Shown here in pieces: positions 1-64,000 of a DNA stretch of 64,000 bases; position 1 is the first letter of the stretch, and the number at the start of each line of letters is the position of its first letter. Below the pieces are notes generated by a model that was not told the DNA's origin, did not search any database, and saw only the letters and a list, made by a program, of their open reading frames with translations. The DNA is from Clostridia bacterium (lineage in GTDB: Bacteria > Bacillota > Clostridia > Christensenellales > Aristaeellaceae). Position numbers and translations under genes: made by a program. The stretch lies in assembly GCA_017464305.1 (NCBI GenBank), contig JAFUDS010000015.1, forward strand, positions 22,402 to 86,401, written 5' to 3'.

Positions 1-693
1 CAGCGTGGTTAAGGTGGTCTGGACATTGGTTGCGAAGGTGGACACCTGCGTATCGGTGCCGGTGAATCCGGCGACCAGGAGGCCGAGGTCGGTTGTTGCC
101 TGGGTCTTGAAATCAGTGATGGTCTGCTTCATTTCCTCAAACGCAGTCGTGACACCTTCTTTCAAGGTGTCAATGGCCGTTTGGCTCTGCGTCTGCATGT
201 TCTCGAAAACAGCGGCGACCTCGGTATCGGCACCCTCGAAGGAGGACACCAATTCGTTCTTTGCATCCTCTCCGGCAGCCCCGGCCTTTTCCTTGGCATC
301 GGAAGCGGCTTTCTCGTCCTCGCCGCCCCAGCCGAACAGCTTTCCGAGCCAGCCGGTCACGCTATCCCATACAGATTTTGCGCCCTCCCAAATGGTGCTG
401 AATACGCCTTTGAGCTTTTCGGTGACGGATGCGGTCTTTCCATCCGCGCCTTGGCTGAATCCCTCCATGACATTCTCGCCGGCTTCTTTTGCCAGCGTGG
501 AGGGGGAATGAATCCCGAAGAAGCTCAGAACGCCATCCCACACGGAGGAGAAAAAGCCCTTGACGGTTTCCATCACCGAATCCACTTTTTCGGACAGGCC
601 ATCGGTCAGGCCGCTCCAAATATTGGATGCAATATCCTTAAAGAAATTGATGATGGTTTCCAGGTTGAAGGCTTCTTTGATCTTGCCCCACAC
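1..693. repeat. Terminal overlap, copy 1 (identical to 63308-64000)
   Basis: The first 693 bases repeat the last 693 exactly, at an offset of 63,307. This is what a circular or circularly permuted genome gives when it is written past its own start. Translation of the tape measure gene stays in frame across the junction, which supports a true 63,307-bp circle. A real direct terminal repeat would look the same from one sequence alone. Confidence 0.95.
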
Positions 694-3600
694 ATTGGTT
701 TCAAACCAAGTCTTGACGCTCTCAAAGCCGGTTTTCAGGCCATTCCATATATTCGTCGCCACATTGGAGAAGGTTTCCAGGGCCGAATCAAACACACCCA
801 CAATCGGGTCCCATACATTCGTCGTGAACCACGTTGCCACATCGGAAAAAGCGGAAGTGATCCCCGTCCAAATGTCATTGCCTATGTTGGTGAAGGTAGA
901 CAGGGCCGTGTCAAACGCCCCGGTGATATTTCCCCATACCTCGGAGAAGAATCCCGTCACATTCGACCAGGCGGTTTCGACAGCTCCCCACGCATCCGTG
1001 AACCATTGGCCCACATCCGTGACCAGCGAACTGAAAGCGGACGTTATATCCGCCCACACACCCTCAAAGAAGGTTTTTACTCCGGCCCACGCAGTTTCAA
1101 CCGCGCTCCATGCGTCCGTGAACCAGCTCGTCACATCGGAGATCACGGTGGAGAACGCGGTCACTATGCTATTATAGGCATCGGTGAAGAATTGACTTAC
1201 CCCAGCCCAGGCGGTCTCTACCGCACCCCAAGCCTCGGTAAACCAACTTGTCACATCCGTAACCAAGGTATTGAAGGCGGAAACAATACTATTCCAGGCC
1301 TCAGTAAAGAAAGAGCCCACGTTGGCCCATGCGGTTTCCACAGCTCCCCATGCTTCGGTAAACCAACTTGTAATATCGGCTACCAAGGAGCTGAACGCGC
1401 TAACAATATCGTTCCACCTGTCAACAAAGAACTGCTTGAAATTCGACCAGGCGGTTTCTATTGCAGCCCAGGCATCCGTAAACCACGCCCCAACATCGGT
1501 TACAAGGGTGTTGAAAGCATCCACGACGGATTGCCAGGCATCAGAGAAGAATTGCGACACGCCCGCCCAAGCCGTTTCCACGGCGGACCAGGCATCAGTA
1601 AACCATTGCCGAATATCTGCAACCGCTGTACTGAAAGCCTGTACGATGTCATTCCACCTATCGGTAAAGAATTGCTTTACGCTGGCCCAAGCCGTCTCCA
1701 CCGCCGCCCAGGCGTCGGTGAACCACTGTCCTATATCGGCGACGGCTGTGCTGAAAGCATCGGTAATATCCTTCCATTTGTCGGAGAAAAACTGCTTTAC
1801 TCCGGCCCATGCGGTCTTTACTGCCTCCCATGCGTCAGTAAACCATTGACCAACATCTGAAACAACGGTGGAAAAGGCCTCGCATATTCCTTTCCAGATT
1901 CCTTCAAAGAACGCGACAACAGAGGACCAGGCCGTAACAATGGCCTGTTTCGCAATAGCGAACTTTGCGGCAAACCACAGGCCAACAGCAGCGAAGGCAT
2001 TTTTGATACCCGTCCATATTTCCGTGAAGAATCCCACCACGGAGGCCCAGGCATCCTCGATCCCCTGTTTGGCAGCCTCGAATTTCTCAGAAAACCACTC
2101 TTTGACGCCGTTCCATTTTTCCTTGATAGATTCCCATACGCCGATCACCCATTCCTTGATCGCCGTCCATACCTCCTCTGCCTTTGCCTTGACTTTATCC
2201 CAATTCTTGACCAGCCATCCAAGGGCGGTGATCAAGGCGATTACGGCGGTAATGATCGCCACGACAGGGTTGGCACTGAGAAGCCACAGGACAGCGCTCA
2301 CGGCAAGCACGGCAGCGGTAAAATCATTATTCAGAAGATCGATCAGCCACTTGGCAGCATCCCATACGGCCTCAAGGCCGGCGGAAAAGTATTCGATGAA
2401 TTTTTCCACATAGGGTCGGACGGCCTCCACCCATTCCAGGAGCTTTCCCCAGAATCCGGCAAACAGCGAATCGCCACCCTCCATATAGGTGACAAAATCA
2501 TCGATCAGGAGTAGGATCGCCCCGACGATCAAGGTGATCAGGAAGGCCTTGGAATGAATGGCAGCAATAACGGCCAGGGCGACAGCGCCCACAATCTTGA
2601 TGGCCGGCGGCAGCTTATCGATCCACCCAAGGATCGTGCTGATCGCCTTAATAACAGAGCCAAGAATCTGAACGGCCCAGGATACACCCTTGGCAAGAGC
2701 ACTCGCTATCTTGTCCACGTTGGCGATCAGCTTATCTTTCAGATCCCCGATCATGGAGCGGATTTCAGCCAACGGCCCCTCGGCAACCGTCTGTATTCTA
2801 TAAACAAGCCACTGCATCACATACGTACCCGTAAATTTGAGCTGCAGCAGCGCATCTTTCATATCCTGAATTGCATGGACGCCCTGGGCGGCCTGCGGGA
2901 GCGCCATCTGCGCTCCGATGGCCTGCAAGCTATTGAAGGTCGCCGTCAAGGTCTTGCTGTTCTTGATCTCCTCGGCGGTCTTTCCCATCAGGGCCAGGGC
3001 CGTATTATAGGCGCGGGTTTCTTCGATGGACTTTTTGAGGGTCTTTGCGCTCTCAGCCAGCCCCTCATTCATATTGAGCACATCCGAAATGGCAGACTTG
3101 ATACTCCCGCCGATCACAAAGGCAGCGGCAGCACCGACGAACCGCTTAATCAGGCTCACGCCCTTTTTCAGCTCGTTATTCATCTGCTTTAGGTTGACGG
3201 AGCCGGTCTTGGCGTTCTGCATCTTCGCGGCTTGATTGGCCTGCTTGAATCCCTCGGCGGCACTCTTGGCATGCTTCGCCGCGTTCTGCGCGCTCTTTCC
3301 CAAATCCTCGGTTTTCTTTGCGGCTTGGCCTACGGCGTCGCCCAGCTCGGCGGCGGCGTCGGCGGCTTCCCGCTCACCCTCTCCCAGCTCTACGGCAGCA
3401 TCCGCCCCCTGCTGCATGGCATCGGCCTGATCCGCGACGGCATCACCGACGCCAGCCTGGGCATCGGCCATATTCCGCGCAGCCTCGGCGGCTTGCTCCT
3501 CTCCATCGGAAAGAGAGGCCGCTGCATCCGCAGCGGCCTCCATGCTCTCAGCGCCCTCGGCAATCTCATCCGATCCCTTGGCAGCATCGGAGATAAAAGA

Positions 3601-3753
3601 CTTTAGCTTTTCCGCCGCCTGGATCAGAATTTCGCCCAGGGTTCGGACAGCTTGATCAAGGGAATTGACGGCCTGATCCGCTTTTTGCGCTCCGGCCTCA
3701 TCGACCTCATAGCCAATACTGATTAGAAAATCCCTCAAGGTTTCAGCCGCCAT
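1..3753 (-). CDS. Tail tape measure protein, N-terminal part (continues at 63307-62441)
   Basis: This is the length ruler and scaffold of the tail tube, ejected at infection. The ATG at 3753 overlaps the stop of the tail chaperone frame (TAATG) and follows a GGGGGTGAG ribosome site. Joined across the genome junction, the gene is 4,620 nt (1,539 aa); residues 1-1251 lie here. The N-terminal 250 residues are Ala/Glu-rich coiled coil. Hydrophobic stretches follow at about 430-480 and 530-570. Residues about 630-950 are eight degenerate 40-aa repeats with a WFTDAWxAVETAWAxV core. Its size, the place after the frameshifted chaperones, and the coiled-coil plus hydrophobic make-up identify it. Confidence 0.93.
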   Translation of the reverse strand, partial: MAAETLRDFLISIGYEVDEAGAQKADQAVNSLDQAVRTLGEILIQAAEKLKSFISDAAKGSDEIAEGAESMEAAADAAASLSDGEEQAAEAARNMADAQAGVGDAVADQADAMQQGADAAVELGEGEREAADAAAELGDAVGQAAKKTEDLGKSAQNAAKHAKSAAEGFKQANQAAKMQNAKTGSVNLKQMNNELKKGVSLIKRFVGAAAAFVIGGSIKSAISDVLNMNEGLAESAKTLKKSIEETRAYNTALALMGKTAEEIKNSKTLTATFNSLQAIGAQMALPQAAQGVHAIQDMKDALLQLKFTGTYVMQWLVYRIQTVAEGPLAEIRSMIGDLKDKLIANVDKIASALAKGVSWAVQILGSVIKAISTILGWIDKLPPAIKIVGAVALAVIAAIHSKAFLITLIVGAILLLIDDFVTYMEGGDSLFAGFWGKLLEWVEAVRPYVEKFIEYFSAGLEAVWDAAKWLIDLLNNDFTAAVLAVSAVLWLLSANPVVAIITAVIALITALGWLVKNWDKVKAKAEEVWTAIKEWVIGVWESIKEKWNGVKEWFSEKFEAAKQGIEDAWASVVGFFTEIWTGIKNAFAAVGLWFAAKFAIAKQAIVTAWSSVVAFFEGIWKGICEAFSTVVSDVGQWFTDAWEAVKTAWAGVKQFFSDKWKDITDAFSTAVADIGQWFTDAWAAVETAWASVKQFFTDRWNDIVQAFSTAVADIRQWFTDAWSAVETAWAGVSQFFSDAWQSVVDAFNTLVTDVGAWFTDAWAAIETAWSNFKQFFVDRWNDIVSAFSSLVADITSWFTEAWGAVETAWANVGSFFTEAWNSIVSAFNTLVTDVTSWFTEAWGAVETAWAGVSQFFTDAYNSIVTAFSTVISDVTSWFTDAWSAVETAWAGVKTFFEGVWADITSAFSSLVTDVGQWFTDAWGAVETAWSNVTGFFSEVWGNITGAFDTALSTFTNIGNDIWTGITSAFSDVATWFTTNVWDPIVGVFDSALETFSNVATNIWNGLKTGFESVKTWFETNVWGKIKEAFNLETIINFFKDIASNIWSGLTDGLSEKVDSVMETVKGFFSSVWDGVLSFFGIHSPSTLAKEAGENVMEGFSQGADGKTASVTEKLKGVFSTIWEGAKSVWDSVTGWLGKLFGWGGEDEKAASDAKEKAGAAGEDAKNELVSSFEGADTEVAAVFENMQTQSQTAIDTLKEGVTTAFEEMKQTITDFKTQATTDLGLLVAGFTGTDTQVSTFATNVQTTLTTL
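905..1864 (-). repeat. Eight tandem 120-nt repeats inside the tape measure gene
   Basis: The sequence has a 120-nt period here: the codons for WFTDAW or WFTEAW recur eight times at 40-residue intervals (for example near 1849, 1729 and 1609 on the + strand). The copies have diverged at the nucleotide level but keep the Trp/Phe pattern. Such units set tail length in steps. The end points are approximate. Confidence 0.85.
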
Positions 3754-4004
3754 TATCTCACCCCCTTCTGCGACAGGCGCATCATTTCGTACCACTCCTC
3801 GGCCCGGTGATCATTCTCAGCACGGACGGCAAGCATTTCATGGGCATCCAGCAGATCGTCCAGGGTATACGTTCCATCCCAGCACTCATGCTGACGCCAC
3901 ATGCCCGCCACAACGGGCGCGAACAGGTACGCATCATAATTTACTGGTTCTGCTGCGATCCAGCCTCTTTCTTGGCGAACCTCGAAGCCAAGTTTTTCCC
4001 GTCG
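3753..4004 (-). CDS. Tail assembly chaperone, T-frame extension made by -1 frameshift
   Basis: This is the downstream half of the lambda G/GT-type chaperone pair that coats the tape measure protein during tail assembly. The frame is open before the slip site and has no convincing start of its own: an ATG at 4043 lies inside the G frame without a ribosome site. It is best read as a G-T fusion, 135 residues from the G frame plus 83 from this one (218 aa). Its stop overlaps the tape measure ATG. The family sequence itself is not recognised; position and architecture support the call. Confidence 0.8.
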   Translation of the reverse strand, partial: RREKLGFEVRQERGWIAAEPVNYDAYLFAPVVAGMWRQHECWDGTYTLDDLLDAHEMLAVRAENDHRAEEWYEMMRLSQKGVR

Positions 4005-4408
4005 AAAAAAGCGGAAGCGCCCCACTTGATGGCCTCGAAGCACAGCCGCAGGGCAAGGACGGGATCATACTCCACGCCCTCTACGCCATAATGACCCGTT
4101 TCGTCAATTACAGCCGCCCTACCGGCGGGAAGAATCTCATAACAGACACGGAGGCACTTATCCACCAGGCTGTCAATGTCGTCGTCGCTCAGGTTCTCGG
4201 TGATCATGCCGACCACATCATAGAGCTGTTCATCCGACATTTCTTTCTCCTGGCCGTTCTCATCCGTGCCGACATTCAGCATGGGAATGAGCGGGGCGAG
4301 CTTGGCGATCACGAAGCGCGCCAGCTTCAAGCCGGCCTTGGCATCGAATTTCTTGATGGCAAAAGTGCGCTCTCCGATGGTTACGGTAGTAAAAATCTCA
4401 GCGGGCAT
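3941..4408 (-). CDS. Tail assembly chaperone (G-type)
   Basis: A 155-aa protein directly upstream of the tape measure gene, where long-tailed phages encode the G chaperone. It begins at an ATG at 4408 behind an AGGAGG site and has acidic, helical composition. Ribosomes that do not slip end at 3941; those that shift back by one at 4010-4004 continue into the T frame. An intrinsic terminator lies just upstream at 4444-4466, so chaperone and tape measure transcription may be reduced relative to sheath and tube. Confidence 0.82.
   Translation of the reverse strand: MPAEIFTTVTIGERTFAIKKFDAKAGLKLARFVIAKLAPLIPMLNVGTDENGQEKEMSDEQLYDVVGMITENLSDDDIDSLVDKCLRVCYEILPAGRAAVIDETGHYGVEGVEYDPVLALRLCFEAIKWGASAFFDGKNLASRFAKKEAGSQQNQ
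4004..4010 (-). other. Programmed -1 ribosomal frameshift heptamer (T TTT TTC)
   Basis: In the G frame the codons read GCT TTT TTC, giving the canonical slippery pattern X XXY YYZ with X and Y both T. A slip of -1 moves ribosomes into the T frame, which stays open to 3753. The place, 20 codons before the G stop and just before the tape measure gene, is that seen across long-tailed phages. Confidence 0.82.
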
Positions 4409-4443
4409 ATTGCATAGCCTCCTCTTGCTCTTTTTAAGACGTT

Positions 4444-4466
4444 AAAAAGCCCCTTACCGGGGCTTT
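4444..4466 (-). terminator. Intrinsic terminator between tube and chaperone genes
   Basis: An 8-bp stem (AAAGCCCC / GGGGCTTT) with a 5-nt loop, followed on the minus strand by a T run. It would lower transcription from the abundant tube gene into the chaperone and tape measure genes. Confidence 0.85.
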
Positions 4467-4494
4467 ACAGGTTGGGGTTATTAACCGGCAAGGG

Positions 4495-4923
4495 TTAGCC
4501 GGTGATCTCGCAAACCATGAAATTCCAGCCCACCTGCTGGCCGGTCTGCTGATAACCGGCATCGGCTTTCTTCTGGAAGGAAATGCCGGTCATGTTGATG
4601 GTGTCGCCCAGGGCCGGGTCTTTCAGAACGCCGGTCATACCGACCCACTGATCCGTGGGGGCGTTTTCCAGATAGGCATAGGCCTTTTTGAGCCAGGCAT
4701 GGCCCGCGCTGGTCTGCTGGATCGCCAGGGCCATGGTGCCATTCTTGGCAATGATCTTGGAGGGCATGACAGAGCCATCCGCAGCCAGATCATGGGCGGT
4801 CACATCGTTGGCCCTGGCAATGGTCACGGAGCCGACGCCCTCACCAGTGAAGGTGAAGGTGCCAATGGCGGGATGGGACAGCACCAGGGATACATCCGCA
4901 AAGGAATAGGTAGGGTTGATCAT
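4495..4923 (-). CDS. Tail tube protein (DUF3277-like)
   Basis: A 142-aa, Gly/Thr-rich beta protein of the size of myovirus tail tube subunits. It lies directly downstream of the sheath gene and upstream of the chaperones, the conserved sheath-tube-chaperone-tape measure order. It forms the inner tube through which DNA passes. The start at 4923 has a GGAGGTAAAAC ribosome site. Confidence 0.85.
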   Translation of the reverse strand: MINPTYSFADVSLVLSHPAIGTFTFTGEGVGSVTIARANDVTAHDLAADGSVMPSKIIAKNGTMALAIQQTSAGHAWLKKAYAYLENAPTDQWVGMTGVLKDPALGDTINMTGISFQKKADAGYQQTGQQVGWNFMVCEITG

Positions 4924-4938
4924 CTTGTTTTACCTCCC

Positions 4939-6048
4939 TTACTGCACGATGACCTTGATGGCGACGCTATGAATAGCGCCGGCCAGGTTCGCGCACACAT
5001 AGATGGGCGGGCAGATGCGGAGGAGCTTCTGAGATTCGGCCTGATCAGCCACAGCCTCGGCCTGGCACAGATAGCCGGTTTCCAGCATGTCGCCACGGGA
5101 CAGGTTCAGCACATCATCCTTCTGCCAGATGCCAGGAGCCAGGAAGCCCCGGCGGACGGCGTTCTGACAGGCGCCGTTACAGGCCAGGACGAACTGCAGA
5201 GCACCGGCATCGGTATACGGCACCTTGCGGCTGTTCTTCAGCACGTCCATACAGGCCAGCTGCATATCATTCGCCAGCTGATCCAGCCCGATCAGCTCAT
5301 CGAAGAAGCCGCCGTTGGCGCACACGCCATCCTCCACCTGGTTATAGGTGGCAGAACGGCACACATACACGTTGCCATTCTTGGCCTTGACATTCTCGAC
5401 CTCGCTCTCGCCCAGATCATCGGGGGTGACGCCGGGGAGGGTCTTGAACTTCAAGGTGTAATGGCTGTTGGGGGTGCCATCATTGCCGCCCATGGCATAG
5501 CCCATCAGGGCGGCGCCGGCGTAGGTGGTGCCGGACCACAGGCCGAGGGAGCGCTTATAGCCCAGGCCCTTCATCACGCCGATCCTGCCGGTGTTGGCGC
5601 TGGTCTTGTCCGCCTCATCAGAGGAATCGTAGAACAGCGCGGCGGTCTTGGTTTCCAGATAGGTAGCCACGGCCTGCAGATCGGCAGCGGTCACAGTGCC
5701 GGCCAGATAGCAGCCGTACCATTCGGCGCTCTTGGCCATGCAGTCGGTGACGGCCTGCACCCAGGTTTCACCGTTGCTCTCGGCGGGATTGCGATAGCCG
5801 ATCACGACCTTCTGAGGCCGGGCATCGGCAGCGAAGTACAGGGCCGCCGCCTTGTACTCAGGATCAGTTTCAGTGAAGCCATCTTCCACCATGGCATCCA
5901 GGCTGCTATAAGACTTGCAGCGGGTGGTGGCGTTCAGATGGTTGGAAGAGCCGACGATCAGGCCCACATTGAAGCCCTTACGGGCGGTGGCGACGCCAGC
6001 CGTGGAAACGACAACATTCACAATGCTGTCAATATTCAACTTGGACAT
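4939..6048 (-). CDS. Contractile tail sheath protein (DUF3383 type)
   Basis: A 369-aa protein forming the contractile sheath. The start is taken at the ATG at 6048 (MSKLNIDSIVNV), which has AGGAGGTGC upstream; the open frame runs further up to 6171 without a ribosome site. The sequence fits the DUF3383 sheath family: short N-terminal arm, alternating alpha/beta body, and C-terminal VKVIVQ strand. It shows that the phage is a myovirus. Confidence 0.9.
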   Translation of the reverse strand: MSKLNIDSIVNVVVSTAGVATARKGFNVGLIVGSSNHLNATTRCKSYSSLDAMVEDGFTETDPEYKAAALYFAADARPQKVVIGYRNPAESNGETWVQAVTDCMAKSAEWYGCYLAGTVTAADLQAVATYLETKTAALFYDSSDEADKTSANTGRIGVMKGLGYKRSLGLWSGTTYAGAALMGYAMGGNDGTPNSHYTLKFKTLPGVTPDDLGESEVENVKAKNGNVYVCRSATYNQVEDGVCANGGFFDELIGLDQLANDMQLACMDVLKNSRKVPYTDAGALQFVLACNGACQNAVRRGFLAPGIWQKDDVLNLSRGDMLETGYLCQAEAVADQAESQKLLRICPPIYVCANLAGAIHSVAIKVIVQ

Positions 6049-6068
6049 GGAATCTTTGCACCTCCTAA

Positions 6069-6614
6069 TTACATTGTGATCACATTCGGCGCAACCTCGA
6101 TTGTGCCGATTTCGTAGTCCTTGGTAACGTTTTCGTAGCAGTACACCGTCAAATCGTAGCGCTCCCACCACTCGCCCGTTTCATCCTGCTCGCTCATCTG
6201 CTGCGGCTCCCGGATATGGGGCATGACGCCGATCCTATGCTTTTGCAGGAATTGGCGGATGTTCGCGCGGAGAATCCCTATCCTGATCGTTTCCGCATCA
6301 TCATAGGAATCCGGGCCATAACAGACGAAATGAATCTGATGGGCTTTGGTGAAGTCCACCCGTTCCCTATGAAGCTGCGTTTCCTGCTCGAAGTAATAGG
6401 AGCTATCGGCATATCTGCCGATCTCATCATCCCAGGGCGTGATCCTCAGGAATACCACGTTTTCGTCACGCTTCCAATTCGTCGATCCCGTTTCAGTCGT
6501 CGGCCAGCTTTTCCGCACTCGCTGCTGAACAAACTCATCCTCGCTTGCGGGATCAAGGGCAAGGCACATGACGGTGGCCGTCCAGATCACATTTTCCAGC
6601 TCTTTCTTTGTCAT
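6069..6614 (-). CDS. Neck or tail terminator protein (gp12-like)
   Basis: A 181-aa protein between the head-tail joining genes and the sheath. The order and length match the neck/tail terminator that caps the tube at the end of assembly. The core (IRITPWDDE, then VDFTKAHQIHFVCYGPDSYD) resembles LIC_12616/gp12-like neck terminators. This is family-level recognition without alignment. Confidence 0.65.
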   Translation of the reverse strand: MTKKELENVIWTATVMCLALDPASEDEFVQQRVRKSWPTTETGSTNWKRDENVVFLRITPWDDEIGRYADSSYYFEQETQLHRERVDFTKAHQIHFVCYGPDSYDDAETIRIGILRANIRQFLQKHRIGVMPHIREPQQMSEQDETGEWWERYDLTVYCYENVTKDYEIGTIEVAPNVITM

Positions 6615-6618
6615 GCGC

Positions 6619-6981
6619 TTACCTCTTTTGACAGTAGGCTACACAGTAGCCATAATCCCGCCACCGATCACTCCGCATCACCTTGTACTGCTCATCGTGC
6701 CATGTCACATCATCCGAAAAGTCCTCCCCTTCGGACATGTAAAGCATGGTCGTGGTGTATATGGTGATCATTGCGCGGCGGCGCTCACCTTCGGGGAATT
6801 GGGCCAACTCCTCGGCGGAGGTAGGCTGAATGATGCCGATGGGATTCAGGGTTTCCGTGCTGGTGACAGTCATGGAGCCCTTCACCCATTTGCCCTTTCT
6901 GCGCGTGACCTTGAAGGGCTGGGCGCCCAGATCAGGATCAACACAGAGAAAAGCAACATCCGGGTTCGGCGCAGTGTTCAT
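6619..6981 (-). CDS. Putative head-tail joining protein
   Basis: A 120-aa protein not recognised by sequence. It lies 4 nt from the neck terminator gene and 3 nt from the virion morphogenesis gene, so it is part of the connector block. Its size and beta-rich pattern suit a head-tail adaptor or stopper. Confidence 0.6.
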   Translation of the reverse strand: MNTAPNPDVAFLCVDPDLGAQPFKVTRRKGKWVKGSMTVTSTETLNPIGIIQPTSAEELAQFPEGERRRAMITIYTTTMLYMSEGEDFSDDVTWHDEQYKVMRSDRWRDYGYCVAYCQKR

Positions 6982-6984
6982 TCA

Positions 6985-7542
6985 TCATTCCCCCTCTACA
7001 ACATGGGTTATGGAGCTTCTCAGGCTGCCGGTGTCAATCAGCGGCCTGGACGATCCTTTTCCCTCCACCTTGAAGGGCTTGCCGGATTTGCGGTTGCGCA
7101 TCCATCCGCCCTCAACGGTGATCGGGGCATTGGGAGCCAGCTTGTCGCTGCCAATATAGGTCTGCGCTGCGTTCTCTCCCCGCGTCCCGGCCTTGTGCAT
7201 TTCAGAAATAGCGCCGCCCGTGTCACCTTTGATGGCACACAGGGCGGCCTGTTTCATGTTCTCGACGATCTTGCTTTGGGTATCGGGTTCGCTGATCGCC
7301 GGTTCAAGGAATGGACGGGGCGGGATGCGGTTGAGCGGCGATCCGTAGGTGTGAATAAAGGCGAGCTGGACCTGGGTGACCGATCCATTGTCCGCGCTGC
7401 TTCTCGCGGCTCCGGCGGATTCCGGGATGCCTACAAGCACCCGATGGTTTTTCAGGAAATCCAGGCCCTTTTTCAGAGCGTCGGCATCCCCTGAGACCTT
7501 CACCGTTACGCCAGTTTTTACCCTTCCACTCATGCTCATCAC
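6985..7542 (-). CDS. Virion morphogenesis / HK97 gp10-like neck protein
   Basis: A 185-aa protein with features typical of phage virion morphogenesis proteins: an N-terminal VLVGIP segment, a central FIHTYGSPLNRIPPRPFLEP motif, and a C-terminal PLIDTGSLRSSI motif. It helps complete the neck between head and tail. It overlaps neither neighbour and sits in a compact operon. Confidence 0.8.
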   Translation of the reverse strand: MMSMSGRVKTGVTVKVSGDADALKKGLDFLKNHRVLVGIPESAGAARSSADNGSVTQVQLAFIHTYGSPLNRIPPRPFLEPAISEPDTQSKIVENMKQAALCAIKGDTGGAISEMHKAGTRGENAAQTYIGSDKLAPNAPITVEGGWMRNRKSGKPFKVEGKGSSRPLIDTGSLRSSITHVVEGE

Positions 7543-7548
7543 CTCATA

Positions 7549-8022
7549 TCACCGAATAACAACCATCCCGGCCCCGACCATTCGGGCCATGGTAGCAAGC
7601 TGCTGACCAAAGACCGTATCCCGCAGACTTCCGTATCCCGTGAGATCGCTCGATCCCTCGGCACTCCCATAGCCCACACTGACGCTCCCGACGCTTTTGC
7701 TCGTTGCCGCGCCTTTACTCTCTCCACGACCAGCAATGACGGAGGGCGCGGTGACGCCCTCCGGCACTGCGGTTTTGAGATACAAGGTGCAGTAATGGGC
7801 GACCAGCAGACAGACAGCCATCTTTCTGCTGGATCGCCACCGCGCTTCCTGGATCGAAGCATTGGCCCGATCCAGCGTCATATCAAGGAAGGCCTTGGGG
7901 ATCGCATCCGTGGAAAACTGCGGATAGATTTCAAGAAATTCAGAGGCGGTAATCTGGACGACGGAATCACCGTCAACACGGATGTTGGCCGCCTCCTCGA
8001 CAACGCCGCTGAATCCTCTCAT
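7549..8022 (-). CDS. Head-tail connector (DUF4054-like adaptor)
   Basis: A 157-aa protein with the adaptor pattern: FLEIYPQFS near the N terminus, a helical middle that includes LLVAHYCTLYL, a Gly/Ser-rich loop, then YGSLRDTVFGQQLATMARM. This matches the DUF4054 or gp6-type adaptor that docks on the portal. Its neighbours are the capsid and neck genes. Confidence 0.75.
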   Translation of the reverse strand: MRGFSGVVEEAANIRVDGDSVVQITASEFLEIYPQFSTDAIPKAFLDMTLDRANASIQEARWRSSRKMAVCLLVAHYCTLYLKTAVPEGVTAPSVIAGRGESKGAATSKSVGSVSVGYGSAEGSSDLTGYGSLRDTVFGQQLATMARMVGAGMVVIR

Positions 8023-8025
8023 GGC

Positions 8026-8331
8026 TTAACCCTCGGCTTTCTTGGCAGCGGCTTCGGCTTCTTCCTTGGCCTTGCGGGCTGCTTCTTCCTTGGCAGCCTT
8101 TTCAGCGGCTTTCTTGGCAGCGGCTTCGGCTTTCTTCTGAGCCTCATCCACTTCCTTGGCCTCCTGCCAGATCATCAGCTCACCGGCAGCGACGGCCATA
8201 CGAAAAGTAATATCCCCGGTGAACTCATCGGGGATATTTTCGGAAGCCAGGGGCTTGACCTTCATTTTCTTGCTGCCGTCCTCGTTTTCCAGCTGGAAGG
8301 TACGGGCGACCTTGTTGAACACTTTGACCAT
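8026..8331 (-). CDS. Small structural-region protein with Ala/Lys/Glu coiled-coil tail
   Basis: A 101-aa protein. Residues 1-60 are unrecognised; residues 60-101 are almost only A, K and E, predicting a long charged helix. It lies between the major capsid and adaptor genes, where many phages encode a short head protein. No function assigned. Confidence 0.7.
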   Translation of the reverse strand: MVKVFNKVARTFQLENEDGSKKMKVKPLASENIPDEFTGDITFRMAVAAGELMIWQEAKEVDEAQKKAEAAAKKAAEKAAKEEAARKAKEEAEAAAKKAEG

Positions 8332-8380
8332 ATTTTACCTTCTCTTTCTCGCCCTGACCGGGCGCTCCATATCTCAGGTA

Positions 8381-9391
8381 TTAGATACCGTCGATATACA
8401 TGGCGTGGGTGGTGTAAATCCACTCCAGCGCGGAGAACTGGGTCACGAAGGGGGTCAGGTACGCAATGTGCGCGGCAGAGGGCTGGGTGAACAGCCGCTT
8501 CAAGGGAACGGTGATGTTCATACGGACCATTTCCTCATCGTTGCGGTAGAAGATCATACGATCAGCGCCGCCAGTACCGGCGCCCGCGCACTGTTTGGCG
8601 GGGAGGATGGTCAGCTCAATACCCTGCTTCTTGGCGATGTTGTTTTCCAGCAGATAGGTCAGGATGGACTTATCGCCGGTCACGCCAACCTTGCGCATAG
8701 AGATGTCGCTGAACTGATCCCAGGGGATCAGCACGCTATCGGCCATGCCGCGATTGTCATACTCAGACGCCTTGATGGTGCCAACCAGGCCGCGGTTAAT
8801 ATCCGCCAGGATTTCATCCGCGTCCTTCTTGCTCCACTGAGTATCGGTGCCGCCGGAGGTATGGGGCGCGGCGGTGACGGTGGTGATGTTGGGATCATTC
8901 ACCAGGCCATAGGAGCCGTGCTCGGGGAAGCCGTAGTACACGTTTTCGTCCAGCTTCTTATCGTGAGCCAGGCGCAGACCCTTGTCATAAATCTGCTCCA
9001 AGGAACGGCCCACCTTCTGGAGCTTTTCCTGATCGATCATGGGAACTTTCAGGATATGGCCCCAGATGAAGACGGGGACGGTATCCTTGCCAATGTCGGC
9101 CTGGATCACAGGCAGCTCATTGGTATCCTGGCCCATCAGGCCATCCTCAGGGCCGCCGGTGGAGCCATAGGACACATTGAAGGAAGCGACGGAATCCACG
9201 AAGCCGCCGCCGGTCTTAACGGGCATATCGCGCTGCCAGGTGACGGCGGTGAGGGGTTCGTTCAGGGTGGGATCACGCCTTTCCAGCTCGCCCACCAGGA
9301 AGGCCATGCCGCCCGCATCGAAGGCCATGACGCCACCAGGGGCGGCGTCCAGGGTCAGCATGGGGAATTTGCTAATATCGAACTGCTGCAT
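8381..9391 (-). CDS. Major capsid protein (DUF2184 type)
   Basis: A 336-aa protein following the decoration and protease/scaffold genes. Features such as the middle section around residues 90-160 and the C-terminal block with DRMIFYRNDEEMVRMNITVP fit the DUF2184 HK97-fold capsid family found beside DUF2213 proteases and DUF1073 portals. It builds the icosahedral shell. Confidence 0.87.
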   Translation of the reverse strand: MQQFDISKFPMLTLDAAPGGVMAFDAGGMAFLVGELERRDPTLNEPLTAVTWQRDMPVKTGGGFVDSVASFNVSYGSTGGPEDGLMGQDTNELPVIQADIGKDTVPVFIWGHILKVPMIDQEKLQKVGRSLEQIYDKGLRLAHDKKLDENVYYGFPEHGSYGLVNDPNITTVTAAPHTSGGTDTQWSKKDADEILADINRGLVGTIKASEYDNRGMADSVLIPWDQFSDISMRKVGVTGDKSILTYLLENNIAKKQGIELTILPAKQCAGAGTGGADRMIFYRNDEEMVRMNITVPLKRLFTQPSAAHIAYLTPFVTQFSALEWIYTTHAMYIDGI

Positions 9392-9417
9392 ACTCTATAT
9401 TCTCCCTTCTGCCAGAA

Positions 9418-9912
9418 TTACAGGGCGCGGGTGATCAGCACAATCTCCACCAGCTTGTCCGTGTCGGTACGGCCAGTGGCGATCTTGGCATTGCTGATCA
9501 GCAGGTTGTTGGTGGAAACGGTGCTGAATTTGCCGGTGGCGGGGTTGACATAGACCGCGCCACCCTGGACGATGCCGGTCACATCCTCGAACTCCACGAC
9601 GATAGCGCCGCGCAGGAGAACATCCACCACCTCGCCGGGGGCGTAATACCAACCGTCAGCGGCATCAGCTTTGGGCTGGCCCATCCGACGGACGGCCACA
9701 CCGATGAAGCCGGTGGCGGCGGTGTCGGTAGACTTGAACTTGCGGATACCGCCGTTGGTGGTATCCAGGAGCAGGGGAGCGCCGAACTGGATATTGCCGT
9801 CGGCCTTGTTGGCCACATCGTAGCGGTGAGGATCAATCACGCAATCGCTCATCCGGGACGGGGTGCCGGCATAACCGATAGGCAGCTTATCGCCGATAAC
9901 TTTACCAGGCAT
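9418..9912 (-). CDS. Head decoration / structural cement protein
   Basis: A 164-aa, Gly/Val-rich beta protein just upstream of the major capsid gene, the usual place for capsid cement. The segments GFIGVAVRR and YYAPGEVVDVLLRG match the pattern of small beta-barrel cement proteins. It stabilises the expanded capsid. Confidence 0.75.
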   Translation of the reverse strand: MPGKVIGDKLPIGYAGTPSRMSDCVIDPHRYDVANKADGNIQFGAPLLLDTTNGGIRKFKSTDTAATGFIGVAVRRMGQPKADAADGWYYAPGEVVDVLLRGAIVVEFEDVTGIVQGGAVYVNPATGKFSTVSTNNLLISNAKIATGRTDTDKLVEIVLITRAL

Positions 9913-9931
9913 ATTGTTGACCTCCTATTTC

Positions 9932-10654
9932 TTAGTTTTTCTTGGCATGAGCGTTGTGCTTCGCCATGATGGACTTGCCAATCTGGGCTTCGTCCTGGGT
10001 GGACTTCTTGGCCGCAGCGCCCTTCTGCTTCATGGCCTGCTGAATGGCAGCATAGCCGTCGGAAGTGGCCTTGCGGGTCATGCCCTTGGCCTGGCGGACA
10101 GACTGCAGGGCAGCATCCGCGGCGGCGCGACGTTCCTTCTCAGGCAGCTTGGCCAGATAAGGCCGCAGGGCTTCCAGCATCACCACGGCGCTGTCAGCAC
10201 CGGGGATGGGGTTCTTGGGCTGCTCGGCAGCGCCAATATCGCCCTTATCCTCATCACCAGCTTTCATTTCCTCGGCGGGGACGGTGACAGAGGATTCCTG
10301 ATCCTCGGGGGTAGCCGCAGCGGGAGCAGGGGTGGCAGTACCGGCCAGCTCATCCGCCAACTGCTGCAGAGGATCGGTGTCAGGCGCGGCCTGCTGACCT
10401 TCCAGCTTGGCAAGCACCTGTTTGAGCAGGGCCACAACCTCGGGGGCGTCGTCCTTGGCAGCAGGGGCAGGAGCCGGAGCCGCAGCAGGGGCAGCAGCGG
10501 GCGCGGCCTGCTCAGGCTCGGCGTCCTTCTGCTCCTCGGGGTTATCCAACAGCTCATCAAGAGCGTTGGCAGCTTCTTCGGGGTCTTTGTCAGCCGCCCA
10601 ACCCATGAAGAATCGGGAAAGCAAGGACGGCTTCTTGTCCTTCTCTTTGCTCAT
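9932..10654 (-). CDS. Nested in-frame scaffold protein (alternative start)
   Basis: Codon 187 of the protease gene is an ATG (MSKEKDKKPS) with AAAGGA placed 8 nt upstream, a better ribosome site than many true starts here. Translation from it would give a 240-aa Ala/Pro-rich scaffold alone, like lambda Nu3 nested in gene C. This is inferred from the site and the domain boundary only. Confidence 0.6.
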   Translation of the reverse strand: MSKEKDKKPSLLSRFFMGWAADKDPEEAANALDELLDNPEEQKDAEPEQAAPAAAPAAAPAPAPAAKDDAPEVVALLKQVLAKLEGQQAAPDTDPLQQLADELAGTATPAPAAATPEDQESSVTVPAEEMKAGDEDKGDIGAAEQPKNPIPGADSAVVMLEALRPYLAKLPEKERRAAADAALQSVRQAKGMTRKATSDGYAAIQQAMKQKGAAAKKSTQDEAQIGKSIMAKHNAHAKKN

Positions 10655-11212
10655 TGTCTCATTCCTTTCTTTTTTTACGGATTCCGGGAGGGAATCCTTT
10701 ATAGAGACACGGTGACCGGCGCGGCCTGCCGCTACGACCGCCACATGGTTTCCGCGAATCTCACGCTGATAAAAATGGCCCTTCCCATCCGGCACATAAG
10801 AGCACTCATAGCCGCAGGATACCTCCCGCGTCCCGCCCTTGATGGCTCGGATAAGATCAGGGTCATTGATGAAAAGATCGGCCATACTGCAATCAGCATC
10901 AGCTCCGGCGCCGCGCCGGACATTCTGCGTATGGCCTTTGGCATACATGCCATAGTTATAGGGCTTCACAGCATAGCCAGGGGGATGATCCTGGGTGACG
11001 GGTTTCCCTTCAAAGGAGGACAGCGCCTCGCGGCTGAAAACCTCCTCCTCTGTGCGGATCACCGTGACCAGCTCATCACCTTCCAGGCCGATCTCCCGCG
11101 CAAGGTATTTCTGTGTCCCGGTGCGGTTGATCGGCACATCATGGCAGATCAGGAATCCCTCCGGCGTTTCCGTCATGTGATCGCTGATCCGCGTACCGTA
11201 ATAGGCAAGCAA
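9932..11212 (-). CDS. Prohead protease fused to scaffold (DUF2213)
   Basis: A 426-aa protein. Residues 1-180 carry the DUF2213 protease-like domain, with KPVTQDHPPG, a REVSCGYECSY block holding a likely nucleophile, and an NHVAVV motif. Residues 187-426 are Ala/Pro/Gln/Glu-rich and scaffold-like. A separate scaffold probably starts inside the gene at 10654. The protease matures the head after scaffold-guided assembly. Confidence 0.85.
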   Translation of the reverse strand: MLAYYGTRISDHMTETPEGFLICHDVPINRTGTQKYLAREIGLEGDELVTVIRTEEEVFSREALSSFEGKPVTQDHPPGYAVKPYNYGMYAKGHTQNVRRGAGADADCSMADLFINDPDLIRAIKGGTREVSCGYECSYVPDGKGHFYQREIRGNHVAVVAAGRAGHRVSIKDSLPESVKKERNETMSKEKDKKPSLLSRFFMGWAADKDPEEAANALDELLDNPEEQKDAEPEQAAPAAAPAAAPAPAPAAKDDAPEVVALLKQVLAKLEGQQAAPDTDPLQQLADELAGTATPAPAAATPEDQESSVTVPAEEMKAGDEDKGDIGAAEQPKNPIPGADSAVVMLEALRPYLAKLPEKERRAAADAALQSVRQAKGMTRKATSDGYAAIQQAMKQKGAAAKKSTQDEAQIGKSIMAKHNAHAKKN

Positions 11213-11214
11213 GG

Positions 11215-11421
11215 TTATTCACCCCGCATCTTGACGGTGACGCTCTCCACGCCGTGGCCCTGGAACAGCACCCGGTTTCCGGCGACGATGCTCAGATACT
11301 CGCCGGGCTTGACCGTCCACGGACCGCTGCCGGTGCCGGTGGTTTCGGGATCAACGATCACCTCCTCCACTTCTTTGGCCTCTGCGGATACCGTCACGCT
11401 CTTATTCGTAGCCTTGGACAT
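11215..11421 (-). CDS. Small head-module protein
   Basis: A 68-aa protein starting at the ATG at 11421 behind GGAGGTGAGA. The centre reads GPWTVKPGEYLSIVAGNRVLF, suggesting a small beta fold. It lies between the MuF-like head protein and the protease gene. No known family recognised. Confidence 0.65.
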   Translation of the reverse strand: MSKATNKSVTVSAEAKEVEEVIVDPETTGTGSGPWTVKPGEYLSIVAGNRVLFQGHGVESVTVKMRGE

Positions 11422-11441
11422 ATTCTCACCTCCATCAATCA

Positions 11442-12332
11442 TCAGGCAGCGGCAAGCCTTTTTAATTCGTTCAAAGAACCGATCTGCACAATCTTTCCGT
11501 GGATATGTGCTTTGCACGGGAACGAAATATCTTCAAGGGCGACAACCTGCAGGGCAATGCAGCGACAGTTATAAATGCCGCCGGGATGGTACGGCCCGAC
11601 AGATTTTCCGCCCGGATACGGGAAAAGGGCCTCCGGGTTCGGCGGATCGCTCCACCGGCACAGGATGCCCTCCATCTTGTAATGACCACCCTGGGGGTTG
11701 GTCTTATAGCCGCGCACTCGCTCATCCTGGCAAGTATGCCAGATATACCAGTCGCAGCCGATCACCTCGCTCCTCGCCTGTTTGAGCGCGGAGGAGGCCT
11801 TGGCCGATTCCGTCCTGGCGATCCGTCGCACCTGATACCCGGCGAGCTGCGGGGCTTTCCTTTGCATTTCAACGGCGATCTGCTCCGGCCTTACGCCCTG
11901 CATGGTCATTTTCAGCGCGTACTCGGAGAACTGCGCAGCCAGGTCACGGGGGACGGTCTTGATCAGCAGGGAATTGTTGGCGACGATCTCATTGACCGCG
12001 ATCCCCACCGGCGTATTGGTCAGCTCTTTCCGAAGGGCGGCGTAAATGGCGCGGCCCTTCATTGAGGAGGAGGCAGCCATCCGCCAGCTCCGCTTTTCGG
12101 ACGCCAGGACGCCCGTAACCATCCGCCTGGCCGAAGCCTCGGCCCATTCCGTCACAGCCTTTGAATCTGCAAAAGTCCGAAGGGCGGTCACGATCATGGC
12201 CGGATCAGCTTCGTTTGCAATGAGCCTGGTGATCTCTCCGACCAGCTTCATCAAGGCGTTTTTATACTGCCTCTCGTTCCGCCTCGCCTCGGCCTCCATT
12301 GCGGCCATTGCCTGCTTGGACATTCCCGCCAC
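11442..12332 (-). CDS. Phage head morphogenesis protein (MuF / SPP1 gp7 type)
   Basis: A 296-aa minor head protein. The helical N-terminal half is followed by the MuF signature: RIARTESAKASSALKQAR, then HTCQDERVRG and PYHPGGIYNCRC. Proteins of this family sit inside the capsid near the portal and can be ejected with DNA. Unlike many Firmicutes relatives it has no C-terminal toxin domain; toxin-like domains are on separate genes at 12636-14945. Confidence 0.85.
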   Translation of the reverse strand: MAGMSKQAMAAMEAEARRNERQYKNALMKLVGEITRLIANEADPAMIVTALRTFADSKAVTEWAEASARRMVTGVLASEKRSWRMAASSSMKGRAIYAALRKELTNTPVGIAVNEIVANNSLLIKTVPRDLAAQFSEYALKMTMQGVRPEQIAVEMQRKAPQLAGYQVRRIARTESAKASSALKQARSEVIGCDWYIWHTCQDERVRGYKTNPQGGHYKMEGILCRWSDPPNPEALFPYPGGKSVGPYHPGGIYNCRCIALQVVALEDISFPCKAHIHGKIVQIGSLNELKRLAAA

Positions 12333-12354
12333 GCCATCACCGCCTTAAAGAAAA

Positions 12355-12392
12355 GCATAAAAAGAGGACCGCACCCGCAAGGGGTACGATCC
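12355..12392 (-). terminator. Intrinsic terminator after the small 69-aa gene
   Basis: An 11-bp stem with two G-U pairs (12366-12376 with 12382-12392) followed on the minus strand by CTCTTTTT. It sits between the toxin-like gene block and the MuF-like gene, so the block upstream forms its own transcription segment. Confidence 0.7.
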
Positions 12393-12429
12393 TGAAAAGA
12401 TTATGGCCCAACTTTTCCGGGCCGATCTA

Positions 12430-12639
12430 TCAAATGCACATGGTAATATTCCAGGCAGCATTATCCGCGTGCCACCCGAAGCCGAAGGAATCCTCAGAAC
12501 AGGCCTCCTCAAAGCAGCCGTCGATAATATCCTGGTATTCCTTCATGGCATCGATCAGCTCCTCCTCGGAGCGATCCCCGGCGTAGTCCTCCCGTTTGAG
12601 GGCTTCCAGCACCGCCGCCTGGAATTGTTCCTTGCTCAT
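12430..12639 (-). CDS. Small acidic protein of unknown function
   Basis: A 69-aa acidic protein. Its start overlaps the stop of the upstream acetyltransferase-like gene (ATGA-type overlap), so the two are translationally coupled. No family recognised. A partner or immunity role for the coupled protein is possible but not shown. Confidence 0.6.
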   Translation of the reverse strand: MSKEQFQAAVLEALKREDYAGDRSEEELIDAMKEYQDIIDGCFEEACSEDSFGFGWHADNAAWNITMCI

Positions 12640-13442
12640 TTCTTTGCTTCTCCTCTCATCACGCTCTCCAATGCAGCCGCCGCATCGTCATAGCTGGCCG
12701 AATACGGGACGCGGCGCTTGACAGCCTCAAAGCTCCGATCCTGGACTTTCCCAACGCCCACATACCGCATGAACACAATATCCTCTTTCTTGTCCCTGGA
12801 CGCATCCCATCCGGGAGGAGCATACTGCGGATCAAACTTGCACCTGGACACCACTTCAAATCCGCACTTGGTATAAAAGCCGAAATTGCCAGCGTAGGAA
12901 TCAAGGTGCGTACCTCCGGCCTCAACCGCCGCGGCCATCAGGTCACGGGCATTGGTGCCTCTGTCCGTCTTGGCGTTCTTGCATACGCTGATAATATCGC
13001 CGTCCGGCTTGATGGCGAAGGTGGAGCCGCCCTCGGTGGTATGCACGGCAATTCCTTCGGCCTCAAAATCCTCGGCGGTACGGTAACTATCCACGCGCCA
13101 CCTGGCCGTTTCCGGCTGGGCGTCCTTGGCAGCCTGCAGGGCCGGGACAAAATCTTTCGCGGATACCCGCTTATTGGGCGACGGTACAGCAGCACGGCCA
13201 GGAGCCATACTGTACCCGCTGCCCTTGGCCGATCCTCCGCGCTGGCCCGGACGGCCCGCATGGCCGTGGTTTCCCGATCCAGGCCCGCCATCCTCGGCAT
13301 GATCCATAGCCAGGGCAAGCCTGGCATATTTCCCCACCGCAGGATCACCGGCGGCTCCCTTCAAACGTAAGACGCGACTGCCGGGCTGACGCTGGCAATC
13401 GCGCAAGAGCTTCATAAATTGTACTTCGGCGCTCCGCCTCAT
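12636..13442 (-). CDS. Head-module effector-like protein with GNAT-like domain
   Basis: A 268-aa protein. Residues 51-73 carry the linker DGGPGSGNHGHAGRPGQRGG, which also occurs in the neighbouring zeta-like protein and marks toxin-linked head proteins of Firmicutes phages. The C-terminal part (residues about 150-230: IKPDGDIISVCK, then YAGNFGFYTKCGFEVVSR) follows the layout of GNAT acetyltransferases. It could be a capsid-delivered enzyme. The domain call rests on pattern only. Confidence 0.6.
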   Translation of the reverse strand: MRRSAEVQFMKLLRDCQRQPGSRVLRLKGAAGDPAVGKYARLALAMDHAEDGGPGSGNHGHAGRPGQRGGSAKGSGYSMAPGRAAVPSPNKRVSAKDFVPALQAAKDAQPETARWRVDSYRTAEDFEAEGIAVHTTEGGSTFAIKPDGDIISVCKNAKTDRGTNARDLMAAAVEAGGTHLDSYAGNFGFYTKCGFEVVSRCKFDPQYAPPGWDASRDKKEDIVFMRYVGVGKVQDRSFEAVKRRVPYSASYDDAAAALESVMRGEAKK

Positions 13443-13460
13443 ACCAGCATCACCCCTTGT

Positions 13461-13691
13461 TTATTCGTCGTCGTAATCGTCGTCGTCCATGTAGTTGTAG
13501 GGAATATCGAAGGTGGTTTTGGCGAACTCCTCCGGGCCGACCTTCTCCATATAGTCCTGCAAATCCTTGACCTGGCGCTCGTAGAACTCACGATGCTCCT
13601 CGGAAGGGAAATCGAACTCGGGATCGATCCCATCCTTCACCTTGTCAATCGCCATTTGCAGCAATCCACACATTGCGCCCTCACGCAGCAT
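13461..13691 (-). CDS. Small acidic protein with its own promoter; candidate antitoxin or immunity protein
   Basis: A 76-aa protein with a strongly acidic tail (MDDDDYDDE). The start is taken at the second ATG (13691) because AGGAGG is then 7 nt away. It lies just downstream of the zeta-like gene and has a consensus promoter at 13712-13740, unlike any neighbour in the late operon. Independent expression fits an immunity or antitoxin role in the lysogen. No family recognised. Confidence 0.65.
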   Translation of the reverse strand: MLREGAMCGLLQMAIDKVKDGIDPEFDFPSEEHREFYERQVKDLQDYMEKVGPEEFAKTTFDIPYNYMDDDDYDDE

Positions 13692-13711
13692 AGGCATCCC
13701 TCCTCGGCTCT

Positions 13712-13740
13712 ATTATAGCGCGCTTCCGGCCTTTTGTCAG
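13712..13740 (-). promoter_or_regulatory. Sigma70-type promoter for the 76-aa gene
   Basis: On the minus strand: -35 CTGACA (13735-13740), 17-bp spacer, -10 TATAAT (13712-13717). The predicted start near 13705 gives a leader of about 14 nt holding the ribosome site. The -35 overlaps the stop region of the upstream gene. Confidence 0.85.
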
Positions 13741-14945
13741 CCGTTCCAGTTGGCTTTATCTAAAAATTTCTGATAAAGCGTCTGGTCTTTGACCTGAATC
13801 TGCTGGCCCCGGAAGCACTCAGCCACCAGGCGCGGAGAAGGACCGTCGTGATCCCAGAGGGTCACATGATCAAACTCGCTCGCCACCTGCGGGAAAATCC
13901 TGGATACGGCCTTATGGATACCGACCACGGAATCCGTCTGCACCTTGCGGCCCGACTTCTTGGCGCGGGAGATATTGCGCTCCAGGGCGTTTTCGATGGA
14001 GGCTGTGCAATACCTGGCCTCGACCACATACCCGGCATCTCTGGCCTGCTGGATTTTCTTCATCACGCTTTTTACCCCGCCGTCGCCGGTGCCATCCAGG
14101 GTGCAATTATACCCATTCGCAAAGGCCGCCTCCATGGCCCGCTTTGCCAGGGCTGAGGATTCCTCATGGGCGAAGGACGCGGCTTTCTCCCTGTCCGTGG
14201 TGCCTGGGCCTTTGCCGGTCTTTTCGTCATAGTCATACTCGGGCAGCTTGCCCTTCAAAATGTCGGCGTCAATAACCGCCGTTTGGGTCTTGTCCGGCAT
14301 ATCATAACCGGCGGCTCTTTCCGGGTTGGTAAAGCTACCTTTACCGGACGCCGACCCGCCTCCCAGGAAGTAGAAGGTCTTTTGCTCGCCCTCGGCCACC
14401 GGCTGCTTTCCCGCGAACAGATCGTTGATGATCTGCTCATGCAGCTCGGCCCTCTCCGGCGTGAGCGACCCGTCCTCATTCAGATACTTGTTGACGGTAT
14501 GGAGGCCGACGTTTACATCCCCTTCACTGATCCGGGTGGTGCCAGAGCCTTGCGGGAATTGTTCGCTCTTTTTGCCCTGGCTGCTCCAGGTGCGCTTTGC
14601 GCCGGATTTCTGCATCCCCCGGCCTGCCAAAGAATAATCCTTGCCGGAGAATACCTCGCCCTTGGAATTTTTACCGGCGTTTCCGCTTACACGCCCGCCG
14701 GAGCCAGACTTGGCGCTGCCGCCCCTTTTACCAGGACGCCCGCCATGACCGAAGTTGCCGGAGCCAGGGCCGCCGTCAGTCTGGCCCTGCTCCAAAATCT
14801 GAGGATTCTCTAAAATGGCCTGCGCCAGCAGCTTATCAGAAAAGGAGGAATCAGCATCATGGACAATTTGGCGCAGGCCCTGGATTTCATTGATTCCCTT
14901 CTTGCGGATTCGGTTCAGCATCCGCATCACATCACGGTCATTCAT
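13737..14945 (-). CDS. Zeta-toxin-like kinase domain protein of the head module
   Basis: A 402-aa protein coupled to the portal gene by an ATGA overlap. Residues 57-78 carry the linker TDGGPGSGNFGHGGRPGKRG. From about 190 the sequence follows zeta-type kinases: Walker A GGGSASGKGS (195-204), TAVIDADILKGKLPEY (222-237), and a TLDGTGDGG block. Zeta toxins phosphorylate UDP-N-acetylglucosamine and block wall synthesis. Here the domain is fused to a phage head linker, which suggests a virion-carried effector. The substrate is unknown. Confidence 0.75.
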   Translation of the reverse strand: MNDRDVMRMLNRIRKKGINEIQGLRQIVHDADSSFSDKLLAQAILENPQILEQGQTDGGPGSGNFGHGGRPGKRGGSAKSGSGGRVSGNAGKNSKGEVFSGKDYSLAGRGMQKSGAKRTWSSQGKKSEQFPQGSGTTRISEGDVNVGLHTVNKYLNEDGSLTPERAELHEQIINDLFAGKQPVAEGEQKTFYFLGGGSASGKGSFTNPERAAGYDMPDKTQTAVIDADILKGKLPEYDYDEKTGKGPGTTDREKAASFAHEESSALAKRAMEAAFANGYNCTLDGTGDGGVKSVMKKIQQARDAGYVVEARYCTASIENALERNISRAKKSGRKVQTDSVVGIHKAVSRIFPQVASEFDHVTLWDHDGPSPRLVAECFRGQQIQVKDQTLYQKFLDKANWNG

Positions 14946-16423
14946 TGCAAGCCTCCTCCCATGGCAGCAGGATCACCTTCAAGCGTCGGCTCCTCGCCCT
15001 GCGGCTGTGTGCCATCGTCGGCTTTCTCCACATCCTCATCCGTGATATTCTTCCACATATCCAACGGCTTTCCGCTCTCGCGCAGCTCTTTGAGGGCCGT
15101 CCGCTGAGAAATGAGGCCGGACTGGAAGGAGGCATTGATGGCAGCGGAGGTCTGCTGGATCAGGTTGGCGCGTTCATCCGCCGGGGTATCCCGGATCGGG
15201 TTGAACTCATAATCCAGGTCGTCGGGGATCGCTCCCCAGGCAGACAGGCACATGACCGGCAGCAGCTTATCAATGACCGGGCGAAGATCGGATTTCTGAT
15301 CCTTGGTGATCCTGTCATAATAATTGATCAGGTCGCCCTCGCCGGTGGAATTGAGACCGGCAGGAGAACGACCAAACAGGCGGGTGACGGGAATTTCCGC
15401 CGAGCCGGATACATCCATCATAAACATTTCGTAAATATCGGACAAACCGGCGAAGGTGTATTGGAAGGTCTGGAAATCATCATCCTTGGACAGCACTTGC
15501 AAGCTCATGTTGTTCATCAGCTTGTTTTGCGCTTCCAGGGTACGGTAGAACATAGCCGACTGCTCGCTGTCCATAAAGGCCAGGTCTTGGCCCATGTGCT
15601 CCATCTTCAGCACGCGAAGGTGAGCCTGGAAAATGAGCTGCGCGATATTGGCACTGGTGGTGTTCCGCTTGTTCAACTCATCGAATACCCGTTCAAGGAC
15701 GCTCATTCCCCAATGGCTCTCCGTGATCCGCTCGATATAGGGCAGCTTGGCGCCGGGGAAGCGAAGCACCCGGCTATGATGGACGCGCAGCCCATAATCC
15801 ATATTGGAATCATCCATAGAGAACACATAATAGGCCGGTAGGCCATGATCCGCGTCTGATATATCCGTGACCAGCTCGGAGGACGGGAAAACGCCGCTCC
15901 ATCTGTCCGCTATGATGATGCCCTTGAACTGTCCCGGCAGGATCATATTCAAATCCAGGGGCTTATCCAGCATATCCTCCTGGCCCTCAATCACCATGAT
16001 ACCGGCAGCGCCACCGTAGAGGCGTCCCCATTGCAGCCCCTCGGTAATCTTCTCCCGCACGTGGGTTTTGCGCTCCACACGGGCCAGGATCGCCTCCTGA
16101 TCCGGCTCCACCTGGCAGGACAGCTTATACCAGTTTTTCGTCATATCCTCCGGGGGAATATCCACGATGCGGCCCGCAATCCAGTCCCCACGGTAGAGGC
16201 TGTTGAGGAGCTGATAATTCTGCGTGATCCGCTTGGTGCCATACTGATTGTTGCCGATGAGATGTTCCTGCATCCCGATTCTGGCATACTGGTTGATCAG
16301 CTCATCCATGGTGAGCCGTGCGTTCAGCCCAAGGCCCAGGCCCACGGCTTTATTGGCCGCGCTCCTGGCGTCTCGGGTATTGACCGGCGGAGAAGGCCGC
16401 CGCCTCGATTTACTTTTGCTCAT
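14942..16423 (-). CDS. Portal protein (DUF1073 type)
   Basis: A 493-aa protein forming the dodecameric DNA entry channel of the head. The start at 16423 overlaps the terminase stop (ATGA) and has AGGAGG upstream. Typical features: NSLYRGDWIAGRIVDIPPEDM near the N terminus, GGAAGIMVIEGQ, and the clip/crown segment with PVTRLFGRSPAGLNSTGEGD. This is the portal family that pairs with DUF2213 and DUF2184 proteins. Confidence 0.9.
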   Translation of the reverse strand: MSKSKSRRRPSPPVNTRDARSAANKAVGLGLGLNARLTMDELINQYARIGMQEHLIGNNQYGTKRITQNYQLLNSLYRGDWIAGRIVDIPPEDMTKNWYKLSCQVEPDQEAILARVERKTHVREKITEGLQWGRLYGGAAGIMVIEGQEDMLDKPLDLNMILPGQFKGIIIADRWSGVFPSSELVTDISDADHGLPAYYVFSMDDSNMDYGLRVHHSRVLRFPGAKLPYIERITESHWGMSVLERVFDELNKRNTTSANIAQLIFQAHLRVLKMEHMGQDLAFMDSEQSAMFYRTLEAQNKLMNNMSLQVLSKDDDFQTFQYTFAGLSDIYEMFMMDVSGSAEIPVTRLFGRSPAGLNSTGEGDLINYYDRITKDQKSDLRPVIDKLLPVMCLSAWGAIPDDLDYEFNPIRDTPADERANLIQQTSAAINASFQSGLISQRTALKELRESGKPLDMWKNITDEDVEKADDGTQPQGEEPTLEGDPAAMGGGLQ

Positions 16424-17724
16424 GCCGCAGCAAGCCTCCTCTTGTTCACGTTGCCCTTTATGAGATACCGGCAAGCGTCCATCAAATGATCTTTCTCTTT
16501 GACCGGCTTCTCCTCACCGTGCAGCGCGGCCTTTTGATCCCAAACATAGGTGCTGATCTCCCGGCGGAAATATTTGAGGTGCCGGGCGACCCTTATCCGG
16601 CGCTTATAGATCATCGTGGCCGTGAGCCTGATCCCCTCGATCACCTCATTGTCCGCATCGATCACGATATACCCGCGGTTGCGCAGCTCATACGAAAACA
16701 CCTCCGCCGACGGGTCAACGATCACCCGGACCGTATGATCCCCGCCCACGAAGGTATCAAAATCATCCGCATACTGCGCGGCTGTTTTCTGCTGCTTGGA
16801 CGCCCTGGAATCGTGGTAGTATTCGTTGACGCACCAGAAGGTTTTGCCATCGTCCCAGGCTTCCAGGAAGGCCGTCGGGTTTTGCATGCCAAAGTCCACC
16901 GCCACATAATGCCGGGATATGGCACGCGCCCACGGCTCATTATCCGGGTCATAATCGAAGCTGTTTAACTCCTCATCCCACATATCGAAGATAAGCCCCT
17001 CGGCAGCCACCCACAGGCCCTCGATATACCGGCGGAAAAAGACACCGACATACATCCCTCGATACCTGGCCTTGGTTGCCTCGCTCAACGACGGGTTATC
17101 ATCCATCGTGAAGTGAATGTACAGGAACTTATTTTTTCGGTATTTATTGATCCAGTTGATTTTGAACCAATGCAGCCGCCCGTCCGGGTTGCAGTTGAAC
17201 CACAGCTTGGCCCCTTCCACAGAGCAGCGGGCCGTTGCCTGGTTTACAAAGGATTCCGGCATCAGGGCGACCTCATCAAACAGGCATCCGGCCAGGGTGA
17301 CGCCCTGGACGAGATTCTGGCTTGATTCGTCGCGCCCGCCGAAAAGGTAAAAGAGGTTGTAGACGCTCCCGCGCCTGATGATCAGCATGTTATCGCCCCG
17401 GCGATCCTCCACCACATAGCCCCGACTGGTCGCCGTCCTTTTGAGGTCGTTGATCACGTTGCGGCGCAGGGAGCCGATGGTCTTTCCGCATATACCGAAA
17501 TTCATGCCGTTAAACCGGGTCATGGCCCACATGACAAAAGAGATCGCCATGGTCAAGGTCTTTCCGGCGCGGATCGATCCATCGGCAATGATCCCGTTAT
17601 GATCCTTATATGGGCTGGAATCCGTCCACCAGGTAAGCACCTGCTTTTGACGCTTGGAGAAGGCGACGAACTTGAACCCGGTATCCCGCACCCTATTCAG
17701 CGTCCGAATCTTCATCTTCGCCAC
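16420..17724 (-). CDS. terL: Terminase large subunit
   Basis: A 434-aa packaging motor. Walker A is GSIRAGKT (49-56) and Walker B is CLFDE (147-151). The C-terminal nuclease part includes YVAVDFGMQNP and DHLMDACRY with acidic residues. It cuts concatemers and drives DNA into the prohead. It overlaps the small subunit gene by 32 nt and the portal gene by 4 nt. ATGs at codons 1 and 4 are both possible starts. Confidence 0.93.
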   Translation of the reverse strand: MAKMKIRTLNRVRDTGFKFVAFSKRQKQVLTWWTDSSPYKDHNGIIADGSIRAGKTLTMAISFVMWAMTRFNGMNFGICGKTIGSLRRNVINDLKRTATSRGYVVEDRRGDNMLIIRRGSVYNLFYLFGGRDESSQNLVQGVTLAGCLFDEVALMPESFVNQATARCSVEGAKLWFNCNPDGRLHWFKINWINKYRKNKFLYIHFTMDDNPSLSEATKARYRGMYVGVFFRRYIEGLWVAAEGLIFDMWDEELNSFDYDPDNEPWARAISRHYVAVDFGMQNPTAFLEAWDDGKTFWCVNEYYHDSRASKQQKTAAQYADDFDTFVGGDHTVRVIVDPSAEVFSYELRNRGYIVIDADNEVIEGIRLTATMIYKRRIRVARHLKYFRREISTYVWDQKAALHGEEKPVKEKDHLMDACRYLIKGNVNKRRLAAA

Positions 17725-18235
17725 CGTCCTCTAAATCCATCGGCACATCCTCCGGCCCGTCAAAGGCATTGACGGCGTTCAGGGCCTCAATGAATCCATC
17801 ATCCGCGACCTCAGGAGGCGCATACTGCATTTCCAACATCTGGCGCTCATGCTCCATACGCTCGCGCTCGCGGTTGGTCGCGGCGTCCTCGCCCATGATT
17901 TCCAGGATCAACCTGTGGGCCTTTACATCCCCTCTCATGGCCTTTTGCATCAAGGCAGCCGTGGCGATCAGCTCCAAATCATACTGATCCTTGTTCTTGC
18001 CGCTGCCTTGGATGCCCAGGCGATCCACGACTTTCCGGGTCTCGGCATCCATGACCGGCTTGGATTTCAGCACGCTCTCCATGATCTTTCTGGCGTCCCT
18101 TTTCCGTCGGCGCGCTATGCCGCTGGCCTTGCCTCCCTTGGACTTCAATTCTCGCTGTTCTTCCGCTGTTCTTTTCTCCGTTGAGCCGAATTGATAGCCC
18201 TTGATGTTTTCATCGTTTGCCACTTCACCACCCAC
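17693..18235 (-). CDS. terS: Terminase small subunit
   Basis: A 180-aa protein just upstream of the large subunit, with a basic region (KGGKASGIARRRKRDARKI) and an acidic C-terminal tail. It is of the small-terminase type common in Firmicutes phages that recognises packaging DNA. The longest frame starts with GTG at 18235; a second GTG at 18223, preceded by GGGTGGTG, may be the real start. Confidence 0.78.
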   Translation of the reverse strand: MGGEVANDENIKGYQFGSTEKRTAEEQRELKSKGGKASGIARRRKRDARKIMESVLKSKPVMDAETRKVVDRLGIQGSGKNKDQYDLELIATAALMQKAMRGDVKAHRLILEIMGEDAATNRERERMEHERQMLEMQYAPPEVADDGFIEALNAVNAFDGPEDVPMDLEDGGEDEDSDAE

Positions 18236-18254
18236 TTATTTTGATGGCCTATTC

Positions 18255-19316
18255 TCACCCCGGACGGCGTAACCACTGGCGGTAAACCTGCCTCGCAATC
18301 TGCGCCATCATCACAGGCGGAACGCTCATGCCGCATACATACTGCGGCGACTGATCCAGGAAATTGTAATCCTGGGGGAAAGACTGGATGTTGATAAAAT
18401 CCCCATCGGAGAACTTGGCCGCGTCATATCCCCGATAAAAGGTTGATCCGCTGGTCAGCGTCGGCGCCACTCGATTATCATTGACAATCGGGATGGTGAA
18501 TCCGGAATTTTTCCCGTACAGGCGAAGGTTGATGTCGGCCATGCAGGTATCCTCCGGCCTCCGCTTCTGCATCAGCCTGAATGCGTCAGTATCCTCAGAT
18601 ACGGGAACACCCGTTCTCGTTCTCACCTCTCCAAAGGGGATCACCTGCTCATCAAAGGCCAGAGCCAACTTCGGGAATTTCTGATCCTCCCGCCGGGCAA
18701 TGAAAAAGACCCGCTCCCGGGCCTGCGGCACTCCCATTCTCGCGGAATTGAGGAGGAATATCTGCGGCACATATCCGGCAGCTCTGAACGCCTTGACGAT
18801 CTCGTTCACATATCCCTTAGCGTTCCCGGTGATCAGCCCCTTCACGTTCTCCGCGACCACCACCCTGGGTTTCAGCTTGGCAGCTACGTTGATAAAGGCA
18901 AAGAACAGATCATCCAGGCGCTGCATCTTCTGGCCCTCCCTGAACTGCTTTTCGGTGTTCCATCCCTTCTCCCGCTCTCCTGCCGTAGAGAACACGGAGC
19001 AGGGCGGCGATCCGTCCAGCACGTCCAGGTTAAACAGCTCACCGGGTAAATCCTTATCCGGGATAGATATAAATTCTCGTATATCCATGTTATAAGAGTA
19101 CATAGGTTTATGATTTATATTATATATTTTATTCATATCCCTATCTATCTCTACGTTCCCGATCACATGATACCCGGCGCGCTTATATCCCATGGACGAT
19201 CCGCCGCCGCAGGAAAAACAGGTGAACACGTTGCAGCCGTTCCACTCGATTTCCTTCAGCTCGGACAAATTCCATTTCCAGGGGAACACATGCCCCGCCA
19301 CTCTTTTATCACTCAT
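18255..19316 (-). CDS. DNA (cytosine-5) methyltransferase
   Basis: A 353-aa enzyme that transfers a methyl group from S-adenosylmethionine to cytosine. Motif I is FTCFSCGGGSSMGY (31-44), the catalytic Pro-Cys is in LDGSPPCSVFS (PC at 105-106), and ENV lies near 155. The start at 19316 overlaps the ParB-like stop; an ATG two codons earlier is equally possible. No cognate nuclease lies beside it, so it probably protects phage DNA. The phage also encodes MetK, the supplier of the methyl donor. Confidence 0.92.
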   Translation of the reverse strand: MSDKRVAGHVFPWKWNLSELKEIEWNGCNVFTCFSCGGGSSMGYKRAGYHVIGNVEIDRDMNKIYNINHKPMYSYNMDIREFISIPDKDLPGELFNLDVLDGSPPCSVFSTAGEREKGWNTEKQFREGQKMQRLDDLFFAFINVAAKLKPRVVVAENVKGLITGNAKGYVNEIVKAFRAAGYVPQIFLLNSARMGVPQARERVFFIARREDQKFPKLALAFDEQVIPFGEVRTRTGVPVSEDTDAFRLMQKRRPEDTCMADINLRLYGKNSGFTIPIVNDNRVAPTLTSGSTFYRGYDAAKFSDGDFINIQSFPQDYNFLDQSPQYVCGMSVPPVMMAQIARQVYRQWLRRPG

Positions 19317-19809
19317 ACTCATTGAACCTGAACCCGCAATCCGGGCACTCATACTCAAACGCATCATCCCCGAAGGAATCCGCGTCGATCTCTTTGCTGG
19401 TGTCCTTCGGCTCGAACACATCCCCAACGCCCAGATCAAAACCGAACTCGGACATATCGAACAGCCCGCCCACTTCATCCAGGGCTTCATTCATCAGGGG
19501 CAAATCCCACAGGGCCAGCTCAGCGACCTTATTATCAACCAGGCGATAGGCCTTGATCTGATCCTCGGTGAGATCATCGGCCAGCACCGTGGGAACTTCG
19601 TCCAGGTGCAGCTTCAAGGCGGCGCGGTACCGGGTATGACCGGCGACGATCACCCGCGTCTCCTCACTGTCCAGAATGATAGGCACCAGGAAGCCAAACG
19701 CCTGAATGGAGGCGGCCACGGCATCCACCGCATTATCATTCTTGCGGGGGTTGCGCTCATAGGGCTTTATATCAGCCAGGGAACGATAAACGATCTTCAG
19801 CTCGCTCAT
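19309..19809 (-). CDS. ParB-like N-terminal domain protein with zinc ribbon (second of pair)
   Basis: A 166-aa protein. Residues 8-100 follow the ParB/Srx fold (IKPYERNPRKND, then VIVAGHTRYRAALKL, and a YRLVDNKVAELALWD block). The C terminus has a CPDCGF half-ribbon. Its start overlaps the stop of its paralogue by 4 nt. Such proteins are common before terminase genes, often beside methyltransferases; nuclease or DNA-binding roles are suggested. Confidence 0.82.
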   Translation of the reverse strand: MSELKIVYRSLADIKPYERNPRKNDNAVDAVAASIQAFGFLVPIILDSEETRVIVAGHTRYRAALKLHLDEVPTVLADDLTEDQIKAYRLVDNKVAELALWDLPLMNEALDEVGGLFDMSEFGFDLGVGDVFEPKDTSKEIDADSFGDDAFEYECPDCGFRFNEYE

Positions 19810-20384
19810 TCAAAATCGCCCCCATCCTCCATATCATCCTCGTCCAAGAACTCATCAGCATCAAAAGAGGCGCCCGTTTTCGGGTGCCCCTCACTTTTCA
19901 GAAATACCTTGCCGCAGCGCGGACAGGTGACGAATTTATCACTCTTGCTCGTTCCCGCAGCGGCGCCCTCGCCGCCCTCATCATCCAGCATGGAATCATC
20001 CTTCTTGACGTTGAAGCCAAACAGGGACATATCGAACAGCTCCGAAATGCTGCTCATTTCCATGCTCAGCAGGGAGGCATCCCAGGAGGACAGCTCCCCG
20101 GTTTTGTTGTCGGCCAACTGGAAGGCTTTGAGCTGCTTCTCGTTCAGATCGGAGGCGACGATGCACGGCACCTTGACGATGTTCAACTCCTGCGCGGCCT
20201 TGTACCTGGTATGGCCCGCCCGGATCACATCATTGGCGTCAATGACAATCGGCACCCGGAAGCCGAACTCCCGGATGGATTCCACCACCGCCGGGACAGC
20301 CGCGTCATTCCGACGGGGATTCTTTTCATCGGGGATCAGCTCACTCAGCAGCTTATAGACAATGGCAATTCGTTTCTGCGGCAT
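19806..20384 (-). CDS. ParB-like N-terminal domain protein with zinc ribbon (first of pair)
   Basis: A 192-aa paralogue of the next gene: IPDEKNPRRND, AGHTRYKAAQELN, ADNKTGELSSWD, then a CPRCGKVF ribbon. The start at 20384 has GAGGAGGGC upstream, which rules out the longer frame to 20459. It is the first gene after the late promoter at 20512-20540. The pair probably arose by duplication. Confidence 0.82.
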   Translation of the reverse strand: MPQKRIAIVYKLLSELIPDEKNPRRNDAAVPAVVESIREFGFRVPIVIDANDVIRAGHTRYKAAQELNIVKVPCIVASDLNEKQLKAFQLADNKTGELSSWDASLLSMEMSSISELFDMSLFGFNVKKDDSMLDDEGGEGAAAGTSKSDKFVTCPRCGKVFLKSEGHPKTGASFDADEFLDEDDMEDGGDFE

Positions 20385-20473
20385 AAAACAGCCCTCCTCA
20401 GCCTGTTTCTCTCCACCCGACCAATTTACCGTCCGGCAGAGGATCATCGTGATATGCACCTTTTCAAAATATT

Positions 20474-20501
20474 AAAAACGCAGGGCCGAGGCTCTGCGTT
20501 T
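20474..20501 (-). terminator. Intrinsic terminator between early and late operons
   Basis: A 12-nt stem (20476-20487 with 20490-20501, one G-U pair) followed by TTTTTAATATTTT on the minus strand. It ends the early operon but also lies only a few bases after the predicted start of the late promoter. Confidence 0.88.
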
Positions 20502-20511
20502 CCGTGTCATA

Positions 20512-20540
20512 ATTATATCACGGGAATTTTCGGATGAAAA
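20512..20540 (-). promoter_or_regulatory. Candidate late promoter, extended -10
   Basis: Minus strand: -35 TTTTCA (20535-20540), 17-bp spacer, -10 TATAAT (20512-20517) preceded by TGA, an extended -10. It lies between the ArpU/sigma-like regulator and the first late gene. Transcription would start about 20505 and meet the terminator at 20501-20474 at once. Confidence 0.75.
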
Positions 20541-20600
20541 GAAGCAAATCCGGGGATACGGGGGGTGCATTTTCGGAGGTGTTCTATTTTTTGCCTCTCC

Positions 20601-21107
20601 TCAGGCAGCGAATTTATATATCTTTTCCAACGCCCGCTCTTTGATCCTCTTGAGGGCGTCCCGGCTGTACTCCTCGCCATACTGCAGCCGATACATGCAG
20701 ATCACCTCCCGCCAGGAATACTCCACATCCACGACCTTGTGAATGATAATCCACTTCTCCCGCTCATTGAGGCCCTGGAGCCAGGCATCCACATACTGGA
20801 TCACCCGCTGCCGCCGCGCATACTCATCCCGCAGCTCCCGCAGCTCTTTGTCCATTCCTCTGATCTCATCCGGCAGGAATCCGTCCGCATATCGGAGGAC
20901 GATCTTCTCCACGGGATTTCCAACCCCGCTCCCATGCGGCATCCCCGGCTCCATGCTCGGCGATTCCTGGGCGGCTTCCTGGATGAGCCTGGCCTTTTCC
21001 TGCTCGATCTCCGCCGCCAGCTCAGGTATCCGCTTTTCCAGGTATCCGCAGCGGCCCACGCTCTCCCGGTACTCGGCCAGCATAGCGTCCACTTGCTCAT
21101 GCGTCAT
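20601..21107 (-). CDS. ArpU/RinA-type late transcription regulator (sigma-like)
   Basis: A 168-aa protein ending the early operon. The N-terminal half is coiled coil; the C-terminal part (NEREKWIIIHKVVDVEYSWRE, then YGEEYSRDALKRIKERALEKI) resembles the region-4-like HTH of ArpU/RinA regulators that switch on phage late genes. It lies directly before the late promoter. The start at 21107 follows GGGGAGGTG. Confidence 0.75.
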   Translation of the reverse strand: MTHEQVDAMLAEYRESVGRCGYLEKRIPELAAEIEQEKARLIQEAAQESPSMEPGMPHGSGVGNPVEKIVLRYADGFLPDEIRGMDKELRELRDEYARRQRVIQYVDAWLQGLNEREKWIIIHKVVDVEYSWREVICMYRLQYGEEYSRDALKRIKERALEKIYKFAA

Positions 21108-21127
21108 TATCAATCACCTCCCCAGGA

Positions 21128-21544
21128 TCAGAACGGCAATTCATCATCATCCACTTGGATGAATCCGCCAGCGGCAGCTCCGGCGCCCTGGGCAGCTTCA
21201 CCGGCTCCCTGCTGCTTGCCTCCGCCCGGCTGAAACTCCACATCATCGGCCACGAAGGAGATTGAAAATCTCTTTTTCCCATCCTCAGTCTCCCAGGTGT
21301 TTGTCTGCACATGGCAGTCCACCGCCACCCTGCGGCCCTTGGTGAGATACTTTCCGCAATTCTCGCCCAGGGTGCGCCACGCCTCAATCGGGATGAAGTC
21401 CGCCCTTTTGACACCATCCTGTCCGGCTTTCTGCCGCTGCACGGCGACGGAAAATGTGCATTTCGTATATCCGCCCACCGTCGTGACCTCAGGATCACGG
21501 GTCAAATTGCCTATGAAGTGACAGCCATTAGATACTCTGCTCAT
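21128..21544 (-). CDS. ssb: Single-stranded DNA-binding protein
   Basis: A 138-aa SSB: OB fold at residues 1-105 (FIGNLTRDPEV, then TFSVAVQR, and DFIPIEAWRTLGENCGKYLTKG), a Gly/Ala/Gln linker, and the acidic tip DDDELPF used to recruit replication partners. It coats single-stranded DNA in replication and RecT-type recombination. Confidence 0.95.
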   Translation of the reverse strand: MSRVSNGCHFIGNLTRDPEVTTVGGYTKCTFSVAVQRQKAGQDGVKRADFIPIEAWRTLGENCGKYLTKGRRVAVDCHVQTNTWETEDGKKRFSISFVADDVEFQPGGGKQQGAGEAAQGAGAAAGGFIQVDDDELPF

Positions 21545-21547
21545 GGC

Positions 21548-22627
21548 TCACTCCTCCTCGGACTTCCTGGCCGTGTTGAAGGGATAGCGGTAATGGCAGC
21601 CGCCCGCCCGTTTTTCAAACCCGCCATCCAGGAGATGCAGATATTTGACCATCCCATAAGGCGTGAGATCGAAGGTATACCGCACCCACTCCTCAATCGG
21701 GATGCCCTGGTCATTTTCAATACTAACGCTGACCGGCTCCCGCTTTCCGATAGCATAGGCCAGTTGCACCTTGCACCATTTCAGGGTTGGGAATATATCC
21801 AGGGCGGTCTTGGCGATCTCATGGGCCATATAGGAGGCCGTGCGATCCACCTTGGACGGGTCTTTGCCAGAGAAGGCTCCGCCGCCCACCGGCATGAAGC
21901 CGCCGTACTGGTCGCAGACGATTTTCCGCCCTGTCAAGCCACAATCGGCCATCGGGCCGCCCAGGGTCCAGGCTCCGGCAGGATTGATAATATACTCGGC
22001 ATTGGGCGCATAGATTTCGTTGGCATACAGAAGGTTGAGGATGTACCGCTCCAGTTGATCGTGATTGATCCCCGGCAGATGGCAAGCGCTGATCACAATG
22101 GTTTCCACGGCGTCCATATTCTGAGGCTTGTCCAGGTCAACCGTCACCTGGGTTTTGGTGTCCCCTTTGAACGGCGTCTTTCCGGGATTCTCCTCAATAT
22201 CTTTTTCAATCGCCGCTATGATCTTATTCGCCAGGTCAAAGGCGAAGGGGAGACGGCTTTCCGTGCCGCGCTCCGCATAGCCGAACATGATCCCCTGATC
22301 CCCGGCAGCCGTGAGGGCGTTCCAGCCTTCTCCCACACCTCCGGCGATCTCCGGCGACTGATAGGAGATCACCTTTTTTACGGCCAGATTGCCATAGCCC
22401 AGGCCGCAGGATACCCGGTTGACGATCTCTGCAATATCCACGGCCTCCTCCGCCGCCGAAGTGACCTCCCCACACACAAACGCCTGACCATTCTTGACCA
22501 TGCACTCAACGGCCACATGGCTGTTGGGATCAAGGGCCAGGTATGCGTCCAGGATCGCGTCGCTGATCTGATCCGCCATTTTATCGGGATGGTATTTGCT
22601 TACTTGCTCCGTACTGAACAATCTCAT
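21548..22627 (-). CDS. metK: S-adenosylmethionine synthetase
   Basis: A 359-aa enzyme making SAM from methionine and ATP. Present are HPDKMADQISDAILD (13-27), GDQGIMFGYA (109-118) and the GGGAFSGKDPSKVDR phosphate-binding block. The start at 22627 has GGAGG 8 nt upstream. It is slightly shorter than bacterial MetK (about 380-400 aa) but all motifs are intact. In this phage it could support the two methyltransferases. Confidence 0.95.
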   Translation of the reverse strand: MRLFSTEQVSKYHPDKMADQISDAILDAYLALDPNSHVAVECMVKNGQAFVCGEVTSAAEEAVDIAEIVNRVSCGLGYGNLAVKKVISYQSPEIAGGVGEGWNALTAAGDQGIMFGYAERGTESRLPFAFDLANKIIAAIEKDIEENPGKTPFKGDTKTQVTVDLDKPQNMDAVETIVISACHLPGINHDQLERYILNLLYANEIYAPNAEYIINPAGAWTLGGPMADCGLTGRKIVCDQYGGFMPVGGGAFSGKDPSKVDRTASYMAHEIAKTALDIFPTLKWCKVQLAYAIGKREPVSVSIENDQGIPIEEWVRYTFDLTPYGMVKYLHLLDGGFEKRAGGCHYRYPFNTARKSEEE

Positions 22628-22657
22628 TCTTTTATCCTCCATCGTATACATATTATT

Positions 22658-22876
22658 TTATATTAACATAGAGACTTGTCCGGCAATCTCCCGGTTTTTT
22701 GCTTGACTGTCAACCGGCAGCGCGTCCGAACTACGGTATGGGAACAGGGGGCAATCCCTCGATGCGCACAGCTTGACGAGCTTTGTCTGGCCGCACATAC
22801 AATCCGCACACTTCTTACGAATTGCCAATAGGAGATCGTTTTGCTTCGGGAGATTTCTCGACACCTTCTTGCACCT
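22658..22876 (-). CDS. Small cysteine-containing early protein
   Basis: A 72-aa protein with KKCADCMCGQTKLVKLCASRDCPLFPYR, five cysteines that suggest a zinc site. The GTG at 22876 is preferred because GGAGGT lies 8 nt before it; the frame opens further upstream. It overlaps the end of the next gene up. This kind of small Cys protein is frequent in Firmicutes phage early operons. Confidence 0.6.
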   Translation of the reverse strand, partial: RCKKVSRNLPKQNDLLLAIRKKCADCMCGQTKLVKLCASRDCPLFPYRSSDALPVDSQAKNREIAGQVSMLI

Positions 22877-23102
22877 CCATGACATACGGCCCAGCAAATA
22901 TCCCGTTAATCAGCTTGGCAACGGTTTCGGGGGATTCGATCACATGGCAGACGGTATTATCCGATGTAGTGAGCGCCACAAGGGTATATCCCTTGTATTG
23001 GTTTTCCATGGTTTCCTCGGTTACGCTTTCAATAGCATCGGGGTTTATATAGACCGGCTTTCCTTCCCTTTTTGCCAGGGTCAGCTTTATCAATCGGGCC
23101 AT
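22815..23102 (-). CDS. Small FlbD-like early protein
   Basis: A 95-aa protein starting at 23102 behind GGGAGGTATAAG. The N-terminal MARLIKLTLAKREGKPVYIN with DAIESVTE resembles the small FlbD-type beta fold. No function known for phage copies. Confidence 0.6.
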   Translation of the reverse strand: MARLIKLTLAKREGKPVYINPDAIESVTEETMENQYKGYTLVALTTSDNTVCHVIESPETVAKLINGIFAGPYVMEVQEGVEKSPEAKRSPIGNS

Positions 23103-23103
23103 C

Positions 23104-23433
23104 TTATACCTCCCTATGAATACTCCGCTCCGGGTCAAAACCGTCGGGATACCGTTTCAGCAGCTTATCGATGTTATATTCAAAGACTTCCTGGGGATCA
23201 ATCTTCTCGGCAAAGCACAGCTCCATCACACCCCACATCAGATCTCCCAGCTCCTCGATCAAGTGATCCTTGACCACCTCATGCCCCTGCAACTGCTTTT
23301 GATAAATGGCATGGACTTCTCCCAGCTCGGACGCCATTTCAAACAGGGCGTGATTACGAACATCCAGCATGGACAGCTTCGGGTTTATCGTGCGGCCTGC
23401 GGCCTTGGCATACTCTCTGATCGTCATTTCCAT
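23104..23433 (-). CDS. MazG-like nucleotide pyrophosphohydrolase
   Basis: A 109-aa all-alpha protein. The pairs FEMASELGEV and IEELGDLMWGVMEL give the acidic metal-binding pattern of MazG/dUTPase-type NTP pyrophosphatases. It may clean the nucleotide pool or lower alarmone levels. The start at 23433 has GGAGGG upstream. Confidence 0.78.
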   Translation of the reverse strand: MEMTIREYAKAAGRTINPKLSMLDVRNHALFEMASELGEVHAIYQKQLQGHEVVKDHLIEELGDLMWGVMELCFAEKIDPQEVFEYNIDKLLKRYPDGFDPERSIHREV

Positions 23434-23446
23434 TTTTCATCCCTCC

Positions 23447-23659
23447 TCATACGACCTCAGAATCCGGGTCGGTTAAGTATTTTACTGCCCCCTCCATGCA
23501 ATGAGGGCAGAGGTCAAAATTCAAGGGATTCTGATCGTTCAATCCGAACATATCCCGGTAATACAGGGCCGCTGTATTTATATCCGCAGGGATATTCTCA
23601 TACTTTCCTTTGAACGGCTCATATAGCACCTTGCACCGATCGCACTTTCTCGCCAGCAT
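23447..23659 (-). CDS. Small protein with CxxC pairs
   Basis: A 70-aa protein with KCDRCKV near the start and DLCPHCME later, a likely zinc-binding treble-clef or ribbon. The start at 23659 has GGGAGG 7 nt upstream. Function unknown. Confidence 0.6.
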   Translation of the reverse strand: MLARKCDRCKVLYEPFKGKYENIPADINTAALYYRDMFGLNDQNPLNFDLCPHCMEGAVKYLTDPDSEVV

Positions 23660-23661
23660 TT

Positions 23662-23991
23662 TCATTCCTCCCAATCATCAGATTCGCAGATGGTGAGACC
23701 TTCCAGCTCTTTCTCCCTGGCCTTAATCTCGGCCCGCAGCTTATTGATCCTCGCCCATCTTTCCAGGTCTTGATCCAGGAGCACCGGCAGCCGCACCTTC
23801 AAAACCTCGGCAATCCGGCAGCACGTTGACAATGGCAGCGAAGCCTCCGCGCCTCTCTCCGCCCGCGACAGGTAGCCAACCGACCTCCCCGCTTCTTTTT
23901 CAACCTCGCTGATGCTCTTGCCCTTCTCTCTACACAGAAAACGGACGTTTTTGCAGAACAAGGCCACGATTTTAGTACTCTCATCTGACAT
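23662..23991 (-). CDS. XRE-family HTH regulator
   Basis: A 109-aa protein with a HTH at residues about 10-65 (VRFLCREKGKSISEVEKEAG, then VGYLSRAERG) and a C-terminal charged helix. The start at 23991 is chosen for its GGAGG. It may regulate part of the early operon. Confidence 0.75.
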   Translation of the reverse strand: MSDESTKIVALFCKNVRFLCREKGKSISEVEKEAGRSVGYLSRAERGAEASLPLSTCCRIAEVLKVRLPVLLDQDLERWARINKLRAEIKAREKELEGLTICESDDWEE

Positions 23992-23993
23992 TT

Positions 23994-24542
23994 TCATTTC
24001 CTCCGATACTCGGCGAGCTTCCGTTGGTACTCCTCCGTGTCCACGAACCCGCAGCCTTTGAACTCCGGGCAGAATCCACGGTAAATACACTCCGGCACCA
24101 TAACGGAGGCCAGCACAGGATCACGCTCTGCGACCTGCTGCTTGACTTCCTTCCAGGCCTCCCGCGTTTCCTTGGCCGCCTGACTGCACAGCCTCCGGCG
24201 GCTAATGAAAATCAGCGCTTGGGCATTGGCAAGACATTCGTGATCCACCGGCGCATCCTGGCGGCTTGCGTCCCGATCAATGCCCGTCCTATCCGTCCGT
24301 TGGGTGCTGACCCAATGCTCGATCCCGTGCTTATGCCGGACGAAATGCACCGACACCCAGCTTTTCATCCCCGACCATTTCCAACCGAACATGATCCGCC
24401 GGATGGGAGAATGCTCGGCCAGGAGGATTGTTTTCTTCCAGGAATCGCTCGGATACGTGCCCTCTCCGTCCTTATGGATCGTTGTACGGGCGGATCGTTT
24501 CACCGATCCCCACACATCCAGGTACTCAGACCACTTTATCAT
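23994..24542 (-). CDS. ThyX-like fold protein
   Basis: A 182-aa protein. VRHKHGIEHWVSTQRTDR resembles the ThyX motif RHRxxSxNxxSxRY in position and character, followed by RRRLCSQAAKETREAWKEV and a Cys-rich end. It looks like a divergent flavin-dependent thymidylate synthase relative; the key serine pattern is altered, so activity is uncertain. Confidence 0.5.
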   Translation of the reverse strand: MIKWSEYLDVWGSVKRSARTTIHKDGEGTYPSDSWKKTILLAEHSPIRRIMFGWKWSGMKSWVSVHFVRHKHGIEHWVSTQRTDRTGIDRDASRQDAPVDHECLANAQALIFISRRRLCSQAAKETREAWKEVKQQVAERDPVLASVMVPECIYRGFCPEFKGCGFVDTEEYQRKLAEYRRK

Positions 24543-24882
24543 TTTTCTCAGCTCCTCCCTCTTGCATCTTTTTCATCCACGCACGGAGGAAATTTTCCCA
24601 ATATTCAGCACTCCCACAGGAATAACCCATCATTTCGGAAGGCTCGCACCTTTCAAGGATGTTTTTGCAATATGAGCAGCTAATATTATCCGCCACAACC
24701 AATGACAGCATCGCCGCCAGCGGCTCCAATGGGACGGCCTCAATGGACGGCGTTATGGTTTTGCTTTTTACAGAAGCAAAACACAAGGCTTTTGTAATCA
24801 TGCCTCCATTCATGCCGCCCGTTGCAACGCCATTGATTGAGCCAAGGGCGTCCTTGCGTTTTACCAAATCATTGTCGTTCAT
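24526..24882 (-). CDS. Small early protein with Cys/His motif
   Basis: A 118-aa protein, overlapping both neighbours. The centre has ISCSYCKNILERCEPS. Phage proteins of this layout are common in Clostridia early operons; no function known. Confidence 0.6.
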   Translation of the reverse strand: MNDNDLVKRKDALGSINGVATGGMNGGMITKALCFASVKSKTITPSIEAVPLEPLAAMLSLVVADNISCSYCKNILERCEPSEMMGYSCGSAEYWENFLRAWMKKMQEGGAEKNDKVV

Positions 24883-25031
24883 CCCTTCTTTGCCCCCTTA
24901 TCCGCCTCTTTCCATGCCTGATACAGCGCCCAGGCAACAGGATTCTTGATGAATCCGGGAATCACTTTGTTGGTGTTCTCGGCTTGTTGGTGATACTTTT
25001 CCAGGAGAGCAACGGCCTTTTTAATCGTCAT
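24879..25031 (-). CDS. Small 50-aa early protein
   Basis: A 50-aa protein (MTIKKAVALLEKYHQQAEN at the start) chosen over the longer frame because the ATG at 25031 overlaps the upstream stop and has AGGAGG nearby. It is mainly helical. Function unknown. Confidence 0.55.
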   Translation of the reverse strand: MTIKKAVALLEKYHQQAENTNKVIPGFIKNPVAWALYQAWKEADKGAKKG

Positions 25032-25306
25032 ACCGCCCGTGCCTCCTCTCCATCCTCCGCCGGAGCGTTCATAGGATGCGCCCTGTACCACTCCCCATTG
25101 TAGATCACATAATCGTGACGGACGCACTTTTTCAAACTGCCATCCCGGATGCGGCGGATAATATCCAAGTCCTCCCTGTCCTGATCGGTGAACTCCTCCA
25201 CGGCCAGGAAGGAAATGACCTCATCCAGCGTTTGAAGGGACTGCGCAAAGTTGGCCTCGTATTTCCTGATGAACCGCAGCCCTTCGATCATTTCACCCTT
25301 GGTCAT
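25028..25306 (-). CDS. Small early protein
   Basis: A 92-aa protein, helical in the first half, with a C-terminal segment VRHDYVIYNGEWYRAHP. The start at 25306 has GGGGGC upstream. It overlaps the next gene by 4 nt. Not recognised. Confidence 0.6.
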   Translation of the reverse strand: MTKGEMIEGLRFIRKYEANFAQSLQTLDEVISFLAVEEFTDQDREDLDIIRRIRDGSLKKCVRHDYVIYNGEWYRAHPMNAPAEDGEEARAV

Positions 25307-25318
25307 ATTCTTGCCCCC

Positions 25319-25735
25319 TCACGCCAGTAGCTCCGGGTTATCGTGGATATTTCCAATCACAGCCCAGGTCAACCCGTCGTAGGTTTCCAGGGGATCGACG
25401 CCAAAACCCGGCTGCTCCATGCCCCAGCTAAGCTGATCATCCTGCCACACGACCACGGCGCGGGTTTCGATTTCCGGGAAATTATCATCCAGGAAGGCAG
25501 ACAAAATATCGCCCTCAAAGATCATTTTCCCGTTCTTATCATTCAGCCCGGTATATTGGCCGATGGTGTTGGTATAAATCTCATGCCAGGCATCGGGATA
25601 TTCCAGGATATAATGCCTGGTATGATGTGGCTGATCCTTCGGGCCTCGGCCATTCACATAGCAGCCCTTGGCCCAGCCCTTATTATCAACCCGCTTACCC
25701 CTGAAAAGGATCGTCCGTTCTTTCCTGCTCCTCAT
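25319..25735 (-). CDS. YopX-family protein (copy 2)
   Basis: A 138-aa protein with the YopX signature: ILFRGKRVDNKGW at the start, IGQYTGLNDKNGKMIFEGDI in the middle, and VIGNIHDNPELL at the end. The start at 25735 has AGGAGGG. YopX proteins are frequent phage early genes without a proven role. Confidence 0.85.
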   Translation of the reverse strand: MRSRKERTILFRGKRVDNKGWAKGCYVNGRGPKDQPHHTRHYILEYPDAWHEIYTNTIGQYTGLNDKNGKMIFEGDILSAFLDDNFPEIETRAVVVWQDDQLSWGMEQPGFGVDPLETYDGLTWAVIGNIHDNPELLA

Positions 25736-26177
25736 CCGGCTTTCCCTCCTCGCCATATTTCAGCATCTTCGGATTATCATAAAAATTTCCGATCACTTCC
25801 ACCCGGTTTCCCTGGTTGACATACCTGAAAAGATCGTCATTCATGTACGGATTGCATTTGAGGGCGAATGAGCCTCTGAACGCTTTCCATATGACCAGGC
25901 CGATCCTTTTCTTGGTATCCTTATTCGGGAACGGGCAATCGTCGTTGTCCACCTGATACCGAACAATATCCCCCTCAAAAATGGGATTATCATTCTTGTC
26001 CTGGAATCCCGTGTACTGCCCGACGCTCCCGGCATGGACGGCAAAATTCATCCAAACACCCTCGGTAGGTATTTTCGCCTGAATCATGCACTCCCCATCC
26101 ACGAATGAGCAGCGGACAAGCTGGCCGACCACCCACTCACCATACATGTTCTTGCCACGGAAAAGGACTTCACGCAT
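25695..26177 (-). CDS. YopX-family protein (copy 1)
   Basis: A 160-aa protein paralogous to the next gene: VLFRGKNMYGEWVVG, VGQYTGFQDKNDNPIFEGDI and VIGNFYDNPKML. The start at 26177 follows GGGAGGTG. The two copies overlap by 41 nt and have diverged strongly, so the duplication is old. Confidence 0.83.
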   Translation of the reverse strand: MREVLFRGKNMYGEWVVGQLVRCSFVDGECMIQAKIPTEGVWMNFAVHAGSVGQYTGFQDKNDNPIFEGDIVRYQVDNDDCPFPNKDTKKRIGLVIWKAFRGSFALKCNPYMNDDLFRYVNQGNRVEVIGNFYDNPKMLKYGEEGKPDEEQERTDDPFQG

Positions 26178-27024
26178 TATCATTCACCTCCCAGGGAAAT
26201 TCCTGGATGAAGTCCGGCCCCGTGATCTCTCTGAGGCTTTCCTTCATAAACACCGGCGTACCCCAGCGCTTGCACTCGGATACAATATCATCAATCCATT
26301 CCTTTTCCGGCCTGATCCTGTTTTTGGAATTGCCCGTTTCTGCGCCTATCACGACCCAGGCCCAGCGCGGTCTTTCCACCTCTCCCGAAGGTGTCATAAT
26401 CGTATCGACAAACTGATCTTCGTCGGTGAAAATCCGCTCCCGGATCGGCTCGATAGATAGCCACATGGCGCGTGATCTGTTGGCTTGTTCAAGCTGCTCA
26501 TTATTCGATGCACTCGCGCCAAACCAGCAATTTTCCACCACATCCAGCCCTTTAATCTCTCCGTTCTCAAACCTTTCAAGCCAATCATCATATCGCCAAG
26601 GAGCCTTTGTGAGAAACAGGTAACGATGCTGCAGGGCCTTTTGTGTTGCGAGGATCACATTATCAATCCATTCATCCGGCACCCATCCACCGAACAGATC
26701 AGCCATTGAGCAGACAAAGATGTTGCGCGGTTTCTTCCACAGCTCCGGCTCATCCAACTTATAGCGATGAAATGTTGGGGTGAATCCGAAAGGATAGAAC
26801 GCAGGGACAACTTTTCCGTTTTTCTGCCGCCTGGCCTGCATCCCGTCAAGCTCGCATATCGTCCCGCCCCTGCGGAATTTCCAATCGTCCGGGTTTTCGT
26901 CGGGATCAAACCCACAGAATCGCTCCGCTATCCTCCGGGCGTAGCAATATTCGCACTCATGGAGGCAGCCCGTGACGGGATTCCATGAGGCATCCGCCCA
27001 ATCAATCTTTGTTCTGGCGCCCAT
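26170..27024 (-). CDS. Phage Gp37/Gp68-family protein (DUF5131)
   Basis: A 284-aa protein with TKIDWADASWNPVTGC, then CLHECEYCYARRIAERF, a CxxxCxxC cluster of the radical-SAM kind, followed by IFVCSMADLFGGWVP and AWVVIGAETGNS. Matches the DUF5131 family seen in many phages. The chemistry is not established. The start at 27024 follows GGAGGATGGAGG. Confidence 0.85.
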   Translation of the reverse strand: MGARTKIDWADASWNPVTGCLHECEYCYARRIAERFCGFDPDENPDDWKFRRGGTICELDGMQARRQKNGKVVPAFYPFGFTPTFHRYKLDEPELWKKPRNIFVCSMADLFGGWVPDEWIDNVILATQKALQHRYLFLTKAPWRYDDWLERFENGEIKGLDVVENCWFGASASNNEQLEQANRSRAMWLSIEPIRERIFTDEDQFVDTIMTPSGEVERPRWAWVVIGAETGNSKNRIRPEKEWIDDIVSECKRWGTPVFMKESLREITGPDFIQEFPWEVNDNA

Positions 27025-27229
27025 GCCTCCATCCTCCCCTCCGGCCCAGGCGACGGCAAGCCAGGGCATTTTCATTCTGCTGCCAATCCTCGACCACAAG
27101 GACGGCAGCCTCCCGATCCGTCACTTTGGGATTGGTGCAAACCATATCCCCATCCCCAATATACTGGCAAAAGGTACACATGCCAGGATCACACATCCGG
27201 GGCTTATCGTTTCTCTCCTCGCGCCTCAT
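27002..27229 (-). CDS. Small cysteine-rich early protein
   Basis: A 75-aa protein with four cysteines in RMCDPGMCTFCQ and MVCTNPK, then a Cys near the end. The start at 27229 has GAGGAGGG. It overlaps the DUF5131 gene by 23 nt. Likely a zinc or iron-sulfur binder; role unknown. Confidence 0.55.
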   Translation of the reverse strand: MRREERNDKPRMCDPGMCTFCQYIGDGDMVCTNPKVTDREAAVLVVEDWQQNENALACRRLGRRGGWRHGRQNKD

Positions 27230-27242
27230 TTTCAAACCCTCC

Positions 27243-27572
27243 TCACAGCTCATCCTCAGGAATATCGGGGAAATCTTCCAGCTCATCCTCCGGGATCGGC
27301 TCATCCACATCAAACCCGGATAGCTTTTTCAATCGCTCCACCAACTCCGAAGCGCACAGGCTCCCCCGGATCGTGCTGATGGTATCGGCGCCCAACTGGT
27401 GAAGCTGCTCCCCGGTGAACCCGTGCTTGGTGTGCAGCACAAGCATCATCCCGGCCCAGGCATTGCGCATGGCATCCTCCCGCGCCCGGCTCTCCACCTC
27501 ATTCAATTTCTGATCGGCAAATCCAGGCCGGGCCATTTTACGGCGGCTCTTGCGGTTCAGCTCATACGGCAT
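27243..27572 (-). CDS. Early protein with acidic tail
   Basis: A 109-aa protein: basic N terminus (MPYELNRKSRRKMARPG), helical middle, and acidic C-terminal tail (PEDELEDFPDIPEDEL). The start at 27572 follows GGAGGATTG. Not recognised. Confidence 0.6.
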   Translation of the reverse strand: MPYELNRKSRRKMARPGFADQKLNEVESRAREDAMRNAWAGMMLVLHTKHGFTGEQLHQLGADTISTIRGSLCASELVERLKKLSGFDVDEPIPEDELEDFPDIPEDEL

Positions 27573-27574
27573 TT

Positions 27575-27898
27575 TCAATCCTCCTCATCATCGTACCTGG
27601 GCGCGGATTCTTTCTTTTTCGCTTCTTCGCTGGCCTTTTCTTTTGCCTCGATGATTGCCAAAAATTCATGTGGCGTGACCAGAACGCCGTCGGCCTCTAT
27701 CGTTTCTCCGCATCCAGGGCAAACCACTCTATACGAATACATTGGCCCCGGCCCGATACGGGGAACGAAAAGCTCGCGTTCCCCCTTTGCGGCCACAAAT
27801 TCACATCTGCATATTTTGCAGTTGAAACGGATGGGCGTTTTCTCACTGACATATTTTTCTGCCAGCAAGAGCTTGGACGGTTCTTTGATAATCAGCAT
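27575..27898 (-). CDS. Zinc-ribbon early protein
   Basis: A 107-aa protein with two CxxC pairs (FNCKICRCEF and VVCPGCGETI), a zinc ribbon, and a charged C-terminal helix. It ends 3 nt before the next start. Function unknown. Confidence 0.62.
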   Translation of the reverse strand: MLIIKEPSKLLLAEKYVSEKTPIRFNCKICRCEFVAAKGERELFVPRIGPGPMYSYRVVCPGCGETIEADGVLVTPHEFLAIIEAKEKASEEAKKKESAPRYDDEED

Positions 27899-27915
27899 TT
27901 CGTCTCCCTCCGTAC

Positions 27916-28197
27916 TTAGAAAAGGTGGTCAATATCAACGGTAGCTCGCTTTTCCTCTTTCTCCCATGCTTCTGCATAATGGAGCATTGTTACATCATTC
28001 ACGCGCAGCGTTTCAAAGTGACCGTCCGCAAACTCCACCAACGCCACAGGAAAATAAAGCGTTCCTCCGTTATGTCCTCCGATCATCATAGAAGGTGGAA
28101 CAATCTCGCTCCCTTGAAAAAATCCATGAAAACGAGCCGTTTCTATCTCCACTGTCCTACTATTTGGAGCCTTGCACAGCCATAAATCCGTACTCAT
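27916..28197 (-). CDS. Small early protein
   Basis: A 93-aa protein of mainly beta character. The start at 28197 has GGAGG 8 nt upstream and overlaps the stop region of the RuvC-like gene. Not recognised. Confidence 0.6.
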   Translation of the reverse strand: MSTDLWLCKAPNSRTVEIETARFHGFFQGSEIVPPSMMIGGHNGGTLYFPVALVEFADGHFETLRVNDVTMLHYAEAWEKEEKRATVDIDHLF

Positions 28198-28199
28198 CC

Positions 28200-28649
28200 T
28201 CACAGCCTCCTCCGCGCATACTCGGCCATCAGCAGCGCCTCGGCCAGTCCATCATCATCTTTCTTGGATTTTGGCGTTTTGTGCAGCCGATCTCCCACAT
28301 CCGGGAAAAGTCGGCGGCAAGCCTCGGTGGAAAGCTGCTTGGAATCGTTCAGGGAAAAATCCTTTTTCCAAACCCTGGGCCGCACCAACTGATAACTGCA
28401 GCCATTGGCTTCCAAGGCACCCTGAATCCATCCGAAATTTTCACCGAAGCAGAAGGTGGACGCCACGCCCTGGCCGGGCATGGAGGCCACATGTTCCAGG
28501 CAGCACACACAATCCAGGCGGCTATAAAGCCCGATGATTTTTAGGTATGCCTCTTTGGAAAAGGTCGCCAGCTCCAAAATCTTTCTTTCCTCGGTTATCA
28601 CCGCTATCGCCCCGGACTTTCCGGGATCAATGCCTATAAAGTATTTCAT
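28200..28649 (-). CDS. RuvC-like Holliday junction resolvase
   Basis: A 149-aa RNase-H-fold nuclease: FIGIDPGKSGAIAV with Asp8, LEHV with Glu52, and KKDDDGLAEALLMAEY with the C-terminal acidic residues. It would resolve branched DNA before packaging, fitting with RecT and SSB. Confidence 0.85.
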   Translation of the reverse strand: MKYFIGIDPGKSGAIAVITEERKILELATFSKEAYLKIIGLYSRLDCVCCLEHVASMPGQGVASTFCFGENFGWIQGALEANGCSYQLVRPRVWKKDFSLNDSKQLSTEACRRLFPDVGDRLHKTPKSKKDDDGLAEALLMAEYARRRL

Positions 28650-28659
28650 AGGCTCCTCC

Positions 28660-28872
28660 TCACTTGAAAATCTTGCCCGTATACCGATCCCGCAGCTCTA
28701 TCCTGTTCACGATCTCAAACCCCAGCTCATCAGCCAGACGGCGAAGGTTTTCCATTGCCCGCCTCGCTCTGGCATCCCGGCGGCGCTCCTCCCGGATCGC
28801 GTTATTGATGGCTTTGTGGGCCGTGGGATCGGGATACCCCTCAACATTGCGATATGGGACACCCCGGCCCAT
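28660..28872 (-). CDS. Small basic early protein
   Basis: A 70-aa protein rich in Arg in the middle (REERRRDARARRAMENLRRL), probably a nucleic-acid-binding helix. It lies 4 nt after the small membrane gene and 10 nt before the resolvase gene. Not recognised. Confidence 0.6.
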   Translation of the reverse strand: MGRGVPYRNVEGYPDPTAHKAINNAIREERRRDARARRAMENLRRLADELGFEIVNRIELRDRYTGKIFK

Positions 28873-28876
28873 GCTC

Positions 28877-29020
28877 TCACCGCCCCAGCCGGAAATAGAC
28901 GGCGCTCAGCAGGTCAACCGGCTTGCAGATCGGATAGGTGACAATGAAAATCACCATGATCAGCGCCCTTGCCAATCCTTTGAAGAAACGGGCCAGCGCC
29001 CACTTGGTATAGGTGTTCAT
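28877..29020 (-). CDS. Very small membrane protein
   Basis: A 47-aa protein with one hydrophobic segment (ALIMVIFIVTYPI). The ATG at 29020 has GGAGGATACAGT upstream and overlaps the stop of the DnaC-like gene by 4 nt. Ribosome site and tight packing support translation. Confidence 0.6.
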   Translation of the reverse strand: MNTYTKWALARFFKGLARALIMVIFIVTYPICKPVDLLSAVYFRLGR

Positions 29021-29880
29021 ACTGTATCCTCCTCATCCAGTCTCAGAAGTTTCCGGGCCATATCGGCCTTTTCTTTGGCAATCCCCATCCGGCGGCTCTC
29101 ACCGTTTACCCGGACGGTCTGACACATTTCCATGATCCGCTCATAGATGCGGCGCTTTTCCAGGCTCTTTTCCTGCTCCATGAGCGCAGGGGACAAATTG
29201 GTGGTGACGATCAGGGGCTTCTTGGCCTTATACCGGGCATTGACAATCTCATAGGTCTGCTCGGTCATGTACTCGGTATCCCGCTGCACCCCGAAATCAT
29301 CCAGGATCAGGAGCCGCGCCCCGGCGATCTCCCGGAAAACCTCCTCCCGATCCTCATTGAAGTCTTTCCCGGCCTCGGCCACCAGGTTTTGCACCGTGCT
29401 CATCAGCACATAATTTCCATGATCGATCAGGGCATTGGCGATACATCCGGCCAGGAAGGACTTGCCCACGCCGACCTCCCCATAGAGCATGAGGCCAATA
29501 TTATGGGCCATGAACTGCTCAAACTCCGCCACATACCGTCGGGCGATCCTGGACGCTTTTTCATCCCGGCGATCATCATCCGCGAAGGTGTATCCCAAGT
29601 ACAGATCATCGGCAAGCCCCTGGCGCCGCATGGCCTCAATGCGATCCCTGGCCTCCCTGGCTTTCTGCCGGGCCTCCTCCTCCCGCTGCTTTTTCTTCAT
29701 GCACTCACATGGGACGGGGACGACGGAGGGCGGCTGATCCGGGAAAATCTGGATGCGAAATTCCTTTTTTTCATTGCACACGCCGCAGCGCAGCAGCCCG
29801 TCCTCCTCATCCCGATAATCCCCCATCAGCTCCTCCGCCGGGCGGATCGCGTCTTTGAGGACCGCATGAAATAGGGACAT
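29017..29880 (-). CDS. DnaC/IstB-like helicase loader
   Basis: A 287-aa AAA+ ATPase. An N-terminal Cys cluster (RCGVC at 31-35 and CEC at 58-60) precedes Walker A GEVGVGKS (134-141) and Walker B LLILDDFG (190-197). It loads the host replicative helicase on phage DNA together with the DnaD-like protein encoded just upstream. Confidence 0.9.
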   Translation of the reverse strand: MSLFHAVLKDAIRPAEELMGDYRDEEDGLLRCGVCNEKKEFRIQIFPDQPPSVVPVPCECMKKKQREEEARQKAREARDRIEAMRRQGLADDLYLGYTFADDDRRDEKASRIARRYVAEFEQFMAHNIGLMLYGEVGVGKSFLAGCIANALIDHGNYVLMSTVQNLVAEAGKDFNEDREEVFREIAGARLLILDDFGVQRDTEYMTEQTYEIVNARYKAKKPLIVTTNLSPALMEQEKSLEKRRIYERIMEMCQTVRVNGESRRMGIAKEKADMARKLLRLDEEDTV

Positions 29881-30725
29881 TACAGATCACCACCCCATCC
29901 TTTGGCCGCCTGCGGCGGCTGATTTCCATTCGCGGCTTCGGTATCCTTGCGGCCAGCCCTGGCCTGATCCACCGTCCTGATCCCTTCCACCACGTATCGG
30001 CTCAGAATTTTGCTCACATACGACCAGGCTCTTTTTCCGTGCCCGCAAGCATCATCCACAGCAAACTTTATCAATTCATCCGATAACCCATCCTCCATGA
30101 AGGAGCGAAGCTCCTCATAATTCCCCGGCGACATGCCCCGGAGGCACATATCGCAATACTGAACCGCCGACATATCAGCAGCAGAAGGGGGAATCCCCGT
30201 TATGTCACGTTCTTCTTCTCTGCTATTGTTATCTTCTGTTATATCTTCTTCTCTCTTCTCTTCTTTTGTAGGAGCGTGACATGGCGTGACATGTTCAATC
30301 GCGTCACGCGTGACAGAAGCGTTACGCGGCGTGACAGGATCACCGGCGTCACGGTTTTTTCCATTGGCTTTCTTATCCCGGAATCGCTGTTGCCGGATGC
30401 GGTCATTTTCCCGGCGCCTATCCTCTTTATCCATCAATGCCCCGGCATAAACTCCCCAATCATGGATCAGGCCGGGAGGATCAAGCCACCCGCACTCACT
30501 CAGGGCATCCATCAGCATCTTCGGCTTCTTGTCCCAGAAGCAAGCCCTCGCAATGGCTCCATCCGGGAACTTTGTCAAATCCCCATCGGGCGCGTTGATC
30601 AGCGCCCACGTCCACAGAAATACAACTATTCCACCCGCCGCATATTGTTCGATTTTTAATTTGTCGGCGAGATCATAGGTTTTCGGATGTTCGCGCAGCG
30701 TATCATAAACGCTTATCCACCCCAT
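29880..30725 (-). CDS. Phage replisome organizer (DnaD-like)
   Basis: A 281-aa protein. The N-terminal part (GWISVYDTLREHPKTYDLAD) is the winged-helix replisome organizer domain; a low-complexity Glu/Asn/Arg linker follows; the C-terminal part (LIKFAVDDACGHGKRAWSYV, then ILSRYVVEGIRT) is DnaD_2-like. The start at 30725 has AAAGGAGGT. It opens the origin and passes DNA to the loader. The phage origin may lie in or near this gene. Confidence 0.85.
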   Translation of the reverse strand: MGWISVYDTLREHPKTYDLADKLKIEQYAAGGIVVFLWTWALINAPDGDLTKFPDGAIARACFWDKKPKMLMDALSECGWLDPPGLIHDWGVYAGALMDKEDRRRENDRIRQQRFRDKKANGKNRDAGDPVTPRNASVTRDAIEHVTPCHAPTKEEKREEDITEDNNSREEERDITGIPPSAADMSAVQYCDMCLRGMSPGNYEELRSFMEDGLSDELIKFAVDDACGHGKRAWSYVSKILSRYVVEGIRTVDQARAGRKDTEAANGNQPPQAAKGWGGDL

Positions 30726-30766
30726 CTTGCAAACCTCCTTTCCGTTGTATTTCTGATTTCTGAGGA

Positions 30767-30797
30767 GGCAGGGCCGGATTATCATTCCGGCCCTGCC
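30767..30797 (-). promoter_or_regulatory. Stable hairpin without T run between genes
   Basis: A perfect 11-bp GC-rich stem (GGCAGGGCCGG / CCGGCCCTGCC) with a 9-nt loop, downstream of the 266-aa gene and upstream of the organizer gene. No T run follows, so it is more likely an RNA stability or processing element, or a weak attenuator, than an intrinsic terminator. Confidence 0.6.
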
Positions 30798-30805
30798 GGG
30801 GATCA

Positions 30806-31606
30806 TCAGCCGATCACGACCAGGTTCAGGCCGGCGAGCTGCTTTACCAGATAGGCGGCGATAGACTTGACGGCGGTATTCTTCCACTTGCCGCCGTCGG
30901 CCTCAAACAAAGCCGCCTGCTTGCCCTCTTTGATGCGGAGGACAAAGGAGGACACGGGCTGCTCCACCTCGGTGAAGGTACGCATGGGACGCAGCCAGGC
31001 GGGATTTTTGAAAATGCTGGTGGATACCTCGGCCACACCCGCTTTCATGGTGAGGCGCTGAGAAATGCCATCATCCGCCACCTGCTCGCTCTGCTCCTCT
31101 TTGATGTTATTGACCACCTTCAGCACGGCATCCCGGTTATCATCCTGGATGTAGCACGTCTGGATGTTGACAAAGAGGGATTCAGAATCGATGTAGCGGT
31201 TGAGGGGGATTTCCGGGGCGGCATAGCGGCACTCGGCCAGCTTGACGCGCTCTTTATAGAAGCCGCGAACCTCGGTATAGACGGATACCTTCGTGGGGCT
31301 TTCCACCACCACCAGGGCGGCGGGATTTTCCTTGGCAAAGAAGTGATCCGTGTCCGCCTTGATCCACTTGACCAGGCCATCCAGGGTATAGGGGATGAAG
31401 GGATCGGGTCTATACTCGCGGTCAGGTTCAGGAACAGGGACAGGTTCCAGCTCATTGTTGACATAAAGGTGGGGAACATCATGGATCATCACCACGCGGG
31501 GAACATCCTCGGCCTTGGCGCGGTTGCTTTCCAGCTCCACGCCCTTATCGATCAGCAGTTGGGCCAGCTCAGTCAGGTCGGTGCATTTCATCATTTCGTT
31601 ATCCAT
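30806..31606 (-). CDS. DUF2303-like early protein
   Basis: A 266-aa protein lying between recombination and replication genes. Stretches such as VEQPVSSFVLRIKEGKQAAL and VVVESPTKVSVYTEV recall DUF2303 phage proteins. The start at 31606 has GGAGGTTG. Function unknown. Confidence 0.6.
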   Translation of the reverse strand: MDNEMMKCTDLTELAQLLIDKGVELESNRAKAEDVPRVVMIHDVPHLYVNNELEPVPVPEPDREYRPDPFIPYTLDGLVKWIKADTDHFFAKENPAALVVVESPTKVSVYTEVRGFYKERVKLAECRYAAPEIPLNRYIDSESLFVNIQTCYIQDDNRDAVLKVVNNIKEEQSEQVADDGISQRLTMKAGVAEVSTSIFKNPAWLRPMRTFTEVEQPVSSFVLRIKEGKQAALFEADGGKWKNTAVKSIAAYLVKQLAGLNLVVIG

Positions 31607-31647
31607 TTGACAACCTCCATTCTTTTATTTCCAACAGGCCGACGGCC

Positions 31648-32028
31648 TTAATTGGTCTGTGCTTCGGGAGCCTTGAACTCCACCACGTTAGGCGCTGCCT
31701 GCACATTACCCTCCATGTCAATTTGTCCGGGAATCTGATCGGTGCGCTCGGTGACGATCACGCTGCCATCATCCCTCTGGTACATGAGGACGGTCTGCTG
31801 CACAGGCACCGGCGGCGCCAGCTTGGACTTCACATCGAAGCTCATACTGGCAGCATCACGGTTCTGGTTGGGCTTGAAGGTAAAGGTCAGGGTGACGCTG
31901 CGCTTCTGCTCCGGGTTGGTGTTGGGATCAAAGATATTGCCCCACACTTTATCCAGCTCACGCTTGAAACGCTCATTGACAGCGCCATCCATCACTTGAT
32001 CCAGGGACTTGATCTCTCTCGAAGGCAT
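31648..32028 (-). CDS. Early protein often linked with RecT modules
   Basis: A 126-aa protein: helical N terminus, then a beta domain (SVTLTFTFKPNQNRD, MSFDVKSKLAPP). Proteins with this outline recur beside RecT in Firmicutes phages. No role assigned. Confidence 0.6.
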   Translation of the reverse strand: MPSREIKSLDQVMDGAVNERFKRELDKVWGNIFDPNTNPEQKRSVTLTFTFKPNQNRDAASMSFDVKSKLAPPVPVQQTVLMYQRDDGSVIVTERTDQIPGQIDMEGNVQAAPNVVEFKAPEAQTN

Positions 32029-32053
32029 GGGTTTTCACATCCTTTCAAAACTT

Positions 32054-32800
32054 TCAAAATGGTGCCAGCTCCAACGGGATTTCCATTTGAGCATCGGCGG
32101 CAACGGTATCAATGCCGGTGGATTCCAGGATTTCCTTGACCATCCGGCGCTCATCGGATCGCTGATCCGACAGGTGGCAGAGGATGATCTTCCGGGTGAC
32201 GGTCAGATCATTAAGGGAAAGAGCCTCCTCAAGCCTCCCCAGGGACATGTGCGACTTTTTCAATCTGTTTCTCAGCTCTATATCAATCAGGCCATCATAG
32301 AGCATCCGATCCAGCTGATCCTCGCAGTAGTTACACTCCACCAGCCAATAGTGCATACCGGGGAAGGTCCGTCTGAGGTAGAAGGTATCGGTGGCATAGA
32401 GAAGCTTTTCGTTGGTGGCATTGTTGCGGATCACAAAGCCCATCGGCTCGGCGGCGTCATGCTCCGTAGGGAATGGAAATACCTGATACCGGCCCAGGCT
32501 CACGCTCCAATCCTTATAGGCGTAGCATTGGCTCCACAGCCGGGGCTTGTCCCCCTGGATCGCCGCCCAGGTGCCAGCGCTGGCGTAGACCTTGATCCCT
32601 CTCTTTGCCAGGTCATACGCAGCCTTGGCGTGATCCATGTGCTCATGCGTGATCAGGCAGCCAACGATCTCCTCAGGATTATCAATCGCCTCCATGATCC
32701 GGCGGATGGGGAGCCCGGCGTCCAGGATGAGGATTTCGTCCCCATCCTGGAGCAGATAGCAATTTCCACGGCTGCCGGTAGACAGCACTTTCAGCCTCAT
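32054..32800 (-). CDS. Metallo-beta-lactamase-fold hydrolase
   Basis: A 248-aa protein starting MRLKVLSTGSRGNCYLL. It has the metal site THEHMDHAKA, Asp in LILDAGL, and later His residues (PFPTEHDAAEP, LCHLSDQRS), as in YycJ-type phosphodiesterases. It is coupled to recT by overlap and could act as a nuclease in the recombination module. Confidence 0.87.
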   Translation of the reverse strand: MRLKVLSTGSRGNCYLLQDGDEILILDAGLPIRRIMEAIDNPEEIVGCLITHEHMDHAKAAYDLAKRGIKVYASAGTWAAIQGDKPRLWSQCYAYKDWSVSLGRYQVFPFPTEHDAAEPMGFVIRNNATNEKLLYATDTFYLRRTFPGMHYWLVECNYCEDQLDRMLYDGLIDIELRNRLKKSHMSLGRLEEALSLNDLTVTRKIILCHLSDQRSDERRMVKEILESTGIDTVAADAQMEIPLELAPF

Positions 32801-32801
32801 A

Positions 32802-33677
32802 TCAGAATCCCGGTTCAGCGTCGGGATCGCTCTCAGCCTCAGTAGCATCCGCCTGGGCGTCACTCAGGATTTCCCCGGTTCCCTGATCCACCACCTCGGC
32901 GGCATCCACGACCTCGGCAGGAAGGGCGCCGGCGGGAGCATCATCAATGATCATGGGAGCGCCGTTGGCATTGGCGCTCACCTCGGCCTCCACTTCCTTG
33001 TCGGCGTCATAGGCGGCGGCGGTCATATACTCCACGGACATGAACCCATACTTGCTCAGAATCTGCCGGAGCATGGTCTTACATGCCATGGCGTCAAAGT
33101 CCGTATGCCAGGGGGAGGACTGCATACTCCAACTGCGGCTCTTTTTCTTCGCGTGCTCCGTGATCTTTTCGCGGGTCCAATAGATCGCCTTGTAGAAGCC
33201 GTTGAGCATCTGGAAATAGGCGAAGTAGCCGATGGCCTTATCGCTCTTGGCCTCGCCGGTGATTTCCAATTCGCCAGTGACGCGGTTGAACTTGGCCGTT
33301 TCGCCCTCATACACACAGTCGGCATTGATGCTCTTGTACTGGCCTGTACGCATAGCCAACTGGATATAGCCACGATAGCCCATGATGAAGGTGGGGATGG
33401 ATTCGCCTTTTTTGTTCTTGAAGGGGACGATGTAGGCAAACCCCAGGCTCTTTGTGATGGGAAGCTTCAGCACGGCGGCTTTCATGGCTTCACCCATAAC
33501 CAGCTTCGGATCGCAGAGCATCAGATTTCCGTCGCTGGTATAGAGGTCAAGCAGGGAGGCCAGGAAGGTGTTTTTGGATTCGCCCAACAGCCCCTCCAAT
33601 TTGTTCTGCACCGCCTGGCCTTCACAGTAGGCTTTCATCAGGGCGACAGGGCTTTGCTGCTTCTTGACTTCGGACAT
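32802..33677 (-). CDS. recT: RecT-family single-strand annealing protein
   Basis: A 291-aa protein. The central region (AAVLKLPITKSLGFAYIVPF, then IMGYRGYIQLAMRTGQYKSI, and YGFMSVEYMTAAAYD) is typical RecT. The C-terminal 60 residues are acidic. The start at 33677 follows GGAGGTATT. It anneals single strands in phage recombination with the ATPase, SSB and resolvase. Confidence 0.93.
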   Translation of the reverse strand: MSEVKKQQSPVALMKAYCEGQAVQNKLEGLLGESKNTFLASLLDLYTSDGNLMLCDPKLVMGEAMKAAVLKLPITKSLGFAYIVPFKNKKGESIPTFIMGYRGYIQLAMRTGQYKSINADCVYEGETAKFNRVTGELEITGEAKSDKAIGYFAYFQMLNGFYKAIYWTREKITEHAKKKSRSWSMQSSPWHTDFDAMACKTMLRQILSKYGFMSVEYMTAAAYDADKEVEAEVSANANGAPMIIDDAPAGALPAEVVDAAEVVDQGTGEILSDAQADATEAESDPDAEPGF

Positions 33678-33717
33678 TTTCAAATACCTCCGTATTCTCC
33701 GCCTCAAAGGGCGGGAT

Positions 33718-35688
33718 TTAATTTATCTCCACCCGCATATCCTCATCATCGGATACGCTGAGGGTGATGATCTGGCCCTCGGTGCGCGGCACAAAATTCA
33801 CGCGCTCACGATTATCAAAGAAACAAGGGAGCTGGATGCCGTACTGCCTGGACAGCACATTGATCACCTCTATATCCGCATGGAGCTTGGAGGCGGTATT
33901 GGAGGAGGCGTAGGTCACGGCGGAATTGCCACAGGGGATCAGGCAGACACAGGTATCCGTGATCCCGCCGTTGATCTGCGTGTTGAACAGCTTCCAGCGC
34001 AGGGTCGGGAACAGATCATTGATACTCTCCTCCAAGAGCCCGCAGCGATCCGTGATGAAGCGCTCGGCCAGCATGATCATTTTTTCAACGGCGGCGATCT
34101 TATCTCCAACCTCCCGATGGGCGGCTTCCAGCTCCTCGATCCGGCGCTGCAAGGCCTCCGCCTGATCGCGCCGGAGCAAAACGGCCTGATACTTGTCCAG
34201 CACCTCTTTGGCCTGCTGGCGCTCCACCTGGAGATTATCAATCCGATCCCCGGAGGTCTGCTGCCCTCCGGCGGCAAGGGATTCGGCTTCTTTCTGCAAT
34301 TCGATATAATGGGGATCGTCATAGCAGGGGAGCGGCTGTTTATCCAGGTCGGCCAGGGCATCCCGCAGCCCGGACAGGATTTTTCCGTTCTCGGTGCTGT
34401 CCTCCTCGGTCTGCTGCTGCCCGTCCACAAGGTTCTGGATCGCTCTGCAAGCATCATTCACCCGGAAGGCGGCATCCTGGCCGCGCTTCTTGATCCGCTC
34501 CAGCTTGGCTTTTTTCTCCTCGGCAAATGTCAGCTTGGCCTTGGCGATAATGACCTCCAACTGCTCGCGGGGGAGCGTCTGGCCGCAGGTCGGGCACTCG
34601 TCGCTAATCGTGGTCGCATCCCACGTCTCCGAATAGGCGACGGAATACTCATTGCGGAGCTGTTCCCTCTCGGCCTCCGCCGCGTCCCGTTCCTTGGTAC
34701 GGCGATCCAGATCGGCCTTGATGGTATCCAGCCGGGCCGCATACTGCATGGCCGTATCCTCGCGCATCTTAATTTCACGGGTGATCTTCTCCCGCTCCAT
34801 CGTGCGGAGGCGGCGGGCGTCGTCCTGCATATAGAGCATCTGCTGATTGACGGCAATGATCCGGGCCTGGGTCGCATCCCCGCCGGAGATGCCGGCTTTC
34901 TCGGCAGCGATCAGCTGATCGATTTTTTCAATGGTTTCCGTCCGTTCCTTGACCATGAACTCCGCATTGCGGATTTCCTCATCAGTTACAACCGGGATAG
35001 AACGGCTCGCCTCATCGATGCGCACGGGGATCATATCGGCATCCCGGCGAAGGCCACGGAGCTGATCCTGCAGCACTTTCCGAATATCCTCCACCTTGAT
35101 CCCGCGCTGCTCACACTCAGTATGGAGATCGGCATATTCGGGCTTCTGCCACATGATCGCATCCACATCGGCCCCGGACAGGCTGAGCAGGATCGCCCTG
35201 CGTTTTTTCCAATCTGCGGCATTGAAGGCGCTCATGGTGGCGATCATGGGGAAGGTATCTTCATCGGCAATGGCAGAGATACGTTTGTGGAAGTCGTTGG
35301 CCCCGGTTTCCACTCCATTGATCCAATAGGTACTCACATTCCCCTGATAGGTGCGCTCGGACTGGCCGCGCTTTTTCACCCAGTTTTCCCGCTGCATCCT
35401 TTTGAGGACAAAGGGCGCATCATCCAGACGGCAGGAAAGCTCTACCATCGTTTCCAGGTCGTGAACCTCATTGCCGGAGGCATCCAGCGGCTTCTCGTGG
35501 AAATCATCGGAGCCAGGAGCATGACCGGCGCTGTCCTTGTTAAACAGCACCCAATAGAACGCATCCGCAACGGTGGTCTTTCCGACACCGTTCTGAGCAT
35601 AAATGGCGGTGTTCATCCCGAACTGGATTTCCAGGGCCTTCGTGCCCTTGAAGTTTTCAATTTTGATCTTGTCAATGACTAACTGCAT
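33718..35688 (-). CDS. SbcC/Rad50-like AAA ATPase
   Basis: A 656-aa protein. Walker A is QNGVGKTT (32-39); a long coiled coil spans about 220-560 and is broken by a zinc hook CPTCGQ near 370. It works as the ATPase half of an exonuclease complex; the usual SbcD partner is absent, and the metallo-beta-lactamase-fold protein may replace it. It lies upstream of recT. Confidence 0.9.
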   Translation of the reverse strand: MQLVIDKIKIENFKGTKALEIQFGMNTAIYAQNGVGKTTVADAFYWVLFNKDSAGHAPGSDDFHEKPLDASGNEVHDLETMVELSCRLDDAPFVLKRMQRENWVKKRGQSERTYQGNVSTYWINGVETGANDFHKRISAIADEDTFPMIATMSAFNAADWKKRRAILLSLSGADVDAIMWQKPEYADLHTECEQRGIKVEDIRKVLQDQLRGLRRDADMIPVRIDEASRSIPVVTDEEIRNAEFMVKERTETIEKIDQLIAAEKAGISGGDATQARIIAVNQQMLYMQDDARRLRTMEREKITREIKMREDTAMQYAARLDTIKADLDRRTKERDAAEAEREQLRNEYSVAYSETWDATTISDECPTCGQTLPREQLEVIIAKAKLTFAEEKKAKLERIKKRGQDAAFRVNDACRAIQNLVDGQQQTEEDSTENGKILSGLRDALADLDKQPLPCYDDPHYIELQKEAESLAAGGQQTSGDRIDNLQVERQQAKEVLDKYQAVLLRRDQAEALQRRIEELEAAHREVGDKIAAVEKMIMLAERFITDRCGLLEESINDLFPTLRWKLFNTQINGGITDTCVCLIPCGNSAVTYASSNTASKLHADIEVINVLSRQYGIQLPCFFDNRERVNFVPRTEGQIITLSVSDDEDMRVEIN

Positions 35689-35725
35689 TTTTCACAGCCT
35701 CCTATCTCAAATAGGGATTTTTTCT

Positions 35726-35989
35726 TTACCGGGCCTGGGCCTGAGGAAATCTCACTGTGTTATCATCCTGATACATGGGGGAGGGAGCTTCATAGGCCGC
35801 CAGATAATACTCCCTGCCCGCACGGTAGGCATCGTTGACACGCAGATTCAGGATCGTTTCCTGAGAGGTTTTCAGCTCATCCTTCATGGGCGCCTCCCGA
35901 TCCGAAGCCCATTTGTCAATTCCCAAACGGGTCAAAAACCCAAGGGCGAAGCACGACACGGCCAGGATCACAAACACATAACTGATCAT
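35726..35989 (-). CDS. Small membrane-anchored early protein
   Basis: An 87-aa protein with one N-terminal membrane segment (YVFVILAVSCFALGFL) and a soluble helical tail. It overlaps the upstream gene by 4 nt. Not recognised. Confidence 0.6.
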   Translation of the reverse strand: MISYVFVILAVSCFALGFLTRLGIDKWASDREAPMKDELKTSQETILNLRVNDAYRAGREYYLAAYEAPSPMYQDDNTVRFPQAQAR

Positions 35990-36171
35990 TGGTTTTTCTC
36001 CCCTTCCTTGATTATCTGCTCACACTTTTCGATTCGCTTATCCAAGGCCATGATCACGGCAGCCGGAGCGCGGCGTTTTACCATTGCCGCCCGTTCCGCT
36101 TTCATATCCTCAATGGATCGCTGGGCCGCACGGATCATGGCCTTATCGCCGGAGAACGTGTCCATCGGCAT
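35986..36171 (-). CDS. Small helical early protein
   Basis: A 61-aa helical protein (IRAAQRSIEDMKAERAAMVK). Two nearby ATGs (36171, 36165) are possible starts; GAGAGGGGATGG precedes the first. It overlaps the excisionase-like gene. Not recognised. Confidence 0.55.
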   Translation of the reverse strand: MPMDTFSGDKAMIRAAQRSIEDMKAERAAMVKRRAPAAVIMALDKRIEKCEQIIKEGEKNQ

Positions 36172-36430
36172 CCATCCCCTCTCCATAGGCGCTCTTTTTG
36201 ATCCTGGGCCTCGCGGGCTTAATCTCAGGCCGGGCCACCGCCGCTCGGATCACCTTCCGCTGTTCCAGCCAAATCAGGAGATCGGAGCGATACACCCGCA
36301 ACCGGGGCCTGGCCTCGCTCCGCCCCATGTTGATGCAGGGCATGGTTTTCATCAGCCTGGCCGCAGACCTGGGGGTGATACCCCCGATGTGCTCGGCCAC
36401 CTGGTATTTATCCATCAACGGGTTTTCCAT
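36143..36430 (-). CDS. Excisionase-like HTH protein
   Basis: A 95-aa protein with a MerR/excisionase-type winged HTH: DKYQVAEHIGGITPRSAARLM, then LRVYRSDLLIWLEQRKV. The basic C terminus may contact DNA. The start at 36430 follows GGGAGGTGG. It is a candidate Xis or a regulator of the lytic operon. Confidence 0.65.
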   Translation of the reverse strand: MENPLMDKYQVAEHIGGITPRSAARLMKTMPCINMGRSEARPRLRVYRSDLLIWLEQRKVIRAAVARPEIKPARPRIKKSAYGEGMDADGHVLRR

Positions 36431-36872
36431 TCTGTCCACCTCCCAGCAAAGACCGTACCCGCTGCGCGGCCTGGATCATTTCGGTCACTTCCTTGCGGAT
36501 TTTCTCCTGCATGGCCGGATCATCAATCTTTCCATCCGCCCCGTCCCTGGACGCCTCGCGCTGCAAATCCAGCACATCGGCCATTTCGGCATAAAGGGTC
36601 AACAGAGCGCCGGGGAGGGGATGATCCGTGGTTTCCGGGTGCATCCTGCCATAGCTGGCCGGATACTCGGTGCGCATCCAGGTTGTCCATTTATCAACGT
36701 CACCCAGAACCTCGCAAATCTCATACATCACATCGGGATTTGGTTTCAGCTTTCCGTTTTCGTACCTGGCAATCGTGGAGGCATCACACGATATGCGCTC
36801 CGCGAGGTCAGCTTGGCTGATTCCTTGCGTATCCCGCCACTTTTTAAGGTCACTTCCTGCGAACACCGCCAT
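36408..36872 (-). CDS. XRE-family HTH regulator
   Basis: A 154-aa protein with a clear HTH at residues 8-60 (LKKWRDTQGISQADLAERIS, then STIARYENGKLKPNPDVMY). It is the third gene of the leftward operon and probably tunes the early switch. Confidence 0.82.
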   Translation of the reverse strand: MAVFAGSDLKKWRDTQGISQADLAERISCDASTIARYENGKLKPNPDVMYEICEVLGDVDKWTTWMRTEYPASYGRMHPETTDHPLPGALLTLYAEMADVLDLQREASRDGADGKIDDPAMQEKIRKEVTEMIQAAQRVRSLLGGGQNGKPVDG

Positions 36873-36893
36873 TTCAAATCACCGCCGAATCTG

Positions 36894-37427
36894 TTACGAT
36901 TTATTCAACGAGCTGGATAACAGCCGATGCGGGATGTCCGCAATGGTGTAGTGTTCGGCTCCGGCGGCAGCCGCAAACTCAATCTGTTGAGGGAGGCCGC
37001 TGGCTATCGTTGCGCAGCGGGTCAGCGTCTCCCGATACATTTCCCGGAACCACTCAGCCGTGCTCTTGTACCCCAGCACCTTGCAAGCATCGATCAAGGC
37101 GGCCTTTTCCTTGGCCTCCATCCACACCCTGAAACGCTCTTGCCCCTCTTTCTTCTCCCTGCCGTCCTCCCGGCGGAGCCTCACCACCGGCGCGGCCTGG
37201 GCGACCTTCTCATCCCCGCCCAGACGCAGCGCCTCGGGGGAATACAGATCGGTGGGCTTGCAATCCAGCTTTTCGCAGATCACGGCCAGGTCGCCCCGCG
37301 TAGGCATCACATTTCCGGCCACAATGGCGCTGAACTGGACGGCGTTCACATCCGGCAGCTCCCGGATCACATCCGCCTGCTTGATGCCCTTCTCCCACAG
37401 CCTCATGCGGATTTTGTTTTCTTCCAT
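36894..37427 (-). CDS. XRE-like HTH regulator
   Basis: A 177-aa protein with N-terminal HTH (RMRLWEKGIKQADVIREL, then MPTRGDLAVICEKLDCKPTDLYS) and a second helical domain. The start at 37427 follows GAGGTGATG. It is the second gene after the leftward promoter. Confidence 0.78.
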   Translation of the reverse strand: MEENKIRMRLWEKGIKQADVIRELPDVNAVQFSAIVAGNVMPTRGDLAVICEKLDCKPTDLYSPEALRLGGDEKVAQAAPVVRLRREDGREKKEGQERFRVWMEAKEKAALIDACKVLGYKSTAEWFREMYRETLTRCATIASGLPQQIEFAAAAGAEHYTIADIPHRLLSSSLNKS

Positions 37428-37437
37428 CTTCATCACC

Positions 37438-37644
37438 TCACACGCTCTTGCCGAACAGGTCATTTGCGGTACAGCCAAGGGCTTCTGCGATCTTCGGGAT
37501 CAAAACCAGCCGGGGGGAAGAAGACCCGTTTTCCCACTGAACGACAGCCCCTTGCGTCACGCCAACGGCGCGAGCAAGCGCCTCTTGCGTGATCCCAATT
37601 TCCCGCCTTTTCTCGCGGATTCTCAGCTTCATATCCGATTCCAT
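37438..37644 (-). CDS. Cro-like XRE repressor
   Basis: A 68-aa HTH protein (REIGITQEALARAVGVTQGAV, then WENGSSSPRLVLIPKIAEAL), the first gene transcribed leftward from the divergent operator region. Its size and position opposite the CI-like gene identify a Cro-type repressor. It starts at 37644 behind GGAGGTGAG. Confidence 0.88.
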   Translation of the reverse strand: MESDMKLRIREKRREIGITQEALARAVGVTQGAVVQWENGSSSPRLVLIPKIAEALGCTANDLFGKSV

Positions 37645-37703
37645 TCACTCACCTCCAATGGCTAATAATAGTGAATCGTGGGACACATCCAATAGCCATT
37701 CTT

Positions 37704-37732
37704 ATAATAGCGCGTCTAATAGTATTTGTCAA
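37704..37732 (-). promoter_or_regulatory. Leftward early (lytic) promoter
   Basis: Minus strand: perfect -35 TTGACA (37727-37732), 17-bp spacer, -10 TATTAT (37704-37709). It drives the Cro-like gene and the early operon. A CTATTA half-site overlaps the -10 and another lies in the spacer, so repressor binding would block it. Confidence 0.88.
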
Positions 37733-37751
37733 CAGTATTTCTTATATTTTC

Positions 37752-37780
37752 TTGCAAAATAAAAGGACTTCTATTAAAAT
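37752..37780 (+). promoter_or_regulatory. Repressor maintenance promoter
   Basis: Plus strand: -35 TTGCAA (37752-37757), 17-bp spacer, -10 TAAAAT (37775-37780). A CTATTA half-site overlaps the start of the -10, consistent with autoregulation. The repressor ATG is at 37813 behind AAGGAGGGGG. Confidence 0.75.
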
Positions 37781-37812
37781 AAAAGAGTATCTATTAAGGA
37801 GGGGGATTTTTC

Positions 37813-38451
37813 ATGGTTGGGAGCAACATCAAGCGGCTCAGAAAGCAGCTCGGTTATAGCCAGACCAAATTTGCGTCTTTGCTCCATGTGACCCAGGGCG
37901 CCGTGAGCCAATGGGAGATCGGGGCGACACGCCCAGACACGGATCAGCTTATTGCCATATCAAAACTATTTGACGTTTCCATGGATTCCTTGACGGAAGG
38001 GCCAGAAGATATAAAGAGGATGGAGCCAAGGAAGGGGAAAAAGAAAGAATATATCACAATACCTGTCCTTGGAAAAATCCCCGCCGGTGTGCCATTTGAG
38101 GCCATTGAGGAAATCCTGGACTATGAGGATATTCCCCTGGCCTCCACCAAGCCGGGCCACGGATATTTCGCCCTTCGTATCAAGGGAAACAGCATGGAGC
38201 CGGAATACCGGGACGGCGATACCATTATCATTCAGCAGCAGGAACGGTGTAACAGCGGGGATGATTGCGTGGTGATGGTGAACGGCGACGATGCCACATT
38301 TAAGCGGGTCAAGCTCCATGAGAACGGACTGACACTCTTGCCATTGAACCCTGAATATGATCCTCGGTTTTTCACCAATGAGGAAATCTCCAATTTGCCG
38401 GTTAAAATCCTCGGTATCTGTATTGAAATCCGGCGCAGTATGAGAAAGTGA
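37813..38451 (+). CDS. CI/LexA-like repressor with S24 autoprotease
   Basis: A 212-aa lysogeny repressor. HTH at residues 5-55 (RKQLGYSQTKFASLLHVTQG). The C-terminal S24 domain has Ser127 in GNSMEP and Lys164 in ATFKRVK; the likely self-cleavage bond is Ala91-Gly92 in KIPAG. RecA-stimulated cleavage would induce the prophage after DNA damage. It is the first plus-strand gene. Confidence 0.93.
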   Translation: MVGSNIKRLRKQLGYSQTKFASLLHVTQGAVSQWEIGATRPDTDQLIAISKLFDVSMDSLTEGPEDIKRMEPRKGKKKEYITIPVLGKIPAGVPFEAIEEILDYEDIPLASTKPGHGYFALRIKGNSMEPEYRDGDTIIIQQQERCNSGDDCVVMVNGDDATFKRVKLHENGLTLLPLNPEYDPRFFTNEEISNLPVKILGICIEIRRSMRK

Positions 38452-38461
38452 GGACGAACAC

Positions 38462-39511
38462 ATGGACATGCAGCAATTCAAGGACGCCCTGCTCCACCAC
38501 GCCCAGCTCGTAGCCGCCCGCCATGAGCTATGCAAAACAGAGGAGGCCAGTAAGACCTCCCTGATCCTCCCATTCTTCCGGGACGTACTCGGCTATGATG
38601 TTGACGATCCATCCGTTTTCATCCCCGAATTTGTTTCCGCTATCAGCGTGAAAAAGGATCAGCGGGTGGACTATGCCATCCTCCGGGACGGAAAGCCGGA
38701 AATTCTCATTGAGGCAAAATGGAACGGTTATTCGCTGGACGGCTACGAATCCCAGCTTTACAATTATTTCAGCGCCACCAGCGCCAAGCTCGGCATCCTG
38801 ACAAACGGCGTAATATACCGATTCTTTGGCGACTTGGATTCCGACAACCGCATGGATATAACCCCATTCCGGGAAATCAATATGCTTGCTCTTGCGGAAA
38901 AAGATATGGAAGACCTGGCCGCTTTCCATCGTGACACATTTGATATTGAGGCCATCGTGGGAGCGGCCACGGAAATGAAATACTCATCTGAGGTAATCGC
39001 CCTGCTGGATCGGCTTTTCTCCGATCCCGACAACGAATTTACTGCGTTCATTATGAAACGGGTTTACAATGGGAAAAAGACGGCAAAGAGCGCTAAAAAC
39101 TTCCAGACCATTGTAAAACGATCTATCGATCAATACCTGGCCGACAGGATCAGCGCCGGGATCGCCGCCATCCAGGAGGCCAACAAGCCAGAAGAGCCCG
39201 CCCAGGAGGACAACGGGATTATCACCACGCAGGAAGAAATAGAGGCATACTATATCATCCGCACCCTGTTACATCAATATATCGATCCCGCCCGTGTCCA
39301 GTATAAGGATTGCCGGTCATACTTCGCCGTCCTTCTGGATGGAAAAACCACACAATGGATATGCCGCCTCTATCCCGTGAATGATGCCCTTTGGCAAATC
39401 CACTATCCGACGGAGGAGGCCAAGAAGCCTGAAAAGCAAATCCTTCAAAGCAACGACGATCTTTACGCCTGCCAGGATCGGCTCCGCCGGGCCGTTCAGA
39501 AATACTTATAA
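38462..39511 (+). CDS. Type I restriction R-subunit-like endonuclease domain protein
   Basis: A 349-aa protein co-transcribed with the repressor. The N-terminal region carries a PD-(D/E)xK nuclease layout: VDYAILRDGKPEILIEAKWN, with KLGILTNG and YRFFGDL as in HsdR N-terminal domains. There is no helicase part and no specificity subunit. Expressed from the lysogen, it could exclude other phages or act on foreign DNA. The C-terminal half (about 240-349) is not recognised. Confidence 0.75.
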   Translation: MDMQQFKDALLHHAQLVAARHELCKTEEASKTSLILPFFRDVLGYDVDDPSVFIPEFVSAISVKKDQRVDYAILRDGKPEILIEAKWNGYSLDGYESQLYNYFSATSAKLGILTNGVIYRFFGDLDSDNRMDITPFREINMLALAEKDMEDLAAFHRDTFDIEAIVGAATEMKYSSEVIALLDRLFSDPDNEFTAFIMKRVYNGKKTAKSAKNFQTIVKRSIDQYLADRISAGIAAIQEANKPEEPAQEDNGIITTQEEIEAYYIIRTLLHQYIDPARVQYKDCRSYFAVLLDGKTTQWICRLYPVNDALWQIHYPTEEAKKPEKQILQSNDDLYACQDRLRRAVQKYL

Positions 39512-39523
39512 AGGAGGTTCGTC

Positions 39524-39682
39524 ATGGAAAAAATCACCCTGGATCAATTCCTGGAAAATCCCCAGGAGATCACCGTCAAGGCATCCACCGGCGAGGACTT
39601 TTACCAAATCTCCGTCCCCGGCTCCTCTAACGCCGTCCTCATCAATGAGCAATACCTGATGGAGCTTCTTTCAAAGAATTAA
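39524..39682 (+). CDS. Small 52-aa protein downstream of the nuclease-like gene
   Basis: Starts at ATG 39524 behind AAGGAGG, 13 nt after the nuclease-like gene. The pattern FLENPQEITVKAS, then NAVLINEQYLMELL recalls Phd-type antitoxins (short beta meander plus helix). It may belong with the upstream gene as a regulator or immunity factor; this is inference. Confidence 0.6.
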   Translation: MEKITLDQFLENPQEITVKASTGEDFYQISVPGSSNAVLINEQYLMELLSKN

Positions 39683-39713
39683 AAAAGGCCGCCTGACCAA
39701 GCGATCAGGCGGC
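39681..39713 (-). terminator. Hairpin terminator, strongest on the minus strand
   Basis: A 9-bp stem (GCCGCCTGA / TCAGGCGGC) with an 8-nt loop. On the minus strand it is followed by CTTTTTT; on the plus strand only by AGAAAAT. It would stop antisense transcription from entering the repressor operon and may give a pause between the 52-aa gene and integrase. Confidence 0.7.
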
Positions 39714-39755
39714 AGAAAATAGGAGAACATATATTCCCATCATAGGAGGCGGATC

Positions 39756-40994
39756 ATGCCCCGAAGAAAATTGAAGCCCAGGGCGGACGGGAGAATCCCG
39801 CTGCACCGGGACGGGCAATACTTTTACGGAAGGACAGAGAAAGAGGCCGAGCAGAAATATGAGGCATGGAAACGGGAACAGGCGGCGGCTCTCTCCAAGG
39901 AGGCCCAGGGAATCACCGTGCGCACCTACGCCGGAAAATGGCTGCCCCTTCACCGTGGCGGCGTGGGCCGGAAAACCTACAACGATTATGCCAAACAGAT
40001 CAACGCCCTCATTGATTCCATCGGCGACGTTCCCCTCTGCCGTGTCACGGTGGACGACGCAAAGGGGGTCTATGCCTCCCATTATGTCGGCTATTCAGAC
40101 AGCACAATCAAAAGGGCCAGGATGCTTTTCATCGACCTTTTTGATACGGCCATCGAAAACAATCTCTGCATCAAGAATCCTTTTCGCTCCAAACACGCCC
40201 AGCCAGACAAAGGATCGGACGGATCGCACCGGGCGATCACCGACCAGGAGCGGGCGCTGATCCTGGACACTCCACACTCATTCCGCCCCGCTGTGATGGT
40301 CATGCTCTACGCTGGCCTCCGGCGAGGGGAGGCCCTGGCCCTTGATCTTGACCGCGACATTGATTATAATAATGACCTGATCCACGTACGATACGCCGTC
40401 CGATTTGACAGCAATCAGCCTATATTGGATGATCCAAAGACAGAGGCCGGGTCACGGGATATTTCTCTCTTTTCCATCCTCAGGAAAGAACTGGAAGGAT
40501 TGCACGGCCTCCTCGCTCCATCGGCCCAGGGCGTCCTTATGTCAGAATCCGCATTTGATTCGGCATGGGCATCATACATCCTGGCCGTAGAGTGCAGGAT
40601 CAACGGCGTCAAACAAAAGCGGTGGTATGGCCACACCAGGGAGCATAAGGCCAGGATCAAGGAGGCAGAACGCCTCCGGCAAGAGGGCCGGAAAGAGGAA
40701 GCGGCAGCCGTCGATCTCCCACCCTGGAAAACCTTTGATATTCGCCCACACGATCTCAGGCACAGCTATTGTACCATGCTCCGGGATGCCGGGGTGGACA
40801 TGAAGCAAGCTATGGAATGGATGGGCCACGCGGATGAAAAAATGATCCTCAGGATATACGATCACCTATCACCCGGCAGAGCCCAAAAATCCAAAAATCA
40901 GGTTGAAAAAATGCTGTCCAGTTGTCAATCTGGTTGTCAAGACGGAGCCAGCACCCTGGAAAACCTTATAGATCAAGGGGTTTCAGACCAATAA
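39756..40994 (+). CDS. int: Tyrosine integrase
   Basis: A 412-aa site-specific recombinase. Catalytic residues: Arg189 (GLRRGE), Lys229 (PKTEAG), His332 and Arg335 (HDLRH), His358 (MGHAD), Tyr368 (RIYDH). An N-terminal arm-binding domain and SAM-like domain precede. The candidate attP lies 8 nt after the stop, and one arm-type site lies within its last codons. Confidence 0.95.
   Translation: MPRRKLKPRADGRIPLHRDGQYFYGRTEKEAEQKYEAWKREQAAALSKEAQGITVRTYAGKWLPLHRGGVGRKTYNDYAKQINALIDSIGDVPLCRVTVDDAKGVYASHYVGYSDSTIKRARMLFIDLFDTAIENNLCIKNPFRSKHAQPDKGSDGSHRAITDQERALILDTPHSFRPAVMVMLYAGLRRGEALALDLDRDIDYNNDLIHVRYAVRFDSNQPILDDPKTEAGSRDISLFSILRKELEGLHGLLAPSAQGVLMSESAFDSAWASYILAVECRINGVKQKRWYGHTREHKARIKEAERLRQEGRKEEAAAVDLPPWKTFDIRPHDLRHSYCTMLRDAGVDMKQAMEWMGHADEKMILRIYDHLSPGRAQKSKNQVEKMLSSCQSGCQDGASTLENLIDQGVSDQ
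40920..40939 (+). repeat. Candidate arm-type integrase site (left arm)
   Basis: A 20-nt element made of two TTGTCA units (AGTTGTCAATCTGGTTGTCA) inside the integrase 3' end. It matches the element at 41141-41160 at 17 of 20 positions and in the same direction. The pair flanks the tRNA-like core, as arm-type integrase sites do. Confidence 0.72.
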
Positions 40995-41002
40995 CGGCCA
41001 CC

Positions 41003-41047
41003 CTCCGACTCTGAAGGCCGCGCGTTCGAGTCGCGCCGGGCGCACCA
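41003..41047 (+). other. attP core: 3' half of a tRNA-Arg(CCG) gene
   Basis: These 45 nt read as anticodon loop CTCCGAC (anticodon CCG), 3' anticodon stem TCTGA, variable loop AGGCC, T arm GCGCG-TTCGAGT-CGCGC, 3' acceptor strand CGGGCGC, A and CCA. The 5' half of a tRNA is absent: the five bases before the loop do not pair. This is the classic attP of a tyrosine integrase that rebuilds the host tRNA gene on integration. Confidence 0.87.
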
Positions 41048-41049
41048 AG

Positions 41050-41091
41050 AAAATCCCCAGGAATCAGGCGATTCCTGGGGATTTTCCTTTT
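41050..41091. terminator. Bidirectional terminator next to attP
   Basis: A perfect 15-bp stem (41050-41064 with 41071-41085) with a 6-nt loop, A-rich on one side and T-rich on the other. It separates the convergent integrase and methyltransferase operons. After integration it would also lie 3 nt behind the rebuilt tRNA gene. Confidence 0.88.
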
Positions 41092-41140
41092 GCTCATGTT
41101 GACCATTTTGGGCACATTATTGCCATTACGACCCCGTTGT

Positions 41141-41160
41141 AGTTGTCAATTCAGTTGTCA
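41141..41160 (+). repeat. Candidate arm-type integrase site (right arm)
   Basis: AGTTGTCAATTCAGTTGTCA, the partner of the element at 40920-40939. It lies 94 nt beyond the attP core, again as two TTGTCA units, just before the stop of the DUF4942 gene. Confidence 0.72.
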
Positions 41161-41163
41161 GGA

Positions 41164-42825
41164 TCAGGAGCCGGTCAGAGCCAGCATTTGAGAGGCATCC
41201 TGCAGGAAATAATCTGGGCGGCTCACCACCTGCTCATAGGCCTCTTTGCCCATGAAGCTGTCCACGACGGCCTTTTCTTCCCTGTCCAGCTCCTTGTATC
41301 CCTTCCGCCCGAAGGACGGCGGCAGCCAATTCTTGTGACGGCCAGCGAAGATATTGAACTTCGCCAGGAGATCGGGATTCCTGAACTCAATATGACACGT
41401 GCCCTTTTTGTAGAAGGTGATAAAGAAGTGCTTTGTCGGCACCTTCCGCGTGTCGCCTGTTTTTTCAACATAAGCCAGGGCATCACTCAGGCTCACATCC
41501 GGCGCTTGTCCGCCGTCCAGGTAGTTGAACACCTTTTCAATATCGCCCAGCTTGCCGCGCACGTTGTAGGCTCTGAACTCATCCGGGGCGCATGACCAGC
41601 GAGTGTATCCATTCAGCGGGAGGATCACCTTTTTGTTGACTGCAAAAGCATTGTTGGTTTTCCAGCCGTTGTAATAATGGATGTTCTTTGACATTTCATC
41701 CCAATGGTATTTAATCGTCCACTCATCGAACAGATCAAGGATTGTCTGCTCAATTCCTCCGATCACCCGGTTATTCATTTCGATCATCAACTGATAGATA
41801 TTATAGGCGCTAAACTCATAATTGGACAGCTCATGCACCTTGCTTTGAAGATCATTTTGCAGATTGGTTGTCAACTGCTCCATGAAATGCGGATTTTTGA
41901 ACAGGGCAGCCCAATACTTTTCCCTGGTCAAACGGATGTACTCATTGATAGAATGGTTGTCCTTTTTACCGCCAACAGCCAAGGAGATCAGGGGATTGCC
42001 GCACTTGTTCTCTCCGATTTTCTCCACGATCAACGGAGCCAGCGCTCGGTATTCCTGGATCAGCCTGATACCGCACTCCACCTCATAATTGAACCTGTCC
42101 ACGATGGCATCAATATAATCGGCCTTGGCAAGCGCACGATCCGCACCTACATCGGATTTATCGGTGTACTTATGGGCCGGGCGGAGGTGATCCATGATCA
42201 TGCTGTCCCCATCCTCGGCGGCTTCGACCTTCGCATTGACCAGGGCGATCTCCACATCGGTGCTGCGCTCAGCCTTGCCAAAGGCGCCTGAGATATATTC
42301 GATAGACGCCTCCATCTGCTCCAATCGATTCAACAGGACCCGGCGCTGCGCGGTATAGGGATTTTTCAGGGTTTCCGCATTAAGCAGACATACCACCTGG
42401 CCGCCATCCTTGATCATATCCAGGGCTTTGAGAAGGTGTGCCGCTCCGTCCGAAAACGGAGGATTCATCAGGATCAGGTCATAATGCTTATGCGTTTGAT
42501 AAGTGAGAAAATCATCATGCACCACCCGAAAACCCTTGTCCCGGAGGATCGCTTGGAGGTTGGGATCAATCTCCACGCAATCCACATCTTCACCCGGCAC
42601 ATAATTTTCAGGCTCAGCAAAATTCTTATGGTAGCTGTGCCGTGCGTTCAGCTCCCAACAAGCATACCGCGCCAAATCGCCCTTGCCCGCGCTCGGCTCC
42701 AGAACGCTCTCCACCTCATACCATTTGACCAGGCTGATCATCTTCTCTGCCAGCTTCGCCGGTGTAGGGTAAAAGGTTTCCTGGGCCTTCTTGGTTTCGG
42801 GGATCGCATAGATCGCGCTGCTCAT
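41164..42825 (-). CDS. DNA adenine methyltransferase with DUF4942 domain
   Basis: A 553-aa protein. The N-terminal methyltransferase has the SAM-binding EPSAGKGDLARY (43-54), acidic VEIDPN, and the catalytic NPPF (121-124). The C-terminal part from about 230 is the DUF4942 domain. The start at 42825 follows GGGAGGTG. Such enzymes are thought to protect phage DNA by N6-adenine methylation. It ends the accessory operon. Confidence 0.87.
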   Translation of the reverse strand: MSSAIYAIPETKKAQETFYPTPAKLAEKMISLVKWYEVESVLEPSAGKGDLARYACWELNARHSYHKNFAEPENYVPGEDVDCVEIDPNLQAILRDKGFRVVHDDFLTYQTHKHYDLILMNPPFSDGAAHLLKALDMIKDGGQVVCLLNAETLKNPYTAQRRVLLNRLEQMEASIEYISGAFGKAERSTDVEIALVNAKVEAAEDGDSMIMDHLRPAHKYTDKSDVGADRALAKADYIDAIVDRFNYEVECGIRLIQEYRALAPLIVEKIGENKCGNPLISLAVGGKKDNHSINEYIRLTREKYWAALFKNPHFMEQLTTNLQNDLQSKVHELSNYEFSAYNIYQLMIEMNNRVIGGIEQTILDLFDEWTIKYHWDEMSKNIHYYNGWKTNNAFAVNKKVILPLNGYTRWSCAPDEFRAYNVRGKLGDIEKVFNYLDGGQAPDVSLSDALAYVEKTGDTRKVPTKHFFITFYKKGTCHIEFRNPDLLAKFNIFAGRHKNWLPPSFGRKGYKELDREEKAVVDSFMGKEAYEQVVSRPDYFLQDASQMLALTGS

Positions 42826-43394
42826 CAATTCACACCTCCCACATCATTTTTCTGCTCCTCATCCGGCAGCAGCCCCATCGGATGCTTGTGGTCATAATAG
42901 GAATGTTCCAGCCAGAAAGAATAGATGGGCTTATAGACTTTGCCATCCAGGATCACCGGACGGCTAAAGGGATAATCATTCTCGCCGCCGTACAGAACAT
43001 AGAGGAAAAACATACCATCCACGGTGGTGGCATCCTCATAATTCAGCTTTCTATCGAAGCCCTCCGCCTTGTAGTGAACCTCCCGGCTTTCCTTATCCAC
43101 GCGCTGCAGCATGAACGGATCAATGCCAGCCAGCTTTTCGGCTTTCCGCATCTTCTCCACGGCTTTTTCCAGGGCCTCATCCAGCTTTTCAACGTCCTCC
43201 TCGGTGGCAAACTCCAGGAAGCCGCCGCCAAACATGGCATCCGTGCAGAATGGGTTTTGAGCTTTCAAGGTAATATGCAGGAAGTAATCCCCAGGGAAGC
43301 TCTTGCACTCTGTGATCCGCACATCCAGCAGCCCATAATCCTTGTAGGGCATAAAGCCCTTGTTGGCCCTCTCTTTGATCTCCGCCAGCGTCAT
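42825..43394 (-). CDS. Accessory protein of unknown function
   Basis: A 189-aa protein starting at 43394 behind GAGGAGGTGG. Segments include TLAEIKERANKGFMPYKDYG and a charged helix at about 85-115. It overlaps the methyltransferase start by one base. Not recognised. Confidence 0.65.
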   Translation of the reverse strand: MTLAEIKERANKGFMPYKDYGLLDVRITECKSFPGDYFLHITLKAQNPFCTDAMFGGGFLEFATEEDVEKLDEALEKAVEKMRKAEKLAGIDPFMLQRVDKESREVHYKAEGFDRKLNYEDATTVDGMFFLYVLYGGENDYPFSRPVILDGKVYKPIYSFWLEHSYYDHKHPMGLLPDEEQKNDVGGVN

Positions 43395-43407
43395 TTCTTC
43401 CACCTCC

Positions 43408-43788
43408 TCAATTCTCAACCCGGTCATGGATCGCAACAGCGCCGTGAACAGCACTGCGCCCCCGCGCTTCCATCAGCTCCCGGAACCGGCTATCAGGGGT
43501 ATGGGCGAAATTTCCGCCCATCATATACCACCGATTGCCCCGATCCACCACGGCGCCGCTTGCCGTCACGGTGGCCGGGCGAATATCAAACAGCACCTCC
43601 CCGCGGAAATTCCGAACATTCAGGCGGCAGAAATTGAGGGGGATTTCATGCTCCGCATCGAAGGAATACGGCCCCGTCGGGCACTCTACCAGCAGCCGAT
43701 CAAAGAACTTGGAAACGCCGTTGTTGGTGCAATCAGCCCCAGAATCCCGGTACACATTCACAGGCAAACAACGAATGATCCGCGCCAT
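43408..43788 (-). CDS. Accessory protein of unknown function
   Basis: A 126-aa, mainly beta protein (MARIIRCLPVNVYRDSGADC at the start). The ATG at 43788 follows GGAGGAGC. Not recognised; part of the operon led by promoter module A. Confidence 0.62.
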   Translation of the reverse strand: MARIIRCLPVNVYRDSGADCTNNGVSKFFDRLLVECPTGPYSFDAEHEIPLNFCRLNVRNFRGEVLFDIRPATVTASGAVVDRGNRWYMMGGNFAHTPDSRFRELMEARGRSAVHGAVAIHDRVEN

Positions 43789-43809
43789 ACTCGCTCCTCC
43801 ATTCTCACA

Positions 43810-43977
43810 TCAATAATCCAGGAAAGCATCGATCCACAAGAACGAGGACTTTTCCGCCAGCTTTTCGATGAACCGCTCACGGGCCGCAGGGGAGGAGAAC
43901 TTTTTCCGCTTTGCCACGATCAGGCCTTTCCTGTCAGCCTCATGCCAGGCAACCTCAAAGACGCTGTTCTTTGTCAT
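43810..43977 (-). CDS. Small 55-aa protein, first gene after promoter module A
   Basis: Starts at 43977 behind GGAGGACTGAGAT. Short basic/helical protein (FEVAWHEADRKGLIVAKRKK). The conserved promoter lies 48 nt upstream. Function unknown. Confidence 0.6.
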   Translation of the reverse strand: MTKNSVFEVAWHEADRKGLIVAKRKKFSSPAARERFIEKLAEKSSFLWIDAFLDY

Positions 43978-44024
43978 ATCTCAGTCCTCCATTCCGGGGG
44001 AGGAGAACCCCTCCCCACAATCCC

Positions 44025-44094
44025 ATTATGCCGTGTTTATATCCAAAAGTCAGCGCGTTTTCGCCCACTTCCGCACATTTAGGAACTCCGCAGC
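44025..44094 (-). promoter_or_regulatory. Accessory promoter module, copy A
   Basis: Minus strand: upstream box GCTGCG-N6-CTAAAT (44077-44094), AAAACGCG next to -35 CTGACT (44048-44053), 17-bp spacer ending CACGG, -10 CATAAT (44025-44030). A further TTCCGTAGC repeat lies upstream to 44116. It drives the genes at 43977 and below. Confidence 0.85.
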
Positions 44095-44170
44095 AACTCG
44101 CAGTAATTCCGTAGCAAATGGATCTTCGGGCATGAAAAAGGCGGCTGGATCACAGCCGCCATACTTCTGA

Positions 44171-44422
44171 TCACTCCAGAGCGCCCATGGCATCCAGGGC
44201 GAACATGAAGGCCGCAGCCTCCCGATCGCTGGTAATCATATCCTGCCGGTACTTGGCAAACTCCCCGACGAAGGCCGCCCGCTGCTCATCCTGGATGAAC
44301 ACATCGAAGGCATCCACGGCCTCATTGTACCCGGCCACACGATCATAGTTGTCATAGAGAAATTCATACTCTTTCTTGAACTGCTCGGCGAACTTCTCAA
44401 TGCTCACATTGACGATCTTCAT
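44171..44422 (-). CDS. Small accessory protein after promoter module B
   Basis: An 83-aa acidic helical protein starting at 44422 (MKIVNVSIEKFAEQFKKEY) behind GGAGGGTTG. It is the only gene between modules A and B, so it has a promoter to itself. Not recognised. Confidence 0.65.
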   Translation of the reverse strand: MKIVNVSIEKFAEQFKKEYEFLYDNYDRVAGYNEAVDAFDVFIQDEQRAAFVGEFAKYRQDMITSDREAAAFMFALDAMGALE

Positions 44423-44476
44423 GCTCAACCCTCCAATCTTTTGTCCCGGAAACGTGACCACCCCGGCCACACCTAT

Positions 44477-44546
44477 ATCATACCGTGGCCGGGGCAGAAA
44501 GTCAGCGCGTTTTGACCTCAAAAAGAGGATTTAGTCTTTTCGTAGC
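44477..44546 (-). promoter_or_regulatory. Accessory promoter module, copy B
   Basis: Minus strand: upstream box GCTACG-N6-CTAAAT (44529-44546), AAAACGCG and -35 CTGACT (44500-44505), 17-bp spacer ending CACGG, -10 TATGAT (44477-44482). Confidence 0.85.
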
Positions 44547-44548
44547 GA

Positions 44549-44854
44549 TCAGGCGGAGAACAGGATGCCGTTATATTTGCACGTCGCTATAATTTCATCC
44601 TGCGTACCGAAGCCCAGGGCCATATTCGGCAAAATGCCTTTCACCAGAGGCAGCACAGAGGCCCAGGGGCGGCCTCCGTTTCGCCTCAATACATCCTCCA
44701 CCTGGGCCGCTATCTCGCGGACGCAGCCCATTTCCGCCTCGGTGAAGTCGCTTTCGCGGTACACGAACCGCCGATCCTTTGCATGGTTGATCCTGTCCTG
44801 CATTTCGCAGAGGGCAAGCTGCCGACACAGGGCTTTCATCCGCTTGTAGAGCAT
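44549..44854 (-). CDS. Accessory protein of unknown function
   Basis: A 101-aa protein starting at 44854 behind GAGGAGGTGCC. Helical N terminus with two cysteines, C-terminal half with ASVLPLVKGILPNMALGFG. Not recognised; last gene of the operon led by module C. Confidence 0.62.
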   Translation of the reverse strand: MLYKRMKALCRQLALCEMQDRINHAKDRRFVYRESDFTEAEMGCVREIAAQVEDVLRRNGGRPWASVLPLVKGILPNMALGFGTQDEIIATCKYNGILFSA

Positions 44855-44867
44855 CCTTGGCACCTCC

Positions 44868-45128
44868 TCACGGGCGATCAATAGTGATGGAATCCACCAG
44901 GTTATTGAAGCGATCATACAAGGTGATGCTCATCCATCCGCAGCCGAAGTCCTCAATGGCTTTCAGCCGGATCGGGTCCTTGTCGGGGATCAGGCGATAG
45001 ACAACGTAATCGCTCAACACTCCGGCCAGCTGGCCCTCCTCCAAGGAGCGATTCGCCAGCTCGCGGATGGTCTCCAGGCGCGGCGCATACTCATCATCGT
45101 ACCGATAAATCACCAGGAACTTATCCAT
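44868..45128 (-). CDS. Accessory protein of unknown function
   Basis: An 86-aa acidic protein starting at 45128 behind GGAGGTGTGACC. Pattern of alternating helices and strands (FLVIYRYDDEYAPRLETIRE). Not recognised. Confidence 0.62.
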   Translation of the reverse strand: MDKFLVIYRYDDEYAPRLETIRELANRSLEEGQLAGVLSDYVVYRLIPDKDPIRLKAIEDFGCGWMSITLYDRFNNLVDSITIDRP

Positions 45129-45130
45129 GG

Positions 45131-45319
45131 TCACACCTCCTCCAAATCCACATACTCACCGATCACTCGCAGCGCATCATCATAGGAATGGCACGCCTTG
45201 ACCCGGCGCTCCATTTCGCGGTATTCATCCACCAGGCCGCACGCTTTCATTTCACCGTAGGCGTTTGCCAGGATGAAGAAGATATTGCCGGAAGGACCTT
45301 TGCGATCAAAGATGACCAT
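45131..45319 (-). CDS. Accessory protein of unknown function
   Basis: A 62-aa helical protein starting at 45319 behind GGAGGTGTGAGT. It fits tightly between neighbours (3-nt gaps). Not recognised. Confidence 0.6.
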   Translation of the reverse strand: MVIFDRKGPSGNIFFILANAYGEMKACGLVDEYREMERRVKACHSYDDALRVIGEYVDLEEV

Positions 45320-45321
45320 AC

Positions 45322-45510
45322 TCACACCTCCTCATGGATTTCACGCTTGATGATGATGTCGCCCTTCTGATCATCATAGGCTTTCAGCACCTTGTAGGGC
45401 ACATCGGAAACCTTGTCATAGAATGCCTCGGCAGCCGGAAGGGAGCTGAACTTGTGCTCGCAATCCTCGCCGCGCTTGGTATCATACTCAACCCAGTAAG
45501 AGCGGATCAT
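45322..45510 (-). CDS. Accessory protein of unknown function
   Basis: A 62-aa protein (WVEYDTKRGEDCEHKFSSLP) with the beta-beta-alpha look of small phage proteins. GAGGAGGG precedes the ATG. Not recognised. Confidence 0.6.
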   Translation of the reverse strand: MIRSYWVEYDTKRGEDCEHKFSSLPAAEAFYDKVSDVPYKVLKAYDDQKGDIIIKREIHEEV

Positions 45511-45522
45511 CCTTTTCCCTCC

Positions 45523-45678
45523 TCAGTAGAAGATCACGTCGCGGAAGGAATACCCATCCGTCAGCACCGGCCAGAGCAGCCGCATCTTGTCGAAGGCCTC
45601 CACGCTGTTGTTGGCCTTGACAGCCAGATACCGGCCATCCGCCAGGACCAGCTTGTACACACCATGAACTTTCATCAT
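45523..45678 (-). CDS. Small 51-aa protein, first gene after promoter module C
   Basis: Two adjacent ATGs (45678, 45675) follow GGAGGCTGAA. The peptide reads KVHGVYKLVLADGRYLAVKA early on. It is of a beta-alpha type like its neighbour at 45322. Function unknown. Confidence 0.58.
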   Translation of the reverse strand: MMKVHGVYKLVLADGRYLAVKANNSVEAFDKMRLLWPVLTDGYSFRDVIFY

Positions 45679-45732
45679 TTCAGCCTCCGATCAATCAGGA
45701 TCGCGGCGGGATCACCTCCCGACCACGATACT

Positions 45733-45802
45733 ATTATGCCGTGCTTTAAGGGGTTTGTCAGCGCGTTTTCGGCCTATTTTGAGTATTTAGGAATTTCGTA
45801 GC
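45733..45802 (-). promoter_or_regulatory. Accessory promoter module, copy C
   Basis: Minus strand: upstream box GCTACG-N6-CTAAAT (45785-45802), AAAACGCG and -35 CTGACA (45756-45761), 17-bp spacer ending CACGG, -10 CATAAT (45733-45738). It is the copy closest to the consensus. Confidence 0.88.
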
Positions 45803-45840
45803 GAATGACGCAAAAATGAAGCAATCAAAAAGCAGGAGGA

Positions 45841-46104
45841 TCATTCCCCCTGCTGCTGTGTTTGATCTTCCAGCTTCTTTTGTTTCTCTTTCCAGGCGGC
45901 GTATTCCTCACGCCGACGCTTCCAGTAGGCGCTATATTTCCCGGTCTTGACCCGGCGATCCACCCACGGCTCATCCTCATCGATCAGCCAGGTATTGCCT
46001 ATCTTCACGGCGGTTTTGAAGCCGCCAGTCCGGGCGATCCTCCGGGCCGAATCCTCGCCTTTTTCCAGACGCCGGGCATACTCCGCCAGCGGGATCATTG
46101 CCAT
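45841..46104 (-). CDS. Small HTH (excisionase-like) protein
   Basis: An 87-aa protein. IPLAEYARRLEKGEDSARRIARTG followed by TWLIDEDEPWVDRRVKTG matches the MerR-like HTH plus wing layout of excisionases and small phage regulators; a charged helix follows. It has a promoter of its own at 46135-46163. It may be the Xis or a regulator of the accessory region. Confidence 0.68.
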   Translation of the reverse strand: MAMIPLAEYARRLEKGEDSARRIARTGGFKTAVKIGNTWLIDEDEPWVDRRVKTGKYSAYWKRRREEYAAWKEKQKKLEDQTQQQGE

Positions 46105-46134
46105 CCGCGATCACCTCCGAAAATCATTTCATCC

Positions 46135-46163
46135 ATTATACCGCAGCTCGGGCCAGGTGGCAA
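46135..46163 (-). promoter_or_regulatory. Sigma70-type promoter for the small HTH gene
   Basis: Minus strand: -35 TTGCCA (46158-46163), 17-bp spacer, -10 TATAAT (46135-46140). It lacks the CTAAAT box of modules A-E, so it is probably regulated differently. It overlaps the 3' end of the 65-aa gene. Confidence 0.75.
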
Positions 46164-46333
46164 CGCTGAATATCCTGGGCGGACAGCATATGATCATACA
46201 CCACCACACCACACACGCGGCACCCGACAGATGGATCAAAGGGCCTGCTGCCGAGAACCTTAAACGACACCAGGCCGCCATCCGGGAGGGCGCTTGCATC
46301 TTCCATCCTGCCGATCAGATAATACTTGAACAC
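46136..46333 (-). CDS. Accessory protein of unknown function
   Basis: A 65-aa protein from a GTG at 46333, chosen for GGATGGAGGGATC upstream. It contains a CRVCG pair, maybe half a zinc site. Not recognised. Confidence 0.52.
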   Translation of the reverse strand: MFKYYLIGRMEDASALPDGGLVSFKVLGSRPFDPSVGCRVCGVVVYDHMLSAQDIQRCHLARAAV

Positions 46334-46460
46334 CGTGATCCCTCCATCCTTTGTATTTTGCGTTCTGCACCCCCTATGGATCAGGGAAGGGATTTCCCTT
46401 CCCGCCATCCAGAGGAACCGCCAGGAGCCTTTTTAATTCATTCAAAAGGCATCACGGAGC

Positions 46461-46682
46461 CTATCCGTTCCCCTCCGTCTCATTCCAGGCCACGCACCAG
46501 GGCTTTTCTGCAATCTGAGCCAGGGTCATGCCAGCGATAGCCGCCTCAATGCGGAAAGACACATGCTGAGACTTTTTGTGATCATTGAGGATCACACCGC
46601 CACCCCTCCGGCGGCGGAAATCCGCCGCCTCCTGCCGGGTGGCAAAAAACCGCTGCCGATACCTCACGCGCTCGCTCTGCAT
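46461..46682 (-). CDS. Accessory protein of unknown function
   Basis: A 73-aa protein, Arg-rich at the start (QSERVRYRQRFFATRQEAAD), then a helix ending in AQIAEKPWCVAW. The start at 46682 follows GAGAGGAGG. Not recognised. Confidence 0.6.
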   Translation of the reverse strand: MQSERVRYRQRFFATRQEAADFRRRRGGGVILNDHKKSQHVSFRIEAAIAGMTLAQIAEKPWCVAWNETEGNG

Positions 46683-47221
46683 CCGTTTTCCTCCTCTCTC
46701 ACAATGCGATAACGCAGGATCGCCTCCCCGCGCACATTCAAATCCCACACCTCATTGATGGCGGCATCATAATACCGGCCATGCCCCGCCGTGGTATCAA
46801 AGCAGCTCATGTACTCCATGCCCTTCTTGCTCCAGAAGGATTTCCACCACCAGTAGGTTGAGGAGCCGTCCGTCATGGCATCGGCATAGGACTGATCCTG
46901 ATATTGCTTGCTCTGCCTGATCTCCTCCCATTCGGCCAGGGCCGCAGCCTCCGCACCCGTCAAAGGCCGATGCCCGAATCGGTACACGGTGAGCCCTTCA
47001 TCGTCATAATCCACCAGGGAGGCCCTGGCAATATCACAGGCACTTTTCTTGCCATCTGCATTGAGAAAGAAAACGGACACGCTGTTGGCATCCACCAGGG
47101 GACGCAGACCGCGCAGACGGGGAGGAATCTGATCCCCCGTCCGCCCGAAGTGCTCCACCAATTCCATGACCAGGCCGCCAGCCTTGGCGTCCCGTTTCAA
47201 CTGGGCCAGGCTCTTTTTCAT
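46664..47221 (-). CDS. Accessory protein of unknown function
   Basis: A 185-aa protein starting at 47221 behind GAGAGGAGGCGG. It begins KKSLAQLKRDAKAGGLVMEL and has an aromatic stretch (STYWWWKSFWSKKG). It overlaps the next gene by 19 nt. Not recognised. Confidence 0.62.
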   Translation of the reverse strand: MKKSLAQLKRDAKAGGLVMELVEHFGRTGDQIPPRLRGLRPLVDANSVSVFFLNADGKKSACDIARASLVDYDDEGLTVYRFGHRPLTGAEAAALAEWEEIRQSKQYQDQSYADAMTDGSSTYWWWKSFWSKKGMEYMSCFDTTAGHGRYYDAAINEVWDLNVRGEAILRYRIVREEENGCRASA

Positions 47222-47235
47222 GCTGCCGCCTCCTC

Positions 47236-47406
47236 TCAATACTCCACCTTAAACGTGACCACATGACCGGGATTCTCCCGGATCAGCAGGGCCTTTACCT
47301 CATCCACCATCATGTTATTATCAAGGGCGGCCTGGATCACTTCCACCAGCTTCTTTCCGTCCAAGTAGGCCCAGATGCGGGCCTTACGGCCAATACGACG
47401 CGCCAT
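47236..47406 (-). CDS. Small 56-aa accessory protein
   Basis: Starts at 47406 behind GAGGAGGTGC; the longer frame up to 47643 is rejected as shadow. Reads ARRIGRKARIWAYLDGKKL then a helix and a strand. Not recognised. Confidence 0.58.
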   Translation of the reverse strand: MARRIGRKARIWAYLDGKKLVEVIQAALDNNMMVDEVKALLIRENPGHVVTFKVEY

Positions 47407-47419
47407 CACTTGCACCTCC

Positions 47420-47677
47420 TCAGTATTCAAAATGAACAGGTTCGGCCTTGATCGCCGTGATCGCTCCGCTTCTGCTGCTCGCACCGCGCAGCCACTTCTT
47501 GCCCTCACTGATCGCCTTTTCCTTCGTGGGATACACATACCCGCTCTTAACACGCCCGCTAAAAAGGTTGCCCTCCATATAGCACGGGTCCTTTTCGTCC
47601 GGCTGAAACAGCCACTCGAACCCCTTCTTATCCGACCCGACATAGCCCCAACCGTAGCTATTGCGGCTCTCCATCAT
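47420..47677 (-). CDS. Accessory protein of unknown function
   Basis: An 85-aa protein rich in Gly, Trp and Tyr early (SYGWGYVGSDKKGFEWLF), then a lysine-rich helix. GGAGGCG precedes the ATG. Not recognised. Confidence 0.6.
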   Translation of the reverse strand: MMESRNSYGWGYVGSDKKGFEWLFQPDEKDPCYMEGNLFSGRVKSGYVYPTKEKAISEGKKWLRGASSRSGAITAIKAEPVHFEY

Positions 47678-47693
47678 GCCCTCACGCCTCCTC

Positions 47694-48029
47694 TCAGCAG
47701 AACGACAGCAGCTTAGTCAAATTGAACCGGGGCGCATCTTCCAGGTGAGTTGTAACCATGTCATGGATCACAGACCAGCCGCCCAGCTCTTTCTTGGGGA
47801 CGCTGAAAACCTTCTCCTCATAGGAGCCGCAGCCGGAATAGTGGCGGACATAATGGACACAGCGATAGGTAACGCGCTCATCATCCTCTTTGATCACCTT
47901 CTTGAAAGAAGGATACTCATGCTCATAATTCGGATTGTAGAGATAGTTGGAAGCATCGAACTTGTACCCATTGGGCGTCACGATCCCCAGGAGCTTCTTG
48001 ATGTACTCAGGCTTGCGATTCCTTGACAT
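47694..48029 (-). CDS. Accessory protein of unknown function
   Basis: A 111-aa protein with many Tyr and Lys residues (YPSFKKVIKEDDERVTYRCVH). AGGAGGTG precedes the ATG at 48029. Not recognised. Confidence 0.62.
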   Translation of the reverse strand: MSRNRKPEYIKKLLGIVTPNGYKFDASNYLYNPNYEHEYPSFKKVIKEDDERVTYRCVHYVRHYSGCGSYEEKVFSVPKKELGGWSVIHDMVTTHLEDAPRFNLTKLLSFC

Positions 48030-48041
48030 GCTCGCACCTCC

Positions 48042-48179
48042 TCAATCATCATCGTCGGCCACATAGCCGGCGCAGTAACCAGGATCACGCAGCCGGGCCT
48101 TTTCCAGCGCCTCACTGAACGTCCGAGCGCGGACGCGCACATCCGTGAGACCATGGCCACACACGATCCAGATCATCAT
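48042..48179 (-). CDS. Small 45-aa protein, first gene after promoter module D
   Basis: Starts at 48179 (ATGATG) with AAGGACG upstream; the -10 of module D is 47 nt away. It ends in four aspartates. Function unknown. Confidence 0.55.
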   Translation of the reverse strand: MMIWIVCGHGLTDVRVRARTFSEALEKARLRDPGYCAGYVADDDD

Positions 48180-48225
48180 TTTCTCGTCCTTCTTTCCGGG
48201 AGCGGATCACCCGCCCCACACTCAT

Positions 48226-48295
48226 ATCATACCGTGTTTGACCCTCCCTGTCAGCGCATTTTGTCCCGTTTTCGATGATTTAGTAATTTCGTAGT
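48226..48295 (-). promoter_or_regulatory. Accessory promoter module, copy D
   Basis: Minus strand: upstream box ACTACG-N6-CTAAAT (48278-48295), AAAATGCG and -35 CTGACA (48249-48254), 17-bp spacer ending CACGG, -10 TATGAT (48226-48231). One base differs from the AAAACGCG seen in the other copies. Confidence 0.85.
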
Positions 48296-48298
48296 AAA

Positions 48299-48475
48299 TC
48301 AGTAAACAAACACGTCTTTATGCTCGATCACGTAGACCCGGCCAGGATACAGGCGACGGAGGAGGCGGCGCAGCTGCCTCTCCGCTTTCTTGGCATCATC
48401 GGAAAGGATGTTCCATTCTCTCCGATGCTTCCAGTCCTTGGTGTGCGCCAGGAAGATATAATACTTAGCCTTCAT
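48299..48475 (-). CDS. Small basic 58-aa protein
   Basis: Starts at 48475 behind GGAGGTAATCT and overlaps the upstream stop. Arg/Lys-rich helix (AERQLRRLLRRLYPGRVYVI). It could bind nucleic acid. Not recognised. Confidence 0.58.
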   Translation of the reverse strand: MKAKYYIFLAHTKDWKHRREWNILSDDAKKAERQLRRLLRRLYPGRVYVIEHKDVFVY

Positions 48476-48902
48476 AGATTACCTCCGGGCCAGGGAATAC
48501 CCTGCCCCCATCATAATCAGACTTCCAATGATGATACTGCCCGTTCTCGTCCAGAAACTCCGCATCCCATACACCCTTGTAATAGTCCTGCGCCTGGATC
48601 ACGGAAACGCCGTATGTTTTCCCTCTCACCCAAATCCGATCCCCAGGGGATAGCAGCTTATCCTCCCGTTCCTTCCGCCGCACGCAGCCAGTCCAAACCT
48701 GGCTGTGTGATCCTTCGCACCCTTGGCCCAGCAGAGCGCAATCATCACACATGTCATTGTAGGCCTGGCTTCCCGTCACACAGCCGGAGCCGTAAATCGC
48801 CCTGGCCGTTTTGAACGCCTCATCCGAAGAAGCAGCCCGCACGATGCAGACCCGCCCATACTCCCCGCCGCGATTCGTGCCAGTCATTTCATAGACACCC
48901 AT
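48465..48902 (-). CDS. Accessory protein of unknown function
   Basis: A 145-aa protein with a CDDCALLGQGCEGS cluster of cysteines and a beta C terminus. AGGAGGTG precedes the ATG at 48902. Not recognised. Confidence 0.62.
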   Translation of the reverse strand: MGVYEMTGTNRGGEYGRVCIVRAASSDEAFKTARAIYGSGCVTGSQAYNDMCDDCALLGQGCEGSHSQVWTGCVRRKEREDKLLSPGDRIWVRGKTYGVSVIQAQDYYKGVWDAEFLDENGQYHHWKSDYDGGRVFPGPEVIYEG

Positions 48903-48914
48903 GTTCGCACCTCC

Positions 48915-49439
48915 TCAGTACTTCGGGATTGCGCCCAGGTTGTCAAACAACGCCAGGGCCTTGGCAATGGACCGAACATCACCGGCATAATGCCTTTGAT
49001 TTCCTATGGAGGAGCCGCCCTTTTTCCGGGCGACCATGAACTGATCCCCCTTGAAATACAGCAGCTCGCGGTCGTGGCCGTTCCTGCTATACGTGGCGAC
49101 CACCTGGCCCACAAACAAAGGCAGATCGGCAGCCATCAGCTCCGCCGCCCGATCCTGGAAGCGCTCGCTCTCCAGGTCCATCATCTTATAGTCGTAATCG
49201 GCGTGGGCGTAGGTATTCCCACCGGCCAGGATTTCTCCGCAGCGCTCGTCCCGGTACACATGCTGATAATGAAGGAGGACGCGGTTCACCCGATCAATAT
49301 TGACGGAAATATCCTTAACTTTGATAGTGATACTCCGCTCATAACCGGCCCATTGTACGCGGATCGAATAGGCGCTCTTGGGGATACCGGCCTTTTTCAG
49401 ATCATCCCGGATCGCGGCACTCAATTCTTTGTTCGTCAT
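48915..49439 (-). CDS. LPD29-like accessory protein
   Basis: A 174-aa protein. The first 75 residues (LSAAIRDDLKKAGIPKSAYS, then ITIKVKDISVNIDRV) resemble the LPD29 domain found in large polyvalent phage and plasmid proteins; the rest is unrecognised. It is the second gene of the operon led by module E. Confidence 0.6.
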   Translation of the reverse strand: MTNKELSAAIRDDLKKAGIPKSAYSIRVQWAGYERSITIKVKDISVNIDRVNRVLLHYQHVYRDERCGEILAGGNTYAHADYDYKMMDLESERFQDRAAELMAADLPLFVGQVVATYSRNGHDRELLYFKGDQFMVARKKGGSSIGNQRHYAGDVRSIAKALALFDNLGAIPKY

Positions 49440-49452
49440 TTGTGATACCTCC

Positions 49453-49695
49453 TTACTTTACAATCACATGCACTCCAGGCAGGCCCCAATCGTCAATAAC
49501 GGCCACATATACCCTGCACACCTCTTTGTCCAGCAGAGAGCAGTCGTTATTCTCCTCGCGGACGAACACTACTCCATCCTTGCTGCGATCAACAACATCG
49601 TCGCACTCGAATAAGGCCAGCCTTTTCCTGTCCTCAGTCCACACAGAAACAAGCTCCCTACCGTCAATGACTTTCAGAAGATCAAACAGCTTCAT
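49453..49695 (-). CDS. Accessory protein, first gene after promoter module E
   Basis: An 80-aa acidic protein (MKLFDLLKVIDGRELVSVWT, later VYVAVIDDWGLPG), of a small beta type often seen in Firmicutes phage accessory regions. Module E lies 42 nt upstream. Function unknown. Confidence 0.65.
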   Translation of the reverse strand: MKLFDLLKVIDGRELVSVWTEDRKRLALFECDDVVDRSKDGVVFVREENNDCSLLDKEVCRVYVAVIDDWGLPGVHVIVK

Positions 49696-49736
49696 ATCAA
49701 AGCCCTCGCTTTCCGCCCCTCACCGGGGACAATACC

Positions 49737-49805
49737 ATTTTGTCGTGCTTTTCTCCATTTGTCAGCGCGTTTTTAGCTTAAAAGCGAATTTAGGAAAATC
49801 GCAGC
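49737..49805 (-). promoter_or_regulatory. Accessory promoter module, copy E
   Basis: Minus strand: upstream box GCTGCG-N6-CTAAAT (49788-49805), AAAACGCG and -35 CTGACA (49760-49765), 17-bp spacer ending CACGA, -10 CAAAAT (49737-49742). It is the most diverged -10 of the five. Confidence 0.82.
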
Positions 49806-49831
49806 ATATCGTAACAGAATTGCAGTAAAAC

Positions 49832-49875
49832 AAAAAAAGAGGCCCTGGCGTGCTTCACTCCCGCGCCAGGGCCTC
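49832..49875 (-). terminator. Terminator of the late operon
   Basis: A 12-bp stem (GAGGCCCTGGCG / CGCCAGGGCCTC) followed by seven T residues on the minus strand, just after the holin gene. It separates late transcription from accessory promoter module E. Confidence 0.92.
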
Positions 49876-49881
49876 CTATTC

Positions 49882-50358
49882 TTATTCTTCCGTTTCGCCG
49901 GCCTGCTCCGGCTCCTCGGCCTGATCCGCCGTCGCGGTTTCAGTTACACGCTGCACGGCGATCAGAGGAACGGGCTGCGGCCCTTCTTTATGCTCCCTTC
50001 CAATAATACTTTCTACGATGGAATCGGCGGCCTTGAATTGGTCGCCGGTCAATTGTTTTCCATCGACGGCGGCATACTGCATGACCAAGCTCAGAGCCGT
50101 CCCCTTGCGCTCATTATCATCTTCTTTTACGGTGCCATTCTTGACCATCTGATCCACGGCATCTACGGCCAGACGGCACCAATACACCAGGGAAGATAAA
50201 AAGGTATCTTCATATTTGGGGAGTGCGTCAATGGCCTTGGAAATGAAGCTGATGGTATCCTTGGACAGAAAGCCCCGTTTATAAAGCAGGAGCAGGATCA
50301 CGATGGCGACGCCCGCCACAATCAGGGCGGCAACGGTGAGCAGGGTTTCACTATTCAT
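49882..50358 (-). CDS. LLH-type phage holin
   Basis: A 158-aa protein. One N-terminal membrane segment (VAALIVAGVAIVILLLLYKR), then an amphipathic soluble part and an acidic tail. The layout fits the LLH holin family that controls release of the endolysin. The start at 50358 follows GGAGGTAAG. Confidence 0.75.
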   Translation of the reverse strand: MNSETLLTVAALIVAGVAIVILLLLYKRGFLSKDTISFISKAIDALPKYEDTFLSSLVYWCRLAVDAVDQMVKNGTVKEDDNERKGTALSLVMQYAAVDGKQLTGDQFKAADSIVESIIGREHKEGPQPVPLIAVQRVTETATADQAEEPEQAGETEE

Positions 50359-50373
50359 ACTTCTTACCTCCAT

Positions 50374-50691
50374 TTATCCGTTTGATTCTTCATCGGAAAC
50401 GGTATCCTCATCCTGGGCGGAGGAGGATGGGCGGGACTTGAAATAGCCCACGATCCCCTTCTCCGCCACAGAATTTCCAGCATAGAATCCAATATTGACC
50501 ATCATTACATCATCCGCCCCCTGGATGATGCCCTGCACGGCCGAAGCCAGCGACGGACGCAGGATCAGCACAGCCAGGGCCGCAATGCGGAACAGGCACC
50601 AGAAAGCGGCAATTCCAGTAGCCAGCCGTTTGGAATATTGGATATAGGGGGCTTTTGTCTTTTTGGTGGGGCTTCTCGCTTTTGCATCCAT
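50374..50691 (-). CDS. Small membrane protein of the lysis module
   Basis: A 105-aa protein with a basic N terminus and a membrane segment (FWCLFRIAALAVLIL), and an acidic end. It lies between two other membrane proteins near the endolysin. It may be a holin or antiholin. Confidence 0.65.
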   Translation of the reverse strand: MDAKARSPTKKTKAPYIQYSKRLATGIAAFWCLFRIAALAVLILRPSLASAVQGIIQGADDVMMVNIGFYAGNSVAEKGIVGYFKSRPSSSAQDEDTVSDEESNG

Positions 50692-50717
50692 CTTATCACC
50701 TCATTTTTGCCGTACGA

Positions 50718-51176
50718 TCATAGAAAATCGTTTTGCTCCATGCAGTCACGGTACAGAACACGGATATAATCAAAAGCCTCCTCGAAGCGGCCATTTTGCT
50801 GACCTGTTTTCTTGAGGAGCTTTTGGTATTTATCGTTGAGGGCGAATATGTGATCAAATTCCTCCTTGGTATGGCGGCGTTTCAACCGGCAGGAATTGGC
50901 GAAGTCAAGAACGGTGGTGCGGATGGTATCCATTTCGTTCTCATCCATCTCCCTCGCCTGCCGTTCCTGCTCCTCTTTCACGCCCTCCACATCCTTTTTG
51001 ATCCCGGCCAGCTCATCCCGCACATCCTGGGTGAGCAGCTTCCCGAGCCAGCCAAAAAAGGACTTCCAGGGATTCCACTTGATGTGCGGGTTAAAGTCAA
51101 TGAACAGGGATAAACCGACGGCGATATATCCCCAATGCTCACCTATCCAATTCCAAAACTGCTCCAATGGAATCAC
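50718..51176 (-). CDS. Membrane-anchored coiled-coil protein of the lysis module
   Basis: A 152-aa protein with a hydrophobic N terminus (FWNWIGEHWGYIAVGLSLFI), then a charged coiled coil (about 50-95). It overlaps the endolysin stop by 4 nt. A holin-like or spanin-like role is possible; no family recognised. Confidence 0.62.
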   Translation of the reverse strand: MIPLEQFWNWIGEHWGYIAVGLSLFIDFNPHIKWNPWKSFFGWLGKLLTQDVRDELAGIKKDVEGVKEEQERQAREMDENEMDTIRTTVLDFANSCRLKRRHTKEEFDHIFALNDKYQKLLKKTGQQNGRFEEAFDYIRVLYRDCMEQNDFL

Positions 51177-52108
51177 CCCACAGCCGGGGTGCTGTCACCC
51201 GATCCGCTGTCCCCGAACAGCATCTTATCCAGCAGATCATAGACTGCCAGGAGATCAGCCTTTTTGACGGTGATATACTCGCCATCGCCGCCAGCGTCCC
51301 CGTGCTCATCCGGGATTTCCTGCAGGAATTTGCTCATCATGTACCCGGTATGGATAAAGTCGGGCGCCTCATAGGTGCATCGCGTCCATTCGCCAGAGCT
51401 GCCCTCCATATAGACCGTGGCCCCGATAGGCACCTGATAAATCACCTTGGAGCCGCCGTTGGCCTTTTCCCTCAGATTGACGGTTTTCCCGCTCTGAGCG
51501 ACCACCTTTGCCGTGTAGCTCATTTTTTCTCCACCTCCACTCTCTTTTTCTTCCACCAGCGAATAATCAGGCCGCCCGAATCCGGCGATCCTGCCGTAGC
51601 CGATGGTGTAATTCTTCCGGGCAACCCCGCCGCCGTTGGCGACCTTGTTGGACGCCCCGGTGGTGTTGCCCTCGATGGTATAAATCCGGGTGCTGGTGAC
51701 CTTCTCCACAATGCCGGTGTGTCCGGCCTGGTTTGGATACTCGGACGACCAGAAAAAGACCTGATCCCCTACGCACGGGGAACTGAACAGCCTGCCGGCC
51801 TTGCGGTAGTATCCCATGCTGGAATTGCACCCGGCGCCGGAGCTTTTCTTGGGTTGGCACAGCAGCTCCCGCGCCTTATCCGCACCGAAGGCCTGCATAA
51901 AGCACCAATCCACAAACACGTCACACCAGGCGATCCCCTGCTTCCTGCCATTGTAAAACCACGGAATGCCGTCCATATCACGGGCGTATTTCGTGATGTT
52001 CTCATCCCCGGCATTGGCGGTCTTATCGTCCAGCTCATTCTTGGTTTCCTTTTCCAGATAACCCACCTCGGCACCGGCCACGGCCAGCACCTTATCAACC
52101 GCGCTCAA
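51173..52108 (-). CDS. Endolysin with CHAP amidase and SH3 domains
   Basis: A 311-aa cell-wall hydrolase. The CHAP domain has Cys62 (WCDVFVDW) and His130 (NQAGHTGIVEKV). From about 197 a bacterial SH3 domain (VNLREKANGGSKVIYQVPIG) binds the wall. A C-terminal helix follows. It lies with the three membrane proteins in a lysis cassette behind the DGR. Confidence 0.92.
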   Translation of the reverse strand: MSAVDKVLAVAGAEVGYLEKETKNELDDKTANAGDENITKYARDMDGIPWFYNGRKQGIAWCDVFVDWCFMQAFGADKARELLCQPKKSSGAGCNSSMGYYRKAGRLFSSPCVGDQVFFWSSEYPNQAGHTGIVEKVTSTRIYTIEGNTTGASNKVANGGGVARKNYTIGYGRIAGFGRPDYSLVEEKESGGGEKMSYTAKVVAQSGKTVNLREKANGGSKVIYQVPIGATVYMEGSSGEWTRCTYEAPDFIHTGYMMSKFLQEIPDEHGDAGGDGEYITVKKADLLAVYDLLDKMLFGDSGSGDSTPAVG

Positions 52109-52142
52109 CCTATCACCCCTCTCTATAAAAGGCGAAGCCAGC

Positions 52143-52334
52143 TCATACCGGCTCCGCCTTATCGCACCACGTATAGAAGTGCTCCCTTATATCCAGCTCC
52201 AAACCTTCCACGATCTCCACATCATGCACCATCAGGGCATCCCCGCCAGGGGGAAACAGGTACACATCCGCCTTTCCGCCGGCAGTTTCGCAAATCTCGT
52301 AGAAGTCGCTGATCACGATCCTCTGTTTGTTCAC
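52143..52334 (-). CDS. Small acidic protein behind the reverse transcriptase
   Basis: A 63-aa protein from a GTG at 52334 that touches the reverse transcriptase stop. Contains EIVEGLELDIREHFYTWCDK. A ribosome site lies further up than usual. Not recognised; may be part of the retroelement or of the lysis module. Confidence 0.5.
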   Translation of the reverse strand: MNKQRIVISDFYEICETAGGKADVYLFPPGGDALMVHDVEIVEGLELDIREHFYTWCDKAEPV

Positions 52335-53491
52335 TACGCGACCATCCCCTCCTCATCATAGGCAGACACCCAAATGCTATCATCCACGACCTCCACATCA
52401 TCGGCGCTCTTTCTGCATAGGACATAGTGATCCTCTATCCATTTGCACAGATTGGCGCCGTTGCAATGCTTGGTCATGCCATAATAACTATTGACGGTCT
52501 GCAATGCATTGTCCAGGTCAATAAGCCCATCGGCATATAACCCGGCCACATAGAGGAGGCTCTGCTTGATATGCTGCGTGGTTTTCTTTCTCAGCCTCAA
52601 CCCGTGCGGCGTCACCCGATAGCCGACAAACTCGCACCCCTGCACTGCCGGTACGATCTTGCTCTTTGGGCTTATATCCAGGCGCAGATCATCCTTCAAG
52701 AAGGTGGCGATCCTGTCAAACAGACGCTCGGCCTCCTCCCTTCCTTTGACCAGGAGAATAAAATCATCCATATAGCGAACATAGTAATGGACATGCAGAA
52801 CGTGCTTGCAATATTGATCCAGGCGATCCAGATAAATATTGGCGGTTTCCTGAGAGGAGAGGTTTCCTATCGGCATCCCCACATCATACAAGCGTTCCTT
52901 GCGGGGACAATCCGCAATGCTCGATCCGGGCGGAAGGCCAAAGGGAATATCCGGGTTATCAATGATCACGCACATCAACCACATAAACCACAGATCATCG
53001 GTGATCTCATCGTACATTTCCAGGGTTTTTTCATGGTCTACGCGGTAGAAATACTTGCTGATGTCACCTTTGATGATCACCCATTCGCCGGCATCTGGCC
53101 GGCGGCTTACCTTCTGCACCCAATTCAAAAGACACTCGGCTGCTGCCAGGGTGCCCTTCTCTTTTCTGCATCCATAACTGTGTTGGATGAACCTCTTATC
53201 CATGTAGGGATTGATTTGCCGATAGATGGCCCATTGCACGATCCTGTCCCGGAACCCCAGCGCCATAACCAGGCGTGATTTGGGGAAATTCACATAGAAC
53301 TCACGGTATGGGCCTACCTTGTAATACCAGCCCATCAATTCCCTTTGCAACTGGATTAAGTTTTCTTCCAAATTCTGCGTGAAGGCAATGACCTCATCCC
53401 GGTATCTCTTTCCCTTCGCCGCCTCCTGATATGCAGCGTACAAGTTTTCAAAGGAGCAAATCTTGTCCATAAGGTTATGCAGTTTTTCCAT
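52334..53491 (-). CDS. DGR reverse transcriptase
   Basis: A 385-aa reverse transcriptase that copies the template-repeat RNA with errors at adenines. From the ATG at 53491, residues include KGDISKYF (142-149, first catalytic Asp), the DGR-specific IGNLSSQ (208-214) in place of the usual QGxxxSP, and YMDD (240-243). The start MEKLHNLMDKICSFENLYAAY matches DGR enzymes; an upstream ATG at 53545 lacks a ribosome site. The gene lies downstream of avd and the template repeat in the standard order. Confidence 0.96.
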   Translation of the reverse strand: MEKLHNLMDKICSFENLYAAYQEAAKGKRYRDEVIAFTQNLEENLIQLQRELMGWYYKVGPYREFYVNFPKSRLVMALGFRDRIVQWAIYRQINPYMDKRFIQHSYGCRKEKGTLAAAECLLNWVQKVSRRPDAGEWVIIKGDISKYFYRVDHEKTLEMYDEITDDLWFMWLMCVIIDNPDIPFGLPPGSSIADCPRKERLYDVGMPIGNLSSQETANIYLDRLDQYCKHVLHVHYYVRYMDDFILLVKGREEAERLFDRIATFLKDDLRLDISPKSKIVPAVQGCEFVGYRVTPHGLRLRKKTTQHIKQSLLYVAGLYADGLIDLDNALQTVNSYYGMTKHCNGANLCKWIEDHYVLCRKSADDVEVVDDSIWVSAYDEEGMVA

Positions 53492-53961
53492 ATTCCCTAT
53501 GCTCCATCTTGACGAATAATCAGGGTATCGAATAAGAAATGCCATGCGTGGCGTTTCCGCTGTCCTTTTGGCTGGTGTATTCCGTTCGCATCCTGCTGCC
53601 AGCCTCCGGGGCGCTGCCTTCCGGCATCTTCATGGCGATTCCAGCCGGCGCATTGCGTGGAGCACCAACTGGATTCTCATTTACCGGCTCAATAGGGGCC
53701 GGTGGGAAATATGCCCCTCCCGAATTACAAAAAAGCCTGCTGATCCGTAATCTGGCAGGACGGAATGGTGATACCATATCCGGGAGCGGGGCCGCCCGCC
53801 ATAGTTCGTGTTCGCGTTGGAACGGTTGTTGTTGAAATTCAAATAGGCCGGGCCTGTGTTGCTGGTGTTGTTATAGTTGCCACCGCGCCGGGCGACGCGC
53901 CACCGGCACCGCCGCCACAAAGCAAACTGCCAATTCACGGCATATTCCCCAAATCATGGGA
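53492..53961 (-). ncRNA. Template-repeat RNA region of the DGR
   Basis: 470 bp between avd and the reverse transcriptase without a credible gene. The template repeat lies at 53782-53900; about 290 nt follow it before the reverse transcriptase start. In studied DGRs the transcript of the repeat plus downstream spacer is bound by the enzyme and Avd and primes cDNA synthesis. The exact RNA ends cannot be read from the sequence. Confidence 0.8.
53782..53900 (-). repeat. DGR template repeat (TR)
   Basis: A 119-nt repeat that aligns without gaps to 54469-54587. All 15 mismatches fall on adenines of the TR (minus strand). It is rich in AAC codons in the frame of the target gene, so most changes alter Asn codons. 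The end at 53782-53800 is a GC-rich block identical in both copies. Confidence 0.97.
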
Positions 53962-54375
53962 TTATTCATCCCTCGATTCCTTTTTGCCGGAGGTTTTGGC
54001 TTCCGCTTTCTTGATCCATCCGCCGATCAGGTTTCCGATCTCCTCAATCATGCCGCACCACACCCCATAGCTGTGTACCTCGATCAGATACCGCACGTTT
54101 CCCCGTTTGTCCGTGTAGCTCGTTCTGCTGGCCTCCCTCATAAAGCCTTTCAGCATTTCCTTTTCCACGTCCAAATCCCGGAGCGTACTCTTATTGTAAT
54201 AATGCAGCCTGGCCTTGGTCGCCAGCCTATACATGGTATGGAGCTGGTTCATCACATCCGCGCCCAAGGTTTCTCTTTCCGCCCTGGGCCATCTGCGCAC
54301 GATGGGCCGCACCCATCGGATCAAGTCCTCGATCTTCTGGCAGGTCGGGCCTGGATTGTTATAATCGGTTTCCAT
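53962..54375 (-). CDS. avd: DGR accessory variability determinant (Avd-like)
   Basis: A 137-aa, basic helical protein. The N-terminal IEDLIRWVRPIVRRWPRAER with LGADVMNQLH follows the Avd pattern (Trp, Pro-Arg, Leu-Gly) of the four-helix bundle that binds reverse transcriptase and template RNA as a pentamer. The ATG at 54375 has GGAGG upstream; the longer frame to 54414 runs into the hairpin behind the variable repeat. The C-terminal part is Lys/Glu-rich. Confidence 0.9.
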   Translation of the reverse strand: METDYNNPGPTCQKIEDLIRWVRPIVRRWPRAERETLGADVMNQLHTMYRLATKARLHYYNKSTLRDLDVEKEMLKGFMREASRTSYTDKRGNVRYLIEVHSYGVWCGMIEEIGNLIGGWIKKAEAKTSGKKESRDE

Positions 54376-54400
54376 ATAAACCTCCGTGTTGTCGGTCAGA

Positions 54401-54441
54401 AAATCCGGGGGCACGCGCTACCGCGCGGCCCCTCAGGATTT
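54401..54441 (-). other. Hairpin/cruciform behind the variable repeat
   Basis: An imperfect inverted repeat 5 nt after the target gene stop: an outer 6-bp arm (AAATCC / GGATTT), a GGGG/CCCC block, and an inner CGCGC/GCGCG stem with a 4-nt loop. In the Bordetella phage DGR a hairpin downstream of the variable repeat is needed for efficient retrohoming; this element has the same place and form. Confidence 0.72.
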
Positions 54442-54445
54442 CAGT

Positions 54446-55678
54446 TTACCAGGTATCAGGCACCCAGAGGGAGCGGGGCCGCCCGCCACAGAACGTGCTC
54501 GCGTAGGAACGGTAGTAGGAGAAAATCAAATAGGCCGGGCCTGCGTCGCTGGCGCTGTGATAGTTGCCACCGCGCCGGGCGACGCGCTCATCCCTTGTAA
54601 ATTGCACATACAAACGGCCGGGAACTGTCATGCCGGGAATAGGGGCAAGGCCCAGCTCTTTGAGAATATACGGCACATAGGGGAGGGTGGCGCTGTCCAC
54701 AGCAACATCCTTGAATACAGTATTGCGCTGTACTCCATCAAACTCCTCATCCGTCAGCTCACGGGCAACCAATGTTATCTTGCCATCGATCCACGCATAA
54801 TGCACTGTGCCAGGGGTGCCGGGCTCCACCAGGGTATACCCATCATCGGAGCTGTTCGGAAGAATGGCTTTCCACAGGGTACTATTGGCGGACAGGTCAG
54901 CACCGGGGGCGGCGGCATCATTATCGGGGATAATCTGAATCTCACAGTTGACCAGACGCACACCGTACACCTGTTCGTTGGCATTGCCGACCACATCATT
55001 CAGGCTGCCCACATCATTCCCCAGGCACCAGCTGCGCGGACCGCTGCCGGTGATGGTATTGAGGCCGCTGTAATTGGATTCGCTGATCTGCGATTCCACG
55101 GGAACGCCGCCCACCTGCTTACCCTTCGCCCAGTATTCCGGGGAATTGTAGGGCTGATTGGTCAGATCGGAGGTATGGGGTTTCAGGGCGGTATACTCCC
55201 ATCCAAACTGAACTCGTTTCAAACCGACGGTGATGCTTTTGCCGGTTTCCCAACGGGTACCGTCGCGGTAATCATGACCGTAGTTGTTGTTGCCGTGCGG
55301 ATTCCATCCGTACTTATGGCACATCAACAGGATCAGGCCATGATCCGCGATGGTCATGCCGGACACGCCATAACGGAAAGCCTGCATCCTGGTCAGAAAC
55401 GGGTCCATGCCGAGGCTCACCATCGGAGCGCGTCCGGGCAGGGAATACAGGGTGCCGTTGGTTTCCAGCTCAGAGGCCATATACTGGCCCAGGAGAATGC
55501 GGTCATACAGAGTGCCGCCGGTGGTAAAGGCCGGATGCGCATGACCCGGCAGAGAGGCATCCAGGAAAGAGGACTGCATCTGATAGAACGGCACGAATAC
55601 AGAGGGGTTTCCCTTTGCATCGTACAGAACTTTATTGCCATGCCGACGGGCGGCCAGCTCCAACGCGGTATTAATCAT
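54446..55678 (-). CDS. DGR target: variable tail-tip receptor-binding protein (C-type-lectin-like)
   Basis: A 410-aa protein. Residues 1-330 form the body; the C-terminal domain ends in a formylglycine-enzyme/C-type-lectin-like core with RVARRGGNY and GGRPRS framing the variable part. Residues 366-403 are encoded by the variable repeat. Thirteen residues differ from the template: His374, Ser375, Ala376, Asp378, Ala379, Ile385, Ser387, Tyr388, Tyr389, Tyr392, Ser394, Phe396, Cys397. It follows the tail fibre genes, so it is probably the host-binding tip. Confidence 0.92.
   Translation of the reverse strand: MINTALELAARRHGNKVLYDAKGNPSVFVPFYQMQSSFLDASLPGHAHPAFTTGGTLYDRILLGQYMASELETNGTLYSLPGRAPMVSLGMDPFLTRMQAFRYGVSGMTIADHGLILLMCHKYGWNPHGNNNYGHDYRDGTRWETGKSITVGLKRVQFGWEYTALKPHTSDLTNQPYNSPEYWAKGKQVGGVPVESQISESNYSGLNTITGSGPRSWCLGNDVGSLNDVVGNANEQVYGVRLVNCEIQIIPDNDAAAPGADLSANSTLWKAILPNSSDDGYTLVEPGTPGTVHYAWIDGKITLVARELTDEEFDGVQRNTVFKDVAVDSATLPYVPYILKELGLAPIPGMTVPGRLYVQFTRDERVARRGGNYHSASDAGPAYLIFSYYRSYASTFCGGRPRSLWVPDTW
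54469..54587 (-). repeat. DGR variable repeat (VR)
   Basis: The 119-nt copy of the template repeat at the 3' end of the target gene. Relative to the template, 15 adenines are changed (7 to T, 6 to G, 2 to C); no other base differs. The stretch 54469-54487, GC-rich and unchanged, is the likely initiation-of-mutagenic-homing side. Confidence 0.97.
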
Positions 55679-55844
55679 CGTTCATACCTCCCAGCAGGGC
55701 GGCCAGCTCCTGATATTGGGCCACGGTGATGCGATTCCCGGCCAGGTACACATCCAGCTTTTCCATGTAGTCGTCACGCTTCTCCTCGATGGTGCCGTCC
55801 TTAACGGCGGCTTCAACCAGACGCTTCATCAGCTTATATGCCAT
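55671..55844 (-). CDS. Small 57-aa protein of the tail-tip module
   Basis: Starts at 55844 behind GGAGGTGAG; overlaps the DGR target start by 8 nt, so the two are probably coupled. It is helical (KRLVEAAVKDGTIEEKRDDY). Function unknown; it resembles the small genes that follow fibre genes in Firmicutes phages. Confidence 0.65.
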   Translation of the reverse strand: MAYKLMKRLVEAAVKDGTIEEKRDDYMEKLDVYLAGNRITVAQYQELAALLGGMNDD

Positions 55845-55846
55845 TT

Positions 55847-56044
55847 TTACTCACCTCCAATTTCCAGCATGGTCAATTCTTCCAGCGCATCCGCCAGAAG
55901 ATCATCGCGGTCACGGTTGGCCTCCGCAATGGCCTTGAACGGAGCAATCTTCGCCGCTTCCCTCTCGGCGCGTTCCCGCTCCCATTCGGCAATTTCTTCA
56001 TCGGTAGGCTCATGCTCTTGGATCATCAATTCCTGCTCATCCAT
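55847..56044 (-). CDS. Small acidic helical protein of the tail-tip module
   Basis: A 65-aa protein, very rich in Glu and Ala, predicted as one or two long helices. AGGGAAAGCT precedes the ATG. It may be a chaperone-like partner of the fibre. Confidence 0.6.
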   Translation of the reverse strand: MDEQELMIQEHEPTDEEIAEWERERAEREAAKIAPFKAIAEANRDRDDLLADALEELTMLEIGGE

Positions 56045-56058
56045 AGCTTTCCCTCCTA

Positions 56059-56649
56059 TCAGCTCCCGGACAGAGCCGCAAGCTGCGCCTCCGCCGTGGC
56101 GATCCTGTCCTCATGGTCACGAAGCGTCTGATCAAACTCCGTCAGGAGCATATTGATCATGTCGGTCACGGCCTCCAAGTCCACCGTGCGCTGCTCCATC
56201 GTCACCAGGGCAGAGGGAGACACATTGACCGTCACGCTGGACACGGCGGAGACCACCGTGATCACATCATACTCACGGACATAATCCGCAGACGATGCCG
56301 GGGCGATCCAGTCCGGGGTATCCCCGAAGGTGGCATAGCAATACAGCACGTTGGCGGAGGAGGTCGGGTCCTGCACATACAGGCCGATTTCGTTCACGAA
56401 AAAGCCCGTGGCAAGGCCGCTATTACGGTATTGTACTTTGATTTTCGCCTGCCCTCCTTCCAGCTCCGCACCGATGAAAGAGGCGTCGCAAATCTTTTTC
56501 GACAGGGAGGTGCGCGCCCTGCAAGCAGATTCTCCCGTCACAACGCCGCTGCCAAGCTCTGCTTTGGTGAACTTCAAAGCTCCCTGGGCGGCCAGCACCT
56601 TATTCAGCACGGTCAAGCCCGCGGTGGTCAGATAGGCTTCCAATGCCAT
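56059..56649 (-). CDS. Tail fibre protein
   Basis: A 196-aa protein starting MALEAYLTTAGLTVLNKVLA. The segments FTKAELGSG, CDASFIGAELEGGQ and GFFVNEIGLYVQDP are typical of short phage tail fibre N-terminal domains that attach to the baseplate. The C-terminal helix (residues 150-190) could trimerise. It probably presents or joins the variable tip. Confidence 0.8.
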   Translation of the reverse strand: MALEAYLTTAGLTVLNKVLAAQGALKFTKAELGSGVVTGESACRARTSLSKKICDASFIGAELEGGQAKIKVQYRNSGLATGFFVNEIGLYVQDPTSSANVLYCYATFGDTPDWIAPASSADYVREYDVITVVSAVSSVTVNVSPSALVTMEQRTVDLEAVTDMINMLLTEFDQTLRDHEDRIATAEAQLAALSGS

Positions 56650-56671
56650 AAGTTTGGTCACATCCTTTCTT

Positions 56672-57442
56672 TTACTGTGTATTGACAGCGATCCGGGCAT
56701 AGTTGCACGGCAGGGAAGCGCCGTACAGAACGGTGTCCGTATCTTGCTGCTCACGTTGGAAATTGATCGGAATGCCGATCTTGGCGTAGCTCTCCGGCAT
56801 GGAGCATCCGGCCCGGATTTCCGTCTCCGCCTCGGAAAGCTGCTGCGTTGGATAGCGGATGGTGATCCGGGCCTGATCCGCCGCCAGGTCAGTGCCGGCA
56901 GAGGTCGGGAATCTGGCGTTTGCATCCGCCACAGTTTCCTGCCGGATCGTGACCTTCATTTTGACGCCCAGGGGCTTCGGGATGATGTATCCGGCCAGGA
57001 TCAGCTCCACCATGACAGGCTCGGTATAGCCGGTTATATCCACGTCCATAGACATATCCTGATTGTCGTGGTAAACAGCATCCATTTCGTCGGCCATCGT
57101 CGCATCCCATATCTGCTGAAAATGCTCCTCTGTTCCGTCCCACTGATTTTGAATGATCTTTGCCAGGAGCACCTTGCGGAACACATCATCGGACAGCGTA
57201 GCCGGAAGGCCGGGGATGCTTACCGGCGGGAAACGGCGATCCGCACCGATATTCAGCGCCACAATATCCAACTGTTTCCCGACGGCCTCATGCACATAAA
57301 AATCCCTGGGCATATCCTTCGCCACCATGTGAGCGGCGTCGATATACTCAAGGACCTTGGCAAGATGGCTCATGTACTTCTCGGCTGTTTTGTGCTGCGA
57401 TTCAATCCCGTCAAGGTATTCCTGAATATCCTGCTCGGCCAT
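56672..57442 (-). CDS. Baseplate protein (DUF2612/DUF2313 type)
   Basis: A 256-aa protein after baseplate J, where myophages encode the Mu gp48/P2 I-like protein. The pattern VGKQLDIVALNIGADRRFPP, then SDDVFRKVLLAKIIQN fits DUF2612. The start at 57442 follows GGGAGGTGC. It joins fibres to the baseplate wedge. Confidence 0.78.
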   Translation of the reverse strand: MAEQDIQEYLDGIESQHKTAEKYMSHLAKVLEYIDAAHMVAKDMPRDFYVHEAVGKQLDIVALNIGADRRFPPVSIPGLPATLSDDVFRKVLLAKIIQNQWDGTEEHFQQIWDATMADEMDAVYHDNQDMSMDVDITGYTEPVMVELILAGYIIPKPLGVKMKVTIRQETVADANARFPTSAGTDLAADQARITIRYPTQQLSEAETEIRAGCSMPESYAKIGIPINFQREQQDTDTVLYGASLPCNYARIAVNTQ

Positions 57443-57456
57443 GCTCAGCACCTCCC

Positions 57457-58656
57457 TTAATTGGCGATAACCACGGAGATCAACGGCTCGCGGCCCCTGG
57501 CAACCTCATCGAAGTCAATCACCACATCAGATGTGCTGAGATCGTCCCCGTTCCTGGCTGCCAGCACCTCGGTGATGGAGAAGGTGGGCGTCCGGGCATC
57601 CACATTGATAGACTGCGCGACCATCCAAATGATCGAAGTGGTCAGGTCGGTGCCGATGCTGAATGTATCCAGATATTCGATGATCGCAGCCTTGATCTCA
57701 TCCGGCGTACTGGTTTTGTATCCTGCGCGGCGGGTGATGGTGATCTGCATTGCCACATCCACATAGGACAGGCGGGAGAACAGGATGGTGTTGTCCTGGC
57801 CGGAGGCATCGGTGACATGCACCTCTTTTCTTCCGGCGCTGCCGACAGGGCCGCCATATGTGCCGACGCCATCGCCTTTGCGCAGGAAGATCACTTCGCC
57901 GATCTCGGCCTCCTCGCCACCCTCGACCACACAGCAGATGGAATGGCCGGGGATACCGTTGGCATCCACCGCGTTTGTATCATTCTCATAGACCTCCCGG
58001 CGGCTCACCCCGGAAATGGCGCTCAGGCCAGCCCGGAGGCCGTCCTTCATGCTCTGCGAGGGCAGGGCAACAGAATCAGCCTGCCGCGCCCGCAGCTCAC
58101 TATCCGTTTCGGTGACGGTGCCGGTGGCCGCGCTGCCCTCATTTGTGACACTCTCCCAACCGGCGACAGGCGTCATAATATGGGTAACGGTGCCGGGGGC
58201 GGCCTGGATCAATCCGGCATCCCGGCAATACGCCTCCACCTGGACGGTGCCGGTATCCCCGATGATCGTCACCTCCGGCAAATCCCAAATATTGCCGTTG
58301 GTATCCGACACAAAGCCATTGTTGATCGTAGTATTCGGCTCCCCGCTCAGGGTCAGAACGACCATGCTCTTTGTGGCCTGCTTCCGGGCGATACCATTGA
58401 TCGCCACGATATAATCAAGCCCCGTACCAATGGCGGTGACGGGGCTTCTGGCATCATAGACCAGCTCGCAGGTCTGATAGGTATCGTAGATTTTCTCGGC
58501 GATCTTGCTCAGAAATTCGTAATCCTGGGAATCGCTCCCCAGGTACGCGCCGGAGCCGTAGATGGTCTGAAAATCATCGATGAAGGATTCCAAAATCTCG
58601 TTGTAGGTCGGGTAATGGTATCCCGATTCATCGATATACGGCTTGAAGTAGCTCAT
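57457..58656 (-). CDS. Baseplate J-like protein
   Basis: A 399-aa wedge protein. Recognisable are SDSQDYEFLSKIAEKIYDTY, the middle segment TETDSELRARQADSVALPSQ, and GVSRREVYENDTNAVD, all typical of the baseplate J family. It forms the wedge ring that triggers sheath contraction. Confidence 0.92.
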   Translation of the reverse strand: MSYFKPYIDESGYHYPTYNEILESFIDDFQTIYGSGAYLGSDSQDYEFLSKIAEKIYDTYQTCELVYDARSPVTAIGTGLDYIVAINGIARKQATKSMVVLTLSGEPNTTINNGFVSDTNGNIWDLPEVTIIGDTGTVQVEAYCRDAGLIQAAPGTVTHIMTPVAGWESVTNEGSAATGTVTETDSELRARQADSVALPSQSMKDGLRAGLSAISGVSRREVYENDTNAVDANGIPGHSICCVVEGGEEAEIGEVIFLRKGDGVGTYGGPVGSAGRKEVHVTDASGQDNTILFSRLSYVDVAMQITITRRAGYKTSTPDEIKAAIIEYLDTFSIGTDLTTSIIWMVAQSINVDARTPTFSITEVLAARNGDDLSTSDVVIDFDEVARGREPLISVVIAN

Positions 58657-59033
58657 AGGTTCACCTCCGCATACGTTTCTCCATAAACGGTATTGACTGT
58701 GCAGGAAAAGCTATAATGGCGCCCATCATAGGAGGATTCCACCTTGGAAACGCTGTTGACGCCCACGGTATCCATGATCCGCTGAATGATCATCAGGTCA
58801 ATGGCATCCTTATTGGCGCCGGTGGCCGGGACGCCCAGCACATCGGGATAATAGGGGATCGCCGTCGGGTCGCCCTCCCACCACTCGCCATAAATGGCAG
58901 CGAGGCGGGTCTGAAGCACCTGGCGCATGGCATCCAGGCCAAAGAGAAAATCATCATCCCCATGGCCGAAGCAATAATCCCCCTTAGCATCCCGTTTTCT
59001 GTATTTGAGCTGCGTGGTATATTGCGCCCGCAT
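58653..59033 (-). CDS. Baseplate wedge protein (gp25/W-like)
   Basis: A 126-aa protein immediately before baseplate J with a 4-nt overlap. FGLDAMRQVLQTRLAAIYGEWW gives the EPR-type lysozyme-like core of gp25-like proteins in divergent form. The position supports the call. Confidence 0.7.
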   Translation of the reverse strand: MRAQYTTQLKYRKRDAKGDYCFGHGDDDFLFGLDAMRQVLQTRLAAIYGEWWEGDPTAIPYYPDVLGVPATGANKDAIDLMIIQRIMDTVGVNSVSKVESSYDGRHYSFSCTVNTVYGETYAEVNL

Positions 59034-59034
59034 A

Positions 59035-59934
59035 TCAATTCACCCCCGAAGTCGTGCCGCCGCCATCCGGCGCGGTGTGCGTATGGGACAGGTAGGGGCT
59101 GCCGTTGATCCTGAGCGTCCCATTCAAATCAATGGTCGATCCTGCGACCGTGGTCGCCGCGGCGGATTTCATGGTCAGCGGGCCGGTGGCGTCCAGGGTC
59201 ATAGCGGCGGTAGATTTCAGATCAAGAGTGGTCAGGGCCTCTATCTTGATGGACAGGAGGGAGGAGATGGTGATGTCCTGCAAAGCCTGAATATCGATCT
59301 TTTCAACGGTTTCAATTTTCAGGTTTTTGCATTTGATCTGAATATCCTCATCCTCAAACTTGATATACACATTCTCGTTTTTGCCCTGGATTATCACCTG
59401 GCCGTAATTGCTGATGCCGCCGGTGGCAGAACACACGATCACATTGTTTTTCTTGATCCAGAAGTACGCCTTGTTTTTTACGTTCTGGACCCGGATACCC
59501 TCCTCTTTCAGCGGGGAATCCGGCTTCCGTGTTTGGCTCCACGGGGCAAGGATCGCAAACCCATCGGACAGGTCATGCCGCCGGTTGTCCATCTGAGACT
59601 GCTCCCCGCCGGACTGCCACCAGCCATCAATGCACAAATCCGAAAAGATCACCAGGCACTCATCATCCTTTTGGGGATAGAGGCACAGCATATAATCCTT
59701 CGTTCTCGGCATCACAATAGGCACATCCGGCAGAACGGGGATGCTCATTTCCTGCTCCGATCCATTGACGCTCACCTTTTCACGGATCGCACATTGCACG
59801 GTGCATGTTCCCTTGTCCGGGTCATAGGACTGGATGATACCGGGGATCGCGCACCTTATATCCGCTTCCAGCGATCCCAAGGTATATTTGATCGCGCTTC
59901 CTACGCTGCCGGTTCTCTCATCAACTCCACGCAC
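59035..59934 (-). CDS. Tail spike / baseplate assembly protein V-like
   Basis: A 299-aa protein from a GTG at 59934 with GGAGGTG upstream. The N-terminal OB-like domain (IPGIIQSYDPDKGTCTVQC) is followed by a long triple-stranded beta helix with repeats such as LTTLDLKSTAAMTLDATGPL. It ends in SHTHTAPDGGG, an HxH metal-binding apex as in P2 gpV. It pierces the host envelope. Confidence 0.88.
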   Translation of the reverse strand: MRGVDERTGSVGSAIKYTLGSLEADIRCAIPGIIQSYDPDKGTCTVQCAIREKVSVNGSEQEMSIPVLPDVPIVMPRTKDYMLCLYPQKDDECLVIFSDLCIDGWWQSGGEQSQMDNRRHDLSDGFAILAPWSQTRKPDSPLKEEGIRVQNVKNKAYFWIKKNNVIVCSATGGISNYGQVIIQGKNENVYIKFEDEDIQIKCKNLKIETVEKIDIQALQDITISSLLSIKIEALTTLDLKSTAAMTLDATGPLTMKSAAATTVAGSTIDLNGTLRINGSPYLSHTHTAPDGGGTTSGVN

Positions 59935-59938
59935 AGGA

Positions 59939-60865
59939 TCACCTCCAAGGATTCGTCGCGCCATCGGTCAGGCCATCCGGCTTGGCGCCGGACTGTGTGA
60001 TGGCCTCAAAAGTGCAATACCAGGAATCGCCCCGCGTATCCCCTTCATAGATCAGCTTGACGATCCGATAGATACCGGCGGAGCTAACCGCCGTATAGGA
60101 TGCGTCGCCCTGGCTTATCATCTGTCCCGTGACCAGGCTGGCCCCTATATGGATCAGGGTGTTCAGCTTGATTGACGGATTGATCAGGCACTGGCCGGAA
60201 ACGCCGTCGTCGGTCTGATTGGGTGCGCCGATCAGGCCGGTGGCGGGATTCAGCTCAACCGCCGTCCCCGGGCCATAATCCCCGGCTCCGACGATATGGA
60301 GCTTGCCATCCTCCACATACATCTGAGCCTCGCTCTCCTCGGCAATATCGGAAACATAATCGGCGGCCATCCCGAAAAGCACCTTGCCGCGGGGAAGGCC
60401 GCCGCCATAAATCGTTTGGGAAATGAAGCCGGTGGAAATATTCCCCTCGGTACACGCAGCGAGGACCGTTCCATTATTCGCCCCCGATCCAAGGGACTGA
60501 GACACAAAGGCAGAATTGAGGAAGGTATCCCCATCCTGGCATACCAGGGTGAGGAGGCGATCCACGCCCTCCTCCAATGTGACCAGCGGCTGCACCACCT
60601 CGCCCGTGAAGATCATGCCATAATTGCCGTTCTCATACCCGGCCTCGATGGTGCATATATCCCCAGGCTTTACCATGGCAACGGAGGCTTTCGCCAGGTT
60701 GTAAATGGACACCTGAGAAAAATTCGGCTCCTCATTCATTGCCTTTTCCACATAAAAAGTACACCGAAGATTGGACACATCAAATCCCCGGCCCGTTTTC
60801 GGGTTTCCGACGATCACCCGATATTTGCGCATATATTGGCGGTAGCCAGAAATGGGATAGCTCAT
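59939..60865 (-). CDS. Baseplate hub protein
   Basis: A 308-aa protein. The order (after the plug protein and before the spike) and the content (VEKAMNEEPNFSQVSIYNLA, then VKPGDICTIEAGYE) fit gp27/gpD-like hubs of phages with Dit-like proteins. It connects the tube to the spike. Confidence 0.82.
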   Translation of the reverse strand: MSYPISGYRQYMRKYRVIVGNPKTGRGFDVSNLRCTFYVEKAMNEEPNFSQVSIYNLAKASVAMVKPGDICTIEAGYENGNYGMIFTGEVVQPLVTLEEGVDRLLTLVCQDGDTFLNSAFVSQSLGSGANNGTVLAACTEGNISTGFISQTIYGGGLPRGKVLFGMAADYVSDIAEESEAQMYVEDGKLHIVGAGDYGPGTAVELNPATGLIGAPNQTDDGVSGQCLINPSIKLNTLIHIGASLVTGQMISQGDASYTAVSSAGIYRIVKLIYEGDTRGDSWYCTFEAITQSGAKPDGLTDGATNPWR

Positions 60866-61212
60866 TCTATATCACCACTTCCCCACAGAAGGATGAAGTC
60901 CGTCCCCAGGTCAAACATTCCGGGGATGTTCCCGGCTGTTTTATCGGTAACATTGAGGATGATTGCGCTGCCGATCCCCAAATGCTGGAATTGGCGCATC
61001 ATATCGGCGGCGGGGAACTCTCCCGTGACCAGCGGCACATTGCTGATCATCATTTTCCCGGTATTCCCATCGGAAATATCCATGTGCCAAAATGCACCCT
61101 CAGTGTTATACCGAAGGTGCATGATCAGGGGGATATTTTTCTCGTTGGCTTCCACCGTGATATGAAATTCCTGATCCGGGGTATTATCCAGCGGTATCTC
61201 ATGCCAGGACAC
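60862..61212 (-). CDS. Baseplate plug protein (DUF6983-like)
   Basis: A 116-aa beta protein that overlaps the hub gene by 4 nt. The pattern QEFHITVEANEKNIPLIMHL resembles small baseplate plug proteins found before hub genes. Family-level recognition only. Confidence 0.68.
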   Translation of the reverse strand: MSWHEIPLDNTPDQEFHITVEANEKNIPLIMHLRYNTEGAFWHMDISDGNTGKMMISNVPLVTGEFPAADMMRQFQHLGIGSAIILNVTDKTAGNIPGMFDLGTDFILLWGSGDIE

Positions 61213-61227
61213 GCGATCACCTCCCCA

Positions 61228-61887
61228 TTATTTGCCGGTCAACAGCGACCCCAGCTTGCTCAGCGTCCCGCCGGAAACAGAGGACGTGGATTTTGTGGTC
61301 TGCTGCGTGGAGCTGCCCTTGAATATCTGATAAAGGACGGATTGCTGTGTGCCGCCGCTCGTTCCCTGCGAGGTGCCCCCGCCGGTGGTGGTCTGCGGCT
61401 TGGTCTGCGTGGTCGTGGTCTGCTGCGTTCCCACCCCCTGGGTGGTCTGCTGCTGGCTGCCCGTGACCAACTGCTGGACCTTCACCGTGGCGACACTCAC
61501 AATCTCGATCTGCTGAAAATACACCTGGGCTTTCAGCCCGTGCATGGTTTCATAGTTGTCCGGGGCGGAAATGCTGGTGATCAGCATATCGGTGTAGGTA
61601 TCCAGGCGGGTGATCACGGTCAACGGCTCTTTTCTCAGCATGATCGCTTTGAGCTGCTGGAAGGCATTGACGCTGTGATCCGCCCCCACGCCCTGCATGG
61701 CGTCCGACATACCGATTTCGATTGATACCTCGCTTGGATTTGTAAAGGCATGGTCACTCACAGAGGAGCCGGTCTGAACCGGGTGCTGCGTCGCGGTGAC
61801 GCTCAAATTATGTTCCGTACTGAATACGGCATCGAAGATAAACCGCCCAAAGGAAGGGCTGTCTATCATGGTCTGCGTGACGGCCAT
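61228..61887 (-). CDS. Dit-like distal tail protein with Thr/Gln-rich tail
   Basis: A 219-aa protein. The N-terminal 130 residues (FIFDAVFSTEHNLSVTATQH, then TRLDTYTDMLITSISAPDNY) fit the Dit-like N-terminal domain of myophage baseplates. Residues about 140-205 are low complexity (Thr, Gln, Gly, Ser), perhaps a flexible tether. The start is 3 nt past the clear IGMSD-type fold; GGAGGCGG precedes the ATG. Confidence 0.78.
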   Translation of the reverse strand: MAVTQTMIDSPSFGRFIFDAVFSTEHNLSVTATQHPVQTGSSVSDHAFTNPSEVSIEIGMSDAMQGVGADHSVNAFQQLKAIMLRKEPLTVITRLDTYTDMLITSISAPDNYETMHGLKAQVYFQQIEIVSVATVKVQQLVTGSQQQTTQGVGTQQTTTTQTKPQTTTGGGTSQGTSGGTQQSVLYQIFKGSSTQQTTKSTSSVSGGTLSKLGSLLTGK

Positions 61888-61917
61888 CTTTCCGCCTCCC
61901 TTCTGGATGGATGCACG

Positions 61918-61948
61918 AAAAAAGCGCCTGCCCGGATGGGCGGCGCTT
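61918..61948 (-). terminator. Terminator behind the membrane-protein moron
   Basis: A stem of AAGCGCC / GGCGCTT continued by GCCC/GGGC around a GGAT loop, followed by six T residues on the minus strand. It lies between the moron (61966-62385) and the Dit-like gene. Confidence 0.82.
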
Positions 61949-61965
61949 CTGGTGACACGATGGGC

Positions 61966-62385
61966 TTAATCCATCTTGATATACTTGGCATATTTCTTGA
62001 ACTCGGAAGAATTTAGCTTGACAGCCTTGGTTTCCGTCCTCCCAGACTTATACCTAATAATCAGGGTGACGGTGGTATTCTTCTTTGCGCCGGCAGCACC
62101 GGCGACCATTCCCAGCGGCCCAAGCAACGCGCCGCCCACGGCGCCCCTGCCGATTGCGGAGCCGGTTTTCGTCCGGCTCTCCTGTCCGGCAATCATCACA
62201 GAATCAACTTGGTTTCCTGCCTTCATCCTTCGCCTAAGATTCAGGATCAGGGCGAAGGATGAAGCGAACAGCACAGCAGAGATATATCCCAGCTCCCGCA
62301 TATCATCCCCGGTAAAGCCTAAAACCATCCCCAGGACGGCGACCAGGCAAAGGATGAAGCAAACGATCATTCCAAGAACTTTCAC
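61966..62385 (-). CDS. Two-helix membrane protein, candidate moron
   Basis: A 139-aa protein from a GTG at 62385. Two membrane segments at residues 3-25 and 32-50, then a Gly/Ala-rich stretch (GRGAVGGALLGPLGMVAGAAG) and a basic beta end. Not a known structural protein, yet placed between tape measure and Dit genes, with its own terminator, a candidate promoter, and a hairpin at the start codon. Such inserts often encode superinfection exclusion. Function not shown. Confidence 0.68.
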   Translation of the reverse strand: MKVLGMIVCFILCLVAVLGMVLGFTGDDMRELGYISAVLFASSFALILNLRRRMKAGNQVDSVMIAGQESRTKTGSAIGRGAVGGALLGPLGMVAGAAGAKKNTTVTLIIRYKSGRTETKAVKLNSSEFKKYAKYIKMD

Positions 62386-62432
62386 GGGTATATACCCCCT
62401 TTTAAGACTTTCAAAAGAAAGTATATACCCGT
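62384..62432 (-). promoter_or_regulatory. Inverted repeat at the start codon of the membrane-protein gene
   Basis: Perfect 12-nt arms (ACGGGTATATAC at 62384-62395 and GTATATACCCGT at 62421-62432) with a nested CTTTC-TTTT-GAAAG hairpin in the loop. On the mRNA the second arm covers the space between the GGGGG ribosome site and the GTG, so folding would block translation. Confidence 0.75.
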
Positions 62433-62448
62433 TTCCAGGATCACGCAA
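62420..62448 (-). promoter_or_regulatory. Candidate promoter of the membrane-protein moron
   Basis: Minus strand: -35 TTGCGT (62443-62448), 17-bp spacer, -10 TATACT (62420-62425). The -35 is weak, so this is tentative. The start would lie inside the inverted repeat. Confidence 0.45.
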
Positions 62449-64000
62449 GTATTGATCTGAGATTTCTGACCAGGAGCTTTTCCTGATTTTTCGCCACGTT
62501 GCGGGCGGTGCTCTGCGGATCATTGCCATAGACATTGATCGTAGCCGGGGCCATGACCTGATTGTTATTGGTCACGTTCTGGCTGTTGGAGCTGTTGTTG
62601 TTCACATAATTCGGCGTCACGTTGCGCTCGGCGCTGCCGCCCAGCATCCGGGACGCCTCCTCATGGGAGCTGACCGTCAAGCCCAGATCGGCAGCAGCGG
62701 CACGGAGGAGGGCTTTTGCCCGTTTGGGATCAGGCCCTTCCACGGGGATCATGTATTCCTTGCCGGTATCGCCCACGGTGACTTGCTGCTCGGTGTACTC
62801 CACGCCGCCGCGACCATACTTCTTTTCGGTGGTGGTCTTGGTTGTGTTCACGTTCACATTCACCGATTTGGGGATGCTGCTCAGGCTGCTCTTGATAGAG
62901 GACACGGCAGAGGATACATTGCTGGCCGCCCGGCTCATGGCGCTCTGGATGCTACTCGCCACGCTGTTGAAGGTGGAGGCCACGGAGGAGGGGAGGCTGC
63001 GGATCGCGCTCACAATCCCGCTCGCCATCCGCTTGGCCGCCGTCACCACAGCATTGAAAGAGGACACGATGGTATTCTTTGCCTTGGTCACGTTCAGCCC
63101 AAGGTTGGTGCAGATCGTGGCAAAGGTATTATCAGCGGCAAGGCCAGCCTGAACCATCAGCCCCATGCTGGTGACCGTATCGGTCTGCATGGTGGAGAAT
63201 AGCGTAGTAATGGTGGCGGTATGCGTCCCGGCATTGGTCGCCAGGGTTTCCCACGCGGCAGACACCGAATCCCGCAGGGTCGTGAATCCCATGGAGATAT
63301 TGGTGATCAGCGTGGTTAAGGTGGTCTGGACATTGGTTGCGAAGGTGGACACCTGCGTATCGGTGCCGGTGAATCCGGCGACCAGGAGGCCGAGGTCGGT
63401 TGTTGCCTGGGTCTTGAAATCAGTGATGGTCTGCTTCATTTCCTCAAACGCAGTCGTGACACCTTCTTTCAAGGTGTCAATGGCCGTTTGGCTCTGCGTC
63501 TGCATGTTCTCGAAAACAGCGGCGACCTCGGTATCGGCACCCTCGAAGGAGGACACCAATTCGTTCTTTGCATCCTCTCCGGCAGCCCCGGCCTTTTCCT
63601 TGGCATCGGAAGCGGCTTTCTCGTCCTCGCCGCCCCAGCCGAACAGCTTTCCGAGCCAGCCGGTCACGCTATCCCATACAGATTTTGCGCCCTCCCAAAT
63701 GGTGCTGAATACGCCTTTGAGCTTTTCGGTGACGGATGCGGTCTTTCCATCCGCGCCTTGGCTGAATCCCTCCATGACATTCTCGCCGGCTTCTTTTGCC
63801 AGCGTGGAGGGGGAATGAATCCCGAAGAAGCTCAGAACGCCATCCCACACGGAGGAGAAAAAGCCCTTGACGGTTTCCATCACCGAATCCACTTTTTCGG
63901 ACAGGCCATCGGTCAGGCCGCTCCAAATATTGGATGCAATATCCTTAAAGAAATTGATGATGGTTTCCAGGTTGAAGGCTTCTTTGATCTTGCCCCACAC
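62441..64000 (-). CDS. Tail tape measure protein, C-terminal part (continues upstream at 1-3753)
   Basis: The last 288 codons of the gene are 63307-62441; 63308-64000 repeats 1-693. The part ends with a Ser/Thr-rich helical region, a segment with GRGGVEYTEQQVTVGDTGKE and an Asn-rich stretch (YVNNNSSNSQNVTNNN), and stops at 62441. The C-terminal region probably contacts the baseplate initiator made from the genes directly downstream. Confidence 0.93.
   Translation of the reverse strand: MWGKIKEAFNLETIINFFKDIASNIWSGLTDGLSEKVDSVMETVKGFFSSVWDGVLSFFGIHSPSTLAKEAGENVMEGFSQGADGKTASVTEKLKGVFSTIWEGAKSVWDSVTGWLGKLFGWGGEDEKAASDAKEKAGAAGEDAKNELVSSFEGADTEVAAVFENMQTQSQTAIDTLKEGVTTAFEEMKQTITDFKTQATTDLGLLVAGFTGTDTQVSTFATNVQTTLTTLITNISMGFTTLRDSVSAAWETLATNAGTHTATITTLFSTMQTDTVTSMGLMVQAGLAADNTFATICTNLGLNVTKAKNTIVSSFNAVVTAAKRMASGIVSAIRSLPSSVASTFNSVASSIQSAMSRAASNVSSAVSSIKSSLSSIPKSVNVNVNTTKTTTEKKYGRGGVEYTEQQVTVGDTGKEYMIPVEGPDPKRAKALLRAAAADLGLTVSSHEEASRMLGGSAERNVTPNYVNNNSSNSQNVTNNNQVMAPATINVYGNDPQSTARNVAKNQEKLLVRNLRSILA
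63308..64000. repeat. Terminal overlap, copy 2 (identical to 1-693)
   Basis: Second copy of the 693-nt overlap. See the copy at the left edge; bases 1-63307 are one full genome unit. Confidence 0.95.

What the first reader, a model, noticed from the sequence alone, without database searches (positions are those of the whole stretch)
52334..55678. Complete diversity-generating retroelement aimed at a tail-tip protein
Sequence shows, in order on the minus strand: target gene with variable repeat, hairpin, Avd-like gene, template repeat, reverse transcriptase with IGNLSSQ and YMDD. DGR biology (Bordetella phage BPP-1) predicts that this phage rewrites 13 or more residues of its receptor-binding tip to follow changing hosts. 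It lies between tail fibre and lysis genes of a temperate myophage.
Basis: partly seen in the sequence, partly recalled or inferred. Interest (0 to 1): 0.95.

Follow-up and report, generated by a model that had tools for sequence, protein, structure and literature searches.

The report
Phage cassette that rewrites tail protein
A bacterial virus carries a complete retroelement of a well-known kind that copies a template, with errors at adenines, into the end of a tail protein gene; beside it lies a small unnamed protein family that deserves a test.

Summary
The finding holds. Window 52334-55678 (minus strand) is a complete diversity-generating retroelement (DGR) in BPP-1 order: target with variable repeat (VR), hairpin, Avd, template repeat (TR), reverse transcriptase (RT). 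TR and VR are 119 bp and differ at 15 sites, all template adenines (15 of 30 A; P 4e-11). The RT groups with DGR RTs against group II (100/100). Avd matches Pfam bAvd. The target is related to TaqVP, a solved DGR variable protein. In two sets of near-identical contigs of related phages, 86 of 86 VR differences fall on template adenines. The phage has sheath and integrase genes. Activity in this phage was not tested. New member of a known kind.

New lead: a 63-residue protein overlapping the RT stop belongs to a family without credible Pfam or PHROGs match (13 members scanned). It lies downstream of an RT at 13 of 14 other places, is fused to the RT in a sister clade, and resembles a domain joined to phage tail-assembly chaperones. 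The target carries a chitin-binding-like insert.

The parts
54446..55678 (-). DGR target protein, 410 aa, TaqVP-related; VR at its C-terminus
   Evidence: ORF; PDB 5vf4 E 3.9e-32, profile E 2.1e-52; phrog_2889 E 1.3e-60, unknown function; no Pfam or NCBIfam match at E 0.01
55124..55255 (-). chitin-binding-like (CBM5/12-type, name recalled) insert in the target, residues 142-185
   Evidence: profile A5 vs 1ed7 chitinase A1, E 4.2e-5, and 7 further deacetylase or NodB-domain chains whose stretches do not pass on their own; window sequence alone only E 0.057; lies where the 5vf4 alignment has its gap
54469..54587 (-). variable repeat (VR), 119 bp
54469..54488 (-). G+C-rich identical 3' end of VR (IMH-like; partner in TR 53782-53801)
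   Evidence: sequence comparison
54401..54441 (-). hairpin/cruciform downstream of VR, loop GGTA (fits GRNA)
   Evidence: DNA fold -17.7 kcal/mol, z -4.52; GRNA-loop stem after VR in 17 of 28 loci, near-copies included, vs 10 of 1400 random stretches
53962..54375 (-). Avd, 137 aa from ATG 54375 (ORF open to GTG 54414)
   Evidence: Pfam bAvd 61.7 bits, cut-off 40; phrog_3206 'Avd protein of DGR'; NCBIfam DivGenRetAVD 70.2 bits, under its cut-off 80
53782..53900 (-). template repeat (TR), 119 bp, 30 A
52334..53491 (-). DGR reverse transcriptase, 385 aa
   Evidence: phrog_1423 E 2e-118; Pfam RVT_1 75.5 bits; tree; PDB 8ub7 E 3.7e-43
52143..52334 (-). 63-aa protein ('S63'), GTG start sharing a base with the RT stop codon (TAGTG)
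   Evidence: family found by profile search; RT fusions; low dN/dS where computable
51173..52108 (-). CHAP endolysin, start of lysis genes (context)
   Evidence: Pfam CHAP 37.1 bits; phrog_9589 endolysin

Best explanation
This is a phage-borne diversity-generating retroelement. The TR is transcribed; RT with Avd copies it into cDNA and misincorporates at template adenines; the cDNA replaces the VR at the 3' end of the target gene, guided by the identical G+C-rich end and the hairpin; the TR is kept, so the cycle can repeat. The result is a tail-tip protein with up to 18 variable residues on a C-type-lectin-type scaffold, most likely to follow changes of the host surface. Shown here: all parts, their order, adenine-only divergence of VR from TR, and adenine-only divergence among near-identical contigs of related phages. 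Inferred from the BPP-1 model: the reaction steps, the role of Avd and hairpin, and receptor binding.
For: 15 of 15 TR/VR mismatches at template A. DGR-side RT. Avd family match. Target related to TaqVP, a DGR variable protein of solved structure. GRNA-loop hairpin. Same gene order in BPP-1 and, without an annotated TR, FP_Lagaffe. Of 32 IMG/VR RT loci, 23 have a TR/VR pair with at most 3 non-A mismatches, best pairs summing to 291 of 302 mismatches at A; 1 (L033) has only a poor pair, 8 none (its scoring favours A mismatches, so this count leans that way). 86 of 86 VR differences at A in six contig pairs. TR codons: 11 of 18 are AAC/AAT and no A change reaches a stop.
Against: No direct evidence of activity in this phage. 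A 30-base TR pattern has 0 exact matches in IMG/VR and the cassette has no DNA match among the phage records, so its own population could not be compared. Avd is under its NCBIfam cut-off. The target model is weak (mean pLDDT 63), so the C-type-lectin fold rests on sequence. The TR-spacer RNA shows no unusual fold (z -1.44, 8 of 100 shuffles as good). Other contig sets are less clean: L018/L024 8 of 10, L023/L025 13 of 16, L023/L030 13 of 15, L025/L030 11 of 14 differences at A of both TRs; L005/L006 none; L013/L046 17 of 38 with different TRs.
Confidence: 0.95

Rival explanations
1. A decayed DGR: the parts are present but no longer active, and the VR is a frozen relic of past mutagenesis.
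For: No variation seen between the two contig copies; no population data.
Against: RT, Avd and target ORFs are all open; the YMDD and IGNLSSQ motifs are intact; TR codons stay stop-proof; contigs of related phages vary at A.
Confidence: 0.04
2. A duplicated gene end next to a non-DGR reverse transcriptase (group II or retron type), with divergence by ordinary mutation.
For: RT also matches TIGR04416 group II at 110.7 bits, far under its cut-off 300.
Against: 15 of 15 mismatches at A of one copy (P 4e-11); tree; Avd and hairpin.
Confidence: 0.01
3. For the small protein S63: it is a tail-assembly chaperone-like partner of the diversified tail protein, which stays beside the cassette by position, not a factor of the DGR reaction.
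For: Profile resembles the N-terminal domain of ORFs in L160/L163/L165 (hhalign probability 84.6, E 6.8e-6); in L163 and L165 that domain is joined to Phage_tail_APC (E 2.1e-27 and 6e-21). One of 14 other places (L166, contig L169) has no RT. An in-frame ATG lies at or near the junction in the 6 RT fusions looked at, so S63 might be made apart.
Against: In-frame RT-S63 fusions in one clade with low dN/dS; co-occurrence with DGR-type RTs; L047 keeps a 53% identical target and a CHAP gene but shows no RT, Avd or S63 in its 10.3 kb.
Confidence: 0.5

Closest known systems
Bordetella phage BPP-1 DGR (mtd-VR, avd, TR, brt)
   Same: Same order of parts on one strand (that bbp7 is Avd is recalled), adenine-specific TR/VR difference, hairpin after VR, small gene between VR and TR
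   Different: RT 33% identical; target is TaqVP-like, and no Mtd chain was listed; TR-to-RT spacer about 290 bp here, 144 bp there; phage here has a tail sheath; the gene after brt, bbp4, is no S63 match
Faecalibacterium phage FP_Lagaffe DGR
   Same: Closest named phage by RT (47%); order target, Avd-like, RT, then lysis genes
   Different: Target only 28.5% identical; the best-ranked phage target is that of Pseudomonas phage Bise, 30.8%. No S63 found after its RT; a different RT subclade; the prophage Lagaffe_CP has two variable regions (PMC11792537 passages), here one VR in the assembly held (69% complete), doubled only by contig redundancy
TaqVP (PDB 5VF4), Thermus aquaticus DGR variable protein
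   Same: Homologous along both halves, VR at the C-terminus (PMC6328139 passages)
   Different: Target here has a chitin-binding-like insert at 142-185 that falls in the gap of the alignment
Phage and prophage contigs L005-L015, L046, L049-L058, several from ruminant guts by record title
   Same: RT 53-68% identical; most with the same cassette and many with S63
   Different: S63 fused to RT in L008, L010-L012, L050-L055; S63 absent in L013 and L057; two tandem targets in L008 and L010

Membership tests
Diversity-generating retroelement | TR and VR near-identical, differences at TR adenines | tested here: met
   15 of 15 at A
Diversity-generating retroelement | RT of the DGR clade with the SQ motif (IGNLSSQ) | tested here: met
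   SQ motif named in PMC3521204 (passages)
Diversity-generating retroelement | VR inside a target gene, in frame | tested here: met
   VR at gene nt 1092-1210 of 1233
Diversity-generating retroelement | Accessory protein Avd (most DGRs) | tested here: met
   Pfam over cut-off and PHROGs; NCBIfam under cut-off
Diversity-generating retroelement | Hairpin downstream of VR with GRNA loop (phage DGRs) | tested here: met
   consensus from PMC3240598 (passages); a scan for perfect stems of 6 or more did not list the window
Diversity-generating retroelement | Identical G+C-rich 3' end of TR and VR (IMH-like) | tested here: met
   about 20 nt identical; function not tested
Diversity-generating retroelement | RT-dependent VR change over generations | not testable with these tools
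   no reads; only relatives compared
C-type-lectin-type DGR target | homology to a solved DGR variable protein | tested here: met
   5vf4 E 3.9e-32
C-type-lectin-type DGR target | predicted fold | tested here: inconclusive
   mean pLDDT 63.1, VR region mostly under 60; fold search of this model not run, machine busy
Temperate myophage | tail sheath, integrase, repressor | tested here: met
Known DGR accessory proteins for S63 (Avd, HRDC, MSL) | Pfam match | tested here: not met
   13 members scanned; three unrelated families, one member each, best E 0.017

The most novel reading that the evidence does not exclude
The 63-residue protein right after the RT (52143-52334) belongs to an undescribed small-protein family that travels with DGRs of several RT lineages in genomes of one bacterial family and is fused to the RT in one clade: either a new DGR accessory factor or the dedicated assembly partner of the diversified tail protein.
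Probability: 0.45. Interest if true: 0.55.

Novelty: new member of a known kind. Interest (0 to 1): 0.35.

Why it matters
The cassette is one more clean case of a widely known mechanism, without a DNA-level match in the phage collection searched. What could matter is beside it: if the small S63 protein is part of the DGR, the list of accessory proteins (Avd, HRDC, MSL and one unattributed protein, per PMC10053308 passages) grows, and the natural RT fusion gives a direct handle to test it. A constant chitin-binding-like module inside a hypervariable tail protein would suggest that the phage combines fixed glycan binding with a variable site.

Tried and rejected
Repeats by chance or ordinary duplication: rejected by the adenine pattern. 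Group II or retron RT: rejected by tree and scores. A first tree of 47 rows had a wrong frame for L134 (end branch 7.7); in it four divergent S63-linked RTs (L157, L159, L162, L165) joined the other group II rows (85/93, flagged as long branches meeting) and L160 sat on a long branch of its own. It was rebuilt without L134, L160, L157, L162 and three near-copies, so DGR versus group II support comes from 40 of 47 rows. A second VR elsewhere in the assembly: none but the contig's own redundancy. Same-phage population data: none found. Rfam: no match in the window. Fold of TR plus spacer RNA: not unusual. S63 as a Pfam or PHROGs family: no credible match for 13 members. S63 fold: the model is of the homologue in L005, pLDDT 83.8, with no PDB match at E 0.001 or better (best 0.40). 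S63 in solved structures by sequence: none. S63 in the 70 more distant loci L059-L128: none, so it is not a general DGR part. Rosetta-stone caution: L090 joins its RT to an endolysin-like reading frame, so fusions at this place may be neutral or assembly errors.

Literature on small proteins beside DGR RTs: the listings and passages of PMC10053308, PMC8867640, PMC6642488, PMC8144416, PMC3521204 showed none like S63; of PMC10743442 I saw abstract and outline. A 2018 survey that, as recalled, named further accessory proteins is not held, so S63 may be its unattributed protein.
Full report
Observation. The minus strand of 52334-55678 holds, in order, a 410-aa target ORF (54446-55678), a hairpin, an Avd ORF, a repeat and an RT ORF. 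A repeat search without base preference found one direct repeat of 30 bp or more in 50000-58000: 119 bp, 53782-53900 against 54469-54587, 687 bp apart. All 15 mismatches lie at A of the 53782-53900 copy, which has 30 A among 119 bases; hypergeometric P 3.7e-11. Outside these borders the similarity stops at once. In the target frame the template has 18 codons with A, 11 of them AAC or AAT; 13 residues differ between template and variable reading; no A change can make a stop; about 1.4e17 proteins are reachable (the script's 19th codon and its factor 4 come from an A outside the repeat and are taken off here).

Proteins. RT: phrog_1423 E 2.1e-118, Pfam RVT_1 75.5 bits, PDB 8ub7 E 3.7e-43 against 1.9e-16 for the next sequence. 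Avd: Pfam bAvd 61.7 bits over a cut-off of 40, phrog_3206, NCBIfam DivGenRetAVD 70.2 bits, under its cut-off of 80, no solved structure matched at E 1. Target: PDB 5vf4, E 3.9e-32, which PMC6328139 (passages seen) describes as TaqVP, a DGR variable protein of C-type-lectin fold with its variable region at the C-terminus.

RT tree. 36 DGR-type rows and 4 group II rows separate at 100/100. The window row sits with RTs of uncultured phage contigs and MAGs (highest identity L009, 68%), inside starred sets of 14, 15 and 17 rows. BPP-1 lies further out on a long branch. A first, less clean tree is told under tried and rejected; the window's 36-row group there has 99/99.

Hairpin. 54401-54441 folds as DNA at -17.7 kcal/mol, z -4.52. 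Its loop is GGTA. PMC3240598 (passages seen) reports G+C-rich stems with GRNA loops 4-34 bp after VR in phage DGRs, needed for efficient homing in BPP-1. Here the gap from VR to the stem base is 27 bp. Across 28 loci with a TR/VR pair (the window and some near-copies among them; L013 and L048 are one contig), 17 have a GRNA loop on a stem of 5 or more pairs within 80 bp of VR, against 10 of 1400 random stretches of the same loci. A stricter scan for perfect stems of 6 or more found 14 of 28, the window not among them.

Relatives. A viral-contig scan gave 32 RT relatives. With a scan whose scoring favours mismatches at one template base, 23 of 32 have a TR/VR pair with at most 3 non-A mismatches, 1 a poor pair, 8 none; the best pairs total 291 A and 11 other mismatches. 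The controls with C, G or T as template mostly returned the same repeats read backwards at lower scores. Two sets of near-identical contigs, L008/L010/L011 and L020/L021/L022 (98.4-99.8% over the main block), have identical TRs and VRs that differ at 12-16 sites per pair, 86 of 86 at template A. Less close sets are less clean and are listed under evidence against.

The phage. The window lies in a contig of 86,401 bases whose first 23,094 bases repeat its last 23,094 with 6 mismatches, so the contig is one unit of 63,307 bp, circular, permuted or in tandem, plus redundancy, with no other DNA. The two cassette copies are identical, which tells nothing on activity. Sheath, head, portal, tape measure, baseplate, integrase and repressor-like genes are present. 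A DNA search of the cassette in 50,697 phage records gave no match; by RT the closest named phage is Faecalibacterium phage FP_Lagaffe (47%), with the same gene order; by target the best-ranked is Pseudomonas phage Bise (30.8%), Lagaffe having 28.5%. PMC11792537 (passages) reports that DGRs of two induced Faecalibacterium prophages were active.

Insert in the target. A profile of 11 targets matches chitin-binding modules at residues 142-185: 1ed7 E 4.2e-5, and 7 further deacetylase or NodB-domain chains up to 0.0035 whose stretches do not pass on their own. The window's own sequence alone reaches only E 0.057. The stretch is present in all 11 rows and falls in the gap of the 5vf4 alignment. 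Carbohydrate binding is inference.

Small protein S63 (52143-52334). Its GTG start shares a base with the RT stop codon. Relatives follow the RT in many loci of the closest clade, but L013 and L057 lack it. In L008, L010, L011, L012, L050, L051, L052, L053, L054 and L055 it is fused in frame to the RT end; 8 of these in the tree form one group, 100/100. Pairwise dN/dS is 0.05-0.42 in the 6 of 8 pairs where it could be computed (two saturated, and synonymous change is high in most), 0.10 and 0.12 within the fused set. A profile found it in 14 of 150 genomes of the host's family, own included, and, with a wider profile, in 5 of 396 of the order, all in that family and own included. Of the 14 places outside the own genome, 13 have an RT upstream on the same strand within the 1.5 kb fetched, in some with one or two small ORFs between: 11 by tblastn, 2 by Pfam (L160; L157, weak at 21.6 bits against a cut-off of 29.6), both also matching phrog_1423; the RT at L158 is a fragment at a contig end. 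L166 has none, nor has its contig. Four of the 14 (L153-L156) have the contig lengths of L050, L049, L056 and L054 and so are not independent of the model. Over the same 150 genomes, S63 with phrog_1423: 13, S63 alone 1, RT alone 31, neither 105; Fisher P 3.1e-7, not corrected for kinship or for the model having been built from DGR neighbours. Of ten wider stretches, six have TR/VR pairs with no non-A mismatch (16, 22, 11, 14, 11 and 7 A mismatches), L176 only a 38-bp pair with 3, and three none, so divergent DGR lineages carry it too. None of the 70 more distant loci L059-L128 does. L047 has a 53% identical target and a CHAP gene but neither RT nor Avd nor S63 in its 10.3 kb, which fits a tie to the DGR more than to the target. 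Against that, the S63 profile resembles a domain joined to Phage_tail_APC in L163 and L165; that domain also directly follows RTs on G211:C59, C12 and C20 of the host assembly. Two readings remain: a factor of the DGR reaction, or an assembly partner of the variable tail protein. The predicted fold of the L005 homologue (three strands, two helices, one strand; pLDDT 83.8) has no close PDB match.

Verdict. The finding is right and ordinary in kind: a new member of a known kind. The lasting value lies in the S63 family and the target insert, both leads that need experiments.

Noticed in passing
L226 (host assembly contig C20) 7744-9994: A second, different DGR in the same assembly: TR 8214-8352, VR 7744-7882, 20 of 20 mismatches at A, RT frame 8600-9994. 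A third RT lies on the 6.4 kb contig C12, without TR/VR found.
   Followed up: partly
window 21548-22651 (-): The phage encodes an S-adenosylmethionine synthetase (PDB 5t8s E 1.4e-71) and two DNA methyltransferases, 18255-19490 and 41164-42828.
   Followed up: partly
L008 2536-4407 and L010 3155-5026: Two tandem target copies whose VRs are identical within a contig, while the contigs differ from each other at 14 template-A sites: shared writing, gene conversion or an assembly effect.
   Followed up: no
L090 6093-6737: RT reading frame runs on without a stop into an endolysin-like sequence (likeness judged by eye).
   Followed up: no
window 50707-50721 and 51042-51045: The only 6 differences between the two ends of the redundant contig cluster here, in or beside ORF 50718-51176, not in VR.
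   Followed up: no
L132 4959-6053: Klebsiella phages carry a distant relative of the target (about 30%, 20 records); in the one looked at no RT is annotated within 5 kb, where most genes are hypothetical.
   Followed up: no
L047 4141-7100: A phage contig with a close target relative next to a CHAP gene but no RT, Avd or S63 detected: a DGR-less or DGR-lost version of the locus.
   Followed up: no
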